Shown: piece after piece, positions 1 through 64,000 of the stretch
How the letters are laid out: every line of letters begins with the position of its first letter
How positions within the stretch are numbered: the first letter of the stretch is position 1
From: Aliarcobacter butzleri
Lineage (GTDB): Bacteria > Campylobacterota > Campylobacteria > Campylobacterales > Arcobacteraceae
DNA length: 64,000 nt
Assembly: GCF_900187115.1 (NCBI RefSeq)
Contig: NZ_LT906455.1
Location: forward strand, 1,302,001-1,366,000
Direction of reading: 5' to 3'
The notes under the pieces: model-generated
What the model saw: only the letters and a program-made list of their open reading frames with translations
What the model was told of the DNA's origin: nothing
The model's database searches: none
Program-made: the position numbers and the translations under genes

Positions 1-1656
1 CAACAAACAGTTGATTACTTAAATAATTTAAAAGATTCTTCAGCTGTAACTGCTGATAAATTTGGAGAATTAGCCGTTCAAAGTAATGGTGGAAGAATGA
101 AACCACTAGGTACACTTAATAGAGAAATTATTCAAAAATTAAGTGGAAAAGCTTCATTTTTAGGAATGGATGCAAACCAACTAATCATTGGTATGTTATC
201 AAATCCAAATGTTTGGAAAGATGTAAAAATAATCAAGATACAAACTCCAAAATTAAAAAAATTTTTAAATATTGATACACATGAAAACTATATCTCTTTT
301 TCTGAAGCATTTGGAAGCGATGGAACATATTTATTAGCACAAGAAGCTGAAAAAGCTCTTCTTACAAAACCTATTGAAAGAGGAACTTATGAAAAAGATG
401 TTATCAAAACAGATGAAAAATTAAATATTATTTATTCTGTATTTAATGGAACATTATTTAACATTTACCCTAAAGTAAAAGATTTAAATAACCTTAATGA
501 TGATAACTATAAATGGTACTCTCCTCTTGAAGCAATAGAGACTTTTGAAGGGGAAAACCAATTTGCAATAGATTCTATTACAAGAGGATTAATCAACTCT
601 ATTATTGAGAATAAATGGGAAGATGCAAATAATTTTATAGATATGATAGCTTTATATCAAGACAAAATTGGTAGCGATGTAAAACCATCAAAATCAAAAA
701 TTGATGCAGAGATTATGTTCAATAAAATTGATATTTTCTTCAAATTAACTATTGCTTATATGATTTTAGGGTTAGTTATGTTGGTTGTTGCATTTATTAT
801 AATCTTTAAACCAGAATTTAAACCTAAAAAGACAACTACAATATTTTTTATTATTCTAGCTACACTTTTTGCTTTACACACTTTTGGTATGGGTTATAGA
901 TGGGTACTTTCAGGACATGCACCTTGGTCAAATATCTATGAAACTTTAGTTTATATATCTTGGTCAGCAGTTTTTGCAAGCGTTATTTTCTTTAGAAAAT
1001 CTCTTTTAGCTTTAAGTGCAGGTGTTATAATCGCAGGAATATTTATGTTTACTGCCCATTTAACAGATGTTGATCCTCAAATTACAACTTTAGTTCCAGT
1101 ATTAAAATCTTATTGGTTAACTATTCACGTTTCTATTTTGACTGCATCTTATGGATTCTTTGGACTTAGTGCAATTTTAGGGTTTTTAACTTTAATAATG
1201 TTCATTTTTAGAGATAAAAAACCACACCTTAATGATATAATTAAACATGTTTCAGCAATTAATGAAATTTCATTAATTATTGGTCTTGCAGCTATCACAG
1301 TTGGAAATTTCCTTGGAGGAGTTTGGGCAAATGAGTCTTGGGGAAGATATTGGGGATGGGATCCAAAAGAGACTTGGGCTTATGTATCAATAGTTGTTTA
1401 TGCTTTAGTATTACATTTAAGATTTATAAAATCTTTAAATACACCATTTGTTTTAGCAACAGCTTCACTATTAGCATTTAGTTCAATATTAATGACATAT
1501 TTAGGAGTAAATTTCTATTTATCAGGAATGCACTCTTATGCTACAGGAGATCCTGTTCCAATTCCAACTTGGGCTTATATGACTTTTGCTTTAGTTGTAA
1601 TTACTATTATTCTTGCAATAAAAAATAGAGATTTAAAAGACTCTATCTCAAACTAA
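1..1656 (+). CDS. ccsBA: Cytochrome c biogenesis protein CcsBA (fused), 3' part
   Basis: This is the C-terminal part of a fused system II cytochrome c synthase, which moves heme across the inner membrane and ligates it to apocytochrome c in the periplasm. The frame is open from base 1. The ATG at 97 is internal, because the residues just before it (VQSNGGRMKPL) belong to a conserved family block, so the gene starts outside the window. The CcsA-type half has several membrane segments and the tryptophan-rich heme-handling motif WGRYWGWDPKETW (about 1336-1374). Candidate heme-ligand histidines lie in ALHTFG, LTIHVS and GMHSYATGD. Fused CcsBA proteins of roughly 900-1000 residues are characteristic of Campylobacterota. 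A hairpin terminator overlaps the stop codon. Confidence 0.93.
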   Translation, partial: QQTVDYLNNLKDSSAVTADKFGELAVQSNGGRMKPLGTLNREIIQKLSGKASFLGMDANQLIIGMLSNPNVWKDVKIIKIQTPKLKKFLNIDTHENYISFSEAFGSDGTYLLAQEAEKALLTKPIERGTYEKDVIKTDEKLNIIYSVFNGTLFNIYPKVKDLNNLNDDNYKWYSPLEAIETFEGENQFAIDSITRGLINSIIENKWEDANNFIDMIALYQDKIGSDVKPSKSKIDAEIMFNKIDIFFKLTIAYMILGLVMLVVAFIIIFKPEFKPKKTTTIFFIILATLFALHTFGMGYRWVLSGHAPWSNIYETLVYISWSAVFASVIFFRKSLLALSAGVIIAGIFMFTAHLTDVDPQITTLVPVLKSYWLTIHVSILTASYGFFGLSAILGFLTLIMFIFRDKKPHLNDIIKHVSAINEISLIIGLAAITVGNFLGGVWANESWGRYWGWDPKETWAYVSIVVYALVLHLRFIKSLNTPFVLATASLLAFSSILMTYLGVNFYLSGMHSYATGDPVPIPTWAYMTFALVVITIILAIKNRDLKDSISN

Positions 1657-1681
1657 AGGCTAGATTTTCTAGCCTTTTTTT
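1656..1681 (+). terminator. Rho-independent terminator of ccsBA
   Basis: AAGGCTAGA and TCTAGCCTT form a 9-bp stem around a TTT loop, followed by a T run. The stem begins in the ccsBA stop codon and ends just before the ribosome binding site of the next gene. Confidence 0.85.
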
Positions 1682-1694
1682 ATTAGGACAAAAA

Positions 1695-2981
1695 ATGAAA
1701 ACTATTTTAGATATTTTTAAAGAAATAACAGCAATTCCTAGATGTTCAGGAACTCATAATCCATTCATTTCTTATATGCAAAATTTGTCAAAAGAATTAA
1801 ACTATTTATGTTTAGTTGATGAAAACAACAATATTTTATGTAAAAAAGAGAATAGTAAAGCGAAATTAGCTTTCCAATCGCACTATGATATCGTTTGTTT
1901 AACTGATAATTGTATTCCAAAAATTATTCAAAATGGTGATATTTTGACAGCATTTGATTCAACACTAGGAAGTGATAATGGAATTGGTTGTTCATATATG
2001 ATAGCTTTAATGTATGAAAATTTTGATGGCGAATTCTTATTTACAAGTGATGAAGAAATAGGACTTATTGGAGCAAATAATCTAAATTTAGCTCTAAATG
2101 CTTCTTATATGTTAAATCTTGATAGCGAAGAAGAAGGTGAGATTTGTATAGGTTGTGCAGGTGGAGTTGATATTTTTGGTAAAAATGAAAATAAAAAAAT
2201 TATTCCAAATGATGATAATTTAGACCTTTATGAAATAACTATTTCAAAACTACAAGGTGGACATAGTGGTGTTGATATAGATAAAAATATTCCAAATGCT
2301 ATAAAATTAATAGCTCAAACAATCAAAGAGTGTAATGGAAAACTTTTAGATATAAATGCAGGTGAAAGAATCAACTCAATTCCAGCAAATGCAAAAGCAA
2401 TAATTGCAAGTTCAATTGAGCCTATTTCAAGTCACGAAAATATGATAATAAATAAAATAGATACAAAATCTGAACACTTAAATATTTATGATGACAAAAT
2501 TGTAGATTTTATTTATGATTTCCAAAATGGTGTAAGAGCCATGAATAAAGAATTAAATGTGGTTCAAAGTTCAATAAATCTTGCAATTATCAAAACAAAT
2601 ATTGATGATATAAAAATTGAATTAAGTGCTAGATCAATGGATAATGAAGATTTACATAAACTAAAAAATGAAACTATAAAAATGTTAGAAGATTATAATT
2701 TTACAGTTGAAACAAATGGAAAATATCCAGCTTGGAAACCAGATATCAATGAATTTACATCTAAAGTTTTAGAAATATATAAAGAGTTTAATCCTAAAGC
2801 TTCACTTGAAGCTATTCATGCTGGACTTGAGTGTGCAATTTTTAAAGATAAATATCCAAATATAAAAGTAGCTTCAATAGGTCCAACTATAAATTTTCCT
2901 CATTCAAAAAAAGAACAAACTTCGATAAACTCTATTGGAAATGTGTATAAAATTGTAAAAAAGATAGCTTATAGCTTTTAA
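1695..2981 (+). CDS. pepD: PepD-like aminoacyl-histidine dipeptidase (M20 family)
   Basis: Cytosolic metallopeptidase that cleaves dipeptides such as Xaa-His; the length (428 residues) is a little below the usual 480-490 for PepD. The expected metal and catalytic motifs are in order: SHYD (His63, Asp65), the GSDNGIG block (Asp94), the acid pair in TSDEEIG (about 120-121), Asp143 in LDSEEEGE, and GGHSG (His190) in the lid domain. A late His sits in INFPHS near the C-terminus. It follows the ccsBA terminator and starts at an ATG after AGGACAAAAA. It converges on the small minus-strand gene 2983-3279, and a shared hairpin lies across both ends. Confidence 0.85.
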   Translation: MKTILDIFKEITAIPRCSGTHNPFISYMQNLSKELNYLCLVDENNNILCKKENSKAKLAFQSHYDIVCLTDNCIPKIIQNGDILTAFDSTLGSDNGIGCSYMIALMYENFDGEFLFTSDEEIGLIGANNLNLALNASYMLNLDSEEEGEICIGCAGGVDIFGKNENKKIIPNDDNLDLYEITISKLQGGHSGVDIDKNIPNAIKLIAQTIKECNGKLLDINAGERINSIPANAKAIIASSIEPISSHENMIINKIDTKSEHLNIYDDKIVDFIYDFQNGVRAMNKELNVVQSSINLAIIKTNIDDIKIELSARSMDNEDLHKLKNETIKMLEDYNFTVETNGKYPAWKPDINEFTSKVLEIYKEFNPKASLEAIHAGLECAIFKDKYPNIKVASIGPTINFPHSKKEQTSINSIGNVYKIVKKIAYSF

Positions 2982-2993
2982 GTTATCTTTTTT
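2957..2993. terminator. Bidirectional hairpin between convergent genes
   Basis: AAAAAAGATAGCTT and AAGTTATCTTTTTT pair around a 9-base loop with one G-T pair. T runs on both strands make it usable in both directions. It overlaps the ends of the pepD-like gene and the 98-residue gene. Confidence 0.7.
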
Positions 2994-3279
2994 TAAGTTC
3001 TTCTAAAATTTCATCAAAATACTTATTTATAGTTATATAAGCTATTTTTGTTTTTTTGTGGACTTGGTATTTTGTAGGAGATATATTTTGAATTTCAAGC
3101 TCTTGAATAGCTTTTTTTATTAAATCTTTAACTCTTTGTGTTCTTATCTTTCTAGCTCTTTCTAAACTATTTACATCTAAAGGTTTAATCTCTTTAAGTT
3201 CATTATAAAGTGCTAAATTTTCATTTTCCATAAAGTTAACTAGTCTAGTAAAAAACTCATCTTTTATCTCTATAATCAA
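2983..3279 (-). CDS. Small hypothetical protein, possible DNA-binding regulator
   Basis: A 98-residue soluble, basic, largely helical protein that I do not assign to a named family. It starts at a TTG (3279-3277) with AAAGGA a few bases upstream; no ATG gives a better start. Residues about 67-90 (SPTKYQVHKKTKIAYITINKY) read like a helix-turn-helix: a helix, a turn, then a recognition-like helix with Thr/Ile. A pair of TTAGCTAA palindromes sits directly upstream and overlaps a TATAAT-like element, so autoregulation is plausible (inference). It lies in the same direction as, and downstream of, the chemoreceptor gene. Confidence 0.6.
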   Translation of the reverse strand: MIIEIKDEFFTRLVNFMENENLALYNELKEIKPLDVNSLERARKIRTQRVKDLIKKAIQELEIQNISPTKYQVHKKTKIAYITINKYFDEILEELKKR

Positions 3280-3298
3280 AATATATCCTTTATATTTT

Positions 3299-3332
3299 AC
3301 TTAGCTAAATAATACTATTAATTTAGCTAAGT
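3299..3332. promoter_or_regulatory. Inverted repeat with two TTAGCTAA palindromes
   Basis: Twelve-base arms ACTTAGCTAAAT and ATTTAGCTAAGT are separated by 10 bases. Each arm holds the 8-bp palindrome TTAGCTAA, with centres 22 bp apart, about two helical turns. It lies between the stop of the chemoreceptor and the TTG of the 98-residue gene. It could be an operator for that gene, a terminator for the receptor gene, or both. Confidence 0.55.
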
Positions 3333-3341
3333 TATATTATA

Positions 3342-5825
3342 TTAGAAACTCTCCCATTCACCATCATTGTTAGTTGCTTTATTTGAAGTAACAACTGTTT
3401 CTTTTTGTTTTTTTGATACTTTTTTTGACTCAACGATATTTACACTATTATCTTTTTTTTGTGATAAAGTTTTATTCATATCTCTAGCTGATACTTCATC
3501 TTTTCCTATAAATTCTTTTTCATTTGCATCACTTACAACCATTTTTGCAATCTCATCTGTAACAATAGCAACATCATGAGTTTGAGAAGAAACCATTGCA
3601 TTTTGTTGTGTTTGTCTGTCTAATTGATTTACAGCATCATTTATCTGCTCTATTCCAACTAATTGTTCTTTACTAGACATTTCAATATCTTGAATTAAAG
3701 TAATAGTTTGTTGAATATCTTTTGTTAATCCAACATAACCTTCAATCATATTTTTAGAGATATCTTTACCTTCATTTGCTTTTATTGTTGCATTTTCTAC
3801 TATAGATTTTATTTCACGTGCTGCTTCTGCACTTCTTGAAGCTAGATTTCGCACCTCTTGTGCAACAACGGCAAATCCTTTTCCAGCTTCTCCAGCAGTT
3901 GCTGCTTCAACAGCTGCATTAAGTGAAAGAATATTTGTTTGGAATGCAATATTATCAATAACTGAAATAGCATCATTTATTAAATTAACTTGATTGTTTA
4001 TTTCATCCATTGCATTCGTAGTCTTATTTGCTAGACTTTCACCTTGATTTACTGATTTTGTAACTTGATTTGATAAAGTAGCCATTTTAGAAATATTTTG
4101 AGTCGTATTTCTAATATTACTTGTAATCTCTTCAATAGCAGCAGCTGTTTCTTCCAAACTTGCAGCAGCTTCATTTGATGAAATATTTAATTTATTTACA
4201 TTTTCTAATAAAATATGAGAGCTATCTTCTAATGTTAAACCATTCTTTTTATTTTCTACAAGTAAATGATTTATTGTATCTGCTAAAGAGTTTATCTCTT
4301 TTGCAACTTCACCTTGAGGATTTTCTATTCTAGGTCTAAAGTCCATTTTTTTGTATGTTTGTAATACTTCATCAATTGCAACTAAATTATTATTTACTTT
4401 ACTTGAAATTAGAACCAACATCTCATTTAAAATATTTTTTAGTTCTTCTAAACTCTCATTTTCTGTTTTAGCTTCAATCCTATTATTTAAGTTTCCTTTA
4501 TTTATTTCTAAAACTACCTCTTTTACATTATTAATTAAAGCTTCATCTTGTTTTAAAAGTTTATTTGTTTTTTCAATATTTTCATTAACAAATTTACCCA
4601 TTATTCCAATTTCATCATTATTTTTGACTTCTATTTTTTCAACATTTTTAACTTCTTTATTTAAGTATTTAAAAAATGATAAAAGCCCTTCTTTAAATTT
4701 TTCTAATGGAAGAATTATCTCTTTTGTTATAAAAAATGAGATAAATGCAATCAAGACAATAGAAACAATCACAGCAATAATAACTATTCCTAAAATAATT
4801 GAAGATATTTTTTGATAAGAATTTTGTCTCATTATTTCAATATTTTTTTCAACATTATCGATATATACTCCTGTTCCAATCATCCATTTCCATTCTTGTA
4901 AACCATCAGCATAACCAATTTTGTCATATAATTTAGGATCATCTTTAGATTTTGGGAAATCAAAAAGAACAGTTCCTCCACCCTTTTTAGCAGCTTCAAT
5001 TAGATCTTTTATATAATAAACACCTTTTTTACTTTTATTCTCCATTAAATTTTTTCCAACCAAAGCAGGATTAACTGGATGCATTATATTTGTACCATCA
5101 TAGTCATATACAAAGAAATATCCATCTTGTCCAAATCTAATTTTTGAAATTTCTGCCAAAGCTTTAGCTTTTAATTCTTTTTCTTCATTATCTATATAAA
5201 CACCTGTCCCTATAATCCACTCATAAGGTTCAAATAGTCTTACATTTGATAATTTTTCTCTTGGAGGTTTTCCTGAAATAACTTGAGTATAAGGAACAAC
5301 TCCTTCTCCTTTTTCAAAAGCAGTTTTTATAAACTGTAAAACATGAGAACCAGTGTTTTTAGTTCCCTCTTTTTCTGGAGTTAAAGGTAATTTTAAAATT
5401 GTAGAATTTTTATCATAAACAAAAAAGTAATCATTATCTTGACCATATCTAACTGAACCAATTGCATCTAAAAGTACTTTTTTTAATTCTGCTTCTGGTA
5501 CTTTGTTTTTTTGATCTTCATAAATTTTTGTAATCATCGCAAATAAAAAATCAGTTTGTGATTTCAAATATGTAGCTTTTCTTGCTTTAACATTTTCAAT
5601 TTTTGATTCTTCATAAGCATCTTTTGCTATATTTACTGCAAATGTAGTATAGTTTTTCATCTCTTCAATATTAGTTTTAAATGCTCTTTCTTTATACTCT
5701 TCAATAGTTTGATTAGTCAAATTATTTACTTCGTAAATAGATTTTGTTGCAATAATTATAGATACAAGAACAATAGTAACTATTACAATAGCTAATAACT
5801 TTATTCTTATTGATAAATTACCCAT
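3342..5825 (-). CDS. Methyl-accepting chemotaxis protein with double cache sensor
   Basis: Inner-membrane chemoreceptor of 827 residues. A first membrane helix (about 8-27) is followed by a periplasmic sensor made of two cache units, each ending in the same motif: [10 protein letters not shown] (203-212) and [10 protein letters not shown] (314-323). A second helix lies at about 341-367. A helical linker leads to the cytoplasmic signalling domain. Its hairpin tip, which binds CheA and CheW, is clear from [17 protein letters not shown] through [13 protein letters not shown] (about 621-665). The ligand cannot be told; related cache receptors often bind small carboxylates. The C-terminal tail is long, charged and of low complexity. 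AAAGGGAG precedes the ATG. Confidence 0.95.
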
Positions 5826-5942
5826 TATGCTTCACTCCCTTTCGTTGAATTTAGGGATATTATATCTATTTTTTATTTAAAGTGAAAATATATTTTCTAA
5901 AAATAATTTTTTAAAATGAAAAGCTTTATGATTTTTTGTAAG

Positions 5943-6271
5943 TAAGTTAGGTAAACCGTAAGCCGCGTTCTGTCAAAGACAATAATTTATCTAGGTACTA
6001 AATTACTTTAGTACTCCTGCGAAGACCAAAAATGTGAAGTAATTACCTAGTCTTCTTGCTGCAAGTTGGGTTTACAAAGCCAAAAAGATTACTCAATTTG
6101 CTGGTAAGCTCTTACCTTACCGTTTCACCATCACCAAAAAAATTGGCTGTCTACTCTCTGTTGCACTATCCCTTAGATTACTCTAGCCATTATTTAAATG
6201 GAACCACACTTCACTGCAGCCCGGACTTTCCTCTTGAAATTTCAAGCTATTGTCTGGTTTACCTAAGTTGG
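5943..6271 (-). ncRNA. rnpB: RNase P RNA (class A)
   Basis: Catalytic RNA of RNase P, which trims the 5' leader of pre-tRNAs. On the minus strand the hallmark GAGGAAAGTCCGGGCT lies near the 5' end (about 6218-6233), and GACAGAACGCGGCTTACGG lies at the 3' end (about 5956-5974). The outer strands (6256-6271 and 5943-5957) pair as helix P1. Length near 330 nt fits bacterial type A. It lies 25 bases downstream of the lolA stop in the same direction. The apparent plus-strand reading frame at 6056-6310 is an artefact of this RNA. Confidence 0.93.
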
Positions 6272-6296
6272 AATTATAGCTTGAATTCCTTAAAAT

Positions 6297-6827
6297 CTAT
6301 TTTCTTATAACGTCATAATAACTTGGAATATCAAATTTAAAAATATCATCACCTATTTGTCCATTTTGAACTACGTCATAAAACTTAATTACTACACTAT
6401 TTTCAAGTTTATCTACATATTTTATCTCTTGGATTTTATCATCTTTTGAAGTTTTTATTGTATATTTTACATCATCTATATCTGTAAAAAAAGTATTATT
6501 ATCAACTTTTTTAGAACTATTTAAAAGTTTAATAATATCTATTTCACTCTCAAGCTGAGTAAGAATAGCTTGTTCAAGTTCTGGTTCATCAACTACTGCA
6601 AAATTACCATCAATATAAACATTTTTTGTAACTGGAGTTTTATACTTCCACAAAATTTTGCCACTCTTTTTTATAAATACTTCACCTTTATACTCAATAA
6701 CATTTTTTGAGTTTGAAGTAATAATTTGAGTAAACTTAGCTTCAAAAGAGTCTAAATTTCTAATATCTGTCGAAGCAATTGAAGAAATAGCTAAGAATAT
6801 CAATCCAATAAAGATTTTATAAAACAT
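6297..6827 (-). CDS. lolA: Outer-membrane lipoprotein carrier LolA
   Basis: Periplasmic chaperone that takes lipoproteins from the LolCDE transporter to the outer membrane. The 176 residues begin with a signal peptide of about 18 residues (MFYKIFIGLIFLAISSIAS). The mature part starts with the LolA pattern SFEAKFTQIITSNSK, followed by GEVFIKKSGKILWKY and the VYIDGNFAVVDEPE strand block. It is divergent from secA across 56 bp, and a LolC/E-type permease lies just after secA, so the envelope-trafficking genes sit together. Confidence 0.85.
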   Translation of the reverse strand: MFYKIFIGLIFLAISSIASTDIRNLDSFEAKFTQIITSNSKNVIEYKGEVFIKKSGKILWKYKTPVTKNVYIDGNFAVVDEPELEQAILTQLESEIDIIKLLNSSKKVDNNTFFTDIDDVKYTIKTSKDDKIQEIKYVDKLENSVVIKFYDVVQNGQIGDDIFKFDIPSYYDVIRK

Positions 6828-6883
6828 TTTTTAACCTTTTTTTTTATATAATCTTGCGATTATAACGAAAAGGAACTAATTTT

Positions 6884-9502
6884 ATGTTAAATGTTTTTTC
6901 AAAAATTTTTGGTACAAGAAATGACAAAGAAGTAAAAAAATATAGAAAAAAAGCTGATGCCATAACAGCTTTAGAAAGTAAATACACAGATTTAAGTGAT
7001 GATGAACTAAAAAATGAGTTTCAAAAGCTAAAAGAACTTGTACAAAAAGGTGAAAAAACACTAGATAATGTTTTATTTCAATCATTTGCAATTACAAGAG
7101 AAGCTAGTCGTAGAGTTTTAAATATGCGTCCTTATGATGTACAACTTATTGGTGGTATGGTTTTACACGAAGGAAGAATCGCTGAGATGAAAACTGGTGA
7201 AGGAAAAACTTTAGTTGGGTCACTTGCTGTTTCTTTAAATGCATTAGAAGGAAAAGGAGTTCATGTTGTTACAGTAAATGATTATCTTGCTAGCAGGGAT
7301 GCAAATGAATTAAGACCTTTATATGAATTTCTAGGTTTTAGTGTTGGTGCTGTTGTTGGTGGATTAAAAGATGATGAGCAAAGAAGAGAACAATATGCTT
7401 GTGATATAACTTATGGTACAAATAACGAATTTGGATTTGATTATTTAAGAGATAATATGTGTTTTGATATCAAAGATAAAGTTCAAAGAGGACATAACTA
7501 CGTAATAGTTGATGAAGTCGACTCTATTCTAATCGATGAAGCAAGAACTCCTTTAATAATTAGTGGACCAACAAATCATAAAAATTCGAATTATTTAAAA
7601 GCAAATGAAATTGCTTTAAAATTAGAAAAAGGTGAATTAATAGAACCTAAAAGCGCAGCTGAAAAACCAATAACAACAGGTGATTTTATCGTTGATGAAA
7701 AAAATAGAGCTGTAACATTAACAGAACAAGGACATGAAGCTGTAGAAAAACTTTTTGGAGTTGATAATCTTTATTCTATTGAAAATGCTATGCTTTCTCA
7801 CTCTTTAGACCAAGCTTTAAAAGCAAACTATATTTTCAAAAAAGATGTTGATTATGTTGTAAAAGATAATCAAATCATAATAGTTGATGAGTTTACAGGA
7901 AGATTAAGTGAAGGAAGAAGATTTAGTGAAGGACTTCACCAAGCTTTAGAAGCAAAAGAAGGTGTTACAATTCAAGATGAATCACAAACTTTAGCAGATA
8001 TTACTTTCCAAAACTATTTTAGAATGTACAAAAAACTTGCTGGTATGACAGGAACTGCTCAAACAGAAGCTACTGAATTTGCTCAAATTTATAATTTAGA
8101 TGTTGTATCTATTCCTACAAATATTCCTGTAAAAAGAATTGATAAAAATGATTTAATTTATAAAAGTGAAAAAGAGAAATTTGAAGCTGTTTGTAATAAA
8201 ATCAAAGAACTACATGAGAAAGGACAACCTGTACTTGTAGGAACTGCTTCTATTGAAAAATCTGAAAAATTACATAAAATTTTAGTTGATAAAAAAATTC
8301 CTCACACAGTTTTAAATGCAAAACAACATGAAAAAGAAGGAAAAATCATCGCTGATGCGGGACAAAAAGGTGCAGTTACAATTGCAACAAATATGGCAGG
8401 GCGTGGAGTTGATATAAAACTTACTAAAGAAATCTTAGATTTAGGTGGTTTAGCAATCATTGGAACAGAAAGACATGAGTCTAGAAGAATTGATAACCAA
8501 TTAAGAGGAAGATCTGGAAGACAAGGGGATGTTGGTGAATCTCAATTTTATCTATCATTAGAAGATAATCTTTTAAGAATTTTTGGTAGTGATAGAATAA
8601 AAGGCATTATGGAAAGACTTGGAATTGAAGAAGGTGAGCATATTGAATCAAGAATGGTTACACGTGCAGTTGAAAATGCTCAAAAGAAAGTAGAATCTAT
8701 GCACTTTGAAAGTAGAAAACATCTACTTGAATATGATGATGTAGCAAATCAACAAAGAAAAGTTATCTATAGCTTTAGAAATGACTTACTAAAACCTGAT
8801 TATGATATAACTTCAAAAATTGATGAAAATAGAATTGAATATGTTCAAAATCTTTTAACTGAAGCAAATATAACTTCAGGAATGGCTGAAGACGATTTTA
8901 ACTATGAATTTATTGTAAATAGATTTTTAGAAGATTTACATTTTAAAATTAATGTAGAAGATATAAAAAAAGAGTCTTATGAGGAATTAGAAGAACATTT
9001 AATTTCTATATTAAAAGATGTTTATGATAAAAAAATGTCTGTAACAAGCCTTGAGCAAAAAAGTGAAATTGAAAGAATTTTATATTTACAAATACTTGAT
9101 AGTGCATGGAGAGAGCACTTATATGCGATGGATACATTAAAAACAGGTATTGGATTAAGAGGATATAACCAAAAAGATCCATTGGTTGAGTATAAAAAAG
9201 AGTCTTATAATATGTTTATTGAACTAATTGGAAATATAAAAAATGAAATCATAAAAATTTTATTTACAATTCAATTACAAAGTCAAGAAGATAAACAAAA
9301 AGAGCAAGAAGCACTAGCTAAAATGAAAGAGCAAATGGAAAAAAGTACAGAACATATAACTACAAATATTGCTCAAGAAGCTGTAAAAAATAGTGATAAA
9401 AAAATAGCTAGAAATGAACCTTGTCCTTGCGGAAGTGGCTTAAAATATAAACAATGTTGTGGAAAAAGTGGACCAAAAATTGGTTTAGCTGCAGGAAAAT
9501 AA
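6884..9502 (+). CDS. secA: Preprotein translocase ATPase SecA
   Basis: Motor ATPase that pushes unfolded preproteins through SecYEG. All parts are present in 872 residues: Walker A MKTGEGKT (about 100-107), the DEAD-type site VIVDEVDSI (about 206-214), the preprotein cross-linking domain, the helicase-like second ATPase domain with [12 protein letters not shown] and [16 protein letters not shown], the helical scaffold with [12 protein letters not shown], and a C-terminal zinc-binding tail with PCPCGSG and CCGK. The lipoprotein-permease gene follows after one base, so the two are probably co-transcribed. Confidence 0.98.
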
Positions 9503-9503
9503 T

Positions 9504-10709
9504 TTGAATAAAAAATTAGTAAATTTTATTGTAAAGAAATACCTAAGATTTGATAAAAAAAATCCTTTTATCTCAATTAGTGCTATATTAGCATTTGTTG
9601 GTGTTTCTATTGGTGTTATGGTTTTAATTTTAGCAATGTCTATTATGAATGGAACAGCAAAAGAGTTTGAAAGAAAACTCTTTACTATGAATTATCCTTT
9701 AACAATTTACCCAAAATTTGCAGATTCAGTAAATCAAAATTTATTAGAAAAACTTCAAAAAGAGTATCCAAATCTAAAGTTTTCACCATTTGTTTCTACA
9801 CAAGCAATAGTTCAGAATGGCGATAATATGAGTGGTGGTATAATTTTTGGTGTAGATAGCCAAAAAGAAGCAAATATCAATCCTATTTATAAAGAAGCTG
9901 TTGGTGATTTACTTCTTGGAAAATATGATGTAATAACAGGTTCTGGAATAAAAGATAAGCTATATTTAAATAGTGGTTCTAAAGTAACTTTATATTTTAC
10001 AGAACTAAATCCAGCTGGTTTTTCATTGATGCCAAAAATGAAAAGATTTGATTATGTTACTTCATTTACTTCGGGTTTAAATGCTTATGATAAAGCTTAT
10101 ATGTACACTTCTTTAGAAGCGTTACAAACTCTACTTCAAAAAGATTCAAATATTTATGATGGTATTCATATTCATTCAGATAATGCACTTGAAGATATAG
10201 AAAAACTAAAAGTTAGTTTACAAGGAACAAATGCTTCAATTATTGGTTGGTGGCAACAAAATGGTAATTTCTTTGCAGCAATGAAGATGGAGAAAACAGC
10301 TTTATTTATTGTTTTAATGCTAATTATTTTAGTTGCATCTTTAAATATAATTTCCTCTTTACTTATGACTGTAATGAGTAGAAGAAAAGAAATTGCCCTA
10401 CTTTTATCAATGGGAGCTTCTGCAAAAGAGATAAAATCTATATTTCTAAGAGTTGGAACTGTTATTGGTTTTGGTGGAATTATTACAGGAATTGTACTAG
10501 GATTTATTGGTTATTGGTTTTTAGATACATTTGATATTGTGTCATTGCCAGCTGATGTTTATGGAAGTGCAAAATTACCTCTTGATTTAGCAATGAGTGA
10601 TTTTATTTCTATTGTTATAGGTGCAGTAATAATTGTGCTTTTATCATCTTATTATCCAGCATCAAGAGCTACTAAAATTGACGTTATTGATGTTTTAAGA
10701 AATGAATAA
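9504..10709 (+). CDS. Lipoprotein-releasing ABC permease (LolC/LolE family)
   Basis: Inner-membrane permease subunit of the machine that extracts lipoproteins and hands them to LolA. It has 401 residues in a MacB/FtsX-type layout: an N-terminal membrane helix (about 20-45), a large periplasmic domain (about 50-260), and three C-terminal helices. The family block around MSRRKEIALLLSMGAS touches the ATPase LolD. The start is a TTG one base after the secA stop. Campylobacterota usually have a single hybrid permease, so LolC versus LolE cannot be decided. No LolD gene is in view. Confidence 0.87.
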   Translation: MNKKLVNFIVKKYLRFDKKNPFISISAILAFVGVSIGVMVLILAMSIMNGTAKEFERKLFTMNYPLTIYPKFADSVNQNLLEKLQKEYPNLKFSPFVSTQAIVQNGDNMSGGIIFGVDSQKEANINPIYKEAVGDLLLGKYDVITGSGIKDKLYLNSGSKVTLYFTELNPAGFSLMPKMKRFDYVTSFTSGLNAYDKAYMYTSLEALQTLLQKDSNIYDGIHIHSDNALEDIEKLKVSLQGTNASIIGWWQQNGNFFAAMKMEKTALFIVLMLIILVASLNIISSLLMTVMSRRKEIALLLSMGASAKEIKSIFLRVGTVIGFGGIITGIVLGFIGYWFLDTFDIVSLPADVYGSAKLPLDLAMSDFISIVIGAVIIVLLSSYYPASRATKIDVIDVLRNE

Positions 10710-10729
10710 GTCTAGCATTTAGACTTATT
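10705..10729. terminator. Bidirectional terminator hairpin
   Basis: AATAAGTCTA and TAGACTTATT form a perfect 10-bp stem with a 5-base loop, T-rich on both sides. It covers the stop codons of the convergent permease and AsmA-like genes. Confidence 0.8.
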
Positions 10730-13643
10730 TCATTATTATACTTTTACTATCTTCTTTTTCTAAATTATTTATATTATCAAAAAATCTCACTGGAGAATTA
10801 ATAACTCTTTTTGCAATATTTGATGGGATATTAAATGTATCTGTTGTAAGGTTTGTAGCTATTGTAGGATTATCTAAACTCCCATTGATATTTATTTTTG
10901 TTTCTACTCTATTTTCATCACCTAATATTATATAGTTTAGTACAGGAATTGCTCCAACTATATTTGCATAATCTTTGAAAAATATAAGGTTCATATTGAA
11001 ATTTATATTAGAATTTGTCAAATCAATATCTCCTTTTCCTTCAAAATCAATACCATTTCCAACAGTATTAAGTTTTACAATATTTATTAATCCTTTATCT
11101 TTACTATAGTTAAACTCTAAATCACCATCAGAAATTTTATAAGTTAATAAATTAAATCCAGGGTTTGTCGCCAATCCAACAACAGATGGAATCGCTAAAA
11201 ATGGATTTATAATAGCTGGTGAAGTTTGAATAAATAGTAAAATATTATTTAAAATAGATAAATTCGCAATACTACTATTTTTTAAAACAACTTTTCCATG
11301 TAAATCATTTATATTTCCAGTTGCAAAGAAGTGAACTTTTCCACCTAAAAAAATGTTTCTATTTGAAATTTTATTTAAGAAATCGGCACTAATATCAACT
11401 GCATAAAGTTCTAATTTTCCATTTGTGTCTCTAAAAACAACCTGTGTATCACCATATTTTATATAAGCAAATTTATTGTCTGGTCGAACTCTTAATTCAT
11501 AATTATCTGATACTATTTCAAACTCATCATTAATAACAATATTAGAATTTTTACCAATAATATCTATTTTTTTATATTTTGAAATATTTTCTTCATCTTC
11601 TGTATAATAGCTAACATCATACTCTTCTAAATATAAAGACAAATTATCTTTATCTAAAAATAAAATTAAATCTTGGTTTTTTGTATATATTTTTAAATCA
11701 TCAGCTTTATAATTTCCTATTAATTGTATCTCTTCAAGAGTTTTTCCATCTTTTTTTAAAGGAATATCTAAATCTTTTATAGTTGCTTCAAAATTTATAT
11801 CTCCATTTTCTATAACAACATTTGCATCTTTTATTTTATAATCTTTATTGTCTAAATTTAATTCACAATTGTCTAGATACAAATTTATATTTTCTTTTAA
11901 ATCATTTGCATTCATTTTTGTGTCAATAAAAAGTTTTAAATCTTTTAAATAAAGATTTGTTTTATCGTTAATTACTAACTTTATATCATCATTCAAGGCA
12001 AAAATTTCAATATCTTTATCTTTTATAGTTCCTTTTAAATCTATACTATTTATCTCTTTTTCATCTTTTTGAATAGGCAAATTTATATTTTTTAAAAAAG
12101 CATTAAAATTTATTTCATTTTCGTTTTTAATTTCTAAAGATATATTTCCATCTTTTATTGCATAAGTTTGAAAAAGTTTAGAATAAGGATAAATCTTTGA
12201 TATGTTTGCAATATCAATAAATATTGATTTATCAACTTTTATTTTTGTATCTAAATCTTTTAAATTTATTGTTGTCAGTGAACTAAAATCCATATCAATT
12301 AAACTATTTTTATCTTTTATTTCAAGAACTGCTGCACCATCATCATCTTTTACAATTAAAGAGTTTATATCAACAGTTCCTGTTGATTTTAAAGTATTTG
12401 TGTCTATACTTAAATTCGCATTTGCGTCTATCATATCTTCGTATAAAAAACTCGCATCATTTATATAAACTATATTTTCATCAAGAGTTACTTTTGCTTT
12501 TTTACTAAAAAAAGAGAAATTATCAATAGAAATTAAAGAATTATCTACTAAAAATTCGCCTTTTGTGCTCATTGGTTTATCAAGAGCATAAGGAAAGTTT
12601 AGAACTAAATTTGCATTTGTTATTCCGCTTTTTTGTTTTACAGGAAGATTTATTTCATAAGCTTTTAAAATACCTAAAATATTGTCATCAAGTTTGCTAT
12701 TAGTTTTTATATTTACTTCAACATTTCCATTTATCTCATCAGTTAAATTATGAATAGTTACAAAACTTCCTTCTATGTTTTTATCTTTAAATTTTGGTTC
12801 AATTAGATTAAAATGTAAATTATCATCTTTATAAGTTACATCAATACTTTTTGTAAAAATCTCATCAACATCTTTATGAAATCTTATTTTTCCATCTTTT
12901 ATATGAGCTTTTCCTTCGATTGAGTTTTGTACAAGTTCATTTTTCTTTAAATCATATTCACCATAAAGCCAGTCAAGTTTAAAATCACCTGTTACATTAT
13001 TATACATCCACTCATTTGCTTCTTGTGGTAAATCTAAATGTTCTTTTAAAAATTTCAAATTTTCAAAATATTTGCTTTCTAAATAAAATTTTATTTTTTC
13101 AGATGTTATATCAATATTTAAAGCTGTTTGGAAATTCTCAAAATACAAATTTCCAAAAAAATTTAATTCTTTAGAAAAATAATCTATTTTTGCTTTTCCA
13201 TCAAATAAAACTTTATAATCTTTTAAATATAATGAATTTAACTCAAAAAAAACTGTATTTGAAGAATCATTTATTTTAGATGAAATATTTATAAAATTAT
13301 TATCAAGATATAACTCTTTCCCGTTAAACCAGATATAAAATTGATTTTCATTTATTTTTAAACTCTCTATTTTTATGCTTTGGAAAAATTTTAAAATTTT
13401 TGGAAGTAACTGTATATCATTTTTTAAATTCTCTAAAGAGTTACTTTCTTTACTACTTTTTGACTTATATTCAACTTTTTCAATACTCAAAATGAGCTTT
13501 TTATCCATTTTTATATAAAATTGCGAGATTAAAAAATTAGAGAAAGAAAAAGAGTCGATTTTGATGCCAATATACAGAGATGAAAACATTAAAAATATAA
13601 AAAGAAATGATACAAATATTGCAATTTTAATGTTTTTTAACAT
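10725..13643 (-). CDS. Large AsmA/YhdP-like envelope protein
   Basis: Protein of about 970 residues with one N-terminal membrane anchor (KIAIFVSFLFIFLMFSSLYIG) and a long repetitive beta-rich body in which short strands alternate with charged turns. This is typical of the AsmA/TamB/YhdP group, which form lipid-conducting grooves across the periplasm. The C-terminal region has the AsmA-like pattern (GNGIDFEGKGDIDLTNSNI, then ILGDENRVETKININGSLDNP). The frame opens at 13661, but the ATG at 13643 has GAGGA upstream and gives a normal anchor, so I place the start there. Its 5' end overlaps the 5' end of the divergent mltG gene. The exact substrate is unknown. Confidence 0.75.
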   Translation of the reverse strand: MLKNIKIAIFVSFLFIFLMFSSLYIGIKIDSFSFSNFLISQFYIKMDKKLILSIEKVEYKSKSSKESNSLENLKNDIQLLPKILKFFQSIKIESLKINENQFYIWFNGKELYLDNNFINISSKINDSSNTVFFELNSLYLKDYKVLFDGKAKIDYFSKELNFFGNLYFENFQTALNIDITSEKIKFYLESKYFENLKFLKEHLDLPQEANEWMYNNVTGDFKLDWLYGEYDLKKNELVQNSIEGKAHIKDGKIRFHKDVDEIFTKSIDVTYKDDNLHFNLIEPKFKDKNIEGSFVTIHNLTDEINGNVEVNIKTNSKLDDNILGILKAYEINLPVKQKSGITNANLVLNFPYALDKPMSTKGEFLVDNSLISIDNFSFFSKKAKVTLDENIVYINDASFLYEDMIDANANLSIDTNTLKSTGTVDINSLIVKDDDGAAVLEIKDKNSLIDMDFSSLTTINLKDLDTKIKVDKSIFIDIANISKIYPYSKLFQTYAIKDGNISLEIKNENEINFNAFLKNINLPIQKDEKEINSIDLKGTIKDKDIEIFALNDDIKLVINDKTNLYLKDLKLFIDTKMNANDLKENINLYLDNCELNLDNKDYKIKDANVVIENGDINFEATIKDLDIPLKKDGKTLEEIQLIGNYKADDLKIYTKNQDLILFLDKDNLSLYLEEYDVSYYTEDEENISKYKKIDIIGKNSNIVINDEFEIVSDNYELRVRPDNKFAYIKYGDTQVVFRDTNGKLELYAVDISADFLNKISNRNIFLGGKVHFFATGNINDLHGKVVLKNSSIANLSILNNILLFIQTSPAIINPFLAIPSVVGLATNPGFNLLTYKISDGDLEFNYSKDKGLINIVKLNTVGNGIDFEGKGDIDLTNSNINFNMNLIFFKDYANIVGAIPVLNYIILGDENRVETKININGSLDNPTIATNLTTDTFNIPSNIAKRVINSPVRFFDNINNLEKEDSKSIIMK

Positions 13644-14685
13644 TATTGATTTTATCCTCATTGGTTTAATTGTTGTTTTATTTTATTTAACAATGCCAGT
13701 AAATTCCACAAAAGTTTTGTTTATTCCTAAAGGCAGTACAAGTAATATTATATCACACTTAAATAAAAGTGGCTATGAAATGAATGCTTTAGATGAAATA
13801 ATTATCAAAATGACAGGTTATATTCAAAGTGGTTGGATAGATATTGATCAAACTAGACTTACAAAAATGGATTTTATTTATAAACTAATTAGCTCAAAAG
13901 CTGCTTTAAAAACTATTACATTAATACCTGGTGAAACTTCTTATTTTTTCTTAAAAAAGATAGCACAAGAGTTTAGCCTTTCAGAGGAAATTTTAACAAA
14001 AATTTATAATGAACATGCCTATAAAGCAGATGGAAATATTTTAGCTGATACTTATTCTATTCCTATTGGTATGAAAGAAGATTATATTATTTTTTATCTA
14101 TTTTCTCAAACAAATAGAAAATATGAAGAGTTTTCAAAAAAAATATTTGGAGTTTATGATAAAAAGAAGTGGTACAACTATATAACTTTAGCTTCAGTTA
14201 TACAAAAAGAAGCAGCAACTACAAACGAAATGCCAATAGTTGCAAGTGTAGTTCATAATAGATTAAAAAAAGGTATGCGTCTTCAAATGGATGGAACTTT
14301 AAACTATGGTAAATACTCAAATAGTGTAGTAACAGCAGATAGAATAAGAGAAGATACAAGTTCTTATAACACTTATTTGAATGCGGGACTACCTAAAGAT
14401 CCTATTTGTGCCGTTAGCCTTGATTCTATAAAAGCTGCAATATTTCCAGTAAAAAGTAACTATTTATACTTTGTAAGAGATAACCGTACTGGATTACATA
14501 AATTTGCTTCAACTTTTGAAGAACATCAAGTAAATATCCAAGCAAACGTTGGTGTTGCAAAAACTTATACAAAAGTTAAAGCTGTTGAAACGCAAATTGA
14601 TGAAGAAGCTCAAAATATTATGAAAACAGATATTTCTAATCAAAAGCCAACTTCAATCAAAGATTTATTCAATAATATAAATTAA
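13564..14685 (+). CDS. mltG: Endolytic murein transglycosylase MltG
   Basis: Inner-membrane lytic transglycosylase (YceG family) that cuts nascent glycan strands. After a short cytoplasmic segment there is a membrane helix (about 22-43). The YceG domain follows, with LIPGETSYFFLKKIA, the catalytic region ASVIQKEAATTNEMP (Glu in QKE) and the block VVHNRLKKGMRLQMDGTL. Near the end come YNTYLNAGLPKDPICAVSLDSIKAA and YFVRDNRTGLHKFA, both conserved. The frame allows a TTG at 13561 or ATG at 13564; a later ATG at 13630 would cut the cytoplasmic segment. Its first 80 bases overlap the 5' end of the AsmA-like gene on the other strand. Confidence 0.92.
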   Translation: MPIYRDENIKNIKRNDTNIAILMFFNIIDFILIGLIVVLFYLTMPVNSTKVLFIPKGSTSNIISHLNKSGYEMNALDEIIIKMTGYIQSGWIDIDQTRLTKMDFIYKLISSKAALKTITLIPGETSYFFLKKIAQEFSLSEEILTKIYNEHAYKADGNILADTYSIPIGMKEDYIIFYLFSQTNRKYEEFSKKIFGVYDKKKWYNYITLASVIQKEAATTNEMPIVASVVHNRLKKGMRLQMDGTLNYGKYSNSVVTADRIREDTSSYNTYLNAGLPKDPICAVSLDSIKAAIFPVKSNYLYFVRDNRTGLHKFASTFEEHQVNIQANVGVAKTYTKVKAVETQIDEEAQNIMKTDISNQKPTSIKDLFNNIN

Positions 14686-14693
14686 TATTTTGT

Positions 14694-14718
14694 GAAAATT
14701 TGAAACAATCAAATTTTC
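14694..14718. terminator. Hairpin after mltG
   Basis: GAAAATTTGA and TCAAATTTTC form a 10-bp stem with an AACAA loop just downstream of the mltG stop. No strong T run follows, so termination is probable but not certain. Confidence 0.5.
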
Positions 14719-14767
14719 ATAAACTAATATATATTCTCAAATTAAATAACCTTAAATACAAATCTAG

Positions 14768-16996
<2,229 letters not shown>

Positions 16997-17014
16997 TTAA
17001 ATTTTTTAATTTAT

Positions 17015-17046
17015 AAAAAGGCAAGGTTTCGGCTTTGCCTTTTTTT
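17015..17046 (+). terminator. Rho-independent terminator of icd
   Basis: AAAAAGGCAA and TTGCCTTTTT pair around a 10-base loop and run into a T tract, about 20 bases after the icd stop. Confidence 0.88.
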
Positions 17047-17095
17047 ATACCCAAAAAGATATAATCTATTTTAAACAAATTTTAAAGGCTCTATT

Positions 17096-18040
17096 TTGAA
17101 TAATAAAACAATAGGAATTATTGGAGTTGGAAATGTAGGTTCAACATTAGCTTTCATTTTAGCTACAAATAATATCTGTTCAAATATACTATTAAAAGAT
17201 ATAAAAAACAATATTTCAGAAGCTATGGCACTTGATATTTCACAAGCTATGCAAGAAACAAATAGTAATACTAAAATTACTGCTTGTTTAAATAATGAAG
17301 ATTTCAAAGATTGTGATATTATTATTATAACAGCAGGAATAGCAAGAAAACCAAACATGAGTAGAGATGATTTACTCATTACAAATGCAAAAATTGTAGC
17401 TTCTGTTATGAATGATATATCAAAGAATAATCCAAACGCAATAATTATAATAATTTCAAATCCTCTTGATTCGATGGTTTATACAGCATTAAAATCTTCA
17501 AATTATCCTAAAAATAAAATTCTTGGAATGGCTGGAACTTTAGATAGTGCTAGAATGAGTTATTTTATAGCAGAAAAGCTAGGCTTTCCAAATGTTAACA
17601 TAAAAACTTCTGTTATTGGTGGACATGGAGATAGTATGGTTCCATTAATTGATTTTTCAACTGTTGATGGAAAAAAATTAAATGAAGTTTTATCTAAAGA
17701 AGATATAGATGATATTGTGATTAAAACAAAAAATGGTGGTGGACAAATTGTAAAACTATTAGAAACAGGTTCTGCATATTATGCTCCTGCTTATTCTACA
17801 ATTGCAATGATAGAAGCTATTTTAAATGATACGAAAAAATGTTTTGCATGTGCTACTATACTAAATGGAGAATATGGTTATAAAGATATAGTTTCTGGAG
17901 TGCCTGTTATTTTAGGAAAAGATGGTGTTGAAAAAATCATAGAATTAGAAATAAGTGATTTTGAAAAAGAACAATTTTCAAATTCTATTAATAGTGTTAA
18001 AGAATCAATAAATATTTTAGAAAATAATTTTTTCAATTAG
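17096..18040 (+). CDS. mdh: Malate dehydrogenase (LDH-like type)
   Basis: NAD-dependent malate/oxaloacetate oxidoreductase of 314 residues. The N-terminal Rossmann motif is GVGNVG. The substrate loop reads GIARKPNMSRDDL: an Arg in the specificity position marks malate rather than lactate use. The catalytic His is in VIGGHGDSMVP, and NPLDSM plus GMAGTLDSARM supply further conserved residues. The start is a TTG at 17096 with TTAAAGG seven bases upstream; there is no ATG close enough to use. Confidence 0.93.
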   Translation: MNNKTIGIIGVGNVGSTLAFILATNNICSNILLKDIKNNISEAMALDISQAMQETNSNTKITACLNNEDFKDCDIIIITAGIARKPNMSRDDLLITNAKIVASVMNDISKNNPNAIIIIISNPLDSMVYTALKSSNYPKNKILGMAGTLDSARMSYFIAEKLGFPNVNIKTSVIGGHGDSMVPLIDFSTVDGKKLNEVLSKEDIDDIVIKTKNGGGQIVKLLETGSAYYAPAYSTIAMIEAILNDTKKCFACATILNGEYGYKDIVSGVPVILGKDGVEKIIELEISDFEKEQFSNSINSVKESINILENNFFN

Positions 18041-18139
18041 TTATCAACTTAGAAAAATAAGAATTATTGATTAGAGTCAATATTCTTTAAATAATATTTG
18101 AGTACAATAATCTTATCTTATTTCACAAAAGGATATATT

Positions 18140-18418
18140 ATGAAAAAAATTGTTATTGCAACTACTATTTTAACTGCCTGTTTTGCTTTTGCAAACCCTT
18201 ATGCAAAATGTGTTGTATGTCATGGAGCAAATGGGGAAAAAGTAGCTCTAGGTAAATCTAAAATTATTAAAGATATGACAAAAGCAGATTTTGTAGCAGC
18301 ATTAAAAGGTTATCAAGATGGAACTTATGGTGGAGCACAAAAAGCTTTAATGGTTGGTCAAGTAAAAGATATGTCTGAAGCGACAATGAATGAGCTTGCT
18401 GATTTAATTATCAAATAG
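18140..18418 (+). CDS. Small periplasmic class I cytochrome c
   Basis: Mono-heme cytochrome c of 92 residues, probably a c553-type electron shuttle to terminal oxidases or reductases. A signal peptide (MKKIVIATTILTACFAFA) precedes the heme-binding motif CVVCH, and the axial Met is likely the one in ALMVGQVKDM. A longer frame opens at 18098, but the ATG at 18140 has AAAAGGA in the right place and gives a clean signal peptide. Covalent heme attachment would depend on the CcsBA system encoded at the start of the window. Confidence 0.9.
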   Translation: MKKIVIATTILTACFAFANPYAKCVVCHGANGEKVALGKSKIIKDMTKADFVAALKGYQDGTYGGAQKALMVGQVKDMSEATMNELADLIIK

Positions 18419-18423
18419 TTTTT

Positions 18424-18445
18424 AACTAGAGAATTTTCTCTAGTT
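18424..18445. terminator. Bidirectional terminator hairpin
   Basis: AACTAGAGAA and TTCTCTAGTT form a perfect 10-bp stem with a TT loop. It separates the cytochrome c gene from the convergent gene at 18440 and includes that gene's stop codon. Confidence 0.75.
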
Positions 18446-18844
18446 ATCTAAAATTTTACTCTTTTTTATATCATTTAAAATATTTAACAACTCTTTCTTT
18501 TCATTTAAAAGTTGTTTTATTAAAATATCTTTTTCATCTTCAACTTCTATTTCAGCTATATTTTTTTGTTCTAAAATTTTCCCAAGATAAAATTCAAAAA
18601 TACCTTTTTGTTGTGAAAAGTCTATTTTTAAACATTCTATAACAATTTGAGGTTTATCTTCTCCTAAACCATTTGTTATTAATAGTTTATTGATTTGTTT
18701 GATTTTATAAGTTAATTTATTTTCAATAATAATTGGTTCAAGTAACTCTTTTTTCCAATAATTAGAACTCTCTTTTTCTATAACATACAATTTTTTTGAT
18801 AATATTTTAGAAAACAAATCTTTATTTACTGAAAGTTTAAACAC
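18440..18844 (-). CDS. Hypothetical protein
   Basis: Soluble protein of 134 residues, no signal peptide or membrane segment. The N-terminal half is probably beta-rich (KKLYVIEKESSNYWKKELLEPI). The last third is a charged coiled-coil-like helix (DEKDILIKQLLNEKKELLNILNDI). I do not recognise the family. It is a single-gene unit with its own terminator, divergent from the NlpC/P60 lipoprotein gene. Confidence 0.6.
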   Translation of the reverse strand: MFKLSVNKDLFSKILSKKLYVIEKESSNYWKKELLEPIIIENKLTYKIKQINKLLITNGLGEDKPQIVIECLKIDFSQQKGIFEFYLGKILEQKNIAEIEVEDEKDILIKQLLNEKKELLNILNDIKKSKILDN

Positions 18845-18930
18845 CCTATTTCCTATATTTTTCTGTACTATATCTATAAATTACTAAATTAAAAATATGA
18901 TACAATCTCTCAAAATAAAAAAGGATAAAA

Positions 18931-20208
18931 ATGAATAATTTATTTAAATATCTATTTATAACAATATTTAGTACAATTTTATTTACAGCTTGTACTACAA
19001 AAGAAGTAGTAATCATAGAAGTAAAAGAAAATGACTTAACAGAATTTTCAAAAAAAGCTAATGATAATTTTATAAATCAAGATCAAGCAACAAACGACTA
19101 CTTTATAAAATACTTTAGACCTTGGGACTTAACAAAAGTTTCATATCCAAAACAAGAAGCTATGTGGGGACAATCATATAGATTTAAAAAAGTATATTTA
19201 GAAAACCATCAATTAGCTACAAAAGAGTGGTTTGATAAACAAATACAAAACTCAAATTTTGATGAATATAATGTAGTACCGAAAAAAGCAATAACTTTAA
19301 AAAATACAAATGTAAGAGTTCTTCCAACAAATTCTCCAATGTTTTATAATCCACTACTACCAGGAGAAGGATTTCCTTTTGACTATAATCAAAATTCTTT
19401 AATCAAAATAAATACTCCAATTATGGTTTCTCATTTGTCAAAAGATAAAGCTTGGGCATATATAGAATCAAGTAGTGTTGGTGGATGGGTTGAGATAAAT
19501 AATATAGCATTTGTTAATGAAAATTTTATAAAACAATTTAAAAATTCAAACTACTTTGTAAGTATAAAAGAAAAATTCCCAATTTATGATCCTATTTTTA
19601 GAGAATATGTAAAAGTTGGAACAATCTTTCCTAAAGAAAAAGATAACTATCTAATTGCCAAAAAAGATGATAATGCAAATGCAATAATTTCACATATACA
19701 ACTAAATCCAAATGAAATTGAAGCTATGCCAGTACTTTATAATAGTGAAAATAGAATAAAAATATTAACTGAACTTTTAAATGAACCTTATGGTTGGGGT
19801 GGATTACTAAATAATAGAGATTGTTCAAGTTTTACTCAAGATTTTTTTACTCCTTTTGGATCATATTTACATAGAAATTCAAAAGCACAAACAACAAATG
19901 GGAAATATATTGATATTTCAAAACTAACTTTAGATGAGAAAAAAGAGTTTATAAAAAAAGAAGGTGTTCCTTTTTCAACTTTAGTTTATTTAAAAGGTCA
20001 TATTATGCTTTATTTAGGAATAAAAGATAATGAACCAATGGTTGTACACAATGTTTGGAGTGTAAGATTGAAAGACAAAAACAATAAAGAATTTAGACAT
20101 ATAATTGGAAAATCAACTATTACAACATTAGAACCAGGAAAAGAGTTAGAAGGATTTGATGATAATAGTAATATTTTAAATAAAGTTCTAGGAATAGTTA
20201 TTTTATAA
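18931..20208 (+). CDS. SH3-domain NlpC/P60 peptidoglycan hydrolase lipoprotein
   Basis: Predicted outer-membrane-anchored cell-wall endopeptidase of 425 residues. The signal peptide ends in the lipobox FTAC (Cys21). An N-terminal NlpC/P60-stabilising segment is followed by two SH3-like regions (about 110-250), then the catalytic domain: LLNEPYGWGGLLNNRDCSSF holds the active-site Cys, GHIMLYLG the His, and VVHNVW the third polar position. This is the SH3b1-SH3b2-NLPC arrangement common in Campylobacterota and Desulfovibrio. It cleaves stem peptides by family analogy; the bond is not shown by the sequence. Confidence 0.87.
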   Translation: MNNLFKYLFITIFSTILFTACTTKEVVIIEVKENDLTEFSKKANDNFINQDQATNDYFIKYFRPWDLTKVSYPKQEAMWGQSYRFKKVYLENHQLATKEWFDKQIQNSNFDEYNVVPKKAITLKNTNVRVLPTNSPMFYNPLLPGEGFPFDYNQNSLIKINTPIMVSHLSKDKAWAYIESSSVGGWVEINNIAFVNENFIKQFKNSNYFVSIKEKFPIYDPIFREYVKVGTIFPKEKDNYLIAKKDDNANAIISHIQLNPNEIEAMPVLYNSENRIKILTELLNEPYGWGGLLNNRDCSSFTQDFFTPFGSYLHRNSKAQTTNGKYIDISKLTLDEKKEFIKKEGVPFSTLVYLKGHIMLYLGIKDNEPMVVHNVWSVRLKDKNNKEFRHIIGKSTITTLEPGKELEGFDDNSNILNKVLGIVIL

Positions 20209-20231
20209 GCTTTAGTAAGAACTAAAGCTTA
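20206..20231. terminator. Bidirectional terminator hairpin
   Basis: TAAGCTTTAGT and ACTAAAGCTTA form an 11-bp stem around AAGA, and the stem carries the stop codons of the two convergent genes. Confidence 0.82.
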
Positions 20232-20507
20232 ATCTTCTTGTAAATCTTTACTTTGATCTATTTGTTGTAAAGGATTAAATAATAAAGAATCAAGAATCTG
20301 ATTTTTAAATTTCATATCTTCAAGTTGTTGAGATAAAAAAGTATTTTCTTCTTGTAAAGAGATATAGTGTGCATACAATTTATTTATATCTTTACTCGTA
20401 TAATAAATATTATTTCTTAAATATATTTTTGGAAAATATAAACATAAAGCAAAAAATAATATCGCAAATACAATAGCTATTGAACTTTGTGAATTTAATT
20501 TAATCAA
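20229..20507 (-). CDS. FtsL-like small membrane protein
   Basis: A 92-residue bitopic protein: short cytoplasmic start, one membrane helix (about 10-28), then a periplasmic coiled coil (YAHYISLQEENTFLSQQLEDM). Its start overlaps the rsmH stop by 8 bases. The order rsmH then ftsL is the conserved start of the division/cell-wall (dcw) cluster, which supports an FtsL role in the FtsQLB divisome subcomplex. Sequence identity to FtsL is not obvious, so the call rests on context and topology. Confidence 0.65.
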   Translation of the reverse strand: MIKLNSQSSIAIVFAILFFALCLYFPKIYLRNNIYYTSKDINKLYAHYISLQEENTFLSQQLEDMKFKNQILDSLLFNPLQQIDQSKDLQED

Positions 20508-21402
20508 ATTTAAAAACCCTTAATTTAGAACTTCTGCTTCTAGGATTTTGTTTAATCTCTAAAGCAGTTGGAATTATAGGCTTTTTTGTAATAATTTTTC
20601 CTAAAGCATGATTATTTCCACATTCACATCTAAAAACATTATCTGGACAAATACAAGATTTGCTCCATTTTTTAAAATAGTTTTTTACAATTCTATCTTC
20701 TAAAGAGTGAAAAGAGATAATTGCAACAATACAATCTTTTAATTTTGCTTTCTCCAAAGAGTCAAAAAGTCTCTCTAAAACTCCTAATTCATCATTTACT
20801 TCTATTCTAATTGCTTGAAAAGGCAAAGTTGCTGGATGAAGTTTTCCTTTTGACATTTTTTTAGATAAAAAATCTGCAAGTTCTTTTGAACTATTAAAAG
20901 GTCTATTATTTACTATCAAAGAAGCAACTTTTTTATACTCTCTTACTTCTCCATAATCTTTAAAAATTCTTTCCAATTCAGTTTGAGAATAAGTATTTAC
21001 AACAGTTGCAGCATCTAAACTTTGATTTTGATTCATTCGCATATCAAGTGTTAAACTTTCAAAACCAAAACCTCGTTCAAGCTTATCTAATTGTAAAGAT
21101 GAAACTCCAATATCAGCTAAAACTCCTCTAATTTCATAATCTTTAAAAGTTTCTATTACATGCTCAAAATTACCCTTATTGAAAATTACCCCATTTTCAA
21201 ATTTTTCAAGCCTTTTTTTACTAAAAGCTAAAGCTTCATCATCTTGGTCATTGCAAATTAATTTTATATTTTGATTTTGATTTAATAAACCACTACTATG
21301 ACCAGCAAATCCAGTAGTACAATCTATTATATAACCTTCATTTATATCTTTAAAAGTTTCTAGAACTTCATTATATAAAACGGGGATATGAGGAATATCC
21401 AT
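20500..21402 (-). CDS. rsmH: 16S rRNA m4C1402 methyltransferase RsmH
   Basis: SAM-dependent enzyme (also MraW) that N4-methylates C1402 in the 16S rRNA decoding centre. The N-terminal HIPVLYNEVLE is a family signature, followed by the SAM site IIDCTTGFAGHS, the motif VLADIGVSSLQLD with ERGFGF, and late blocks LPFQAIRIEVNDELGVLE, IISFHSLEDRIVK and PRSRSSKLRVF. Length (300) is normal. It is translationally coupled to the FtsL-like gene. Confidence 0.96.
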   Translation of the reverse strand: MDIPHIPVLYNEVLETFKDINEGYIIDCTTGFAGHSSGLLNQNQNIKLICNDQDDEALAFSKKRLEKFENGVIFNKGNFEHVIETFKDYEIRGVLADIGVSSLQLDKLERGFGFESLTLDMRMNQNQSLDAATVVNTYSQTELERIFKDYGEVREYKKVASLIVNNRPFNSSKELADFLSKKMSKGKLHPATLPFQAIRIEVNDELGVLERLFDSLEKAKLKDCIVAIISFHSLEDRIVKNYFKKWSKSCICPDNVFRCECGNNHALGKIITKKPIIPTALEIKQNPRSRSSKLRVFKFD

Positions 21403-21461
21403 TAAAACTGTCCTTAATTAAATTAATATATAATATCCAAAAATATATTCAAAGGCTTTTA

Positions 21462-22040
21462 ATGGTAGATAAAGATACTATAAAATTACTCTCTGATTTA
21501 TCATTTTCTATGTTTAGTAAGAACTTTTTTGGTATCTATCATGGTGCAATTTCTTCTAAACTTGATCAATATAACTTTATGATAAATACGAGTGATGCTA
21601 TATTTGACAAAATGGATGAAAAATCTTTTTGTACTTTAAATATGAATAAACAAGATTACAGATGGAATATTGCTAGTATCGAATCTCATATTCATTCGAC
21701 AATATATACAAATATCCATGAAGCAAAATATATTGCTTTTGGTATGCCAATTTATACAACAGCATATACATTACTTCATGACAAAATAGTATTTGAAGAT
21801 TTTTTTGGTAAAACTTTTTTTGGAGAATTATCTATTTATAATCCTGGTGATTTTTCAACTTGGTATAAAAGAAATGCCCTTGAAATTACAAAATATTTAA
21901 AAGAATCTGAACATAATTTGATGGTTATAAAAGGTGTAGGAACTTATGTATATGATAGAGATGTTTATGAACTAGTTAAAAAAATAGCTATTCTTGAGAA
22001 TTCTTGTAGACTTTTAAGTATAAAAAGTTCTTTTGAATAA
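21462..22040 (+). CDS. Class II aldolase/adducin-family protein
   Basis: Cytosolic protein of 192 residues with the aldolase II fold pattern: an N-terminal helix region with FSMFSKNFFGIYHGAISSK, then ESHIHSTIY, the zinc-ligand block of the family (HIH), and AKYIAFGMPIYTTAY. A third ligand region is less clear than in fuculose-phosphate aldolase, where a late HG motif is used, so enzyme activity is uncertain. It is divergent from rsmH across 59 bp and sits before hup. The substrate is unknown. Confidence 0.65.
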   Translation: MVDKDTIKLLSDLSFSMFSKNFFGIYHGAISSKLDQYNFMINTSDAIFDKMDEKSFCTLNMNKQDYRWNIASIESHIHSTIYTNIHEAKYIAFGMPIYTTAYTLLHDKIVFEDFFGKTFFGELSIYNPGDFSTWYKRNALEITKYLKESEHNLMVIKGVGTYVYDRDVYELVKKIAILENSCRLLSIKSSFE

Positions 22041-22153
22041 AAAAGATACAGAAAAGATAAAAAATTTATTTGCTAAAGCCCGAACTTTTAGCTATTTCAA
22101 AGCTTAAATACTATAAAGTTTTCTCGATTTAATTTTATACAAGGAGTTCTCCA

Positions 22154-22429
22154 ATGAACAAAGCAGAGTTTATCGATGCAGTAGCTACAAAAGCTGGTTT
22201 ATCTAAAAAAGATGCAAAAGGTGCAGTTGATGCTGTATTAGATACTATTACTGAAGCATTAGTAAAAAAAGAATCTGTAAGCTTTATCGGATTTGGTACA
22301 TTCGCAACAGCTGCAAGAGCTGCTAGAACAGCAAAAGTTCCAGGTACAACTAAAACTGTAGATGTTCCTGCTACAACTGTTGCTAAATTTAAAGTTGGAA
22401 AAGCTTTAAAAGAAGCAGTAGCTAAATAA
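22154..22429 (+). CDS. hup: HU family nucleoid protein
   Basis: DNA-bending histone-like protein of 91 residues. It opens with MNKAEFIDAVATKAGLSKKDAK, has the SFIGFGTF core turn and the basic DNA-embracing arm (about 54-74), and ends with the FKVGKALKEAV helix. The arm has VPGTTKTVDVPAT in place of the usual GRNPQTG, which is a common variant in this phylum. AAGGAG precedes the ATG at good spacing and a strong terminator follows. Confidence 0.95.
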   Translation: MNKAEFIDAVATKAGLSKKDAKGAVDAVLDTITEALVKKESVSFIGFGTFATAARAARTAKVPGTTKTVDVPATTVAKFKVGKALKEAVAK

Positions 22430-22440
22430 TTTCTTTTAAA

Positions 22441-22480
22441 AAAGTAAGTTCATCTGCCACAGATGAACTTACTTTTTTTT
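22441..22480. terminator. Strong terminator of hup
   Basis: Sixteen-base arms (AAAGTAAGTTCATCTG and its complement) with a CCA loop, followed by a T run. It insulates the HU gene from the tRNA-Leu gene that starts 14 bases later, so the tRNA needs its own promoter or read-through. Confidence 0.88.
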
Positions 22481-22494
22481 CTCTAAAATCATAT

Positions 22495-22578
22495 GCCGCT
22501 ATGGTGAAATTGGTAGACACAAGGGATTCAAAATCCCTCGCCTTTGGTGTGTCGGTTCGAGTCCGACTAGCGGTACCA
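22495..22578 (+). tRNA. tRNA-Leu (anticodon CAA)
   Basis: An 84-nt class II tRNA with CCA encoded. The acceptor strands GCCGCTA and TAGCGGT pair with a terminal G-U. The anticodon stem AGGGA/TCCCT encloses TTCAAAA, giving anticodon CAA (reads UUG). The long variable arm and the T loop GGTTCGAGTCC are present. Its 3' 20 bases are part of the element's attachment site. Integration left this copy intact, with the displaced 3' fragment at 49458. Confidence 0.97.
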
Positions 22579-22580
22579 CT
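22559..22580 (+). repeat. attL core (left 22-bp direct repeat)
   Basis: The block running from GAGTCC to ACCACT covers the T-arm end, acceptor strand and CCA of tRNA-Leu plus two bases. An identical copy is at 49458-49479 and flanking bases diverge at once on both sides. It is the crossover site of the neighbouring integrase. Confidence 0.92.
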
Positions 22581-22690
22581 ACTTTGTTTTTTTCTGTTTA
22601 TTTTTATCCTTAAATCACCTAAAAATCGAATATATTAATTTATTTGTGTTTATTTATGTTTGTTTGTATTTATCTATATATAAAATTAAT

Positions 22691-22709
22691 AACGGTATTA
22701 TTAACGGTA
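22691..22709 (+). repeat. Left AACGGTA pair (putative integrase arm sites)
   Basis: AACGGTA at 22691-22697 and 22703-22709, start-to-start 12 bp. A partial inverted copy (TACCGT) follows at 22744-22749, next to the integrase start. The same pair with the same period is found near the right boundary. Confidence 0.6.
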
Positions 22710-22756
22710 TAGGATAATAAAATATATAAATTTATGAAAGCAGTACCGTAATAATA

Positions 22757-23974
22757 ATGGCAAAAATAGTTAAACCTCTTACTGATACGGAAATTAAGAA
22801 AGCTAAAGCAAAAGAAAAAGATTATAAATTAAGTGATGGAGAAAATTTATACTTAGTTGTAAAATCTAATGGTACAAAATTCTTTAGATTCGATTTTAGT
22901 TACACAAAGAAAAGAAAATCTATGAGTTTTGGTATTTATCCAGATATTTCATTAAAAGAAGCTAGAGAATTAAGAGAAAAAGCAAAAGAACAATTAAAAC
23001 AAAATATAAACCCTATTGAAGCTAAAAGCTCAAATTTTGGAAATATTTCAACTTTTAAATATATTACTGAGAAATGGCTCAAATTAATGACAAGCGAATG
23101 GAAACATGTAACTTACGAATTAAATGAAAATAGATTAAGAATGCATGTTTACCCTGCAATTGGAGATAAACCTATTTCATCAATAGAAATATTAGATATA
23201 TTAAATATTATTCAAAAATTACAAGAAAAAGAATATTTCGAAATTGCAGAAAGAATTTTAAATGTTATAGAAAGAATTTATAAATATGCAGTTACTTATG
23301 GATATACAAAACATAATATAATTGCAGATATTGATAAAAGAACTGTTTTTGCTAAAAAGATAGTTATCCATAGAGCAACTTTAACAAAAGAGAATGAGAT
23401 AAAAGAACTATTAAAAGATATAAAATCTTATGGAGAACTTTATAAAGCAGATATATCTACAATATATGCATTAAATATTGCTCCATATCTTGCATTAAGA
23501 CCTTATAACATTAGATTACTTGAATGGAATGAAGTAAATTTTGAAAAAGAATATTTAGACATACCAGCAAATAAAATGAAAACTAATAAAGATTTTGTTT
23601 TACCTCTATCAAAACAAGCTCTTGAAATATTAAAAACAATAAAACCATATTCTTTTGATAGAAGTAAATATGTATTCCCCTCGCCTACTTCAAATTTAAA
23701 ACCTTTTTCAGATGCAACATTAAATCACGCACTCATGAAACTTGGTTATAAAGATAAAATTACATCACATGGATTTAGAGCCATGTTTTCAACAATAGCC
23801 CATGAAAAAATAAAAGAACATGGATTTCATAGTGATATTATAGAATCTTGTTTAGCTCATGCAGAAACAAATAAAATTAAAGCTGCTTATAACAGAGAAT
23901 CAAAAATGAAATATTATGATGAAAAAAAAGGGTTAATGCAATGGTGGACTGATTGGTTAAATAAATTTAATTAA
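22757..23974 (+). CDS. int: P4-type tyrosine recombinase/integrase
   Basis: Site-specific recombinase of 405 residues that integrates and excises the element at the tRNA-Leu end. The N-terminal domain is the DUF4102-type arm-binding fold (KIVKPLTDTEIKKAKAKEKDYKLSDGENL, then FSYTKKRKSMSFGIYPDISLKEARE). A core-binding SAM-like domain follows at about 95-190. The catalytic residues are Arg in ALRPYNIRLLEW, His and Arg in SHGFRAMF, His in CLAHAE, and the nucleophile Tyr in AAYNRE. The gene reads away from attL with AACGGTA repeats upstream, which may let the protein repress its own promoter. Confidence 0.95.
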   Translation: MAKIVKPLTDTEIKKAKAKEKDYKLSDGENLYLVVKSNGTKFFRFDFSYTKKRKSMSFGIYPDISLKEARELREKAKEQLKQNINPIEAKSSNFGNISTFKYITEKWLKLMTSEWKHVTYELNENRLRMHVYPAIGDKPISSIEILDILNIIQKLQEKEYFEIAERILNVIERIYKYAVTYGYTKHNIIADIDKRTVFAKKIVIHRATLTKENEIKELLKDIKSYGELYKADISTIYALNIAPYLALRPYNIRLLEWNEVNFEKEYLDIPANKMKTNKDFVLPLSKQALEILKTIKPYSFDRSKYVFPSPTSNLKPFSDATLNHALMKLGYKDKITSHGFRAMFSTIAHEKIKEHGFHSDIIESCLAHAETNKIKAAYNRESKMKYYDEKKGLMQWWTDWLNKFN

Positions 23975-24007
23975 CATATAGTGTATCTTTTAAGATACAA
24001 TTTCAAC

Positions 24008-24167
24008 ATGTACATAATAAAACAACCAAATATTTTTTCAAAAAAAATATTCAAGGTAAGGTTTCAATATTACGAAGAATTATTTTATTAATCAGCGGAG
24101 ATAAATCAACTTAAATTGATTATATAAAAAAGCAAATGAAAATTTAAAGGAGCTAGATAATGAGTAA
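24008..24167 (+). pseudogene. Decayed HigB/RelE-like toxin gene
   Basis: Translated pieces match the phage-type addiction killer family: a start MYIIKQPNIFSK (24008), then a fragment VRFQYY, then in another frame RRIILLISGDKST (about 24073-24111), a TAA where the family has Gln, then IDYIKK, a shift in an A run, and ANENLKELDNE. About half of the middle is missing. The end overlaps the antitoxin start by 8 bases, as in intact modules of this type. At least one internal deletion, a nonsense change and frameshifts mean it cannot make active toxin. Confidence 0.65.
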
Positions 24168-24433
24168 ACTTGAAATTACAAATTTTGATATAGTACAATA
24201 CCTTGATGATAAAGAAGTAATAGCGGAATATTTGTCTCAAATATTAAGTGATGGAAATACATATGAATTATTAGAAACTTTAGGAAATATTGCTAAAGCA
24301 AAAGGTATGAGCCAATTAGAAAAAGATACTGAACTAAGTATATAAAACATTTGAAAAAGGTACAAAACCTAAATTTAAAACAATAAAAAAAGTATTGGAT
24401 TCTTTTGGTGTAATAATGCAAGTATTGGTTTAA
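24160..24433 (+). pseudogene. Broken HigA-like antitoxin gene
   Basis: The first 61 codons (24160-24345) match the N-terminus of the XRE-type antidote family (FDIVQYLDDKEVIAEYLSQIL, then ETLGNIAKAKGMSQLEKDT). The frame then stops at the point where the DNA-binding helix should follow. The C-terminal end of the family (FEKGTKPKFKTIKKVLDSFG) is readable in another frame from 24350 to 24433. A short deletion with a frameshift removed the recognition helix. AAAGGAG precedes the ATG, so the 61-residue peptide may still be translated. Confidence 0.72.
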
Positions 24434-24721
24434 ATAAGAACCGAAAAAATTTATAAAATTATCTTAAAATGATTAATATGAGAATAGACTAAACTAATTT
24501 AAAATTAACGAGTTCAAATCTTGCTGATCACATCACATTATAATCCTTTAAAACTCCTATTCGGGCTACATAAAACCTTTTAAGGTTTCTCCTATTTTAT
24601 CTATTCACACCTATTTCATGCCAAAAACAATAAAATCCTTACTGTTAATAAAATATAAATTTTTTATATTAATAATAATTTTTAAGTTACTAAATTTAAA
24701 CATTGCTGCATATCGAATTAT
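24434..24721. other. Gene-free stretch after the toxin-antitoxin remnant
   Basis: No supported gene. A T-arm-like string with GAGTTCAAATC near 24511 recalls a tRNA 3' fragment, but the rest of a tRNA is absent. Nothing else stands out. Confidence 0.5.
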
Positions 24722-24934
24722 TTAATGTAATTCAATAATATTTACTACACGTAGAAGCCAATTATTCCTATAAACAAAGCCCATAAAATCTATATATTTA
24801 GCAAAAGTTTTAAAATCATCATAAGTATAATAACCATAAGCTTCATAAGTAGATGTATAGTCATCTAATAAATCTATTGCTATATCTCCATACTTTTCAT
24901 TTATATGAAATCTAGTTAAAATTTCTTTTGTCAT
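24722..24934 (-). CDS. Small hypothetical protein, integron-cassette-like
   Basis: A 70-residue acidic, aromatic-rich soluble protein (DDYTSTYEAYGYYTYDDFKTFAKYIDFMGFVYRNNW) of no family I recognise. The ATG lies inside the end of an attC-like site (GTTAGATG), a placement often seen for the first codon of an integron gene cassette. There is no clear Shine-Dalgarno sequence, another trait of cassette genes. No second attC-like site was found after it, so the cassette may have lost its own site. Confidence 0.55.
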   Translation of the reverse strand: MTKEILTRFHINEKYGDIAIDLLDDYTSTYEAYGYYTYDDFKTFAKYIDFMGFVYRNNWLLRVVNIIELH

Positions 24935-25002
24935 CTAACGTTTGTCGTGAGCAATAATTTCCCCTCATGGTAAATTATTACTTTTCCACCTATTTCTTAG
25001 AT
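24933..25002 (-). repeat. attC-like recombination site 1 (70 bp)
   Basis: Read on the minus strand it begins ATCTAAG, ends CAAACGTTAGAT, and holds the imperfect palindrome GTAATAATTT/AAATTATTGC around an 11-base loop. The ends fit the integron R'' (RYYYAAC, one mismatch) and R' (GTTRRRY, perfect) boxes and pair 6 of 7. It directly follows the stop of the 184-residue gene, where a cassette attC should be. Confidence 0.65.
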
Positions 25003-25003
25003 A

Positions 25004-25558
25004 TTATGATTTGTTCCCCACCCATGATAATAATATTATTAGTATTAAATTGAATAATTGAACACCACCATACCTTAACCAATTATTCCATTCTATAGGA
25101 ATAAATGAAATCAAGATACCTAAAAACAGTAGAAGTATAAAAAAACCTCCAATCATATTCATAGCTTCACGTTTATCTTTAACAATTTCTGATGGAATTA
25201 AAATTATAACTATTATAATCCATGGAAGTAATCCAAAAAATATTTGTGAAATTATTGGATTTATAGATACTTCTAAACTTGAAAAAATATCTTTTTGTTT
25301 AATAACTAATTTTAAATTAGCAACGAGTTCTTTTGAGGTTTCAACTACAACACTATTTTTAGAATCCAATAAAGGTTCAATTTGAAGGAGTATGCTTGTT
25401 GCTCTTTCATAACGGTTTAATTCATTTGAAGCAGTTTGCCATTCATATAAAATAAATGTGAGTACAACTAATCCTAAAAAACTAAAAAATATAGCTAACC
25501 TTTTCCATGAAAAGTCAGTAACGAATTTTTCTACAAATTGAAATAATGGTTCTAGCAA
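25004..25558 (-). CDS. Hypothetical four-helix membrane protein in a cassette-like unit
   Basis: A 184-residue protein with four likely membrane helices: about 20-40, 105-124, 133-154 and 160-179. A soluble helical loop (about 42-100) lies between the first two. The start is a TTG with AGGA upstream; no ATG fits. It lies between two 70-bp attC-like sites in the orientation of a gene cassette. Function unknown; membrane proteins of this kind are frequent among integron cassettes, and some act in phage defence, but nothing here shows that. Confidence 0.6.
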   Translation of the reverse strand: MLEPLFQFVEKFVTDFSWKRLAIFFSFLGLVVLTFILYEWQTASNELNRYERATSILLQIEPLLDSKNSVVVETSKELVANLKLVIKQKDIFSSLEVSINPIISQIFFGLLPWIIIVIILIPSEIVKDKREAMNMIGGFFILLLFLGILISFIPIEWNNWLRYGGVQLFNLILIILLSWVGNKS

Positions 25559-25569
25559 TTTTTTTCCTT

Positions 25570-25639
25570 ATCTAACGTTTGAATTGAGAAATATTTGAGT
25601 CACATAGTCAAATATTTCTCCCCCAAAGTTTTGTTATAT
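25570..25639 (-). repeat. attC-like recombination site 2 (70 bp)
   Basis: On the minus strand it begins ATATAAC, ends CAAACGTTAGAT, and encloses a perfect 13-bp inverted repeat (GAGAAATATTTGA/TCAAATATTTCTC) around a 9-base loop. R'' and R' pair 6 of 7, and unequal unpaired bases between R and L boxes give the asymmetry expected of attC. It has the same length as, and the same 12-base right end as, site 1. Confidence 0.7.
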
Positions 25640-25642
25640 CTC

Positions 25643-25981
25643 TTATACGTCCAATCCATTTACTAAAATAGTAATGCTAGAGGAACATATAGTTTGCTCT
25701 TCTTCTTTTGTAATGTGAGGACAATTACAAGTATTATCTATTGTGTCTAATATATCGTTATGATATTGGTTAGATATCACTTTTTGAATTGTCTCATACA
25801 ACCATCTAAAACTTTCCTTTCCTGACGAAAATGTTCTTGATTCTACCATTGAAAAATTATTATTTGCATTATCAGAATAGACAGTACATGTATACTCAGA
25901 ATCTTTATTTTTTTCAATTTGTGCTTTAGCAATAAGACCATTTTTAGTTTTGAAATTTATGTGTTGATGGATTGTTGGCAT
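25643..25981 (-). CDS. Small hypothetical protein, cassette-like
   Basis: A 112-residue soluble protein without a known family. It opens with a predicted beta-sheet part (INFKTKNGLIAKAQIEKNKDSEYTCTVY). Two Cys-His pairs in CNCPHITKEEEQTICSS could bind a metal. AAAAGGAATAG precedes the ATG. The same frame stays open for about 50 codons upstream without a standard start, a leftover that may reflect an older longer gene. An attC-like site follows its stop by three bases, which marks it as the payload of a cassette. Confidence 0.55.
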   Translation of the reverse strand: MPTIHQHINFKTKNGLIAKAQIEKNKDSEYTCTVYSDNANNNFSMVESRTFSSGKESFRWLYETIQKVISNQYHNDILDTIDNTCNCPHITKEEEQTICSSSITILVNGLDV

Positions 25982-26126
25982 TTCTATTCCTTTTATGTAT
26001 ATTTTATATCTAAATATATAATTAAAGCTTAATTCACTCCATATTACTACTAACTCATTTTGAAAGGCTATACCTGACCAAATAATAAAATCACTAAGTG
26101 AATCAAGGTAATTACCTACTATAACA

Positions 26127-26924
26127 TTAAGAGTCAGAGAATATTTCTTTAATTTTCTGATTAATTAATTCATCTTTTTCAGATTGTATAACAGTAGTCA
26201 TTGTTAAATTATTAAATCTTGGAGCTTCATCTGTAATGTCTGTTTTTATTCTAGAATCTATAAAAACTGATTGTAGACGACCGTCATTCAAGTATTTATT
26301 AAATTCCTTCTTTTGTTCAAAATAAAGATTTTTGTTTCTTTTATGAATAAAATCTAAAGCATCTTTTCTAGTTCTTTTTACTAGTAAATGCCCAATAGGA
26401 TGATAATTATCTATGTTTAAAGCAACAATAGCATAATCAACTTTCTGCTCTATATTTTGCTTTGTTCCTTTACTAAGCGCTTGTTGAATTCTTTTAATAG
26501 AATTTATTTTTTTACATGCTATACCAATTTTTTTTCCTAATAATTCTACAATCAGATCAGGTTCATCAAATTTTACAGAAATCCCTTTTTTTAAGAAAGA
26601 TGCTGCTATCTCTAATTCAAATAAAATATTTTTACCATCATCATTTGAAGAATTATTAAAATCTAATTTACCTTTTCTAATTCTATTTAAAATAGTTTCT
26701 TCAATTCCTATTGTTTCAAATACTACCAAAGCTTCATATACTCTACTTATGTCAAGAATATCAAATAGTTCTAGCGATTTTCCTTTTTCACTATTTTCAA
26801 CTGTTTTAAGTAATTTCCCTAAATGAGATAATTCATTTAATTTAAGTTTATTTTGTGCAAATAATTCTTTTATATAGTTAGCTCTTTTTTTTGATTCTTC
26901 TAACTTTATATTTTCAAAAGTCAT
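26127..26924 (-). CDS. PD-(D/E)XK-nuclease-like protein
   Basis: A 265-residue soluble protein. The N-terminal 90 residues are helical. The centre reads as a restriction-endonuclease-like fold: LFELEIAASFLKKG (conserved Glu helix), then EPDLIVELLGKKIGIACKK, where the Asp follows Pro and the second acid position of E-x-K is a Cys (ACKK). This variant could be active, as the acidic residue can move elsewhere in the fold, or inactive. The nearest neighbours are cassette-like genes on one side and a PIN protein on the other, in a defence-rich block. No methyltransferase or partner is adjacent. No family name is given. Confidence 0.5.
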   Translation of the reverse strand: MTFENIKLEESKKRANYIKELFAQNKLKLNELSHLGKLLKTVENSEKGKSLELFDILDISRVYEALVVFETIGIEETILNRIRKGKLDFNNSSNDDGKNILFELEIAASFLKKGISVKFDEPDLIVELLGKKIGIACKKINSIKRIQQALSKGTKQNIEQKVDYAIVALNIDNYHPIGHLLVKRTRKDALDFIHKRNKNLYFEQKKEFNKYLNDGRLQSVFIDSRIKTDITDEAPRFNNLTMTTVIQSEKDELINQKIKEIFSDS

Positions 26925-27227
26925 TGTAGATTTTCCTATCTAATTATTTTAGTATTATCAAACTAAAAGTTTTTTATCCCAAATAAATTTAGAATTTTCT
27001 CTTTAATATATATACATGATAATTATACTTTTTCATAAATTAATATCCTATTCAAAAAAAGTTTTAGAATATTTTCTTTTAATACATTTTCAAACTTTCT
27101 TCATATTTTGTAACATTAACTTTTTTAATTCTTTTTTTCATTTATATTATCAAATAAGATTTATTGTATGATTCAATATAAAGAAAAGAAAGTCTATTTT
27201 AAACAAATAAAAAGGAAATAGTAAAAT
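26925..27227. other. Divergent intergenic region
   Basis: Very AT-rich spacer between the nuclease-like gene (minus) and the PIN gene (plus). It must hold both promoters; no convincing operator repeat or small gene was found. AAAGGAAATAG at its right end is the ribosome binding site of the PIN gene. Confidence 0.5.
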
Positions 27228-28310
27228 ATGATAATTTATTTAGACACTAATATTTTTTATAAAAATTGGTATTTTGATAATCCACATTTCAAATATTTAT
27301 TTCATTTCATTAATAATGAAGGACATACTTTATTAATATCTAAACTAGTAATTCAAGAAATAGAAAATATTAGAAATAGAGAAATAAAATCTACATTAGA
27401 AGATATAAGTAAGAGTATGGAGTTTCTTAATAAAAGGTTGTTAAATAATGTGAAGTTTGATGATACTGCAATAATTAATCAAGAATATGACTTTGAAAAA
27501 TTATTAAAAGAATTTATAAATTATTCAAATATTAGAATTCTTGATTACATTGATGTAAAACAAGAAGAAGTTGTAGAAAAAGCTTTATATTTTAAAAAAC
27601 CATTTCAAGAAGAAGAAAAAGGATATAGAGACACTATGATTTGGCTTTCTCTTTTAGATTTTATTAAAACTAATAACATTAAAAAAGACGTCATCTTTAT
27701 CTCTTCAAATAAAAATGATTTTTTTGAAAAAAAGAAAAAAACAATATCTTTTCATTCTGACTTATTAGAAGATATAAATAAAAAAGAGATAACAACAAAA
27801 ATAATTCCCTTTGAAACACTCTTTAGTTTTGTCAAAAATACTATTGATGAAGCACTCCATTCTTTTGACCATAGCAATCCAAACTTTGAACATTATTTAG
27901 AAGTTCTAGGGGAGGAGTATTTGGGAACACATGATTACAGAGGAGAAGTTTTTAACTTTAGATCAGGTGCCTTTACTATAAAATTTTCTCAAATAATTAA
28001 TGTTCATGTTGATATGTTTGAAGGTATGGAGGATCCAGAAGTATTAGGAGCTAAAAAATTAGATGAAGATAGTGTTTATGTAAATTTTAAATACAATTTA
28101 AGAAGAGTAACTCTTACCTTGGAAATCTCAAAAGAAGAATATTTTAAATATAAAGATGACATTTCAAATAAATTTTATGGTACTGAATTTCAAGAAGAAA
28201 CAGTTTTAATATCAACTATTATACGACCATATTTTGATGTCAGCTTCATATATGATACTTTGCAAGAAGAAGTAAAAGATTACTCTGTTGATTATCTATA
28301 TATAGGTTAA
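27228..28310 (+). CDS. PIN-domain ribonuclease-like protein (DUF4935 type)
   Basis: A 360-residue protein. The N-terminal 200 residues are a PIN-like nuclease domain: IIYLDTNIF (first catalytic Asp), SKLVIQEIENIRNRE (conserved Glu), then RDTMIWLSLLDFI (Asp) and VIFISSNKNDFF (last acidic cluster). These match the four-acid site of PIN enzymes that cut RNA. The C-terminal 150 residues form an unassigned, probably beta-rich domain. No antitoxin gene lies next to it, so it is more like a stand-alone DUF4935 protein than a VapC toxin. It sits among defence genes. Confidence 0.75.
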   Translation: MIIYLDTNIFYKNWYFDNPHFKYLFHFINNEGHTLLISKLVIQEIENIRNREIKSTLEDISKSMEFLNKRLLNNVKFDDTAIINQEYDFEKLLKEFINYSNIRILDYIDVKQEEVVEKALYFKKPFQEEEKGYRDTMIWLSLLDFIKTNNIKKDVIFISSNKNDFFEKKKKTISFHSDLLEDINKKEITTKIIPFETLFSFVKNTIDEALHSFDHSNPNFEHYLEVLGEEYLGTHDYRGEVFNFRSGAFTIKFSQIINVHVDMFEGMEDPEVLGAKKLDEDSVYVNFKYNLRRVTLTLEISKEEYFKYKDDISNKFYGTEFQEETVLISTIIRPYFDVSFIYDTLQEEVKDYSVDYLYIG

Positions 28311-28786
28311 TCGAGTTCCTAGTCTATTTATATCATCTAAAAAAGCTTCTTTTTTATCTGGAGTATATTTAATTTTTGTAGAAGTATAGTCTTAAAACTG
28401 CTTGAGCTTTTTCTTTTGTTGAAACTGATTCTTCTATTGATAATTTTTTATAAAACACTTACCATATTTTTAGTCAGTGTTGATAGCTTCATAAATATTG
28501 ATACCCCATTACTTTTTGATTCAAAAGGAAAAGAGTTCTTTGCCTTATCTAGATCTTCAATGCATAAAAATAATTTGAATTTACTATATGATGTAAATGA
28601 AATCAGTATAATAAGTAATATTTCAAGTATATTTCTTTTTTATAGATATACCCCTATTATCAACTGCAATTTTGTTCTTAATGGTTGATATAGTTTTTGA
28701 ATAATCAAAAACTATATCAAGAAAGTATCAGTTGTAAGATTTTGTTAAATTCAATTTTTAAGTAAATTAATATTTTACTTATCAAG
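28311..28786. other. Gene-free stretch with degenerate coding remnants
   Basis: On the minus strand, coding-like pieces appear in two frames: KLSIEESVSTKEKAQAVLR (about 28377-28448) and TKIKYTPDKKEAFLDD (about 28329-28382). Stops and shifts break them. The source gene is not recognised. A plus-strand frame at 28416-28688 has no ribosome binding site and is not taken as a gene. Confidence 0.45.
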
Positions 28787-30826
28787 TCATAATCCAGATA
28801 TAATCTTTTTACTGAATGGTGACAAATTATCAAAAAGTGCTATTTCCATTAATTTCTTTAACTTTTTTTCAGTTCCAAAAACATCATTATATTTACTTAT
28901 CTCGTTGGATATAAGAATAATGTCTTCCTGAGGTATACCTAAATCACTTAATATACGCTCATATCCATCTGCTGAATCAAAGTAAGATTCTATCATGTAA
29001 ATACTTTGAATAAATGCTCTATTTTTTGATTTGTTGAATAAATTCTTGCTATTAAATAATTCATAAATACCAACCATCTTCATCATTTTAAACTTTATAA
29101 ATTCATCTATTTGAAAAAGAGCATCAATAAAATTATTGATATCACTAACATTAGGATTATATTTTATTACGAATTTATTAATAACAGGTTTTAACTTACC
29201 TCCATTAATCATTAATGAATATACTGCATCAAAAATAAATTTATCTTCAGAAGCAAATGAGTAATTACTTGTTAATAAACCTCCTAAATATTTATTATCG
29301 CTTCGAAGGAGCTTGTATTTTATATCATTAATAACTTTCCATTCTTTTTCATGGCAGGTTATTTCATCATAAATATTGATAAAATTGTTAAGTAAATTAA
29401 TTTCAATTTCTGATTCGATAACCTCTGTCATTTTAATTCCAAATTTTGAGTCCAAAATTTCTTTTAAATCATGAATTCTTTTTTCTGGTTCACCATCTAT
29501 TGAAGATTTATCTAAATATAAAATCTCGTCCTCAGGACTATTAGTTTCTATTGTATCTACTTCATACAAAATCTTAAGGTCTATCCACTGCTCTGGATTA
29601 TAAAGGTCAAGTATTTTCTCATCAAATATTTGGATATTTCCTATTTGGGGATTCTGTGGATTTAAACGACCAACTCTGCCAATAAGATTATTCAATTCAA
29701 ATGTTCCACGTGGCGAATCATAAATTATTAGTTTATTTGTAGGCGTATTGATACCCTCCATTAATGTACTTGTACATAATATTGTATGGATACAACCATC
29801 AGGATTAGAATATTCATTTTCAATATATTTTCTTAGAAATAAGGGTGTTTTCCCATGATGAATGCCTATCCCCTTTTTTAAATAAATAGAATAGTACCAT
29901 TCAGGATGAATATTTTCAGATATCCATTGAATTATATCTTCATCATATTTGTATTGTTCATCTTCAGTATTTAATTCGTTTTTATCGAGGAATTTTTTTA
30001 TATTATTAGGAGAATTGAAGTATACGAATTGTTTATCTTTTAAAAATTCTAAATTATCAATAGTTTTAACAGGCTGTTTTTCAATGTTATTATAAACAAG
30101 ATTTAAATTTGTAATGAACTGCTCAATTTTTATATTACTCTTACCAAAATTTACACTCCTAATAAATGGTCCAAGTAACAATATCTTGCGTGATTTATTT
30201 ATTAAGTATTTATAGATATAATTCATTTTAATTATTCTGTCATTCGTATCTCTTGAAGATATTTCATACTTAAGTTTATAGATTTCGTCATATACTAGGA
30301 AATCGATATTATTGCTATTTATATATTCCTTAAATCTTTTTGTACTAATTCGTTCAGGTACTACAATCATGATTTTTTTAGCGACATGATTATATTGATC
30401 AAGTTCAGCTTCGGATGTAATTATAATAAATTCATCATTGAATAAATTAAAACACTTTCTACGTAACTCATTCATAAGAGATATTGTGGGAACAACAAAT
30501 ATAATATTTTCCAATAAAATACGATTTCGTGCTATAAACTCTAAAGCAATAAATGTTTTCCCAAAACTTGTTGGGGCACTTAAGAATAAATTATTCTCTT
30601 CTAATATATTTAAGCATTCAACTTGTTCATTTGTTAGAGTTATGCTATCATCTAATACAGACCTTTTTATCACATTACTCAATTTTGAAAAAAAAGTGTT
30701 GTTTCTTGAGTATATTGATAGATCGGTAAGATTCAACTCAGCCTCTGATATGTCATTACCACTATAAATATTCTTGAGGATATCATTCCTTAAAACATTC
30801 ATATTTGAATCAAATTTATTATGCAT
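28787..30826 (-). CDS. hamB: Hachiman defence helicase HamB
   Basis: Superfamily 2 helicase of 679 residues, partner of the HamA nuclease in the Hachiman anti-phage system. In family terms HamB surveys DNA and restrains HamA until damaged or phage DNA is met. Visible motifs are the Q-like LTNEQVECLNILEENN, Walker A SAPTSFGKT (about 87-95), Walker B LVYDEIYKL, motif III-like LLLGPFIRS, GIGIHHGKTPLFLR, motif V CTSTLMEGINTPTNK and motif VI LIGRVGRLN. The C-terminal 300 residues are helical. Its start overlaps the hamA stop by 8 bases, so the pair is translationally coupled. Confidence 0.85.
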   Translation of the reverse strand: MHNKFDSNMNVLRNDILKNIYSGNDISEAELNLTDLSIYSRNNTFFSKLSNVIKRSVLDDSITLTNEQVECLNILEENNLFLSAPTSFGKTFIALEFIARNRILLENIIFVVPTISLMNELRRKCFNLFNDEFIIITSEAELDQYNHVAKKIMIVVPERISTKRFKEYINSNNIDFLVYDEIYKLKYEISSRDTNDRIIKMNYIYKYLINKSRKILLLGPFIRSVNFGKSNIKIEQFITNLNLVYNNIEKQPVKTIDNLEFLKDKQFVYFNSPNNIKKFLDKNELNTEDEQYKYDEDIIQWISENIHPEWYYSIYLKKGIGIHHGKTPLFLRKYIENEYSNPDGCIHTILCTSTLMEGINTPTNKLIIYDSPRGTFELNNLIGRVGRLNPQNPQIGNIQIFDEKILDLYNPEQWIDLKILYEVDTIETNSPEDEILYLDKSSIDGEPEKRIHDLKEILDSKFGIKMTEVIESEIEINLLNNFINIYDEITCHEKEWKVINDIKYKLLRSDNKYLGGLLTSNYSFASEDKFIFDAVYSLMINGGKLKPVINKFVIKYNPNVSDINNFIDALFQIDEFIKFKMMKMVGIYELFNSKNLFNKSKNRAFIQSIYMIESYFDSADGYERILSDLGIPQEDIILISNEISKYNDVFGTEKKLKKLMEIALFDNLSPFSKKIISGL

Positions 30827-31991
30827 TTAATTCCTTCCATATATTATTGCTTTTTACAGAAAAGGAATTGAGATAATCTTGTTTGCTAATTATTGGCAAA
30901 ACAAATAAGAGGATATTATAATCCTTTTTTAACTTTGTTAATTTTTTATTCTTTCTAATAACATCTAAAATGTCTTCATAGTCTGTATAATCATCACAAA
31001 TTAAAAATAGAACCAAATTTTCTGTTACATTTTCATCTATTTCAATTATTTCATTTAGTTCATCAGTCTTAATATTTCTGAATAATTCAATTTTATGTGT
31101 AATGTTTTCCTCACAAACTTCATTATGGGCTTTAAGTGATTTAACAGCCCGATTAACTGCACTATCCAAATCACTGAAAAACTTTGCTTCCAAATAATAT
31201 ATTTCTTTTGTATCTTCAATGTATATAGTACCATCATTGCCATATACTGGCATTTTTGGAGATGTTTTAAATACTAGTTTTGGATAAATGTACTTTTTAA
31301 CTGATTTGTCAGATAAAAATTTACTTAGCATAATATGCATAAGAAATTCTCCAATGTCTCCATGTAAAGTAGTATGGGATGTATCAACACCTGTATTAGA
31401 TATAAATCCAATGCTTTTCAATGCATCGAAATATTTTTGCTTCTTTTGCTTATCAGTGTATTTTGTTTTTGGTGTATAGGTACTAGCCACTTTAAGTACA
31501 TTTTCAGTATTGAAAATTTTGTTATTGATTTCATTAAATAATAGTTCGTTCATATCAAATAGTTCTTCCCAACTGAAAAACTTCATTCTTATTTTATTTA
31601 AATCATCCTCTTTTTTATTATTAATAAAATCTTTCTCATAACCTTCTATCGTCAGCACTCTATAAAATGATTTTTTATCATATGTGTTATTTGACTTTAA
31701 GCCCAATTCTTCACAGATAGTATTTATTGTGTATTCAGATACAGATGAATACTGATAATTACTTGTAGTTTCATTATATGAAATATTACATACAGCATAC
31801 TCAGTTTGCTGTGCATCTCCATCGAAGTAACTAACAACAAAAAAAAGATGATTTTGTGTTCTATTATATCTATTATAAAAATCAGATACATTTTTAATTC
31901 TTTCTTCAATAGTGAAATTATAGGTTCCTCTTCTGGAAAATAATTTAAATACTGTATGCTGTATTGTGTAATGTATTAAGACTTTCATCAT
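30819..31991 (-). CDS. hamA: Hachiman defence nuclease HamA (DUF1837)
   Basis: The 390-residue effector of Hachiman. An N-terminal part of about 190 residues of unknown fold precedes the DUF1837 nuclease core: HGDIGEFLMHIML (Glu helix), PVYGNDGTIYI (catalytic Asp), YYLEAKFFSDL (E-x-K). These fit the PD-(D/E)XK site known in HamA. It is first in a two-gene unit with hamB, the usual order. The frame begins ATGATG (31991); the second ATG is equally well placed after AAAGGT. Established: HamA degrades DNA when released by HamB. Inferred: that this copy is active. Confidence 0.83.
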   Translation of the reverse strand: MMKVLIHYTIQHTVFKLFSRRGTYNFTIEERIKNVSDFYNRYNRTQNHLFFVVSYFDGDAQQTEYAVCNISYNETTSNYQYSSVSEYTINTICEELGLKSNNTYDKKSFYRVLTIEGYEKDFINNKKEDDLNKIRMKFFSWEELFDMNELLFNEINNKIFNTENVLKVASTYTPKTKYTDKQKKQKYFDALKSIGFISNTGVDTSHTTLHGDIGEFLMHIMLSKFLSDKSVKKYIYPKLVFKTSPKMPVYGNDGTIYIEDTKEIYYLEAKFFSDLDSAVNRAVKSLKAHNEVCEENITHKIELFRNIKTDELNEIIEIDENVTENLVLFLICDDYTDYEDILDVIRKNKKLTKLKKDYNILLFVLPIISKQDYLNSFSVKSNNIWKELNA

Positions 31992-32411
31992 ATACCTTTA
32001 ATTTATAAACTTGTATCAAATATTATCTTTGTAAATTTAACGTTAAATGAATTGCCACAGGGTAATTATCTGCTCCACTGTTTTTTATGTCAAACATCAT
32101 ATACTTTTGTTATCTAGATACTTAACAAACAATTATAATACTATTTTAAAATAAATATATATGTTCTGAATCTAAATACAGTTGATAATCATATAAAATT
32201 GCTTCTTAATTTTAAAATAAATAAGACACTAATATGCCAAAAATTGAACAACCTATATATATTAAAAATCAAAAAAATGACCTATTATGTTGAAAACTAA
32301 TACTTTTAAATAATAGTTTGAATGATAGAAATAATAATATATATATTTTAGAAATATTTCAGAAATTTACATACTATTATTTAATTTTTTCACAAAATTG
32401 AATATATCTTA
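31992..32411. other. Gene-free stretch upstream of hamA
   Basis: Contains the hamA promoter region and the palindrome ATTTAACGTTAAAT (about 32036-32049). The rest is AT-rich with no supported gene. It also separates the cargo block from the transfer genes. Confidence 0.5.
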
Positions 32412-32741
32412 CTATAAAGAGGTTTTAGAATCTTTACCTTTTAAATTAGCAAAAATATCAATAGGCTTTTTCTCAGTATTTTCTTTTACTGCATTTTTTA
32501 ATTTTTCTTTATTAATACTTTTTGGTTCAATAGTGATTTTATTTTTTGATTTTCTCAAATAAAAAGAAAGGTTTTGTTCGCTTAATCCAGTTTTATTTTT
32601 ACACTTAGCTTTTAAATATTCTATTACTTGTTTTTGAGAATAATTTAGTTCAAGAAGTTTATTTATATCTTCAATATGTTCATCAAAAATAGATTTTTTA
32701 CTTCTTGGTTTATTACTTGATATAAAATCATCAATATTCAT
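32412..32741 (-). CDS. Putative HTH relaxosome accessory protein
   Basis: A 109-residue basic protein. Residues about 20-63 (FDEHIEDINKLLELNYSQ, ending in NLSFYLRKSK) have the layout of small plasmid mobilization/KfrA-like helix-turn-helix proteins, in which an 'ELL-G-S--QI-EYL-' helix pair precedes a recognition helix ending in YLRK. A lysine-rich tail follows. It is divergent from the relaxase-like gene across 232 bp that contain two short palindromes, the normal place for an oriT-binding accessory factor. The assignment is by layout and context. Confidence 0.5.
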   Translation of the reverse strand: MNIDDFISSNKPRSKKSIFDEHIEDINKLLELNYSQKQVIEYLKAKCKNKTGLSEQNLSFYLRKSKNKITIEPKSINKEKLKNAVKENTEKKPIDIFANLKGKDSKTSL

Positions 32742-32896
32742 TAATTCACCTTTTATAAATTATTATCATATATAATCAATCTTATATAAAATATACTCTA
32801 GTATTATATAGTATTATTAAAATAAAATCAATCAATATAAAGTATAATATAGTATTAATAAAAAATATTTAATCAGGTAATGACATAAAATATTTA

Positions 32897-32941
32897 AGCA
32901 ATAAATTGCTACAATATTTTAATGTCTAAGCTATATGCTTA
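32897..32941. other. Tandem palindromes, candidate oriT
   Basis: AGCAATAAATTGCT (32897-32910) and TAAGCTATATGCTTA (32927-32941) form two small hairpins 30 bp apart, 33 bp before the relaxase-like ATG. Short inverted repeats next to a relaxase and its accessory gene are typical of transfer origins; no nic consensus could be assigned. Confidence 0.4.
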
Positions 32942-32973
32942 ACTATCGTCAAGCTTTTTTTTAAAGGAGTATT

Positions 32974-34617
32974 ATGAGTAAGAATGAATCATCATATAGA
33001 GTTGATTTACATATTTTAGACCATGCAAAAGCTATTTACAATAGTATTAAAATTTATAACCCTTTAATACATAAAGCTCACTTTAAATGTTCTATTGATA
33101 CAAGCCAATTAATTGCAAATGGATTTAATTCAAAAGATAAAATAAACAATGTAATGAATCTGATTTTAGAAGAGATAATAAATAGCAAATATACATTTAG
33201 AGTAAAAACAAGAGAATATATTGATAAAAACGGAAATAAAAAAGAGTATTTTTCTAATAAGAGCTTTGATTTAAGTAGTGATACATTAAGTGCTTATCAC
33301 AATAGAGCTTTTAACAGTGATATAGATTTTGATAATATTGAGCCACACTTTCACTTTTTATTTAACTCTACAAAACATACTGGATTAAACTATTACCATT
33401 TAAAAAAGCATTTATCAAATGTTGCAAGTAAATATAACTTAGTATTTCACTTTGATGAAGAAAAAGATAGAAGTGTAAATAAGTTTCAAGGATTAATGGA
33501 AAAGTGTAGTAGGTTTTCTTGGTTCACTCAAAAGATGACAGATAAACAAGTAGTAAACTATGTTAATTCAAAAGGTGATGATTTAACAAAGAACTTAGAG
33601 CTTTTATATGATTATGCAACTGCAACTGGCAATTTACAATTTTATATTAAAGCTATGAATAATATAAAAAATAGATTTCAAAGATTAGATTTAGACTTTG
33701 AGTTTAGAGGTAATACTATAAAAGATATCTACCCTATTCCAATTGATGAAATAACTAATGAAACTTTAATTGCAATAGCAAATAAAGATAAAACTAAATT
33801 AAAAGAACTTATGACTAGAGATAATTTTATAGCAAGAGATTACATCAAATATACAAATGGTTTTCAATCTACAATAATTGAAGAGCTAAAGCAAAGAGAT
33901 TATATCTTTCCTTTGATTTTATCAAATGATTTAGTATTAGATAATATGAAAGGTAGAAGTAAATCATCTAATGTAAAAAGTGATGATAAATATCTATCTT
34001 TTAACAATGCTGTTAAAAATGATATTTTAGAAGCTTTAAAATATGCAAAAAATGAGATAGATTTAAAAGATATACTTTCAAATTTTGGATATAAAGATTT
34101 AGGATTTAGAAATCAAAATATACAGGGGAAAAGAAAAAAGACTGGTTTAAAATTTAACTATGAAGATAAAAGCTACACAGTATATTTTAATCAAATTGGA
34201 CTAGATGATAGCACTATATTATTTCACTTACAAAACAATTCAAAAGCTAATATAGAAAACAGTTTAGATTATAGTAAAAAATCAAATATTGCAAATCTAA
34301 AGTTCTTTAACTCATTTCAAAATAAAATGTATAAAGATATTTATAATCTTGAAAGTGATGTTGATTTATCAAGATATTATATTTCTCAAGAAAATTATAA
34401 TATTAAATTTACAAGTAAAGATAAAAATATTACTATTGAAGATAGAATTGAAGAGATATTATCAACTGAAAATATCACAGATGAAGATGCTAAATTAATT
34501 GCTCAATTAATGCTTCAAAAAGGATGGACTGATATTAAGAAAGTTAATTTTAATGAATCTAGTAAAGAGTTTATTAAGAAAATTAAAGATGAGTTTGAGA
34601 ATGAGAAAAATAAATAA
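32974..34617 (+). CDS. Putative HUH-type relaxase or replication initiator
   Basis: A 547-residue protein. The N-terminal 170 residues hold a motif of the HUH kind, in SDIDFDNIEPHFHFLFN (His-Phe-His at about 127-129), which fits the metal site of Mob/Rep endonucleases. Tyrosines at 23 and 28, and others after the motif, are candidate nucleophiles. The remaining 370 residues are helical and unassigned, and no helicase or primase motif is seen. The position next to an HTH accessory gene and palindromes favours a relaxase that nicks oriT. It does not fit a standard MOB family by eye. AAAGGAG precedes the ATG. Confidence 0.5.
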   Translation: MSKNESSYRVDLHILDHAKAIYNSIKIYNPLIHKAHFKCSIDTSQLIANGFNSKDKINNVMNLILEEIINSKYTFRVKTREYIDKNGNKKEYFSNKSFDLSSDTLSAYHNRAFNSDIDFDNIEPHFHFLFNSTKHTGLNYYHLKKHLSNVASKYNLVFHFDEEKDRSVNKFQGLMEKCSRFSWFTQKMTDKQVVNYVNSKGDDLTKNLELLYDYATATGNLQFYIKAMNNIKNRFQRLDLDFEFRGNTIKDIYPIPIDEITNETLIAIANKDKTKLKELMTRDNFIARDYIKYTNGFQSTIIEELKQRDYIFPLILSNDLVLDNMKGRSKSSNVKSDDKYLSFNNAVKNDILEALKYAKNEIDLKDILSNFGYKDLGFRNQNIQGKRKKTGLKFNYEDKSYTVYFNQIGLDDSTILFHLQNNSKANIENSLDYSKKSNIANLKFFNSFQNKMYKDIYNLESDVDLSRYYISQENYNIKFTSKDKNITIEDRIEEILSTENITDEDAKLIAQLMLQKGWTDIKKVNFNESSKEFIKKIKDEFENEKNK

Positions 34618-34690
34618 TTAAATTTTAATTATTAAAAAATTTATTATTTATGTTGTGTGTAATATAATTTACATAACACAAGGAGTAGTA

Positions 34691-35887
34691 ATGGCAAAAA
34701 TTGATGAAGAACTAATAAAAACTAAATTAAAAGAAATAGAAAAATTTTATAATCAAATTAAAGATTATTATTCTATAAAAATAGATTTACTTAAATCTAA
34801 TGAAAATGAAGCTTTAAGAAATATCTTTGAAAATGAAATAGAATTACTAAAAGAAAATTCAGAACAAGCCTTAAATATATTAAGTAATGCAAAACAATTG
34901 GAAAATTTTTTAAATGAAAATAATAAATTACAAAATATAAAAAATCTTTTATCAAATGAAAATATTAATGAGATTGAAAATAGAAAGAATGAGATTTTAT
35001 CTGCATATTCAAAAATATTTGAAACAAAAGATGGTAATTTAAGTCAAATTTTCAATGATATGTATGAACAAATAAAAAATTCATATAATGATTTATTTGT
35101 TAATAAAACGGGAGAAAAAGTAAAAATTGAAATATTAAATGCACATATTGATAAATTTGAAGATAAATATGCATCAATAATTTCTGATGAAAAATCAATA
35201 AGTAATGAAATAGAAACTTTGCATAAAGATTTAAAAATTAAGCAACAAAATTTAGATACATTCCATAAAAAAATATTTGGAGATGATGAAGAGCCAGAAG
35301 AGGGAGAAGATAAAAGTAAGTCATTAAAAGATGAACTAGAATTAAGATTAGAACAATTAAAGGAAACAGAAAAGGAAGCAAAAAAAATAATAAATTTATC
35401 AAGTGATGCTGGATTAGGAGGAGGTTTTAATCAAAAGGCTAAAGAAGCAAAGAATAATAAATATTGGAGTTTAGCTGTTTTTGTTCTTGTACTAATTATA
35501 ATGGGATATTTTAACTTTAAAACAATAGATTTTAATAATTTAAAAGATATTGATTTAGTTTCTATTACTGTAAGATTTATGATAAATGCCCCTTTTATTT
35601 GGATAGCAACTGTTGCAAACCTAAACTTAAATAAATATGCAAGACTAGAACAAGAATATTCTCATAAAGAATCATTGGCAAAATCTTTTGAAAGATATAA
35701 AACAGAAATAGAAAAACTTGATGATACTGAAACAATAAAATCTAAAGAATTGCTGGTTCAATTGATGAGTTTAAATTTAGAAGCTTTCAAAATCAATCCA
35801 TCTTCAACTATGGATGGAGCAAAAAGTGATATTGATTACTTTGAAAAAATAAAAAATCTTATTTTGACAAATAAAACTTCATCTTAA
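34691..35887 (+). CDS. Coiled-coil membrane protein of unknown function
   Basis: A 398-residue protein. About 240 residues of charged, probably coiled-coil helix are followed by an acidic stretch (GDDEEPEEGEDK), a glycine turn (SSDAGLGGGFNQKAKEAK) and two membrane helices (about 260-276 and 292-314). The cytosolic end begins NKYARLEQEYSHKESLAKSF, a pattern I have seen only in unnamed proteins of mobile elements. A frame opens at 34655, but the ATG at 34691 has CAAGGAG at the right distance. It follows the relaxase-like gene in the same direction and may be coupled to transfer. Confidence 0.6.
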   Translation: MAKIDEELIKTKLKEIEKFYNQIKDYYSIKIDLLKSNENEALRNIFENEIELLKENSEQALNILSNAKQLENFLNENNKLQNIKNLLSNENINEIENRKNEILSAYSKIFETKDGNLSQIFNDMYEQIKNSYNDLFVNKTGEKVKIEILNAHIDKFEDKYASIISDEKSISNEIETLHKDLKIKQQNLDTFHKKIFGDDEEPEEGEDKSKSLKDELELRLEQLKETEKEAKKIINLSSDAGLGGGFNQKAKEAKNNKYWSLAVFVLVLIIMGYFNFKTIDFNNLKDIDLVSITVRFMINAPFIWIATVANLNLNKYARLEQEYSHKESLAKSFERYKTEIEKLDDTETIKSKELLVQLMSLNLEAFKINPSSTMDGAKSDIDYFEKIKNLILTNKTSS

Positions 35888-35992
35888 AAAATTAAAATGT
35901 TAAGGTTTTAAATCTTAACATTTTGTAGTTAGAATTATAATAATTTTATAAACTCTATTTAATAGATTCCATATTTAAATATCGTTAAGAAC

Positions 35993-36130
35993 TTATAAAT
36001 AAGAATTTACTTTTGTTAAAATCTTTAACCAAAATCTTCTTGTTTTTTTTATATCTTGTGAATCATCTTTTAACTCAATGTCTAAATATTGAATTGCTTC
36101 ATCTAAATTATTTTTTATTTTTTCTCTCAT
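35993..36130 (-). CDS. Small hypothetical protein (45 residues)
   Basis: A 45-codon frame starting MREKIKNNLDEAIQYLDIEL with a perfect AAAGGAG seven bases before the ATG. It is charged and helical with a C-terminal RRFWLKILTKVNSYL, possibly membrane-associated. It is the last gene of the long minus-strand run, 33 bases after the DotA/TraY-like gene. The evidence is the ribosome binding site and codon pattern only. Confidence 0.5.
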   Translation of the reverse strand: MREKIKNNLDEAIQYLDIELKDDSQDIKKTRRFWLKILTKVNSYL

Positions 36131-36162
36131 TTTAGCTCCTTTTTAAAATGTCGAAGCAAGAA

Positions 36163-39045
36163 TTAAATTCTTGCTCCACCTAATGATTGAACTCTTTCAC
36201 CTAATTGATGTAATAATCCACTCTCTGTCTCATCTTTATATTTGATTTTAGCCAATATCATATCATCACCTTTTAGGATAATAAAATAAGCTAAAATCAT
36301 TCCTATAAAATATATGAATACATCAGAGAAACCAGTTATAACACTTTGTGTTACAAAAGATAAAGAAATACTTGAATCTTCATATAATGAATTCGATAAA
36401 TTTAATGTAGAAAAATTTATATCAAATATTAATGAGTAAATGCCAGTAATAATCTCGAAACTAATAATAAACATGAAAAAAGAACTAACTATTAGGGTAG
36501 GCTTAATCACATAAAGTATGAAACCATCCAGAAAATAAGAATTTACCCTATCTGTTTTTTCTTTGATTGTCATTTGCCAAAGTACTATAAATGGTGACAC
36601 AAAAAAGTACATAAAACAATCCCAAAAATATAAACCTATTTTTAATATAGCTAATAGTGTCACAACAGCTGCAAAGATAGCCTGTATCATAAGTTTATAT
36701 AGAATAACTGCTAATGAAAATGACGTAACATAAATCATAAATGACTTGAAACCAGTACTTAAAAAATCTATGCTTCGAGAAACTTTACTGTTATCTTTTA
36801 GATTTTTTTTAGATTTTTGTTCATTTGCTTCTTTTATGAATTTATCCAACGATGACTTAGCGAAAGATAACAGTTTACTTTGTGGCATAAATATACCTGC
36901 AACTTCAAATAAAGATTCTCCTGCACCTTCAACTGCTTTTTCAAAAAATTGTCTAATTTCACCAAAGAATGGCAACATATTATATATTTGATATGAAGTC
37001 AATGTAGAGAAAGTATTTGTAATCCAGTTGCTCGTAACTGAGCTTAAAACTTCAGTATCAAGTGTTTGTTTAGATAAATTTTCATCTTCTTTTACATACA
37101 AATCATTAGCTTTATTTACTAACATTGTAGTTACTGCTTCACCATTTGTTGTTCTTGATAATCCATCATAAGCATTATTTATAATATTTGAGTTTAGCAT
37201 AAATATATGACTTACAGGAAGTGTTGAAGCCATAAACCAACCAACGTTTTTAACACCTAAAAGCTGAGTATCTACATATAATTGACTCATTGAAGTATAT
37301 GAACTATTATTAGTTGTAACATTAAAATTTGAATTCCTAGATAAATTAGTAATAGTTTTTTCTGATGTAACTTTACTTCTTTTTAAATACTCTCTACCTA
37401 TCATTAAACTAATTTCTAAATTTTTACACATCAAAGGAGAAATTGTACCTTTGTTATCAAAAATTTTACTGCTTCCAGTATCTACATTCCAAAGGAAATC
37501 AATGTGAGAATCAGCCATTTGAAAGCCATTATATTTTTTATAACTTGCTTCATGAGAAGATATACAATTATCTTTAAAGAATGATTGAAGTACAGCTTGT
37601 TCTACAATTTCTCTTCTAGTTTGATTAAGAATATTTAATGTGTCTTGATAGCTTTGTGTATACGTTGCATTAAATAAATATCTCATGTAAATAACTGTTG
37701 CATTTGTAGCAGTAGTATCAGCTATCATTGCTCCCATATTAGCAAAAAATCCAATTCCAGTTTTAAATATGGTTGTTTGAGATTCTACTTGTGTAGCTTG
37801 ATTATTATTAGAGGTAGTTATTTCAAATATTTTATCACTTTGATTATTATTTGAAACCACTGATTCTGAATTCCCATTTGGAAAATGGATAAAAAATACT
37901 ACTAACATAATTACAATAGCAGTTAATCTATTTGCAAAAGGAAAATCCCATTCTTTACCTTCATTGTTACTATTCATTCTAAACATAAAAAATTTATATC
38001 CAACAACAACACCACTATATAAAAAAACCATAGCAAGAATTAATAGCCCTGCATAATCAAAAACAGCTTGCCAACCAAGAGACATAAATTCATAATATAA
38101 TCCAAAAATCTTTTTATCAAAATATTGTTCAAAACTAAATACTCTAGTATAATTTACATTATCAACTTGACCACCAGTCATATTATTATAAACTTTTGAT
38201 ACTTTATCCCTAAAGGTTTCCCATACTCCTTTACTATATTCAACAGAATCAAGAATTGTCATATTTTTTTCAACTTCAGTATTTATGATAATATCTCCAG
38301 TTTCACTTATTCCTGATACAACATTACCATCTAAAGCTACTAAACCAGTTACAAATTGCGATACTGTAAAATTTTCTTTATCTTTATTTTCATTCAAATA
38401 TTGTAAGCCCAAATCTTTTGCTCTTTTTTGTATATTGTAAGGGTTTGTAATTAAACTATGTGTATCATCTGTATTATTTCCTAATGTAAATATCTTTTTA
38501 CCCAATCTTTTAGTTAATTCCCAAGGTGTTTCATAGTGATTATAATCTGGTAGTACACTAAGATTTGAAGGCTTATACTCACCATTAAATAAATTATATA
38601 TATCATCTATTTGGAAAGGAATATTAACAAGGCTTGAACCTGATTTTGTGCTATCAATATAACCTAACAACAAAGTCCAATTTGGTATTGAAAGAGTTAT
38701 TGATTTACTAGCATCAGCACCAAATTCTTTTTCATTTATATAAGAACAAGTAAAAGTCCCCTCTTTATAGTTAAAGTCAATTAGATATTTTTGAGCTTCA
38801 ACTCTTGTTTCTGATTTTATATTTTCATTTTCATCGTAAACAAATTTATATAAATCTTTACATATTGGAGTGCTAGTATTAAAATTTAAGGATTCTGAAG
38901 TTGCTCCTTTAATTATAGTAACTCCCATTTTATCATCTAGTAAAGAGCTTCTATTTTCTGTTTGATATCTTATTATCTCTGCACCCATACCATTTTCTAA
39001 AAATAAAATAGTAAATAAAAATATATGTAATATATACTTTTTCAT
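36163..39045 (-). CDS. DotA/TraY-like polytopic membrane protein
   Basis: A 960-residue protein with a signal peptide (MKKYILHIFLFTILFLENGMG), a large periplasmic domain (about 23-325), two membrane helices (about 328-350 and 372-388), a further periplasmic-type region with weak hydrophobic patches, and a C-terminal cluster of five to six helices (about 763-925). The helix pair with FYFW-type aromatics and FVSPFIVLWQMTIKEK, then DGFILYVIKPTLIV, resembles the C-terminal membrane part of DotA/TraY (type IVB secretion, IncI transfer). The call is by topology, not by proven similarity; a TraG-like mating-pair protein is the main alternative. ATG follows the stop of the next upstream gene by one base. 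Confidence 0.45.
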   Translation of the reverse strand: MKKYILHIFLFTILFLENGMGAEIIRYQTENRSSLLDDKMGVTIIKGATSESLNFNTSTPICKDLYKFVYDENENIKSETRVEAQKYLIDFNYKEGTFTCSYINEKEFGADASKSITLSIPNWTLLLGYIDSTKSGSSLVNIPFQIDDIYNLFNGEYKPSNLSVLPDYNHYETPWELTKRLGKKIFTLGNNTDDTHSLITNPYNIQKRAKDLGLQYLNENKDKENFTVSQFVTGLVALDGNVVSGISETGDIIINTEVEKNMTILDSVEYSKGVWETFRDKVSKVYNNMTGGQVDNVNYTRVFSFEQYFDKKIFGLYYEFMSLGWQAVFDYAGLLILAMVFLYSGVVVGYKFFMFRMNSNNEGKEWDFPFANRLTAIVIMLVVFFIHFPNGNSESVVSNNNQSDKIFEITTSNNNQATQVESQTTIFKTGIGFFANMGAMIADTTATNATVIYMRYLFNATYTQSYQDTLNILNQTRREIVEQAVLQSFFKDNCISSHEASYKKYNGFQMADSHIDFLWNVDTGSSKIFDNKGTISPLMCKNLEISLMIGREYLKRSKVTSEKTITNLSRNSNFNVTTNNSSYTSMSQLYVDTQLLGVKNVGWFMASTLPVSHIFMLNSNIINNAYDGLSRTTNGEAVTTMLVNKANDLYVKEDENLSKQTLDTEVLSSVTSNWITNTFSTLTSYQIYNMLPFFGEIRQFFEKAVEGAGESLFEVAGIFMPQSKLLSFAKSSLDKFIKEANEQKSKKNLKDNSKVSRSIDFLSTGFKSFMIYVTSFSLAVILYKLMIQAIFAAVVTLLAILKIGLYFWDCFMYFFVSPFIVLWQMTIKEKTDRVNSYFLDGFILYVIKPTLIVSSFFMFIISFEIITGIYSLIFDINFSTLNLSNSLYEDSSISLSFVTQSVITGFSDVFIYFIGMILAYFIILKGDDMILAKIKYKDETESGLLHQLGERVQSLGGARI

Positions 39046-39046
39046 T

Positions 39047-39349
39047 TTAGCTCTTTTGGTAGTCGCTAAGAAGATTCATAAACAATAAATCATTTATAGC
39101 AAAATTTTTATTTTTGATATTTTTAAATTTCAAAGCTTCTGAAAAAAATATCAAATCATTCAAACCAATATTGAGCTTTTTAGCAACTAAACCTAGCATA
39201 ACTACTTCATACTTGGTTGGATTTGCTATTTTTAAGTTATTCAAACTTGAAGCTGAAAGATTCTTTACATCGTTTGTTAAATCAGTAGTTTTTTTTGCTC
39301 CAATTTTTTTAGCAATTTCTGGAGCACTTAATAAAGATAAATCATCCAT
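39047..39349 (-). CDS. Hypothetical protein
   Basis: A 100-residue soluble helical protein (LSLLSAPEIAKKIGAKKT at the start, KYEVVMLGLVAKKLNIGLNDLIFFSEAL in the middle). No family recognised. It is one base from the start of the DotA/TraY-like gene and 22 bases from the tail-anchored gene upstream, so it is part of the same operon. Confidence 0.6.
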   Translation of the reverse strand: MDDLSLLSAPEIAKKIGAKKTTDLTNDVKNLSASSLNNLKIANPTKYEVVMLGLVAKKLNIGLNDLIFFSEALKFKNIKNKNFAINDLLFMNLLSDYQKS

Positions 39350-39371
39350 TTTTTACATCCTTTATTTTATA

Positions 39372-39725
39372 TCACTTAAAGAATAATGCAAAAAGTAAAA
39401 AGGTAATAACTATCATCAGATAGACAACTTTATTATTGTTTTTTGTTTTTTGATTATTCAACATTTTTTCAAACTCTATTTCAAACTCTTCCATTGATTT
39501 TGAGATACGAGCATTAATTTCAAGTTCACTTTGAGAGTTTAATTTTGCTTTTTGTTCACTTGCTTGTAAGAGAATTATCTCTTGAAGCTCTTCCATAATC
39601 TCAAATATATCTTTGATTTTTGATTCATAAATATCAAGCTTTGAGACAACTTGTTTAATTATCTCATCGCCTAAAGCTTCATGTAAAACTTCTAAGTTAT
39701 CTCTCTTTTTCTCTTGAGTACTCAT
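39372..39725 (-). CDS. Tail-anchored coiled-coil protein
   Basis: A 117-residue protein: a coiled coil for most of its length (VSKLDIYESKIKDIFEIM onward) and one membrane helix at the very C-terminus (VVYLMIVITFLLFALFF). Two in-frame ATGs lie six bases apart at 39731 and 39725; AAGGA leaves almost no space to the first, so the second is chosen. The start overlaps the upstream gene by 29 bases. The build is like that of the 133-residue protein at 45146. Confidence 0.6.
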   Translation of the reverse strand: MSTQEKKRDNLEVLHEALGDEIIKQVVSKLDIYESKIKDIFEIMEELQEIILLQASEQKAKLNSQSELEINARISKSMEEFEIEFEKMLNNQKTKNNNKVVYLMIVITFLLFALFFK

Positions 39726-40182
39726 GCTCATTTCCTTTTATATTTTCTGATATATCTTGAGAATTTAAATATCTTTCAAATTTCTTATCATCAAAAATAT
39801 CGTAAATATTATTACTATCTAAAAACTCTCTTAAATCAAGATTTTCAGCCTGTTCGATAATATTAATTCTTTCTTGCATTTGCTCAAAGAAATCATTAAG
39901 TAACTTATCCTTTTGAGTTGTTATTTCATTTTGGTTTTCTAATTTTTCTAGTTCTTTTTTACTTATTTGTTTTTTTGTCAAATAATAGATATCAACTAAA
40001 GCCATCAACCCAAAAATATCATGGTTAGAATTTTGAATCTCTTTTAATTTAGATGAGAAAGTTTTATAATCTTCATCTTTTTTATCTATCTCTTTTAAAA
40101 GTTGTTTTTTTGATTCTCTTGTTCGTTCTTGCATATCTTTGATTTTTTGTATAAAATCTATTTTTTTCGCATTTGTTATCAT
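39697..40182 (-). CDS. Hypothetical coiled-coil protein
   Basis: A 161-residue soluble, strongly charged protein with a coiled coil (KIDFIQKIKDMQERTRESKK onward) and an acidic C-terminal end. A frame runs upstream to 40233 but would overlap the previous gene by 50 bases; the ATG at 40182 has AAAGGA upstream and leaves a one-base gap. No family recognised. It lies in the transfer-like operon. Confidence 0.6.
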   Translation of the reverse strand: MITNAKKIDFIQKIKDMQERTRESKKQLLKEIDKKDEDYKTFSSKLKEIQNSNHDIFGLMALVDIYYLTKKQISKKELEKLENQNEITTQKDKLLNDFFEQMQERINIIEQAENLDLREFLDSNNIYDIFDDKKFERYLNSQDISENIKGNEHEYSREKER

Positions 40183-40183
40183 T

Positions 40184-40693
40184 TTACAATCCTTTCTCTC
40201 TCCATCTTTGTCGTCTGACTCGTTCTTTTTCATCTTCTATTTCTGTATAAGTTCTATAGCTTTGTAATTTCTCTTCTTTTTGAACTTCTAAATCATTTCC
40301 GTTAATAAAACTTTTAATGGTTGCTATTTCTCTTTTTAGTTTTGCTAGTTCATCAACCTTACGGTCTAAAGCTTCAAGTTTTTCCCTATGTAAAGCTAGA
40401 AAATTTAAACCTTTTTGTTCATTAACTCCTAAGAATTCACCTTTAGCATATTTTTCTTCAAATTCTTTATACTCCTGTTTTAAATTATATTGAGTACCAT
40501 AAACAGCTTTTTTTAGTCCATCTTCTTTGAATTCTTTTGTAAGAATTAAAAAATCTAAATCTACACCTCTTTGTTGTAATTTATGTAGGTCTAAAAATTC
40601 CCTTGCTGTTCCATATTGACCCTTTCCAAACCATCTTTTAACTTTTTCTTTAATTTGCTCCCAAGGGCTTAGTTTAAGCATTTCTTTTGACAT
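40184..40693 (-). CDS. Hypothetical protein
   Basis: A 169-residue soluble basic protein. The start (LSPWEQIKEKVKRWFGKGQYG) is amphipathic, the centre helical, and the end a coiled coil of arginine-rich heptads (DEKERVRRQRWREKG). AGGAG precedes the ATG, and the coupling-protein-like gene stops one base upstream. A role as partner of that ATPase is suggested by position alone. Confidence 0.6.
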   Translation of the reverse strand: MSKEMLKLSPWEQIKEKVKRWFGKGQYGTAREFLDLHKLQQRGVDLDFLILTKEFKEDGLKKAVYGTQYNLKQEYKEFEEKYAKGEFLGVNEQKGLNFLALHREKLEALDRKVDELAKLKREIATIKSFINGNDLEVQKEEKLQSYRTYTEIEDEKERVRRQRWREKGL

Positions 40694-40694
40694 T

Positions 40695-42770
40695 TTAAAC
40701 TCCTAGTTCAATTTGTTTTTTTCTGATAACATCAACATCTACATATCTACTTAACACAACATCATCTTTTGCAGTTTTATATAAACTTTTTTGCATCATA
40801 TACTTAGCCATAAATGGTGTTGCCGTAGAGTTTCTAATTATGTAACCCTCTCCATTTTTAATATTACTTAGCATTTCAGGTTTAAAAAAATCCTCTTCAC
40901 TTTTAGTTAGTTTTGAATCTTCATTGTTATGAAATTTTTTGAGATTCTTTTCTCTTTTCATACTCTCTTCAAGTGTGATTTTTTCTACTTTTTGCACTTT
41001 AGAGTTAAGAAGTTTTATAAGTTCTACATCTTCTAATTTTAAACTTATTATTGTTTTTACATTAGCAATGATTTGACTATTATCAACAGAACCCATAGTT
41101 TCTTTTAAATCACTTTGAAAACTTAAAACTGCTCCCATATGTAAACCTCTAATAACTGATAATAAATCTCCAATTTGATAGCTTTGATTTTTTTTCGTTT
41201 TTAGCCAACTATTAATCTCATCAAGTATTACAAGTGTTGTAGTATCAGGAATAAAATCTTTTCCTCTTCTTTCAGCTAATAAATTTAAAGTTGAAACTAA
41301 AAGTTCAGCTAAAATTGGGCTATATATTTTATTTTGTCCAGGAAGATTTACAATAACTATTTTATTGCTATCTATAGCATCTAAGATATTTAAATCACTA
41401 TTTATATTTTTTAAAATGGGTGCAAAAGAATCAAAAAAATTAACTATCTTGTCCATTAAACCTTGAGCTACTGATAAATCATAAAATGTACCACTTCTTT
41501 GTGGATATTTTAGACCTACTGCTTCAATACCTGTAATAGTAGTTCCATTTTCTGTTACTACTCCATTTAAATATGTTTCTTTTAATTTTTCCCAATCTGG
41601 TACATTTGAAAGCATAATTACAACATTCTTTAACTCATTATGAAATTGGTTTTTTACACTATTATCTAAATGAGATAATGAGCTATTATTCTTACTTTCA
41701 TCCTCAATTATTTTTATGAAATTTTCATATAATTTTGAATTAATTTCATTTCTATTTGTCTCGTAAATTTCATCAAAAACTAGTAAAAATTTTAAGAGTA
41801 AATCTGTTTCGCTCATTAGTCTATTAAATGAGAAATAATCAAGTTTTATTAAATATTTTTGATACTCTTTAAACTTATTAGTTGAATTAAATACTTTGTC
41901 AATTTTTGAGATATCTAAAAAGAAATTTGCATCTCTAAGAGTTAAGATAACCTTTAGTAGTGAAGACAAATAAAGCTTTGCTTTTCCATTCCATCCACCC
42001 TCATCATTTCCATCTAAATCAGCAATACTAGTTAGCATGGTAATAATATCTTTTGAAGCACCTAGCTCAAATAGGTTTATTGTATTTGAATTAAATTTTC
42101 CTCTTTTATCCGCATTAAAATCAAAAATTAATAAATCAGACAATCTATTGTAAGTTGCACAAATGGACTGCACTCTTTGAAGCATAACATTATCTGCTTT
42201 TCCAAAAATTGCAAATACTCCTGCACCTCTTGATATACTTGATTCTATATATGCATTTAAAAGTAATTCAGTTTTTCCACCACCTGATGTTGCCATTAAA
42301 GCACAATGTTCTCTTAGAATTACATCATCAATTAAAACTGGAGTAATTGCATTACTTTTACTTGAAGTTCTTTTTTGTGATGGAATTATTTTTTGAACTT
42401 CATAATCAAGTGAGAAAAATTTTCTAACTTGATTGTAAAAAGTTAAAACATCGACATCTTTTTTATGTCTTTTTACAAGTGTTCCTAAATGTACACTATA
42501 CTTATTTTTTAAATTATCATTATTTAAGAGGGATAACTCCTTTATCTTTTTATTTTTATTTCTTAATAAGTTTTTTTGAAATTTAAAAGAGAAAAAATAG
42601 ATAAAAAGTGCAAATGCAAAAAAATGTATTTTTAAACTTATTGAAAAAACAAAAAATAAAATTAACCAAATATAACTTGACCAAAAAACATCATCAATTA
42701 ATTTTTCTTCATTATCGTCAAGCTTTGTGTAAGTGTTGATTCTTATTTTATCGTTTATATTATTTTCCAT
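40695..42770 (-). CDS. Type IV coupling-protein-like ATPase (VirD4/TraD/DotL class)
   Basis: A 691-residue membrane-anchored ATPase. Two membrane helices (about 30-62) precede a linker, then Walker A ALMATSGGGKTELL (about 158-170). The motif FDFNADKRGKFNSNTINLFE resembles the substrate-plasmid region of TraD/DotL proteins. Walker B TTLVILDEINSW is near 510-520, followed by a glutamine sensor in GAVLSFQSDL. This is the hexameric motor that hands DNA-relaxase complexes to a secretion channel. It has no VirB4 neighbour. It could serve an incoming helper channel or a channel not recognised here. Confidence 0.8.
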   Translation of the reverse strand: MENNINDKIRINTYTKLDDNEEKLIDDVFWSSYIWLILFFVFSISLKIHFFAFALFIYFFSFKFQKNLLRNKNKKIKELSLLNNDNLKNKYSVHLGTLVKRHKKDVDVLTFYNQVRKFFSLDYEVQKIIPSQKRTSSKSNAITPVLIDDVILREHCALMATSGGGKTELLLNAYIESSISRGAGVFAIFGKADNVMLQRVQSICATYNRLSDLLIFDFNADKRGKFNSNTINLFELGASKDIITMLTSIADLDGNDEGGWNGKAKLYLSSLLKVILTLRDANFFLDISKIDKVFNSTNKFKEYQKYLIKLDYFSFNRLMSETDLLLKFLLVFDEIYETNRNEINSKLYENFIKIIEDESKNNSSLSHLDNSVKNQFHNELKNVVIMLSNVPDWEKLKETYLNGVVTENGTTITGIEAVGLKYPQRSGTFYDLSVAQGLMDKIVNFFDSFAPILKNINSDLNILDAIDSNKIVIVNLPGQNKIYSPILAELLVSTLNLLAERRGKDFIPDTTTLVILDEINSWLKTKKNQSYQIGDLLSVIRGLHMGAVLSFQSDLKETMGSVDNSQIIANVKTIISLKLEDVELIKLLNSKVQKVEKITLEESMKREKNLKKFHNNEDSKLTKSEEDFFKPEMLSNIKNGEGYIIRNSTATPFMAKYMMQKSLYKTAKDDVVLSRYVDVDVIRKKQIELGV

Positions 42771-42771
42771 T

Positions 42772-43614
42772 TTATACCTCTTTAATATAATAAAGTGCGT
42801 GTTTAAGGCTTAGACTAGAATACTTATCATGAGAGAAATCTCTCAAGAAATTTAAAAACTCTGTTTCATCTGGCGTTGCTATTTGAAAAAGTTGTGAAAT
42901 ACCTGAAAAATATTGGTTTTCCTTGAAAATTTCAAACTTTGAAAGAATTAAAAGCTTTAGAGTTTTTATACTTGTTATCTCTTCTAAATCTTCATCTGAA
43001 ATTTTTTGATAATCAAAAATATCAGCTTTTTCATTAATATAATCAATTAATTTTGAGTAAAACTGTGTTATTTCAACTGATTTATTTTGAAGTTCTTCAA
43101 ACTCTTGTATATCGGCTTTTGAGATATTTATTACAACATTTTGGATAGTAAAATCTTTTGGGCTATAATCATAAGTTATTCCACTATAAAAATGTGCATA
43201 ATCTTTTATCTTTTTTACAACTCTTTGAATCGGGGAAAGATTAAAAGGAGTATCTTGATTAAGTTTTACTACTCTTTCATCTACTAACTCTAATTTTTTG
43301 TTATAGAAAAAGTTAATTATTAAAAAAACCAATCCAATGATTGCAAAAACTTGAAATTTAAAAACACTCTCTGTTCTATCAATACTATCTCGGAATTCTT
43401 CAAAAGTAAGAGTTAAAATGTGATTCAAGCCCATAGAAATAGCAATTAAAACAACTAATATAACCCCTTGTTTTACAACAAAATTATTTCTATTTGAACG
43501 TTGAAAGTTAGTTAGCTTTTTATATTTTGTGAGTCCCCAAAGCATAGTAACTAGTATAATCATTGAAGCGAAAAAAATGTAATAAAAAATTACTCTATCA
43601 GTCATAAGTTCCAT
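42772..43614 (-). CDS. Membrane protein with three N-terminal helices, next to coupling ATPase
   Basis: A 280-residue protein with three membrane helices (about 9-28, 48-66, 87-104) and a cytoplasmic C-terminal domain of about 170 residues. In IncI and Dot/Icm systems the coupling ATPase (TrbC/DotL) lies beside a protein with the same topology (TrbA/DotM), and the order and spacing here fit that (one base between the genes). Sequence motifs of DotM are not seen, so the link is an inference from layout. Confidence 0.5.
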   Translation of the reverse strand: MELMTDRVIFYYIFFASMIILVTMLWGLTKYKKLTNFQRSNRNNFVVKQGVILVVLIAISMGLNHILTLTFEEFRDSIDRTESVFKFQVFAIIGLVFLIINFFYNKKLELVDERVVKLNQDTPFNLSPIQRVVKKIKDYAHFYSGITYDYSPKDFTIQNVVINISKADIQEFEELQNKSVEITQFYSKLIDYINEKADIFDYQKISDEDLEEITSIKTLKLLILSKFEIFKENQYFSGISQLFQIATPDETEFLNFLRDFSHDKYSSLSLKHALYYIKEV

Positions 43615-44538
43615 TTATCTCTCCTTCATATTGTTATCGTATGTAATTTTATTTTTAACACTTACCATTTTTTGAGCTTTTTCAACTTCTTTTTGTAAAA
43701 AATTATCAAAATCTTGAGCATAACTAACAATAGTCTTCAAGTCGAATTGAGTAGCTTTAAATGCTTTTAGGTTTCCTATATTTTTTGAAAAATCATCCAG
43801 CGTTTTTCCTTCAACATCTTTCATACTCAAGTCTCGAAGAAACTTAATATCATCTCTTATTGATTTATTTTCTTTTTGCTTTTCTACTACATTTTTATCT
43901 TGAATTTTTGAATTCTTTGTATCTGATTCAAACTCTTTTTTTGTATTTTGAGTCTTGTTTTTTAAGGCTTCTATCTTGTCTTTTACTGTTTTATTCTCTT
44001 TTTCAAGTCCTGATTTTTCGGCAGTTAATTTTTCTTTTTCCAAAATTAACTCTAACTCTTTTTTAAGCTCAAGATTCTCTTTTTTTAAGTTTTCTACTGC
44101 TGATTTTAGATTTAAAATATCTTTCTCAAGTTCATCAAATAGTTTTTCTTTGTCGCTTTGATTCAAGTTAGAATTAGAAGATAAATCATCAATTTTTATT
44201 TCAATCTTTTCTGTTTCTTCTTTAACTTTTGATTTTTCAGTTTCAATTCTTTCTACTTTTTGAGCTTGAGTAGAAAAAACATCCTGAGACTGAGAAAAAC
44301 TAGAGTTTAATTTTGAGCTTTGGTTGTAAATTTTTTGTAAAAAATCATCATTCTCTTTTTTCTCTTTTTCTTCAATTTTCAAATCTTTTTCATTGATTTT
44401 TTTTAATTCTTCATTTTTTAAGAATTCACCAGTTTTTAAAGTTAGGATTTTAAATTTTTGGAGATTTATCTTTTTTTGGAGTTTGTTTAGCTCATCCTCA
44501 TTTTCTATTATTTTTTTCGCAATATCATTGTAACTCAT
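43615..44538 (-). CDS. Long coiled-coil protein
   Basis: A 307-residue protein dominated by heptad-repeat helix (about 1-220; Lys, Glu and Leu rich), with a short less-charged C-terminus (RDLSMKDVEGKTLDDF, then FDNFLQKEVEKAQKMV). No catalytic motif. It directly abuts the three-helix membrane protein. Structural roles such as a tether or chaperone are possible, but the sequence gives none. Confidence 0.55.
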   Translation of the reverse strand: MSYNDIAKKIIENEDELNKLQKKINLQKFKILTLKTGEFLKNEELKKINEKDLKIEEKEKKENDDFLQKIYNQSSKLNSSFSQSQDVFSTQAQKVERIETEKSKVKEETEKIEIKIDDLSSNSNLNQSDKEKLFDELEKDILNLKSAVENLKKENLELKKELELILEKEKLTAEKSGLEKENKTVKDKIEALKNKTQNTKKEFESDTKNSKIQDKNVVEKQKENKSIRDDIKFLRDLSMKDVEGKTLDDFSKNIGNLKAFKATQFDLKTIVSYAQDFDNFLQKEVEKAQKMVSVKNKITYDNNMKER

Positions 44539-44681
44539 TGTTTAGTCCTTTGTTCTAAAATTATTATATTTCGATTTTATCTTTATAAGTTTTTTTTGCT
44601 ATGAATTTTCATTTTTTTATATTTTTTTAAAAAAATTAATTTAAATTAATAATAGTATTTCAATTGTGAAGTACTATTTCC

Positions 44682-45134
44682 TTATTTTTTTTCAAATTCA
44701 TATTCATATCTGAATGTGAAATTTAGTTGTCTCACATTAAGATATAATCCTAATTGGAACATATCCCGATAAGTACCAGATTTTATGAATTTTCTAATTG
44801 CAATAGAGTTTAAATCGAAAAATGCAGGATTATTTTTTGAAATAAAAATAAATTTATAATCTTCAAATTCATCATCTATATCTGTTTTATCTATTATTTT
44901 TCTTGCGATTCTCTCCTTATTCGTAGTATCAAGAAAGGTTTTTAGACTTTGAAAAAAATCATCAATTACGATGATTTTTGCATTTTTATCTATGAGAAAA
45001 CAAATAACATCCTCTTCCTTTGTTTCTGGAACAAAAACTTTTACAATATCCTTTTTTAAATTTACATCTTTATCTATTTCATTTTTTAGAAATTCATTAA
45101 AAAACTCTTCTATCTTTTTATCTTTTTTTTTCAT
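44682..45134 (-). CDS. Hypothetical protein
   Basis: A 150-residue soluble protein, acidic, alternating predicted helix and strand (VKVFVPETKEEDVICFLI, IIVIDDFFQSLKTFL, FKFIFISKNNPAFF by type). No family recognised. It is followed by a 140-base AT-rich gap before the coiled-coil gene, so a promoter might lie there. It is 11 bases after the tail-anchored gene. Confidence 0.55.
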   Translation of the reverse strand: MKKKDKKIEEFFNEFLKNEIDKDVNLKKDIVKVFVPETKEEDVICFLIDKNAKIIVIDDFFQSLKTFLDTTNKERIARKIIDKTDIDDEFEDYKFIFISKNNPAFFDLNSIAIRKFIKSGTYRDMFQLGLYLNVRQLNFTFRYEYEFEKK

Positions 45135-45145
45135 TATTTAGTCCT

Positions 45146-45547
45146 TTATTTCAAAATTATAAAATTGATTCCAGTTGTTATAACTGCAACAATTGCTGTA
45201 ACTTTCACAACCGATAAACTAACTAGCTTATTGCTTATATTTATAATTCTTTCTATTTTCTTTAAATCTTGATTTTTATTTAAATCTTCTATTTTTTGGG
45301 CTAAAAACGATAAATAAACAGAGTAGTTTTTTATCATTTCATTTTCATCTTGAAATTGAAATTTTTGGATTATTTCAAGGTAAACTTCCATTTTTTCGGC
45401 TAGTTGCTTTTGCTTATCTTGTATCTCTTGCAATTTTTCAATTTTATTTGTGATTTTTTCGAGTTTTTGCAAATAGATTGATTTTTGAAAATCAAAAGAA
45501 TCCATCAGTTCATTTACTTCTTTTTCATCTAAAACAATTTTGCTCAT
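45146..45547 (-). CDS. Tail-anchored coiled-coil protein
   Basis: A 133-residue protein: coiled coil (about 15-110; LQKLEKITNKIEKLQEIQDK) and a C-terminal membrane helix (about 112-132, VKVTAIVAVITTGINFIIL). Nine bases separate it from the ParA-like gene upstream. Together with the ATPase it could form a membrane-positioned partner, as adaptor proteins do for ParA/MinD-type ATPases (inference). Confidence 0.58.
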   Translation of the reverse strand: MSKIVLDEKEVNELMDSFDFQKSIYLQKLEKITNKIEKLQEIQDKQKQLAEKMEVYLEIIQKFQFQDENEMIKNYSVYLSFLAQKIEDLNKNQDLKKIERIINISNKLVSLSVVKVTAIVAVITTGINFIILK

Positions 45548-45556
45548 AAAAAAACC

Positions 45557-46348
45557 TTACAGTGCTTTTTTAAGTGGTTCTAGTTGAGTGATTAACTCCA
45601 CTACCATTTTTGCAAATCGATATCTTTTATTGTTTGTTTTAAATACCTCTTGCCCTTCTTTAATCCACTCTTGACGATAAGTATCAATATTTTGGATTAA
45701 ATCAAGTGAAGATATATAGCTATCAAGTAGACTTACTTTGTAATGAGATTTTAAGATTGAGAATATATTTGAGTTAGGAACAAAAAAGATATTATCTACT
45801 TTTAAATTATCAAGTTGATTTGCTATATCCAAATCATCTGAGCCAAAGATATTTATAAATTGTTTTTGAATCTCATCTTTATCAAGTGAAAAACATCTAT
45901 TAATAACTAGATTTATTGTTGCAGATTTATCAAAATCTAAAATTAAAGAAATCGTATCTCTTACATTATCAACTTGCTCCATATCATCATTTACGGGGAT
46001 ATAATAGTTTAATCCTGATAAGTCTATTTCTTTTAGTTTATGCAGTACTATTTTTGTGTCATTACCACCACCTGCATCTATTATATTAACTACACTACCA
46101 TCTGACAAACTAGAAAATTGTATATCATCAATCACAACCTCACTATCTTTAAGTTTTAAGCTTTGATGATTTATGTAGTTTGAATTTACCTTACTGTTAT
46201 TGTTGTCATCAATCTCAAAAAGATTTATTTTTTGATTTTGATTTTGCAAATATAACAATGTAGCAGTTACTCCTGCTATTGTTGTTTTACCTGCACCACC
46301 TTTAGTTTGTACAATTACGTGTATATTTGGCTTATTTTCTTTTTTCAT
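45557..46348 (-). CDS. ParA/MinD-family ATPase
   Basis: A 263-residue P-loop ATPase of the deviant-Walker class: IVQTKGGAGKTTIAG (about 12-26) holds the signature lysine. VVNIIDAGGGNDT is Walker B-like, and LNYYIPVNDDMEQVDNVRDT matches the switch region. ParA-type proteins dimerise on ATP and position plasmids, chromosomes or membrane machines. No ParB or parS repeat is visible. The gene order suggests either segregation of the excised circle or placement of a transfer machine. Confidence 0.75.
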   Translation of the reverse strand: MKKENKPNIHVIVQTKGGAGKTTIAGVTATLLYLQNQNQKINLFEIDDNNNSKVNSNYINHQSLKLKDSEVVIDDIQFSSLSDGSVVNIIDAGGGNDTKIVLHKLKEIDLSGLNYYIPVNDDMEQVDNVRDTISLILDFDKSATINLVINRCFSLDKDEIQKQFINIFGSDDLDIANQLDNLKVDNIFFVPNSNIFSILKSHYKVSLLDSYISSLDLIQNIDTYRQEWIKEGQEVFKTNNKRYRFAKMVVELITQLEPLKKAL

Positions 46349-46380
46349 TTTAATCCTTTTTTACCCTCTCGGGGATTTAA

Positions 46381-46500
46381 ATTTTGTCTTGACTGAAACT
46401 TTCAACTGTTCTTGCGTTGTTATTGCTCTGCTCCAGTGGCTGACGCCTTTCGTTCGTTCCTACGTCGCTCTCTACAGTTGTCTCTAGTACGAGTAATTTA
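46381..46500. other. GC-richer structured intergenic island
   Basis: A 120-base stretch (about 46410-46480 the richest) between the DUF4373 gene and the ParA-like gene. CAACTGT (46403-46409) and ACAGTTG (46474-46480) can pair and enclose GC-rich sequence with repeated CGTTCGTT and CGTCGCTC blocks. It has no reading frame of note. It may be a replication origin, an oriT or a small RNA; which one is not shown. Confidence 0.45.
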
Positions 46501-46527
46501 ATACTTATTCGGTTAACTATATTTTTT

Positions 46528-47166
46528 TTAAATCAAAATTTCATTTTCTTTTATTGAAGATGCAAGATTTTCCAATTTCTTAATTTTTAAATCTTTTGAT
46601 ATTTGTTTATTCAAAAGCTGTTGATTTAATTGCTCAAATTTTTCTGCCTCATTTTCAGAAAAAGATTTTATTTCTTTTTCTTTATTTTTCTTTTCTTTTA
46701 TTTGCTTAGCATTTGTTGAACATTCGCTTAGCATTTGCTCACTTGAGTCATTAATACTCAAGTTTATTTGAAGTTGTTTCAATTGCTCTAGTTGTTTTTG
46801 TTTACGCTTTTGAGCTCCAATTTTTGCAGATAGAACTCTTTGTTCTCGCACTTCTTCCATTTTTTGCATACGACGATTTAAACTACTTGAGTAGAAAAAG
46901 CAATCATCTTCAATTACAAATAGATGATAATTTCTTACAACAACTTCAAGTTTTGCTAATGTTGTATTATATTTTCTAGCTAATACTGACAATAGTTTGA
47001 GTGGATATTTATAGTTTTGTTGTTCCCGTAAAGTTTCAATCAATACCCAAAATATTCCGTAGCCTTCTAGTCCAAGTTCTTCAATTAAAAGCATTACTTT
47101 AAAGTCATCTTTTGCATTTGCATCATGACTAAAGTAACAAGTTTCTTTTTTTGCATTTGCACTCAT
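46528..47166 (-). CDS. DUF4373 (Lin1244/Lin1753-like) protein
   Basis: A 212-residue protein. The N-terminal 100 residues match the DUF4373 pattern: YFSHDANAKDDFKVMLLIEELGLEGYGIFWVLIETL. Proteins of this kind occur at replication regions of phages and integrative elements and often carry a winged-helix DNA-binding domain. The C-terminus is charged and low in complexity. It is next to the ParA-like gene with the GC-rich island between them, as if forming a replication/maintenance module of the excised circle. Confidence 0.7.
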   Translation of the reverse strand: MSANAKKETCYFSHDANAKDDFKVMLLIEELGLEGYGIFWVLIETLREQQNYKYPLKLLSVLARKYNTTLAKLEVVVRNYHLFVIEDDCFFYSSSLNRRMQKMEEVREQRVLSAKIGAQKRKQKQLEQLKQLQINLSINDSSEQMLSECSTNAKQIKEKKNKEKEIKSFSENEAEKFEQLNQQLLNKQISKDLKIKKLENLASSIKENEILI

Positions 47167-47243
47167 TTAAATTATCCTTAAATATTTACAATGAGTTAAA
47201 TAATCGTTGGTTATAATATAAACGATTAAAACCTTAAGCCGTT

Positions 47244-47477
47244 TTAATTCTCTCTCTTTTGACTGTTTGGCGACATAAAAGAGGGAGTTTTATTTCTTAC
47301 TTCTTTTTGTTTTTGAATCCAATCTTGTAACTCATTATTACTATATAGGTCTATTTGAGTATTTGGAAGCCTCACAGGTTTGATAAAATCACCACTATTG
47401 ATTATGTCATATAGTTTATTTCTCCCTATTTTGAGTATTTTAAGAATATCTGGTTTTTTTAATAACGTATCACTCAT
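47244..47477 (-). CDS. Small HTH protein (AlpA/excisionase-like)
   Basis: A 77-residue protein with the winged-helix pattern of AlpA and excisionases: LKKPDILKILKIGRNKLYDIINSG, then DFIKPVRLP and LYSNNELQDWIQKQK. Such proteins bend att DNA for excision or switch on integrase. It lies 11 bases from a second protein of similar type, and both are near attR. Confidence 0.75.
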   Translation of the reverse strand: MSDTLLKKPDILKILKIGRNKLYDIINSGDFIKPVRLPNTQIDLYSNNELQDWIQKQKEVRNKTPSFMSPNSQKREN

Positions 47478-47488
47478 TTTTCAGTCCT

Positions 47489-47710
47489 TTAATTTTGAGC
47501 TAAAAATTGAGCTACATCTCTTTTAGTGTAAAGATATGATTTTCCTATTTTTTTACATTTTGGACCAATATTTTCTTTTGCCCAATTTACAATAGTCCTA
47601 GTTTCAACTCTAAATATTTTTGCAACATCATGACTATCAAGGGTCAATGTTTTTTCAAACCCTAACTCATTAATATCTGATAAATATTTATCAATTAATT
47701 GTTCATTCAT
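47489..47710 (-). CDS. Small HTH protein (MerR/excisionase-like)
   Basis: A 73-residue protein. TLDSHDVAKIFRVETRTIVNWAKENIGPKCKKIG followed by YLYTKRDVAQFLAQ is a helix-turn-helix plus wing of the excisionase class. Its start overlaps the stop of the upstream 159-residue gene by four bases. With the AlpA-like protein it probably controls excision or the transfer operon. Confidence 0.75.
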   Translation of the reverse strand: MNEQLIDKYLSDINELGFEKTLTLDSHDVAKIFRVETRTIVNWAKENIGPKCKKIGKSYLYTKRDVAQFLAQN

Positions 47711-48186
47711 TTTTGCTCCTTAATTTCTCTCCAATTTAGACAAAAGTCAATAAACCCTTGAGCATCATTATCTATTTTTTGAGATTCTTCAATTGCGAGT
47801 TTCATCACTTCCTCTAAAGCTTTAATAAATTCTGTAAAATTAATTCTTACAATATTTGTATCTTCATCATCTATTGAAAAATAATCAATATATCGTGATT
47901 CTTTAACTTCATATTTTTCACCATTTTCATCTTTCTTTGTTCTTGAAAATATATCTTTTATAGTTATTTTCCCATTAAGTATACATAATGAGAAATTATC
48001 ATCTGATTGAAGCCAACTACCCAAAAAATAATCTTCTGCTTTAATATTTACTTTACAACTTGTATTTGAAGTAGTTATATCTTTATCAAGATTTTTTTCA
48101 AGTTCCAGAATCAGTTTAAAAAGTTCTTCAAGGGCTTTTCCTGTTATTTTTTTTCTATTTTTTAATTTTTCAATTAATGTTTTCAT
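47707..48186 (-). CDS. Hypothetical protein
   Basis: A 159-residue soluble acidic protein: an N-terminal helical part (FKLILELEKNLDKDITTSN), a beta-rich middle (KINVRLYFSI-type strands; FSLCILNGKITIKDIFSRTKK) and a helical end. No family recognised. It is the second gene after the divergent control region, coupled to the HTH gene downstream. Confidence 0.6.
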   Translation of the reverse strand: MKTLIEKLKNRKKITGKALEELFKLILELEKNLDKDITTSNTSCKVNIKAEDYFLGSWLQSDDNFSLCILNGKITIKDIFSRTKKDENGEKYEVKESRYIDYFSIDDEDTNIVRINFTEFIKALEEVMKLAIEESQKIDNDAQGFIDFCLNWREIKEQK

Positions 48187-48224
48187 TTGTATTTCCTTTT
48201 TTTAAATTTATTGAGGCTTAAAAA

Positions 48225-48599
48225 TTAAGCCTCACCACTTTCTGATTTCAGAATTGTCGCAAATTCAACGAATGTTTTTTGATATTCTTCATTTTCAAGG
48301 AGAAGCATCATATAAGTCCTACACATCGCACTTGTATTAGGATAATTTAACTTATGAGCTAATTCTTCAAATCTATCAGCTACTTCTTCTTTTACATTGC
48401 AACCTATTTTTTTGAAACTTTTTTGAGCTTCACGTAATTTCTCTTTTCTTATTTCTTCTTGGTCTGCTAGCTCTTGTTTTTCAGACCCAATTCTTACTAT
48501 TTCTGCATCTTTTTTAAGCATTTTCTGCTTTATTTCCTCGGTGTTAGCGATAATTGTATCTATCTTCTTTTCCATATTATTTTCCATATTATTTTCCAT
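48225..48599 (-). CDS. Coiled-coil plus ribbon-helix-helix-like protein
   Basis: A 124-residue protein. It begins with a coiled coil (NMEKKIDTIIANTEEIKQKM) and continues with KIGCNVKEEVADRFEELAHKLNY and SAMCRTYMMLLLENEEY, the strand-helix-helix order of CopG/MobC-like regulators. It is first of the minus-strand run, so could act as DNA-binding regulator or mobilization accessory. Three repeats of ATGGAAAATAAT at its start make the exact start uncertain (48599, 48587 or 48575). Confidence 0.6.
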   Translation of the reverse strand: MENNMENNMEKKIDTIIANTEEIKQKMLKKDAEIVRIGSEKQELADQEEIRKEKLREAQKSFKKIGCNVKEEVADRFEELAHKLNYPNTSAMCRTYMMLLLENEEYQKTFVEFATILKSESGEA

Positions 48600-48619
48600 A
48601 TTTTTCTCCTCGTTTTGGA

Positions 48620-48644
48620 AGTTAGTCCTAAATTAGGACTAACT
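48620..48644. promoter_or_regulatory. Perfect inverted repeat upstream of the right-hand operon
   Basis: AGTTAGTCCTA and TAGGACTAACT, 11-base arms with a 3-base loop, 21 bases before the 48599 start. In a leader this could be an operator or a hairpin in the message; no T run follows on the operon strand. Confidence 0.5.
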
Positions 48645-48838
48645 CAAAGTAAATTAAGAAATTTTCTTTTCTTGGTATTCCTTCTTTTACCTCATACATT
48701 TTTTCCTCTTGGCAATGTCTCTCCTCACATGTTTACGACTTGCTGTAACACGAACCTGAGTCAACCATAGACTCTTTTATCATTTTTTAAAGAACGTAAA
48801 AGACAATTTATGTTATATTTTATTATATATTGCTTTTA

Positions 48839-48890
48839 TATGACATATTATGACAATAAATACCTTTATTTCAACTTAATTATGTCATAA
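48839..48890. promoter_or_regulatory. TATG-N-CATA repeats, candidate repressor operators
   Basis: TATGACATA (48839-48847) and TATGTCATA (48881-48889, in the 11-bp palindrome TTATGTCATAA), with a half-site TATGACA at 48849-48855. The site centres are 42 bp apart, four helical turns. They lie between the divergent repressor gene and the minus-strand operon, so the CI-like protein at 48932 is the natural candidate ligand. The rest of 48645-48931 holds no gene. Confidence 0.55.
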
Positions 48891-48931
48891 ATTATCACTT
48901 TTTATTCAAAATATTCATAAAAAGGTATTAA

Positions 48932-49384
48932 ATGGAAATAAATGACATAATTGATAAATTATTTGATTATTTTAAGGTTACTTCAATTCAAGATTTAGCA
49001 GAAAAAATGAATGTCTCTCAACCGACCATATCAAAATGGAAAACACGAAATGCTATGAGTGCGATTAAAAAAAGATGCCGTGAACTAGGTATCTATAATG
49101 AAATATTTGGAGATTTGAATAGTAATACTATTATTAATATTGCTTCAGAAGTAAATCAGGCGATAAAAGAAAAAAATGAAGTAGATATCGATGAAACAAC
49201 GCTATTTTTGTTTAAAGAAGCGTATCAAAAAGCAAAAAATAGCGATAACATTAAAGGATTAAGAATTTATTTAATGGAATTTGAAGCAAAAACAGAGCCT
49301 TTTGAAATAGTAGAAAAAATAACATTGAAAGATTTAGAAAATATAGTAGAAAATATGATAGAAAAAAAGAAAAGTATACATTAA
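48932..49384 (+). CDS. CI-like phage-type repressor
   Basis: A 150-residue regulator with an N-terminal helix-turn-helix of the phage CI repressor type: LFDYFKVTSIQDLAEKMNVSQPTISKWKTRNAMSA, followed by RRELGIYNEIFG-type residues. The C-terminal part is helical and has no self-cleavage protease, unlike LexA-linked repressors. It reads opposite to the 48599 operon from a region with TATG-N-CATA palindromes. It probably keeps excision and transfer genes off, as in other integrated elements. Confidence 0.78.
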   Translation: MEINDIIDKLFDYFKVTSIQDLAEKMNVSQPTISKWKTRNAMSAIKKRCRELGIYNEIFGDLNSNTIINIASEVNQAIKEKNEVDIDETTLFLFKEAYQKAKNSDNIKGLRIYLMEFEAKTEPFEIVEKITLKDLENIVENMIEKKKSIH

Positions 49385-49392
49385 ACAAATAT

Positions 49393-49411
49393 AACGGTAC
49401 TAGAAACGGTA
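49393..49411 (+). repeat. Right AACGGTA pair (putative integrase arm sites)
   Basis: AACGGTA at 49393-49399 and 49405-49411, again 12 bp start to start and in the same orientation as the left pair. It lies 47 bp inside attR. Confidence 0.6.
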
Positions 49412-49457
49412 CTAAATATTTCAAATCCTTATTTTATGGGCTTAATGTAATATTTTG

Positions 49458-49479
49458 GAGTCCGACTAGCGGTACCACT
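49458..49479 (+). repeat. attR core (right 22-bp direct repeat)
   Basis: Identical to the 22-bp left copy. Upstream bases do not continue the tRNA, so this is the displaced tRNA 3' end left by integration, not a second gene. Confidence 0.92.
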
Positions 49480-49519
49480 TCTAATTATAGGTCTATACCT
49501 ACATTAAGATAACTACCAA

Positions 49520-49927
49520 TTAAACTTTTTTATCTTTATTTTTTAATTCACCAAGAGTTACTTCTAAAAGGCTTTTTTGGATTGTTTGTTTTGATTCATC
49601 CCAAGTATCATGAAGTTCACATTTATTTTTTTGATTGCAAACCCCACCACCCAAAACACACTGCTTAAAACTTTCATCTTCTAAAGCAACAAGTATATCT
49701 TTTAGTTTAATCTCTTCTTTTGGTTTTGAAAGTTTAAATCCTCCATATCTTCCTTGAATTGCTAAAATCAATTCTTTTTTTGAAAGATTAGTCATAACTT
49801 TAGAGAGGTATTTATATGGTATTTCAAGAATTTTTGAAAGTTCTTTTACAGAATAAAGCTTTGAATTATCTTCTGCCATATATATCAAAACTTTAATAGC
49901 ATACTGTGAAGTAGTAGAAAGTATCAT
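49520..49927 (-). CDS. Rrf2-family regulator, NsrR/IscR-like
   Basis: A 135-residue transcription regulator. The winged helix starts MILSTTSQYAIKVLIYMA and includes the recognition stretch LSKILEIPYKYLSKVMTNLSKKELILAIQGRYGGF. Three cysteines in SFKQCVLGGGVC and NKCELHDTW (about 92-107) fit an iron-sulfur cluster like that of NsrR and IscR. It is divergent from the NO reductase gene with two palindromes between, so it is a good candidate NO sensor that represses the reductase. Other Rrf2 types cannot be excluded. Confidence 0.83.
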   Translation of the reverse strand: MILSTTSQYAIKVLIYMAEDNSKLYSVKELSKILEIPYKYLSKVMTNLSKKELILAIQGRYGGFKLSKPKEEIKLKDILVALEDESFKQCVLGGGVCNQKNKCELHDTWDESKQTIQKSLLEVTLGELKNKDKKV

Positions 49928-49987
49928 AAGTATCCATTTTTCCTTGAAATTTCTTTGATTTTATCAGATTCAAATTTAAACATAGAT

Positions 49988-50060
49988 AAATACTACTTTT
50001 AAGTAGTATTTAAAAGATAAAAGTTTATTATTTTACAAATACTACTTAAAAGTAGAATTT
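49988..50060. promoter_or_regulatory. Two 24-bp palindromic operators upstream of the NO reductase
   Basis: Site one (49988-50011): AAATACTACTT-TT-AAGTAGTATTT, perfect arms. Site two (50037-50060): AAATACTACTT-AA-AAGTAGAATTT, one mismatch. The starts are 49 bp apart. Site two ends next to the ribosome binding site of the reductase gene. They do not resemble the standard NsrR half-site of enteric bacteria, but palindrome size and place suit an Rrf2 dimer. Confidence 0.75.
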
Positions 50061-50072
50061 AAAGGAGAAAAA

Positions 50073-52307
50073 ATGAGTCTATCTCTAATGGAGAAAGTTA
50101 TGAGTAAAAAGAGTCTATATGCCTCTTTCTGGATTGTTTCTATTTTTATGGTAACGATATTAATTTATTTTACTGCAAATCTTGCAAAAGAAGTACCACC
50201 TCTTCCTAAACAAGTAGTTTCAGTAGAGGGTGAAGTACTATACACTTATGATGATATAGTAAATGGTAAAGCAATGTTTCAACAATTTGACCTTATGGAT
50301 TATGGTTCACTTCTAGGAATGGGAGCATATTTGGGTCCAGATTTTACTACTGAATTTTTACATAAAAGAGCAGAATTTTTAAATAATTATTATGCAAATG
50401 AAATTTATGGAACAAATTTCACATCACTTGATGATATGAAAAAAGCTTCAATAAAAGCTAGAGTAATTCAAGATGTAAAAAAACAAACTTCTTTAAAAGA
50501 AGAAGGTGTATCTTATACAAAAGCTTCTGCTTTAGCATATAAAGCAAATAAAGAATATTTAATTAATTTTTTAACAAAAGGTGATGAAAAAAGAGCATGG
50601 AGAGGCAATATTATAAGAACAGATGAAGCTGCTCTTATTGCTGCATTTTTTGACTGGTCGCAGCTTGTTTCTTCAAGTGTTAGACCAACAGCACATGATG
50701 GAAGAAGTTGGTCAAACAACTGGCCACCAGAACCTTTAATAGACCAAGATGTGACATTTACAAGCCATTTAGTTTCACTTATTGAATTTTTATTACTTTG
50801 GGCTTTAACTATTGTTATAGTTTTCATGGCATATGAATATATCTTTAATAAAGAACACCAAGATGGTGAATTATCAGAACCACTTAAAATTACAAAAATT
50901 TTTCCTTCACAAGAAAAGTTACTTAAGTATATTCCAATTGTAGCACTTTTTGTACTTATTCAAATGGTTTTAGGTGGTTATTTAGCTCACATTTATGCAG
51001 ATCCAACTGATCATTTCATTATATCTCAAGATATTTTACCTTTTAATGTAACAAGAGCTTTACACACAAATATAGCAATTATCTGGGTAGCAATCGGTTG
51101 GCTTGTTGGAGGATTGTTAATCGCTCCAATTGTTGCTGGGAAAGATTTAAGATTTCCAAGACTTGTTGATTTACTTTGGACAGCACTAATTGTTGTTGGT
51201 GTTGGTGGACTTGTTGGTATTTATATGGGTGCACAAGGATATATGAGAGATACTTGGTTTTGGCTTGGAAATGAAGGTAGAGAACTTTTAAATCTTGCTA
51301 GAGTTTGGGATATTGGATTAGTTATAGGTTTAGTTCTTTGGTTTGGTATGGTTTATAGCACTATACGAAATGCAAAAGGAAACAAACTTCTTATAGGAAC
51401 AATTATTTGGTCAGCTTTTGGTATCGCAACTCTTTATCTAGCAGGTATGTATCCATTACACAAAATTGCACCTAATTATACTGTAGATGATTATTATAGA
51501 TGGTGGGTTGTTCATCTTTGGGTTGAATTAACATTTGAACTTTTTGCTGCTGGGGTTATTGCATATCTTTCAGTTGCGCTTGGACTTGTAAGAGAAAAAA
51601 CAGCAGAAAAAGTTATGTTACTAGAACTTGGTCTTATTATGTTTAGTGGAACATTAGGTGTAGGACATCACTACTGGTGGCAAGGTCTTGATGAATATTG
51701 GATAGCAATTGGTGGGATTTTTTCTGCATTAGAACCGCTTCCTTTAGCTTTACTTATGATTGAAGCAATAAAAGAGCAAAATCATATTAAATCAGAAAGA
51801 AAAAATTTTGATTTTGGAATACCATTTATGTGGCTTGCAGGAAGTGCCTTTTTAAACTGGTTTGGAGCAGGATTCTTAGGAATGGTTATAAATACTCCAA
51901 CAATTAGTTATTACTCACATGGAACATATTTAATTATGCCTCATGCTCACGTTGCACTTCTAGGAGCTTTTGGATATATTTCTATTGCTTTTATTTATAT
52001 GACTGCAAGAACAAACTCTCTTGCAAAAGGATTAGAATGGAATGAAACTATGAGTAAATGGGCTTTTTGGCTTATAACAATTGGAGTTATAGTTTACGTA
52101 CTTCCTACTATGATAATCGGTATAGAACAAACTTCTACTGCTCATACATTTGGCTATTTTGCAGCTAGAAGTAGAGAACTTCTTGAAGCTATGAGTGGAT
52201 GGATGTGGTTTAGAATCTTACCTGATAGTATGATGATATTAGGATCACTACTGTTATTTATAGATACTTTCAAAAAAGTTTATTTAGCAAGAAAAATCAT
52301 AAAATAA
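50073..52307 (+). CDS. norB: Quinol-dependent nitric oxide reductase (qNor)
   Basis: A 744-residue inner-membrane reductase that turns two NO into N2O with quinol as donor. It has the fused N-terminal extension of qNor (about 40-235, no CxxCH motif) and a heme-copper-oxidase-like core of about 12 helices. Candidate heme and iron ligands are in RALHTNIAIIWVAIGW, WVVHLWVELTFELFAAG, GVGHHYWWQGLDEYW and MPHAHVALLGAFGY. Glutamates near these (WVELTFE) fit the Nor-specific FeB site. AAAGGAG precedes the ATG at 50073; a second ATG follows at 50100. It detoxifies NO or serves denitrification, controlled by the divergent Rrf2 gene. Confidence 0.93.
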   Translation: MSLSLMEKVMSKKSLYASFWIVSIFMVTILIYFTANLAKEVPPLPKQVVSVEGEVLYTYDDIVNGKAMFQQFDLMDYGSLLGMGAYLGPDFTTEFLHKRAEFLNNYYANEIYGTNFTSLDDMKKASIKARVIQDVKKQTSLKEEGVSYTKASALAYKANKEYLINFLTKGDEKRAWRGNIIRTDEAALIAAFFDWSQLVSSSVRPTAHDGRSWSNNWPPEPLIDQDVTFTSHLVSLIEFLLLWALTIVIVFMAYEYIFNKEHQDGELSEPLKITKIFPSQEKLLKYIPIVALFVLIQMVLGGYLAHIYADPTDHFIISQDILPFNVTRALHTNIAIIWVAIGWLVGGLLIAPIVAGKDLRFPRLVDLLWTALIVVGVGGLVGIYMGAQGYMRDTWFWLGNEGRELLNLARVWDIGLVIGLVLWFGMVYSTIRNAKGNKLLIGTIIWSAFGIATLYLAGMYPLHKIAPNYTVDDYYRWWVVHLWVELTFELFAAGVIAYLSVALGLVREKTAEKVMLLELGLIMFSGTLGVGHHYWWQGLDEYWIAIGGIFSALEPLPLALLMIEAIKEQNHIKSERKNFDFGIPFMWLAGSAFLNWFGAGFLGMVINTPTISYYSHGTYLIMPHAHVALLGAFGYISIAFIYMTARTNSLAKGLEWNETMSKWAFWLITIGVIVYVLPTMIIGIEQTSTAHTFGYFAARSRELLEAMSGWMWFRILPDSMMILGSLLLFIDTFKKVYLARKIIK

Positions 52308-52312
52308 ACAGT

Positions 52313-52339
52313 AATACAAAGGATAATATCCTTTGTATT
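52313..52339. terminator. Bidirectional terminator hairpin
   Basis: AATACAAAGGAT and ATCCTTTGTATT form a 12-bp stem with a 3-base loop between the convergent NO reductase gene and the gene at 52339. Confidence 0.75.
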
Positions 52340-52908
52340 TATTTAAAAACTTTTATTATTTCATCCAAATCTTTTTCTATTTCATCCTCATTTATACCAT
52401 TTTGCATAGCATTTTCTTTAACATCACCTTGTGATATTTTTTCAATAGTTCCATTAACTAAAAGCTTATAAACAAAATATCTGTTTTGTTTATTGTCATT
52501 TAATCCAAAAGAATTAATAAAGCTTCCATTAGAATCAGTTATTAAAGGTATTTTAGAGTCTTTATACATCTTTTCTAATTCATCATTAACTGCAATTTTT
52601 TTAACTAACCAAGGAGCTTCAGATATATTCGCAACTAAAACGATATTATTTTTATCAACTTTTTTGTATAAATCCTTAAATACAATCAAAGAATCGTGAT
52701 TTAAAACTACAATATATTTTTCTTCTCCAAGTTTAAATAATGTATCAATTTTTGAATAAGATTTATTTCCAACAATATCAAAATATTGTGGTATAGAATC
52801 TATTGTCAAATTTTCATTTTTACTTACTTTTTTTTCTGGAATAGTTAAATATACTAAAAATCCAAAACCAACTATTCCTAAAAATATAACTTTTAATGTA
52901 TTTCTCAT
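52339..52908 (-). CDS. Hypothetical membrane-anchored thioredoxin-fold-like protein
   Basis: A 189-residue protein. One N-terminal membrane helix (KVIFLGIVGFGFLVYLTI) anchors a periplasmic domain that reads like a thioredoxin fold: YIVVLNHDSLIVFKDLYK in the position of the usual catalytic strand, then NIVLVANISEAPWLVKK, SKIPLITDSNGSFINSFG and YFVYKLLVNGTIEKI. There is no CxxC, so redox activity of the standard kind is unlikely. Its start overlaps the stop of the oxidoreductase gene upstream by four bases. Confidence 0.55.
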   Translation of the reverse strand: MRNTLKVIFLGIVGFGFLVYLTIPEKKVSKNENLTIDSIPQYFDIVGNKSYSKIDTLFKLGEEKYIVVLNHDSLIVFKDLYKKVDKNNIVLVANISEAPWLVKKIAVNDELEKMYKDSKIPLITDSNGSFINSFGLNDNKQNRYFVYKLLVNGTIEKISQGDVKENAMQNGINEDEIEKDLDEIIKVFK

Positions 52909-54074
52909 ACTTTTTCCTTTTGTTTCTTAGCCCATCTTGAAAATAGCCTATAATTTGTAATATTTTTATCTAAATCTTCTTGATTTACTACATTTTCAAC
53001 CAAACAATTTGCAAGATATAAAGATAAAACAAACCCTCTTCCTCCTACTCCATTTAAAGTGTAGAGATTTTCAAACATGATTAAATTTTCATCTTTTATA
53101 TGCGTTCCATTTTTTATATGAGGATATTTTTTTATACTATTTTTAGAATCTACAAGTCTTCCAACCATTGGAAAATAATCAATACTTGAAGCTCTTGCAC
53201 CAATCTTAACATCTACAACTTCAACATTTTCCAATATCTTTATATCATTTGCTTTTTTTAACAGTTTTTTTATATCAGATTCTATAATTTCTTTAGTTTT
53301 TATATTGTGTTCTAATTTATTTATATTTGCTAATTTTAAATTATAACTTGTTTCACTCATATCTTGCGTAAATCTATTATGTGTTGCACCAATTGAAACC
53401 AAATATTTATCATTTCCAAGTTCTTTGCTTTTAGATAGAGAACACTCTTTATGGTAGTTTATTTCCACTTTTGTAGAAGTTAGAACATCAATCTTTTGTC
53501 CCCAAACTGCTCTTATATCAAAGTAATCTTCATTTACTAAAGAGATATCTGCACCAGTTGCTAAAAAAAGTTTTTTTGCTTTTATTTCATCATTTATAAA
53601 CCAATCTTTTTCAATTTGTTCTATTTTTTTTACTTCATAATTAAAAAGCTTTTCTATATTATTTGTCAATTTTTTACAAATTCCATAAGAGTTTATAACA
53701 CTTCCTATAGCGAAAAAATATCCACTTTCAAACTTTTCAAACTCAAAATCAATATAAGGAATATAACTTTGAAATTTCTTTTCATCTTCTTCATTTTTTG
53801 GAATCCTACAAGTTCCAAAATTTTGTAACTCTTCACTAAAATTCTTTTTATAATAATCTATGGAAAAATTTAAAGCTTTTGTCACTAAATCTTTGAAATC
53901 ATTAGGTTTTCCTAAAAGTGGAGATAAAAATGCACCAGCAGCTCCACTTGCTCCATAAGCTACATCCTCATTTTTATCTATAAGTAAAATTGAATTTGAG
54001 TATTTTTTCAAAAAATGAACTACTGAACAACCTGCAATTCCAGCACCAACAACTACATAATCAAACTCTTTCAT
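52905..54074 (-). CDS. FAD-dependent oxidoreductase, MnmC C-terminal-domain-like
   Basis: A 389-residue flavoenzyme of the DAO fold. The FAD motif VVGAGIAGCSVVHFLKK is at 7-23, the loop YGASGAAGAFLSPLLGKPN (about 41-59) is like the MnmC oxidoreductase domain, and the late NGVGGRGFVLSLYLANCL binds the flavin. In MnmC this domain cleaves the carboxymethyl group of cmnm5s2U34 in tRNA. The methyltransferase half of bifunctional MnmC is absent here. A glycine- or amino-acid-oxidase activity is the alternative. Overlapping stops and starts put it in an operon with the genes on both sides. Confidence 0.72.
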   Translation of the reverse strand: MKEFDYVVVGAGIAGCSVVHFLKKYSNSILLIDKNEDVAYGASGAAGAFLSPLLGKPNDFKDLVTKALNFSIDYYKKNFSEELQNFGTCRIPKNEEDEKKFQSYIPYIDFEFEKFESGYFFAIGSVINSYGICKKLTNNIEKLFNYEVKKIEQIEKDWFINDEIKAKKLFLATGADISLVNEDYFDIRAVWGQKIDVLTSTKVEINYHKECSLSKSKELGNDKYLVSIGATHNRFTQDMSETSYNLKLANINKLEHNIKTKEIIESDIKKLLKKANDIKILENVEVVDVKIGARASSIDYFPMVGRLVDSKNSIKKYPHIKNGTHIKDENLIMFENLYTLNGVGGRGFVLSLYLANCLVENVVNQEDLDKNITNYRLFSRWAKKQKEKV

Positions 54075-54385
54075 TCATCATCACTTAATTGAAAATTTGG
54101 TCTAAAATATGCTCGTCCACCTTTTAAACTTACACATTTATAATTTGGAAACTTTTTTCTATAATACCCTATTCTCTCTTTTGTCGTTTTCCCAGTATCA
54201 CAATAAAAAACAAAAACTGTATTTTTAGGATAATTGTTCATTTCATAAGGGTTATAAGTTATCGTTTCAATAGTTTCAAGAGGTTTTAAAATTGTATCAA
54301 TAACCACAACTTTTATTCCCTCTTTTTCTAATATTTTCTTATTTCGGAATAACTCTTCTTGAGTCCATTCGTCTTTTAAAAACAT
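54071..54385 (-). CDS. Rhodanese-like protein
   Basis: A 104-residue single-domain protein. KNTVFVFYCDTGKTTKERIGYYRKKFPN has the rhodanese active-site strand and loop with Cys in FYCDTGKTT, and KCVSLKGGRAYF is the conserved closing block. Such proteins bind a persulfide and pass sulfur. A sulfur-relay link with the neighbouring thiouridine-type oxidoreductase is attractive but inferred. It overlaps the oxidoreductase start by four bases. Confidence 0.72.
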   Translation of the reverse strand: MFLKDEWTQEELFRNKKILEKEGIKVVVIDTILKPLETIETITYNPYEMNNYPKNTVFVFYCDTGKTTKERIGYYRKKFPNYKCVSLKGGRAYFRPNFQLSDDE

Positions 54386-54499
54386 CTTCCATTATCCTTT
54401 TTTTTGGCTATGGTATTATATTCCTTATTAAAAAAAAGTAATTTTTATAAAAATTAAGATAAAATATATACTTATATTAAAAATTAGGAAATATTTATA

Positions 54500-54868
54500 A
54501 TGAAAGTTTTGGTTACAGATGATTCTAAAATGGCAAGAAAAATGGTCGTTAGAAGTTTAGAAGAATCTACTATTAAAGATTTAGAAATTTTCGAAGCTCA
54601 AAATGGACAAGAAGCAATCGACTTATACAAAGAGATTTCTCCGAAAATTGTTTTTCTTGACTTAACAATGCCTATAATGGATGGATTTGAAGCTCTTAAA
54701 AAAATAAAAGAGATTGATGAAAATGCAAAAGTTGTAATTATCTCAGCAGATATCCAAAAACTTTCTATGGATAGAGTAAGAGAACTTGGGGCTTTTAACT
54801 TTATCAAAAAACCTATTGATGCATTAAAAATGCAACAAATTTTAGAAAAAATAGACGAAGTAATATAA
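54500..54868 (+). CDS. CheY-like single-domain response regulator
   Basis: A 122-residue receiver domain without an output domain. The acidic pocket is TDDSKMAR, the phosphorylation site is in KIVFLDLTMP, the signalling Thr/Ser region is VVIISA, and the Lys is in FIKKPI. It begins an operon with a CheC-type protein and a histidine kinase, so it is the probable receiver of that kinase. Confidence 0.9.
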   Translation: MKVLVTDDSKMARKMVVRSLEESTIKDLEIFEAQNGQEAIDLYKEISPKIVFLDLTMPIMDGFEALKKIKEIDENAKVVIISADIQKLSMDRVRELGAFNFIKKPIDALKMQQILEKIDEVI

Positions 54869-55485
54869 TGGAAAATAAAATATTTTTAACAGAAGATGAA
54901 AAAGATTGTTTGCAAGAACTTATGAATGTTGCTTATGGTAGTGCAACAGCTGCAATTACAGAAATTTTAGATGCTTTTGCAAAACTATCAATACCAAAAA
55001 TTCAAATAATAAACGCAAATGAATTTCAACCTTATTTGTCAAAAGAGTTAGATTTAGAAGAAGAACATTTAGTATCTTTACAACAAATAAATGGAACAAT
55101 TTCTGGTGAAAATATGTTTGTAATAGATAAAAAATCTGCTAAAAATATTGCTTATAAATTTGGGCTAGAAGAAGATGAAATAAATGAAGAAGAAGTATGT
55201 GATATTGTTCTAGAAATTACAAATATATTATCTTCTTCAACTATTAGTAAATTAGCAGAAGATATAGATACAGATGTATCTTTTTCAGCTCCAACAATAA
55301 ATAATTTAACTTCAATAAGCCAATTAAATAATCTTTTTATTAGTAAGTATGAAAAAATAATAATAATTTCTACTCAACTAAATTTTGATGATTTAAATAT
55401 TTCTGCAGAATTATTTATCCTAACAACAGATAATTCGATTTTGTACATAAAAGAAAAACTAAAAAAAATATTGGATGAATTTTGA
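54868..55485 (+). CDS. CheC/CheX-family phosphatase-like protein
   Basis: A 205-residue protein. The N-terminal half has DEKDCLQELMNVAYGSATAAITEIL, with the Glu-x-x-Asn catalytic pair and following Gly of the CheC family. A second copy, DIVLEITNILSSSTISKLAED, matches the other active-site helix. CheC/CheX remove phosphate from CheY-P. Here it would reset the receiver encoded just before, from which it is separated by an overlapping stop and start (TAATG). Confidence 0.77.
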   Translation: MENKIFLTEDEKDCLQELMNVAYGSATAAITEILDAFAKLSIPKIQIINANEFQPYLSKELDLEEEHLVSLQQINGTISGENMFVIDKKSAKNIAYKFGLEEDEINEEEVCDIVLEITNILSSSTISKLAEDIDTDVSFSAPTINNLTSISQLNNLFISKYEKIIIISTQLNFDDLNISAELFILTTDNSILYIKEKLKKILDEF

Positions 55486-56975
55486 AACTAGATTCTAATA
55501 AATTTGATGTAATTTGTAATACTGTAGATAATGGTATCATTCTTATTAATAAAAATTTGGAAGTTCTATTTTGGAACAAATGGTTAGAAATTAGAACAGG
55601 AATTAGTGCTTTAGATATAAAAAATAAAAATATAGTAGATTTCTATCCAAATGTTGATGAAAAAAAGTTAAAAAGAAAAATAACAACTGCTTTAAAGCTA
55701 AACTCTTCTACATTTTATACTCCACAAATTAGTAAATTTCTTATTGATATAGAATTAGGAAAAGTTGCAGACAGTGTTTTTGATAATATGCAACAAAGTA
55801 TTACAATTACGCCATTAGATATAGAAAACGAGTTAGTAATTATATATATTTACGACATTACAATCTTATCTGAAATAAATTTTAAATTAAAAGAAGTAAA
55901 AGATAAAGTTGAAGAAAAAAATGAAGAGTTAGAACTTTTATTTGATACAACAATGGAAGCTATAATATTATTTAAAGATAATAAAATAGTCGATTGTAAT
56001 AAAATTGCTATCGACCTTTTCAAACACTCTTCAAAAAACGATTTAATCGGAAAACACTTTGAAGAATTGATTTTTAACAAAAAAATTTTAGATGAAATAA
56101 ATGAAAAGCCTATTGAAACTACTATTTTTAGAGAAAACAAAAGTTCATTCAAAGCCTTAATAAATATAAAAGATACTATTTTAAATAATCAAACTTTTAA
56201 AATTTTAACTATTATTGATATAAGTGAAATAAAAAGAAAAGAAACTTTACTAGCTGAACAATCAAAACTTGCTGCAATGGGAGAAATGATAGGAAATATT
56301 GCTCATCAATGGAGACAACCTTTAAATATTATCTCTATTGCAGCAACAAATGCAAAATTAAAAAAAGAGATGAATCTATTAACAGATGAAATATTACTTG
56401 ATTCATTGAAACTAATCTCAAATACAACAGAGCATTTATCAAATACAATTGATGTTTTTACAGATTTTTTAAAAGAAGACAAAGAAAAATCACTATTTAA
56501 TTTGAGCCAAAATATAAAAAATAATATTTCATTAATTCAAACTATATTAAATGAAAATAAAATAAGAATTGAGTTAGATTTAGATGATGATATCTATATT
56601 TATAATTTCTCAAATGAGTTTAGCCAAGCTTTAATAAATATTTTGCACAATGCAAAAGATGCACTAAATTCAACTAAAGATATAGATGAACTTAGATTAA
56701 TAAAAGTTTCAACAAGACAATCTATAAATAATGTAGAAATTTCTATTATTGATAATGCAGGCGGAATAGATAAAGAGATCAGTGATAAGATTTTCGAACC
56801 TTATTTCACTACAAAACACAAATTCCAAGGTACAGGACTTGGTCTTTATATGACTCGAAAGATTATAAAATCTAGCATGAAAGGTGAAATAATCGCCTTT
56901 AATGAAAAATTCACTTATAACGATAAAAATTATGAAGGCGCTCATTTTAGAATTCTTCTACCAAACAATAGTTGA
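55482..56975 (+). CDS. PAS-domain sensor histidine kinase
   Basis: A 497-residue soluble kinase. Two PAS-like regions (about 1-125 and 150-260) come first; no membrane helix is seen, so the signal is probably cytosolic. The dimerisation domain has MGEMIGNIAHQWRQPLNIIS with the phospho-acceptor His, and the ATPase part has ILHNAKDAL, SIIDNAGGID and GTGLGLYMTRKII. It starts at a TTG that overlaps the CheC stop by four bases, giving one unit CheY-CheC-kinase. The signal is unknown. Confidence 0.9.
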   Translation: MKLDSNKFDVICNTVDNGIILINKNLEVLFWNKWLEIRTGISALDIKNKNIVDFYPNVDEKKLKRKITTALKLNSSTFYTPQISKFLIDIELGKVADSVFDNMQQSITITPLDIENELVIIYIYDITILSEINFKLKEVKDKVEEKNEELELLFDTTMEAIILFKDNKIVDCNKIAIDLFKHSSKNDLIGKHFEELIFNKKILDEINEKPIETTIFRENKSSFKALINIKDTILNNQTFKILTIIDISEIKRKETLLAEQSKLAAMGEMIGNIAHQWRQPLNIISIAATNAKLKKEMNLLTDEILLDSLKLISNTTEHLSNTIDVFTDFLKEDKEKSLFNLSQNIKNNISLIQTILNENKIRIELDLDDDIYIYNFSNEFSQALINILHNAKDALNSTKDIDELRLIKVSTRQSINNVEISIIDNAGGIDKEISDKIFEPYFTTKHKFQGTGLGLYMTRKIIKSSMKGEIIAFNEKFTYNDKNYEGAHFRILLPNNS

Positions 56976-56991
56976 TTGACATTGACTCAAC
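56971..56991. promoter_or_regulatory. HAIR-like HspR operator upstream of cbpA-hspR
   Basis: GTTGATT-N7-ACTCAAC, one mismatch between the arms. Its right arm agrees with the HAIR half-site (consensus CTTGAGT-N7-ACTCAAG). It lies 61 bp before cbpA and overlaps the kinase stop codon. The MerR-type HspR gene is second in the operon, so autoregulation is expected. Confidence 0.6.
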
Positions 56992-57051
56992 CTTTTGATA
57001 TAATTATCCTTTAAAAATTAAATATTTATATAATAATTATAGGATAATAAA

Positions 57052-57921
57052 ATGGCAAAAAGTTTATATGAAACATTAGAAGTAAATGAAAATGCTAGTG
57101 CTGAAGAGATAAAAAAAGCTTATAGAAAACTAGCAAGAAAATATCATCCTGACGTAAATAAAGAAGCAGGAGCAGAAGACAAATTTAAAGAAATCAACGC
57201 AGCTTATGAAGTTTTAAGTAATCCAGAGAAAAAACAACAATATGACCAATATGGTGATTCAATGTTTGGAGGTCAACACTTCCAAGATTTTGCAAGATCA
57301 CAAGGTTCAAATGTAGATTTAGATGAAATTTTAAGACAAATGTTTGGTCAATCTGGTGGATTTGGAGGTTCAGGATTTTCAAGAGGAGGATTTGGTGGAT
57401 TTGGAGGGTTTAGTGAACCTGACTTAGATACTAATGCTCAAATAACTATTCCTTTTGATGTTTCAATCCTTGGTGGAAAACAACATATCTCTTTAAATAG
57501 CGATTCATTTGATGTAAAAATTCCAGAAGGAATTGAAGATGGACAAAAAATTAGAGCAAAAGGAAAAGGAAAATCTTATCAAGGACAAAAAGGTGATTTA
57601 ATTTTAAAAATTAATGTTGCAAAAAGTCCTGAATATACAAGAGAAGGTGATACTTTATCTAAATATTTTGATGTTCCTTTAAAAACAGCTCTATTTGGTG
57701 GAAAAATTGAGATAAAAACAATTCATAAAGATATTACATTAAAAGTTCCACAAAATACAAAACAAAACCAAAAATTTAGAGTAAAAGAACTTGGTGTTTT
57801 AAATAGAAAAACTGGAACAAGAGGCGATTTATACTTAAAAGCAAATATTGTTTTACCAAAACTTGAAGATTTAGATTCTGAATTGGTAAAAATGTTAGAA
57901 GCAAAGCTTCCTGAAAAATAA
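57052..57921 (+). CDS. cbpA: DnaJ-family co-chaperone CbpA
   Basis: A 289-residue J-domain protein that delivers unfolded clients to DnaK. J domain at 4-67 with [10 protein letters not shown] (HPD), then a Gly/Phe-rich linker (about 90-122), and two C-terminal substrate-binding beta domains ([14 protein letters not shown] and [16 protein letters not shown]). The zinc-finger cysteines of full DnaJ are absent, which makes it CbpA-type. It is followed after 11 bases by hspR. Confidence 0.93.
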
Positions 57922-57932
57922 AAGGTTTTTTT

Positions 57933-58313
57933 ATGGAAACAAATAGCTATATAGAACCAGTTTATTTAATCTCTGCTGTTGCAGAGATTTTAAATATTCA
58001 TCCTCAAACTTTAAGACAATACGAAAGAGAAGGTTTAATAAAGCCTTCAAGAACAAATGGCAAAATAAGACTATATTCTCAAAAAGACATCGATCATATT
58101 AGATATGTTTTAACTTTAACAAGAGATTTGGGTGTAAATTTAGCTGGTGTTGATATCATCTTACAATTAAATAAAAGAATTGAAGAGTTAGAAAAAGATA
58201 TGTACATTTATAAAAATAAAATTAAAAGTATAAATTCTCTTTCTGTAGTTCCAGATACAAAAGCTTTAGTTGTACAAAAATCATCTTTAAATATGGTTAT
58301 TGTAAAAAAATAA
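57933..58313 (+). CDS. hspR: Heat-shock repressor HspR (MerR family)
   Basis: A 126-residue regulator. The winged helix-turn-helix is VAEILNIHPQTLRQYEREGLIKPSR with NGKIRLYSQKDIDHIRYVL, and a coiled coil (QLNKRIEELEKDMYIYKN) follows for dimerisation. In Campylobacterota HspR represses the cbpA-hspR and groESL-type operons with help of chaperones. A HAIR-like site before cbpA supports this. Confidence 0.9.
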   Translation: METNSYIEPVYLISAVAEILNIHPQTLRQYEREGLIKPSRTNGKIRLYSQKDIDHIRYVLTLTRDLGVNLAGVDIILQLNKRIEELEKDMYIYKNKIKSINSLSVVPDTKALVVQKSSLNMVIVKK

Positions 58314-58337
58314 AGTATCTTTCTAGCAAGATATTTT
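58312..58337 (+). terminator. Hairpin after hspR
   Basis: AAAGTATCTT and AAGATATTTT pair over 10 positions (one G-T) with a TCTAGC loop and T tail. It ends the cbpA-hspR unit before the export operon. Confidence 0.6.
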
Positions 58338-58385
58338 AAGAAGAGTTGAGTTACAATTCTTCTATTATGATAGAAGGATTTTAAA

Positions 58386-59378
58386 GTGAAGAAAAAACTA
58401 ACTATTGCACTAATTATTCTACTGATAAGTTTTATTTCTTATAAAATCTACTCAAATATATTTTTAAAAAATGAAAATAACCTCACATTCTATGGAAATA
58501 TAGATACAAGAACTGTAAATGTTGGATTTAGATTTTTAGGAAAAATTGAAAATATAACAAAAGATGAAGGTCAAATTGTCAAAAAAGACGAAGTTTTAGT
58601 AAAACTTGATACAGCTAGTTTAGAAAAATCACTAGAAGAGTTGAATGAAAAGGTTTTTGCATCAAAACTTGAACTATCAAAGTTACAAACAGGTTATAGA
58701 CAAGAAGAGATTTTAGAAGCAAAAGCAGCAATGGAAGAAGCTATAGAAAATCTTAATAAAACAAAAGATACCTATAATAGACAAGCAAATTTATTTAAAA
58801 CTAAATCAACTTCTGAAGAAAATTTTACAATTTCTCAACTAAACTATAAACAAGCCTTAGCAACTTTAGATAAAGCAAAAGCTCTTTATGAATTAAGAAA
58901 AAATGGTTATAGAGACGAAGATATAAAAATTCAAGAATCAAATTTAAAATCATTAGAAATTCAAGCTGAAAAACTAAAAATTGATTTAAATGATTCAATT
59001 ATAAAAGCTCCAGTTAATGGAGTTATTCTTACAAGATTTAAAGAAATTGGCGCTATTACAAATGCTGGTGAAAGTATTTTAGAAATTGCAAAAACTGATG
59101 AATTTTGGGTAAGAGCATATATTGATGAAAAAAATCTAGGCAATATAAAACCTGGTTTGAAAATGTCTATTCAAACTGATTCGAGAAGTGAAAATTATGA
59201 GGGAGTTATTGGATTTATTTCTCCAGTAGCTGAATTTACTCCTAAAAACATTGAAACTCAAGAATTAAGAGCTGATTTAGTTTATAGCTTTAGAGTTATA
59301 GTAAAAAATCCTGATGATAAAATAAGACAAGGTATGCCTGTAACTTTAAAAATAGCGCAAAATAATGCAAATAATTAG
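58386..59378 (+). CDS. HlyD-type membrane fusion protein (YbhG-like)
   Basis: A 330-residue periplasmic adaptor, anchored by one N-terminal helix (about 4-22). A biotinyl-lipoyl-like half (GQIVKKDEVLVKLDTASLEKS), a long alpha-helical hairpin (about 80-200), then IIKAPVNGVILTRFKEIGAI and a beta-barrel end follow. It links the inner-membrane ABC exporter encoded downstream to an outer-membrane TolC-type channel. The start is a GTG with GAAGGA upstream. Its end overlaps the ATPase gene by 14 bases. Confidence 0.88.
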   Translation: MKKKLTIALIILLISFISYKIYSNIFLKNENNLTFYGNIDTRTVNVGFRFLGKIENITKDEGQIVKKDEVLVKLDTASLEKSLEELNEKVFASKLELSKLQTGYRQEEILEAKAAMEEAIENLNKTKDTYNRQANLFKTKSTSEENFTISQLNYKQALATLDKAKALYELRKNGYRDEDIKIQESNLKSLEIQAEKLKIDLNDSIIKAPVNGVILTRFKEIGAITNAGESILEIAKTDEFWVRAYIDEKNLGNIKPGLKMSIQTDSRSENYEGVIGFISPVAEFTPKNIETQELRADLVYSFRVIVKNPDDKIRQGMPVTLKIAQNNANN

Positions 59379-61065
59379 TGCTTCAAATTTAGAAAAAACC
59401 TTTACAGATAATACAAATGCTATAAAAAAAATAAACTTTTCTATTTTTAGTGGAAAAATAACAGGAATTGTAGGACCTGATGGAGCAGGAAAAACAACTC
59501 TAATTAGAATGCTTACAGGTTTATTAGCCCCTACTTTTGGTGAACTAAAAGTTTTAAATTATAATATGCCAAATACTTCTAGTGATTTTTTACAACAAAT
59601 TGGATATATGCCTCAAAAATTTGGTTTATATGAAGATTTAACTGTTTATGAAAATTTAAAACTTTATAGTGATTTACAAAATATTGAAAATTCAAATAAT
59701 AGAATTGATGAGCTTTTAACTTTTACTTCTTTAAAAAAATTTCAAGATAGATTAGCAGGAAAACTTTCTGGTGGAATGAAACAAAAACTTGGTCTTGCTT
59801 GTGCTTTGATAAAAAAACCAAAACTTCTTTTACTTGATGAACCAGGAGTTGGAGTTGATCCAATTTCTAGAATTGAACTGTGGGAAATAGTACAAAAACT
59901 TTTAGAAGATGATATTGCAGTTGTTTGGAGTACTTCATATTTGGATGAAGCTCAAAATTGTGATGAAGTAATTTTATTAAATGAAGGAAATTGTCTTTAT
60001 CAAGGAACTCCTCAAAATTTAAAAAAAAATATGAAAGATAGAGTTTTTTTAATAAATGGAATATTCTTACAAAAAAGAGAAACTCTTACAAAAATTTTGG
60101 AACAAGATGAAATTTTAGATGCTGTTTTAGTTGGTTCAAAAATAAGAATTAATCTAAAAAAGAATACAACTTTATCAAAAGAATTTATCTATAAACTTGG
60201 AGAAGATGTAAAAATAGAAGCAATTGAGCCAATATTTGAAGATTGTTTTGTTGATATTTTAAATATGAAAACAAAAGCTCATTCACAACTTGTAGAAAAT
60301 ATGAAAAATATTGAAAAAAGTAGTTTAAAATTGATAGAAGCAAAAAGTTTAACTAAAAAATTTGGTAATTTTATTGCAACTGATAATATAGATTTTGAGA
60401 TAGGAAATGGTGAAATATTTGGATTTTTAGGTCCAAATGGTGCAGGAAAATCTACAACATTTAAAATGCTTTGTGGTTTATTAACCCCTACTTTTGGAAC
60501 AGCTAAAGTATTAGGAGAAGATTTATATAAATCAAATTCAAATATAAAAAACTCTATTGGTTATATGGCACAAAAATTCTCTTTATATGGAAATTTAAAA
60601 ATAAAAGATAATTTAGATTTTTTCTCAGGAATATATGGACTAAAAAACAAAAAAAGAGAAGAAAAAATAGAAGAGATGATAGAAATCTTTGATTTTAAAA
60701 ACTATTTGCATCTAAATGCAAATTCTTTACCTTTAGGAATAAAACAAAGACTCTCACTTGCATGTTCTGTTATGCATGAACCAAAAGTTTTATTTTTAGA
60801 TGAACCAACTTCAGGAGTTGATCCAATCACTAGAAAAGAGTTTTGGACACATATAAATGGAATGGTTAAAAAAGGAGTTTCAATCATGGTAACAACTCAT
60901 TTTATGGATGAAGCTGAGTATTGTGATAAGATAATGCTTATTTATAAAGGTAAAAATATAGCTAGTGGAACGCCTGATGAATTAAAAGGTCTTGTTGGAC
61001 CTAATGCTTCTATGCAAGATGCTTTTATCACTTTAGTTAAAAAATATGATAAAGAAGATTTATAA
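59365..61065 (+). CDS. Duplicated ABC ATPase (YbhF-like)
   Basis: A 566-residue protein of two fused ABC domains. First half: Walker A GPDGAGKTT (about 33-41), signature LSGGMKQKL, Walker B LLLLDEPGVGVDP. Second half: GPNGAGKST, signature replaced by LPLGIKQRL, LFLDEPTSGVDP. It drives the two permeases that follow. The lost LSGG in the second half is a common variant of this family. Confidence 0.9.
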   Translation: MQIISASNLEKTFTDNTNAIKKINFSIFSGKITGIVGPDGAGKTTLIRMLTGLLAPTFGELKVLNYNMPNTSSDFLQQIGYMPQKFGLYEDLTVYENLKLYSDLQNIENSNNRIDELLTFTSLKKFQDRLAGKLSGGMKQKLGLACALIKKPKLLLLDEPGVGVDPISRIELWEIVQKLLEDDIAVVWSTSYLDEAQNCDEVILLNEGNCLYQGTPQNLKKNMKDRVFLINGIFLQKRETLTKILEQDEILDAVLVGSKIRINLKKNTTLSKEFIYKLGEDVKIEAIEPIFEDCFVDILNMKTKAHSQLVENMKNIEKSSLKLIEAKSLTKKFGNFIATDNIDFEIGNGEIFGFLGPNGAGKSTTFKMLCGLLTPTFGTAKVLGEDLYKSNSNIKNSIGYMAQKFSLYGNLKIKDNLDFFSGIYGLKNKKREEKIEEMIEIFDFKNYLHLNANSLPLGIKQRLSLACSVMHEPKVLFLDEPTSGVDPITRKEFWTHINGMVKKGVSIMVTTHFMDEAEYCDKIMLIYKGKNIASGTPDELKGLVGPNASMQDAFITLVKKYDKEDL

Positions 61066-62154
61066 ATGAATTTAAAAAGATTAAAGGCTTTAACTTATAA
61101 AGAGAGTTTACAAGTTTTTAGAGATCCTAGCTCTATTTTAATAGCTTTTATTTTACCTTTGATTTTACTATTTTTAATGGGTTATGCGGTATCTCTTGAT
61201 GCTAGAAAAATTCCAATAGCTATTATTTCTAAAAGTAATAGTGAATTATCTCAAAAATTAATTTCTTCATTTATTAGTTCAAACTTTTTTGAAGTTGATT
61301 TAAGTAAAGATAAAAATATCTATTTAGAACAAATGCAAAAAAGTAAAATAAAAGCCATTTTAACTTTAAATAATGATTTTGGTAAAAATTCTAAATACGA
61401 TATTCAAATAATTACAGATGGAACAGAACCAAATGGTGCAGGATTAGCTCAAAATTATATTAGTGCAGTAATAAAACTTTGGGCAAAAGCAAATAATATT
61501 TATAATAAAGAAAATATCATTTTAGAATCAAGATATTGGTTCAACCCTCCTCTTTCAAGTAGATACTTTTTGCTTCCTGGTTCTATTGCTATAATCATGA
61601 CTTTAATAGGTACACTTTTGACTGCACTTGTAATAGCAAGGGAATGGGAAAGAGGAACAATGGAAGCACTTATGGCAACTCCTGCAACTATGAGTGAAAT
61701 ACTTATAGGAAAACTCATTCCTTACTTTATTTTAGGAATGTTTTCTATGCTTTTGTGTTTCATCGTTGCATATTTTTGGTATAAGATACCATTTATGGGA
61801 AGTTTTTTTATTTTAATAATATTAAGTTCTATTTATCTTTTTTCATCTTTAAGTATCGGTTTACTCATTTCTACATTAGCAAAGAATCAATTTGTTGCTG
61901 CACAAATGTCATTGATTGTTGGATTTCTACCTGCATTTATACTTTCTGGTTTTTTATTTGAAATAGGAAATATGCCACAATGGCTACAATATATAACTTC
62001 AATAATTCCTGCTAGATATTTTGTTGAATCACTTCAAACAATATTTTTAGCAGGAAATATTTATGAAATTTTTATTTTTGATGCTTTTGTAATGATTTTA
62101 ATATCAGCTTTACTTTTTGCATTTGTTTTAAAAAAATCAAAAAAGGCTTTATAA
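61066..62154 (+). CDS. ABC-2 permease (YbhS/YbhR-like), first
   Basis: A 362-residue permease: an N-terminal helix after KESLQVFRDPSSILIAFILPLILLFLMGY, a periplasmic domain (about 45-165), and five C-terminal helices with the ABC-2 block AREWERGTMEALMATP that contacts the ATPase. The start codon immediately follows the ATPase stop. It forms a heterodimer with the next gene product in related exporters. Confidence 0.88.
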   Translation: MNLKRLKALTYKESLQVFRDPSSILIAFILPLILLFLMGYAVSLDARKIPIAIISKSNSELSQKLISSFISSNFFEVDLSKDKNIYLEQMQKSKIKAILTLNNDFGKNSKYDIQIITDGTEPNGAGLAQNYISAVIKLWAKANNIYNKENIILESRYWFNPPLSSRYFLLPGSIAIIMTLIGTLLTALVIAREWERGTMEALMATPATMSEILIGKLIPYFILGMFSMLLCFIVAYFWYKIPFMGSFFILIILSSIYLFSSLSIGLLISTLAKNQFVAAQMSLIVGFLPAFILSGFLFEIGNMPQWLQYITSIIPARYFVESLQTIFLAGNIYEIFIFDAFVMILISALLFAFVLKKSKKAL

Positions 62155-63245
62155 TGTTTGAAAGACTATTTGCTTTAATAAAAAAAGAATTTCTAGCAAT
62201 CAAAAATGATAAAAAAAGTCTAATGGTAGTTGTTCTTCCTCCAATTGTTCAAGTAATACTATTCTCTTTTGCTGCAACACTTGAAGTAAAAAACATAAAT
62301 TTAGCTCTTTTAAATCAAGATGATAGTTATAAAAGTAAAGAGTTAATAAAAGATTTGGGAAGTTCAAGTTATATAAAATCCCTAAATATTGTAAAAAGTT
62401 ATGAAGATGGGAAATATGAAATAGATAGACAAAAAGTTATTGCTTTTATAGTTATTCCGTCAGATTTTTCAAAAGATTTAGAAAAAGGAAGCTCAAAAAT
62501 TCAAGTTATTTTTGATGGAAGACGCTCAAATACTTCTCAAATTGTTGAAGGATATTTAAATCAAATAATTTTAAATCATTATAAAAAAGAGCAACTCAAT
62601 AGTAAAATAAATATTATTTCAAGAAATTTTTATAATCCAAATTTAGAAAACTTTTGGTGGATTGTTCCATCATTATTTGCCTCAATTTCAATGGTTGTTG
62701 CTATGCTTTTAACTTCATTATCAATAGCAAGAGAGAAAGAATTAGGAACTTTTGAACAAATACTTGTATCTCCACTTAGTTCTATTGAAATCTTACTAGG
62801 AAAACTTCTTCCTGCTTTATTTATAAGTGTTTTAGAATCAACATTTATACTTTTTGTAGCAATCTATTTTTTTGGAGTACCTTTAAATGGCTCAATTTGG
62901 TTATTATATTTAAGTGCAACTGTTTTTTTATTTTCTATGTCAGGAATTGGACTTTTTATATCATCAATTTCAAATACTCAACAACAAGCAATTTTAGGAA
63001 GTTTTGTGGTTATGTTACCATCTTTTTTACTTTCAGGTTTTGCAACTCCAGTATCAAATATGCCTCAATGGTTGCAACCATTTACAGATTTTATACCTTT
63101 AAAATATTATTTGGAATTGATAAAAGGGATATTTTTAAAAGATATTAGTTTTTCTATTGCACTAACATACTTAACTCCAATGTTTTTATTTGGAGTTATA
63201 TCTTTATTTGGGACAGTAATCTACTTTAAAAGAAAAAGAGCTTGA
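62154..63245 (+). CDS. ABC-2 permease (YbhS/YbhR-like), second
   Basis: A 363-residue paralogue of the preceding permease with the same layout (KKEFLAIKNDKKSLMVVVLPPIVQVILF at the start; AREKELGTFEQILVSPL as the ATPase contact; five C-terminal helices). It overlaps the stop of the first permease by one base. With the adaptor and duplicated ATPase it completes a tripartite exporter; in E. coli the equivalent YbhGFSR system exports cationic drugs and ions, but the substrate here is unknown. Confidence 0.88.
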   Translation: MFERLFALIKKEFLAIKNDKKSLMVVVLPPIVQVILFSFAATLEVKNINLALLNQDDSYKSKELIKDLGSSSYIKSLNIVKSYEDGKYEIDRQKVIAFIVIPSDFSKDLEKGSSKIQVIFDGRRSNTSQIVEGYLNQIILNHYKKEQLNSKINIISRNFYNPNLENFWWIVPSLFASISMVVAMLLTSLSIAREKELGTFEQILVSPLSSIEILLGKLLPALFISVLESTFILFVAIYFFGVPLNGSIWLLYLSATVFLFSMSGIGLFISSISNTQQQAILGSFVVMLPSFLLSGFATPVSNMPQWLQPFTDFIPLKYYLELIKGIFLKDISFSIALTYLTPMFLFGVISLFGTVIYFKRKRA

Positions 63246-64000
63246 TTATTGCTCATTTTCTTTTGAATCTAAAATAAACTCTTTATTTTTATAAATAGAA
63301 TGAATAAATGCTAAAGTTATTGGAACAATAGCAAAAGTTGTTACAAGCATTGGTGGTAAGTGGTGAAATATCTGAACTAACATTGATAAAGATAAAAGTC
63401 CAATTGACCACATTGCTCCATGTTCTAAATAGATATATTTTGATACAACATCTCTTTCAACCATATAAATTGTTAAAGACCTAACAGCCATAGCTCCAAT
63501 ACCAAGTCCTAACATAATAATCACTATATTTTGAGTAATTGCAAATGCACCTAAAACTCCATCTAAAGAGAAACTCATATCAATAAGTTCAAGATACATA
63601 AAAGATATAAAACCACCACTTACTTGAGTTATTTTAGAATCTGATTCTTCTTCATTTTTATGTTCAATAAAACCTTTTAAAAACTCTATCATATAAAAAG
63701 CAATCACACCAATAATCATAGGCGCAAGAATTTCTATTTTATTTACATTAACCATATTATCACCCATCACAACTTGATTTGGTGCTATATATGTAATCCC
63801 TAACATTAAAAATAAAATAAATAAAATCTTTACATCACCTATTTTAGATATTTTTGTAGCAAAATTTTCAATTGATTTTATCCAGTGTAAATCTTTATTC
63901 TCATCAAAAATAAATTTTAAAAATAACATCAACAAAAACATTCCACCAAAAGACATAATAACGTGGTGAGAACTCTCTATAATTCTTTCATATTCATCTG
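63246..64000 (-). CDS. DUF475 integral membrane protein, partial
   Basis: The 3' part (at least 251 codons) of a polytopic membrane protein of the DUF475 group in the TerC-like clan. Seven helices are visible. The conserved segments ESSHHVIMSFGGMFLLMLFLKF (continuing past the window side) and ELIDMSFSLDGVLGAFAI, with acidic Asp/Glu in membrane helices, point to metal ion transport. An internal ATG at 63956 is not the start, because the frame stays open with family residues to the window edge. Confidence 0.8.
   Translation of the reverse strand, partial: DEYERIIESSHHVIMSFGGMFLLMLFLKFIFDENKDLHWIKSIENFATKISKIGDVKILFILFLMLGITYIAPNQVVMGDNMVNVNKIEILAPMIIGVIAFYMIEFLKGFIEHKNEEESDSKITQVSGGFISFMYLELIDMSFSLDGVLGAFAITQNIVIIMLGLGIGAMAVRSLTIYMVERDVVSKYIYLEHGAMWSIGLLSLSMLVQIFHHLPPMLVTTFAIVPITLAFIHSIYKNKEFILDSKENEQ

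Follow-up and report, generated by a model that had tools for sequence, protein, structure and literature searches.

Two integron cassettes, very probably a small CALIN, in the cargo of a tRNA-Leu element of Aliarcobacter butzleri

Background

Two attC-like hairpins lie directly behind small genes in the chromosome of Aliarcobacter butzleri with no integron integrase (IntI) beside them, and the question raised by this locus is whether they belong to genuine integron gene cassettes and, if so, how such cassettes could have come to be there. In integrons, the bottom strand of an attC site folds to a bulged hairpin and IntI recombines within its R' box. The window, by which we mean the whole 64-kb stretch of DNA analysed, corresponds to G000:C1:1302001-1366000 of a 2.35-Mb genome, and positions below are those of the window unless a contig or another stretch is named. 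An earlier note on this DNA had proposed that it carries a CALIN (a cluster of attC sites lacking integrase). Under IntegronFinder 2 a CALIN comprises a minimum of two attC sites, and CALINs are overall about as frequent as complete integrons (2961 versus 2760; PMC9024848). The earlier note also took integrons to be little known in the Campylobacterota, which is overstated: the phylum is already among those listed as integron-bearing (PMC8618304), CALINs have been reported from Sulfurovum NBC37-1 and Sulfurimonas autotrophica (PMC10295459), and we find IntI (TIGR02249) above its curated cut-off in 34 of 397 Campylobacterota genomes, several of which belong to the same family as the source genome and none to the same genus. 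Text searches for integrons together with Arcobacter or Aliarcobacter turned up no description of such sites among the titles and abstracts listed.

Identity of the attC sites

Our training set was obtained by scanning 20 stretches around IntI genes of Campylobacterota for units of R'', hairpin and R'. A DNA profile (nhmmer) built from nine array attC sites near IntI in other Campylobacterota, with the window sequence excluded, recovers dozens of sites in loci with IntI; out of the 64 kb of the window it selects only 25571-25638 (E = 5.7e-8) and 24934-24988 (E = 3.9e-7). Their scores of 30.3 and 30.0 bits compare with a top score of 11.1 bits among 100 shuffles of the whole island, and chance word matches can be rejected as the origin of the sites since these scores lie so far above the shuffles. 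The two 70-bp attC-like sites that had been proposed from inspection are thus real, being the only ones picked out by a profile that had never seen them.

A covariance model, R1, was made on the bottom strand from 49 array attC sites near IntI, its '+' matches corresponding to cassettes that read on the minus strand. RNAalifold folds these 49 sites into three stems, one formed by the R boxes, an L stem of 3 bp and a variable stem of 9 bp, and nine of the pairs covary; 98.3% of the cells of the alignment are paired, two-sided changes affect 101 cells (versus 29 in shuffles), and pairing drops to 38-51% when the structure is slid along the alignment. The 21 genomes of the genus without any R1 match act as an approximate negative control. 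Within the window, cmsearch with R1 matches both sites over their full length, that is, over the whole imperfect attC hairpin of L boxes, unpaired spacers and variable stem, at 54.7 bits (E = 1.2e-10) for the site that we call B and 46.0 bits (E = 1.9e-8) for site A. A covariance-model search of the kind suggested earlier as a check, with R1 as the model, therefore places both well above background, contrary to the outcome that the earlier note had named as refuting its proposal, and we conclude that sites A and B are genuine attC sites, neither of which matches any Rfam family.

On the minus strand, site B (25570-25639) begins with the R'' box ATATAAC at 25639-25633 and closes with the R' box GTTAGAT at 25576-25570, while site A (24933-25002) begins with ATCTAAG and closes with GTTAGAT at 24939-24933, the span from R'' to R' being 70 bp in each. 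As had been noted, the two share their right end: exact copies of CAAACGTTAGAT occur at 24933-24944 and 25570-25581, both on the minus strand and nowhere else in the 2.35-Mb genome, and the R' box is a perfect GTTRRRY in both. The R'' boxes, previously described as near-perfect, are each one base off the RYYYAAC consensus, and members of IntI-associated arrays often deviate similarly. Folding into hairpins is likewise borne out on both strands, with z scores against dinucleotide shuffles of -5.9 (plus) and -4.9 (minus) for 25570-25639, and of -2.7 (plus) and -4.4 (minus) for 24933-25002.

The two sites differ in their state of preservation. Site B is close to the consensus of Campylobacterota attC, and attC sites from plasmids of Aliarcobacter, as well as from a same-family genome that has IntI, match it at 87-88% identity over about 67 nt. 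Site A has kept its R' half and decayed in its R'' half: 25 bases on the R' side (TAACGTTTGTCGTGAGCAATAATTT) are identical to part of an attC near IntI in another genome of the same family (L052:8808-8877, genome G203). The extrahelical bases seen in members of IntI arrays look altered in site A, and one base is inserted there in site B. Because its R'' half has drifted (ATCTAAG, with changed extrahelical bases), site A is probably weak or dead as a recombination site.

Cassettes and their genes

Read along the minus strand, the locus consists of a 112-aa gene (25981-25643), three bases, site B, a 184-aa gene (25558-25004), one base and site A, such that the stop codons end three bases (25643) and one base (25004) before the respective R'' box, the spacing described in the earlier note. 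The 184-aa gene lies exactly between the R' box of B and that of A, and together with site A it makes up a complete cassette (cassette 2, 24939-25575; about 637 bp), bounded by the G^TT cross-over points of both sites. The 112-aa gene and site B are the other cassette (cassette 1). Its upstream edge may be marked by TTTAGAT at 26008-26014 (minus strand), possibly a decayed R' core, where homology with stretch L128 ends at 26008; this motif is suggestive only, being a likely word in AT-rich DNA. In L128 itself, the sequence TAACAAATCAGTTCGAATGTTATAC (9301-9325), which precedes the cassette gene, resembles an attC from which the entire stem has been deleted and the outer ends joined.

Neither cassette protein has a match in Pfam, PHROGs or PADLOC, and searches of plasmids, phages and viral contigs returned nothing for either. 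The product of the 184-aa gene looks, from hydrophobic stretches in its sequence, like a membrane protein; no close relative was found in 397 genomes of the phylum, in plasmids or in genome contigs, and one candidate at E = 8e-4 contains internal stop codons and was treated as chance.

The earlier description of small unrelated genes in one orientation holds for the 112-aa and 184-aa genes and fails for the 70-aa ORF behind site A (24722-24934, minus strand), which is an in-frame fragment of a HipA gene. Residues 7-50 of this ORF are 88.6% identical to residues 238-281 of the 331-aa HipA of the Arcobacter cloacae plasmid pACLO, the remaining parts of HipA are absent, and no attC follows it. 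Its candidacy as a third cassette gene was ruled out accordingly, as a HipA remnant. The ATG within the end of site A, which had been read as a cassette feature, opens this fragment and so is not the usual start codon of a cassette.

Further traces of the same kind of site occur at a distance. A strongly decayed attC of 56 nt, with most of its stem gone, lies on the minus strand at 32035-32090, between the conserved backbone of the carrier element described below and its hamAB genes, and 6.4 kb from sites A and B; nhmmer gives it 17.6 bits (against the best of 11.1 bits in the 100 island shuffles), cmsearch only 19.6 bits (E = 0.09), and its folding is no better than that of shuffles. A lone intact attC (51.4 bits) is present 412 kb from the window sites at G000:C1:914376-914443 (L078 8377-8444), flanked by genes for an HTH and a cupin protein near guaA, in a stretch that is variable among species; an empty counterpart sought in the genus gave no precise cassette borders.

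The carrier element

The suggestion that the cassettes are carried by a mobile element is well founded: they lie in a 26.9-kb integrative element inserted in tRNA-Leu(CAA) (22559-49479), bounded by 22-bp direct repeats, GAGTCCGACTAGCGGTACCACT, at 22559-22580 (the 3' end of the tRNA gene) and 49458-49479. The element encodes a tyrosine integrase (22757-23974) with an Arm-DNA-bind_3 domain, a ParA-like protein, a Lin1244-type protein and a TraG/TraD-like ATPase that scores just under the Pfam cut-off. A possible relaxase is a 547-aa protein containing the motif PHFHF; it matches no family, and a relaxase-like query against genome contigs yielded no confirmed relative. Three other species of the genus have sister elements, recognised by relatives of this protein at 83-91% identity, and from about 32439 rightwards the backbone is 85-90% identical to the elements of those species, their cargo being different. 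The sister-element stretches L124 and L127 also show the integrase, with a differing stretch in between. No precise empty site was found in the sister elements because their cargo is wholly different.

The variable cargo stretch here comprises the cassettes, a Hachiman-type defence pair and a PIN-domain gene. The pair, hamB-hamA (28787-31991, minus strand), is identified by Pfam PF08878 (HamA, 101 bits) and PADLOC (HamB1 240 bits, HamA1 41 bits). We considered hamAB as a possible cassette and found this unsupported, since no attC lies behind hamB and the plasmid relatives of HamA are limited to Enterococcus raffinosus (41% identity). The gene with a PIN_12 domain (27228-28310, plus strand) is located between the cassettes and the HamAB pair and points the other way. 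Closer to the integrase gene, 24160-24345 (plus strand) holds an HI1420-type addiction-module antidote gene that looks truncated (profile positions 1-56 of 90) and is perhaps frameshifted.

Distribution of integrase and attC sites

The lack of IntI, initially noted for the window, extends to the whole genome, where the best TIGR02249 match reaches 54.3 bits against a cut-off of 265, and to the genus, where none of 31 genomes has the gene. attC sites of the same family (E <= 0.01) are present in 10 of these 31 genomes, several of them on plasmids; the search for relatives recommended earlier found exact copies of the shared end only at the two window sites within the source genome and the wider attC family across the genus. 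Plasmids with this attC family include those of A. faecis (NZ_CP053838.1), A. butzleri and A. cryaerophilus ATCC 43158 (NZ_CP032824.1), and lone attC sites are scattered in other Aliarcobacter genomes too. At the level of the bacterial family, attC of this kind occurs in 55 of 104 genomes, and genomes of the same family carry IntI with matching attC arrays. The A. faecis plasmid pAFAEC (L129) additionally bears attC-like sites of 55-57 nt with a different stem, at 5158-5212, 6867-6921, 11851-11906 and 17114-17170; these short sites score 25-36 bits with R1 and possibly represent a second attC subfamily.

Origin of the cassettes

The attC pair, the cassette anatomy and the missing IntI all hold, and the original proposal of a CALIN stands with them. 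Sites 24933-25002 and 25570-25639 lie well within the 4 kb allowed between the two or more attC sites of a CALIN, integrase is lacking in the genome and in the 31 genomes of the genus, and the locus has no IntI gene with an adjacent attI such as defines a complete integron. We consider it very probable that 24933-26014 (minus strand) is a small CALIN, namely two cassettes stranded in the cargo of the tRNA-Leu element that were mobilised by an IntI from another cell. Counting against this reading, the two clear sites are only the minimum for a CALIN, site A has an imperfect R'' box and extrahelical bases that look altered, the 184-aa gene turned up in no other place and so gives no sign of having moved by itself, and the sister elements offered no precise empty site.

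How the cassettes arrived is a matter on which two accounts compete. As an alternative to a piece of an array, they may have been inserted singly and off-target, by a transient IntI acting at non-attI sites, one of them inside hipA. This variant has a real chance of being correct, if a somewhat less than even one. In its favour, homology to HipA sets in no more than about 15 bp from the R' core of site A, the remnant at 32035 stands 6.4 kb from the others, and lone attC sites are scattered both in this chromosome (914376-914443) and in other Aliarcobacter genomes; however, the 5' part of hipA is missing on the other side of the cassettes, and no empty site was found that shows a clean insertion.

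A second alternative is that the genes at 24722, 25004 and 25643 form a fixed operon whose repeats are regulatory, an arrangement for which their shared orientation and short spacing might speak, yet which the history of cassette 1 renders highly improbable. Among the 397 genomes, a relative of the 112-aa protein (60% identity) occurs in just one other, from a different family (G340:C62:15356-15685), where it is a single gene with its own attC (68.6 bits) 9 nt behind the stop codon and with neighbours unlike those in the window. The DNA block common to both copies (25573-26008), consisting of gene plus attC, reaches to the R' core of site B on one side; on the other it stops no more than about 5 bp from the other copy's upstream core. 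Gene and attC thus occur as a unit in unrelated places in the case of cassette 1, cassette 2 being without a known relative. The 112-aa and 184-aa genes occur together in no genome of the 397 other than the source genome, and the 70-aa ORF is a HipA fragment. As the relative of the 112-aa gene has its own attC, other neighbours and a host from another family, there is no fixed operon, and the finding of three genes always kept together, which the earlier note had named as grounds for abandoning its proposal, did not materialise.

Finally, the sites might be terminators of transcription, or hairpins of another sort with a mere resemblance to attC, and one could cite for this their position right behind genes in AT-rich DNA. 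This idea is refuted for practical purposes by the nine-site profile and the covariance model, and is further contradicted by stems without a T tract behind them, by R boxes and spacers conserved outside the main stem, by the occurrence of the same site family in arrays near IntI, and by the lack of any other intact hairpin in the window that the profile matches.

Returning to the CALIN reading, we infer that the movement of these cassettes depended on an IntI from a different cell; the gene is present in related Arcobacteraceae and elsewhere in the Campylobacterota, which are potential suppliers. The cassettes probably entered while the element resided in an IntI-bearing host or met a transient IntI, and they may have done so as a piece of an array that later lost its IntI end. 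With no IntI in the cell unless one comes in, they are now immobile save as passengers of the element, and the sites are decaying, site A in its R'' half and the remnant at 32035 in most of its stem.

Relation to known systems

The locus resembles CALINs as delimited by IntegronFinder 2.0 (PMC9024848) in having two attC sites within 4 kb, in one orientation and with small unrelated genes, in a genome without IntI; it differs from the typical case in that it sits in a tRNA-inserted element, its sites are partly decayed and one neighbour is a gene fragment. With the chromosomal integrons of Campylobacterota, which combine IntI with arrays (e.g. genomes G203, G252 and G390), it shares a single attC family in both sequence and covarying structure, whereas here there is no IntI, no attI and two cassettes rather than an array. 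The same attC family is found on the Aliarcobacter plasmids pAFAEC and p83_DSM_105473 and on that of A. cryaerophilus ATCC 43158, where its neighbours are small genes, hypothetical or defence-like (one encodes a Shedu nuclease), and whole-genome searches of two of the three hosts likewise found no IntI; the differences lie in the plasmid location and in the at least four strong sites that pAFAEC has in one stretch. The arrangement is of a known kind, an ordinary CALIN, and what is new is its recurrence across the genus without a detected integrase.

A more far-reaching picture, which we put forward as rather unlikely, would be that Aliarcobacter keeps no IntI and is regularly seeded with cassettes through elements and plasmids, their mobility depending on the IntI of other Campylobacterota, and that cassettes supplied part of this element's cargo bay, hamAB perhaps among them.

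Conclusions

One well-defined attC family spans the Campylobacterota, and integron cassettes still arrive, by way of mobile elements and plasmids, in a genus of which 31 genomes contain no integron integrase. Since the published set of taxon-specific attC models includes none for the Campylobacterota (PMC8352920), a model such as R1 would allow such cassettes to be found and traced.

Follow-up and report, generated by a model that had tools for sequence, protein, structure and literature searches.

Two described islands, SGI1 with its TraG protein and GIsul2 with TrbL, a VirB6-class protein, have already hinted that helper-dependent islands retain one component of the mating machine, a subunit of the VirB6 class. 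SGI1 is integrative, encodes TraN, TraH and TraG, has an IncC helper and lacks both a relaxase and a coupling protein (PMC5704250); its TraG replaces the TraG of the helper and disables entry exclusion (PMC5389848). GIsul2 is listed with a few mating-pore genes, TrbJ, TrbK and TrbL (PMC5704250). The element described here resembles SGI1 in being an integrative island, probably helper-dependent, with its own VirB6-class inner-membrane subunit. However, SGI1 is F-type with a known helper, and GIsul2 has T-type parts, a helper that is merely proposed and no listed coupling protein, whereas the present element has I-type parts, its own coupling protein and a candidate nickase. The relevant I-type sets are TraY, TrbA and TrbC of the IncI (R64-like) plasmids and DotA, DotM and DotL of Dot/Icm. 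Against these the element has a TrbC/DotL relative, a protein matching the TraY profile and a three-helix protein in the TrbA/DotM position, but it lacks the TraU/DotO, TraJ/DotB and core genes of both systems. No previous description of an I-type (IncI/Dot-Icm-like) island with its own channel subunit was found.

The window analyzed, a 64-kb stretch of Aliarcobacter butzleri DNA, contains a 26.9-kb integrative element (22559-49479) with 22-bp repeats of the tRNA-Leu 3' end at both borders (Table 1). The longest further match to tRNA-Leu(caa) inside the window is 10 bases. The integrase gene adjoins the tRNA 3'-end repeat on the attL side. Site-specific integration, direct-repeat ends and an integrase of its own, together with the lack of a complete mating-pair formation system, are in keeping with an integrative mobilizable element.

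Table 1. Features of the integrative element (positions in the window)
Feature	Position	Strand	Remarks
attL	22559..22580	+	22-bp direct repeat GAGTCCGACTAGCGGTACCACT; 3' end of tRNA-Leu(caa) 22495-22578
Tyrosine integrase, Arm-DNA-bind_3 domain	22757..23974	+	PF13356 9e-24, PF00589 4.9e-19
PIN_12 domain protein, cargo	27228..28310	+	PF16289 3.3e-33
HamB helicase (Hachiman defence), cargo	28787..30826	-	1e-71
HamA (Hachiman defence), cargo	30819..31991	-	PF08878 1.1e-28
109-aa protein	32412..32741	-	Candidate accessory DNA-binding protein, from position
Candidate oriT/nick site	32870..32970	+	Conserved block of ~95 bp
Candidate HUH nickase/relaxase, 547 aa	32974..34617	+	EPHFH (HxH) then YYHLKK, motifs only
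Coiled-coil membrane protein	34655..35887	+	Candidate exclusion or cargo gene
45-aa conserved ORF	35993..36130	-	Last gene of operon
DotA/TraY-like (VirB6-class) polytopic channel protein, 960 aa	36163..39045	-	
100-aa soluble protein	39047..39349	-	In all elements; dN/dS 0.20 vs closest, else 0.42-0.48
119-aa tail-anchored coiled-coil protein	39372..39731	-	90-95% identity among elements
178-aa coiled-coil protein	39697..40233	-	Weak similarity to 45146 protein
169-aa soluble protein	40184..40693	-	Directly downstream of coupling protein gene
TrbC/DotL family coupling ATPase	40695..42770	-	Two N-terminal helices, Walker A GGGKT
Three-helix membrane protein, DotM/TrbA position	42772..43614	-	Position and helix count
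Coiled-coil protein	43615..44538	-	C-terminal part conserved, N-terminus exchangeable (primase-like in relatives)
150-aa conserved soluble protein	44682..45134	-	
133-aa tail-anchored coiled-coil protein	45146..45547	-	
ParA-like ATPase	45557..46348	-	First gene of operon
Lin1244-type replication-initiation-like protein	46528..47166	-	PF14297 3.4e-15; phrog_2562 9.5e-22
AlpA-like regulator	47244..47477	-	Profile search
CI-type repressor	48932..49384	+	PF07022 5e-06; each G018 copy has a homologue
attR	49458..49479	+	22-bp repeat, copy 2

Between 46348 and 36163 eleven minus-strand ORFs follow one another; the single direction agrees with the initial annotation. The gaps of 1-30 bases that it gave are inexact, as they measure 0-22 bases, with overlaps of -50 and -35 and a single longer interval of 143 bases (44539-44681). 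A 12th conserved ORF lies beyond the run, separated from the 36163 gene by 32 bases. Hydrophobic-segment analysis bore out the two tail-anchored coiled-coil proteins (39372 and 45146); the long coiled-coil protein that had been noted is the 43615 product, coiled-coil by composition, and the 45557 product was recognized as ParA-like at weak E-values.

The operon core is present in four further elements of the genus, an outcome of the search for this gene set in other Campylobacterota elements that had been proposed at the outset. In these elements the operon genes have the same order and the candidate nickase is shared, whereas each of the integrase, the cargo and the membrane gene at the flank varies. 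The ends of three were mapped and consist of 24-, 26- and 31-bp repeats. Across the shared genes dN/dS is mostly 0.08-0.3; the coupling protein gene has 0.09-0.13, and the DotA-like, DotM-position and nickase genes lie at 0.11-0.24. The operon core is under purifying selection, and its recurrence at these ratios puts the gene run far beyond chance. No relatives of the coupling protein, the DotA-like protein or the candidate nickase were found in viral and genome contig collections.

The 40695 protein, proposed to be a coupling-protein-like ATPase, is of the TrbC/DotL type. It matched NF041447 (TrbC/DotL-type) at 3.8e-14, which is under the full-length cut-off of that model, and DotL/IcmO in the PDB at 1.2e-11 with a single sequence as the query; hhalign against IncI TrbC gave 98.8%. 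The adjoining 42772 gene encodes a protein with three N-terminal membrane helices. Its profile matched neither IncI TrbA nor any PDB chain, and a single-sequence AlphaFold model was poor (pLDDT 44.6). The three helices and the gene position assigned to this TrbA/DotM-position partner thus hold, and its identity as DotM is by position and helix count only.

The 36163 protein has a hydrophobic N-terminus (judged by eye) and six clear hydrophobic helices, in keeping with the signal peptide and polytopic character first ascribed to it. IncM TraY has a signal peptide and 7 helices (PMC6112013). In the HHpred-type comparison with T4SS profiles, the DotA-like family aligned with IncI TraY over the C-terminal membrane region (hhalign E 3.5e-4, probability 37%) and outscored unrelated membrane proteins used as controls. 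The link to TraY is weak when single sequences are compared. An NCBIfam search with the protein gave no match, and so we regard the DotA/TraY profile similarity as moderate. PDB searches with the DotA-like, DotM-position and nickase profiles gave chance-level matches only.

The candidate nickase shows its conserved motifs in the YxxK order of Rep-type HUH enzymes. It had no match in Pfam. Its single-sequence AlphaFold model was of low confidence (pLDDT 53.7), with its alpha and beta elements in a sequence compatible with an HUH domain, and fold searches with this model returned nothing significant, so that the HUH assignment is based on the motifs. The conserved block upstream of the gene contains the inverted repeats AGCAAT-AA-ATTGCT and TAAGC-TATAT-GCTTA, and the intergenic DNA around it has diverged. 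Divergent from the nickase gene is the 32412 gene, with a homologue at the same place in both G018 copies.

Neither VirB4/DotO nor core genes were matched in the element by Pfam/NCBIfam, and PF03135, PF19044 and a Campylobacterota DotO profile detected no VirB4-type gene in the host genome. The usual assembly ATPases are missing from the element, as first noted, and the helper that was to be sought in the same cell did not appear in these profile searches. The element has no TraU/DotO ATPase and no recognized core gene of an I-type (MPF_I) T4SS. PF12293 (DotH) had no match anywhere, controls included, and was left out as evidence for that reason. With the Campylobacterota DotO profile a DotO-bearing helper was found in none of the 31 genomes of the genus, and a clear DotO occurs in only one genome of the family (G092). 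Matches to the DotO profile of ~1e-4 to 1e-8 in ~24 genomes are weak and were taken as other ATPases.

The gene run is probably the transfer operon of a helper-dependent integrative mobilizable element that supplies a coupling complex of its own and its own VirB6-class channel subunit, the latter in the manner of SGI1 with TraG. Two possibilities had been raised initially. Remodelling of a helper's type IV machine is the better supported, because the element is bounded and complete without a core gene, its coupling protein is of the DotL/TrbC type and orphan DotA-like genes recur on islands with relaxases (below); a reduced new apparatus received no positive support. The element would leave tRNA-Leu by excision, and the HUH-like protein may nick the conserved block that immediately precedes its gene. 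Together with the three-helix partner and the small coiled-coil proteins, the DotL/TrbC-type ATPase would feed the DNA into a type IV machine made by another, I-type (IncI/Dot-Icm-like) conjugative element. DotA builds the central channel (PMC12981334, PMC12857230), and the DotA/TraY-like protein may take the place of the helper's central inner-membrane channel subunit. Such a swap could favour the element over its helper and let it escape the helper's entry exclusion, as with SGI1 TraG. Escape would be expected because the target of IncI exclusion is TraY, with which ExcA interacts (PMC8923210).

The coupling and DotA-like proteins might alternatively act in a dominant-negative way, blocking or poisoning I-type plasmids as they come in, and work beside the anti-phage systems carried as cargo (Hachiman in the window element, PDC-S49 in that of G029). 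I-type DotO is absent from every host that carries the operon core, as such a role would predict. However, a blocker would have no use for a coupling complex, for a nickase or for a conserved site in cis, and interference is also expected of a parasite of helpers. We consider this explanation unlikely.

Some relatives show damage: in one the coupling protein gene is broken by stop codons, in one the nickase gene is split by an insertion, and G008 has an isolated C-terminal DotA piece. On these grounds the operon could be the decaying remnant of a once conjugative element now without its core genes. This is quite unlikely, as the gene set is intact in the window element, in G029 and in one G018 copy, with dN/dS of ~0.1-0.2 at synonymous distances up to ~1, and the defined ends, together with the replacement of integrases and cargo, indicate that the elements still move.

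Of 299 related genomes, 26 have DotA-like genes, 7 a clear DotO and 6 both. Several other island families combine an integrase, a relaxase and DotA without VirB4. Some have a MOBF/TrwC relaxase with a TrwB-type coupling protein and DotA, and others pair a NikA-like protein with DotA, VirB4 again being missing. Order-wide, many such islands bear related channel genes. The pairing of DotA with islands appears to have arisen repeatedly, because the relaxases differ and the DotA tree mixes islands with complete systems, forcing at least six label changes between the two. DotA-like genes without DotO or VirB4 are thus common, their hosts mostly have no VirB4 at all, and G125 has DotM-position and coupling genes likewise without DotO. 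This pattern would also suit a minimal DNA conduit that is self-sufficient: the coupling complex plus the DotA-like protein would do without VirB4/DotO, a pilus and an outer-membrane ring, and orphan-DotA islands throughout the order would use it. We find this highly improbable: no product of the operon seems able to span the outer membrane or cell wall, and the same DotA-like part accompanies unrelated relaxases and coupling proteins on related islands, a pattern more in line with a part that plugs into a machine than with a machine of its own.

Least probable is export of the 43615 protein in place of DNA, for which its swapped N-terminal parts, its conserved C-terminal half and the position of its gene directly upstream of the coupling complex genes could speak, since no effector-like domain was found in it and its two primase-like variants fit DNA transfer too, IncI primases being known to travel to recipients with the DNA.

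The I-type counterpart of the SGI1 and GIsul2 subunits, DotA/TraY, is now seen on islands bearing different relaxases. Should conjugation parasites have to bring the channel subunit themselves, it becomes testable which subunit is swapped, how exclusion is escaped and which plasmids act as helpers. Helper-dependent transfer would also suggest a route by which a set of Campylobacterota defence islands moves.

The 36163 protein shares its family with DotA-like proteins encoded on Campylobacterota plasmids; several of these plasmids additionally encode DotO, an AAA ATPase and a coupling protein. Members from pICON, pBRAN1 and a Caminibacter pacificus plasmid are 19-22% identical to the 36163 protein. 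DotO was not identified in the examined stretch of pICON; pBRAN1 and the Caminibacter plasmid carry DotO-like and AAA ATPases, both absent from the window element. Identity to DotA-like proteins of complete systems is ~22% at best, against 37% between SGI1 TraG and that of its helper, which makes its exchange into a known helper less than obvious. The coupling protein of pBRAN1 is related to the 40695 protein as well. Beside the DotA-like gene, the slot held here by the 34655 gene is occupied by differing membrane proteins in the other elements.

The run comprises eleven ORFs on the minus strand of the window (46348-36163). Its ATPase (ORF 40695) was matched to TrbC/DotL. The DotA-like family, to which ORF 36163 belongs, was matched to the IncI protein TraY over the C-terminal membrane region with an E value of 3.5e-4 (29-sequence profile). 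Control profiles of other polytopic proteins scored below the DotA-like family against TraY, and the sole high-scoring control, from the related genome G042, turned out to be DotA-like itself. The protein in the DotM position (ORF 42772) has three helices and no detectable sequence homology to TrbA or PDB chains; its gene lies upstream of the ATPase gene, the same placement as that of TrbA relative to its own ATPase. In IncM, TraY has 7 helices and TrbA has 3 (PMC6112013).

The element enclosing the run (see table) also encodes a tyrosine integrase, AlpA-like and CI-like regulators, and a Lin1244-type protein, with a Hachiman defense pair and a PIN protein as cargo. No further match of this tRNA-Leu of more than 10 bases was found within the window.

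Positions of features in the window
Feature	Position	Remark
Direct repeat, 22 bp, GAGTCCGACTAGCGGTACCACT	22559-22580 and 49458-49479	First copy is tRNA-Leu 3' end; bounds the element enclosing the run
Cargo PIN_12 protein	27228-28310	Falls outside known defense models
DotA-to-candidate-nickase position	34655-35887	Counterparts in L022, L024, L028, L031
Conserved 45-aa ORF	35993-36130	Continues minus-strand run 46348-36163
Protein 43615	43615-44538	

In the 547-aa product of ORF 32974, a conserved HxH motif precedes YxxK, the arrangement seen in Rep-type HUH enzymes. Pfam and fold searches did not confirm it as an HUH enzyme, and on its motifs it is a candidate HUH-type nickase. The ~95 bp directly upstream, with two inverted repeats, are near-identical across elements, and the adjacent intergenic DNA has diverged; this block is a candidate origin of transfer.

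The gene set recurs in four further elements of the same genus. The coupling protein and DotA-like protein are nearly full length in three more genomes, one of which (G018) has two copies, and the operon gene order and the 32974 protein are common to all five elements. The three relatives with mapped ends are 24-29 kb in size, with end repeats of 24 bp (G029), 31 bp (G015), and 26 bp (second G018 copy, inserted at another tRNA-Leu). The integrase, cargo, and DotA-adjacent gene vary, and the first operon position in G029 and G015 holds a different ParA-like protein. Among elements, the coupling protein had a dN/dS of 0.09-0.13; the other values were 0.11-0.19 (DotA-like protein), 0.11-0.17 (DotM-position protein), and 0.12-0.24 (32974 protein). 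The coupling-protein gene is broken in G015, and an insertion element splits the 32974 gene of the first G018 copy. Outside the five elements, G008 has an isolated DotA C-terminal piece, and G028 carries a pair of diverged DotA-like genes, of which one adjoins primase-fusion, DotM-position, and coupling genes. The cargo of the second G018 copy includes a 1604-aa protein (L027:14213-19027) with FtsZ/tubulin and uracil-DNA-glycosylase matches, weak HEPN/RES domain matches, and no PADLOC match.

No core type IV genes were recognized within the window element. The absence of the usual assembly ATPase VirB4, noted in the initial annotation, extends to the element's own genome, in which PF03135, PF19044, and a Campylobacterota-built DotO profile detected no VirB4-class ATPase. 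The same was true of G015, G018, and G029. Among the 31 genomes of the genus, none has DotO and 5 have a PF03135 VirB4.

The best reading, which accounts for every part, is a helper-dependent element that would itself supply a nickase, a coupling complex, and a channel subunit and depend on the machine of a helper. SGI1 is a precedent for such an element carrying its own channel subunit: its TraG takes the place of the helper's TraG and disables entry exclusion (PMC5389848). TrbL is present on GIsul2 (PMC5704250). TraY of IncI plasmids interacts with ExcA (PMC8923210), and DotA together with IcmX lines the central channel (PMC12981334, PMC12857230). By analogy with SGI1 and IncI, the element's own DotA-like subunit might permit escape from the helper's entry exclusion. 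Islands with a few machine parts are already known; the literature searched, from which most subscription journals are absent, yielded no report of an I-type island with its own coupling protein and DotA, or of its recurrence across Campylobacterota.

Between DotA and the candidate nickase, different elements have mutually unrelated membrane proteins, among them pentapeptide plus helices and multi-helix proteins. Their genes occupy a place in which exclusion genes are often located and are candidates for a role in exclusion or defense. Protein 43615 keeps its C-terminal part, a coiled-coil ending in an NKITY-like motif, and its N terminus is swapped between elements. In two relatives (second G018 copy and G028 C69) the N-terminal part is Toprim primase-like, and a similar primase stands by itself within a VirB4-bearing cluster of G028. 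Protein 43615 possibly travels together with the DNA.

In the wider set of 299 related genomes, the DotA-like profile matched 26 and DotO was clear in 7, with both in 6; for DotO the three best candidates were scored per genome, and true matches lay far above the rest. Orphan DotA lies beside a TrwC/MOBF relaxase and a TrwB-type coupling protein in G231 (Pfam-tested) and in G281, G211, and G209 (by similarity); by eye, G251 resembles these islands. A NikA-like protein adjoins orphan DotA in G013, and further DotA islands with an integrase occur in G071, G087, and G290. PF03135 matched none of 12 tested genomes with such islands or related ones; another VirB4/TraC-type ATPase is present in G209 and, within the genus, in G013 and G028. 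On the DotA tree, at least 6 changes of the island label are required, a count as low as that in 15 of 500 shuffles; the label rests partly on absences in draft genomes. Islands nest beside differing complete systems, with long branches making single joins unsure, that of the window's lineage most of all.

The NikA/DotA island of G013 (C1:1260001-1284000; L096, L097) abuts a VirB4-type conjugation cluster, possibly by tandem insertion. In G107 (C43, L058) a DotA-like gene adjoins a repeat array accompanied by ORFs that resemble Cas9, Cas1, and Cas2, as judged by eye. The Campylobacter plasmid pBRAN1 (NZ_CP059601.1:33673-44976) contains a single 11.3-kb gene annotated as DNA polymerase.
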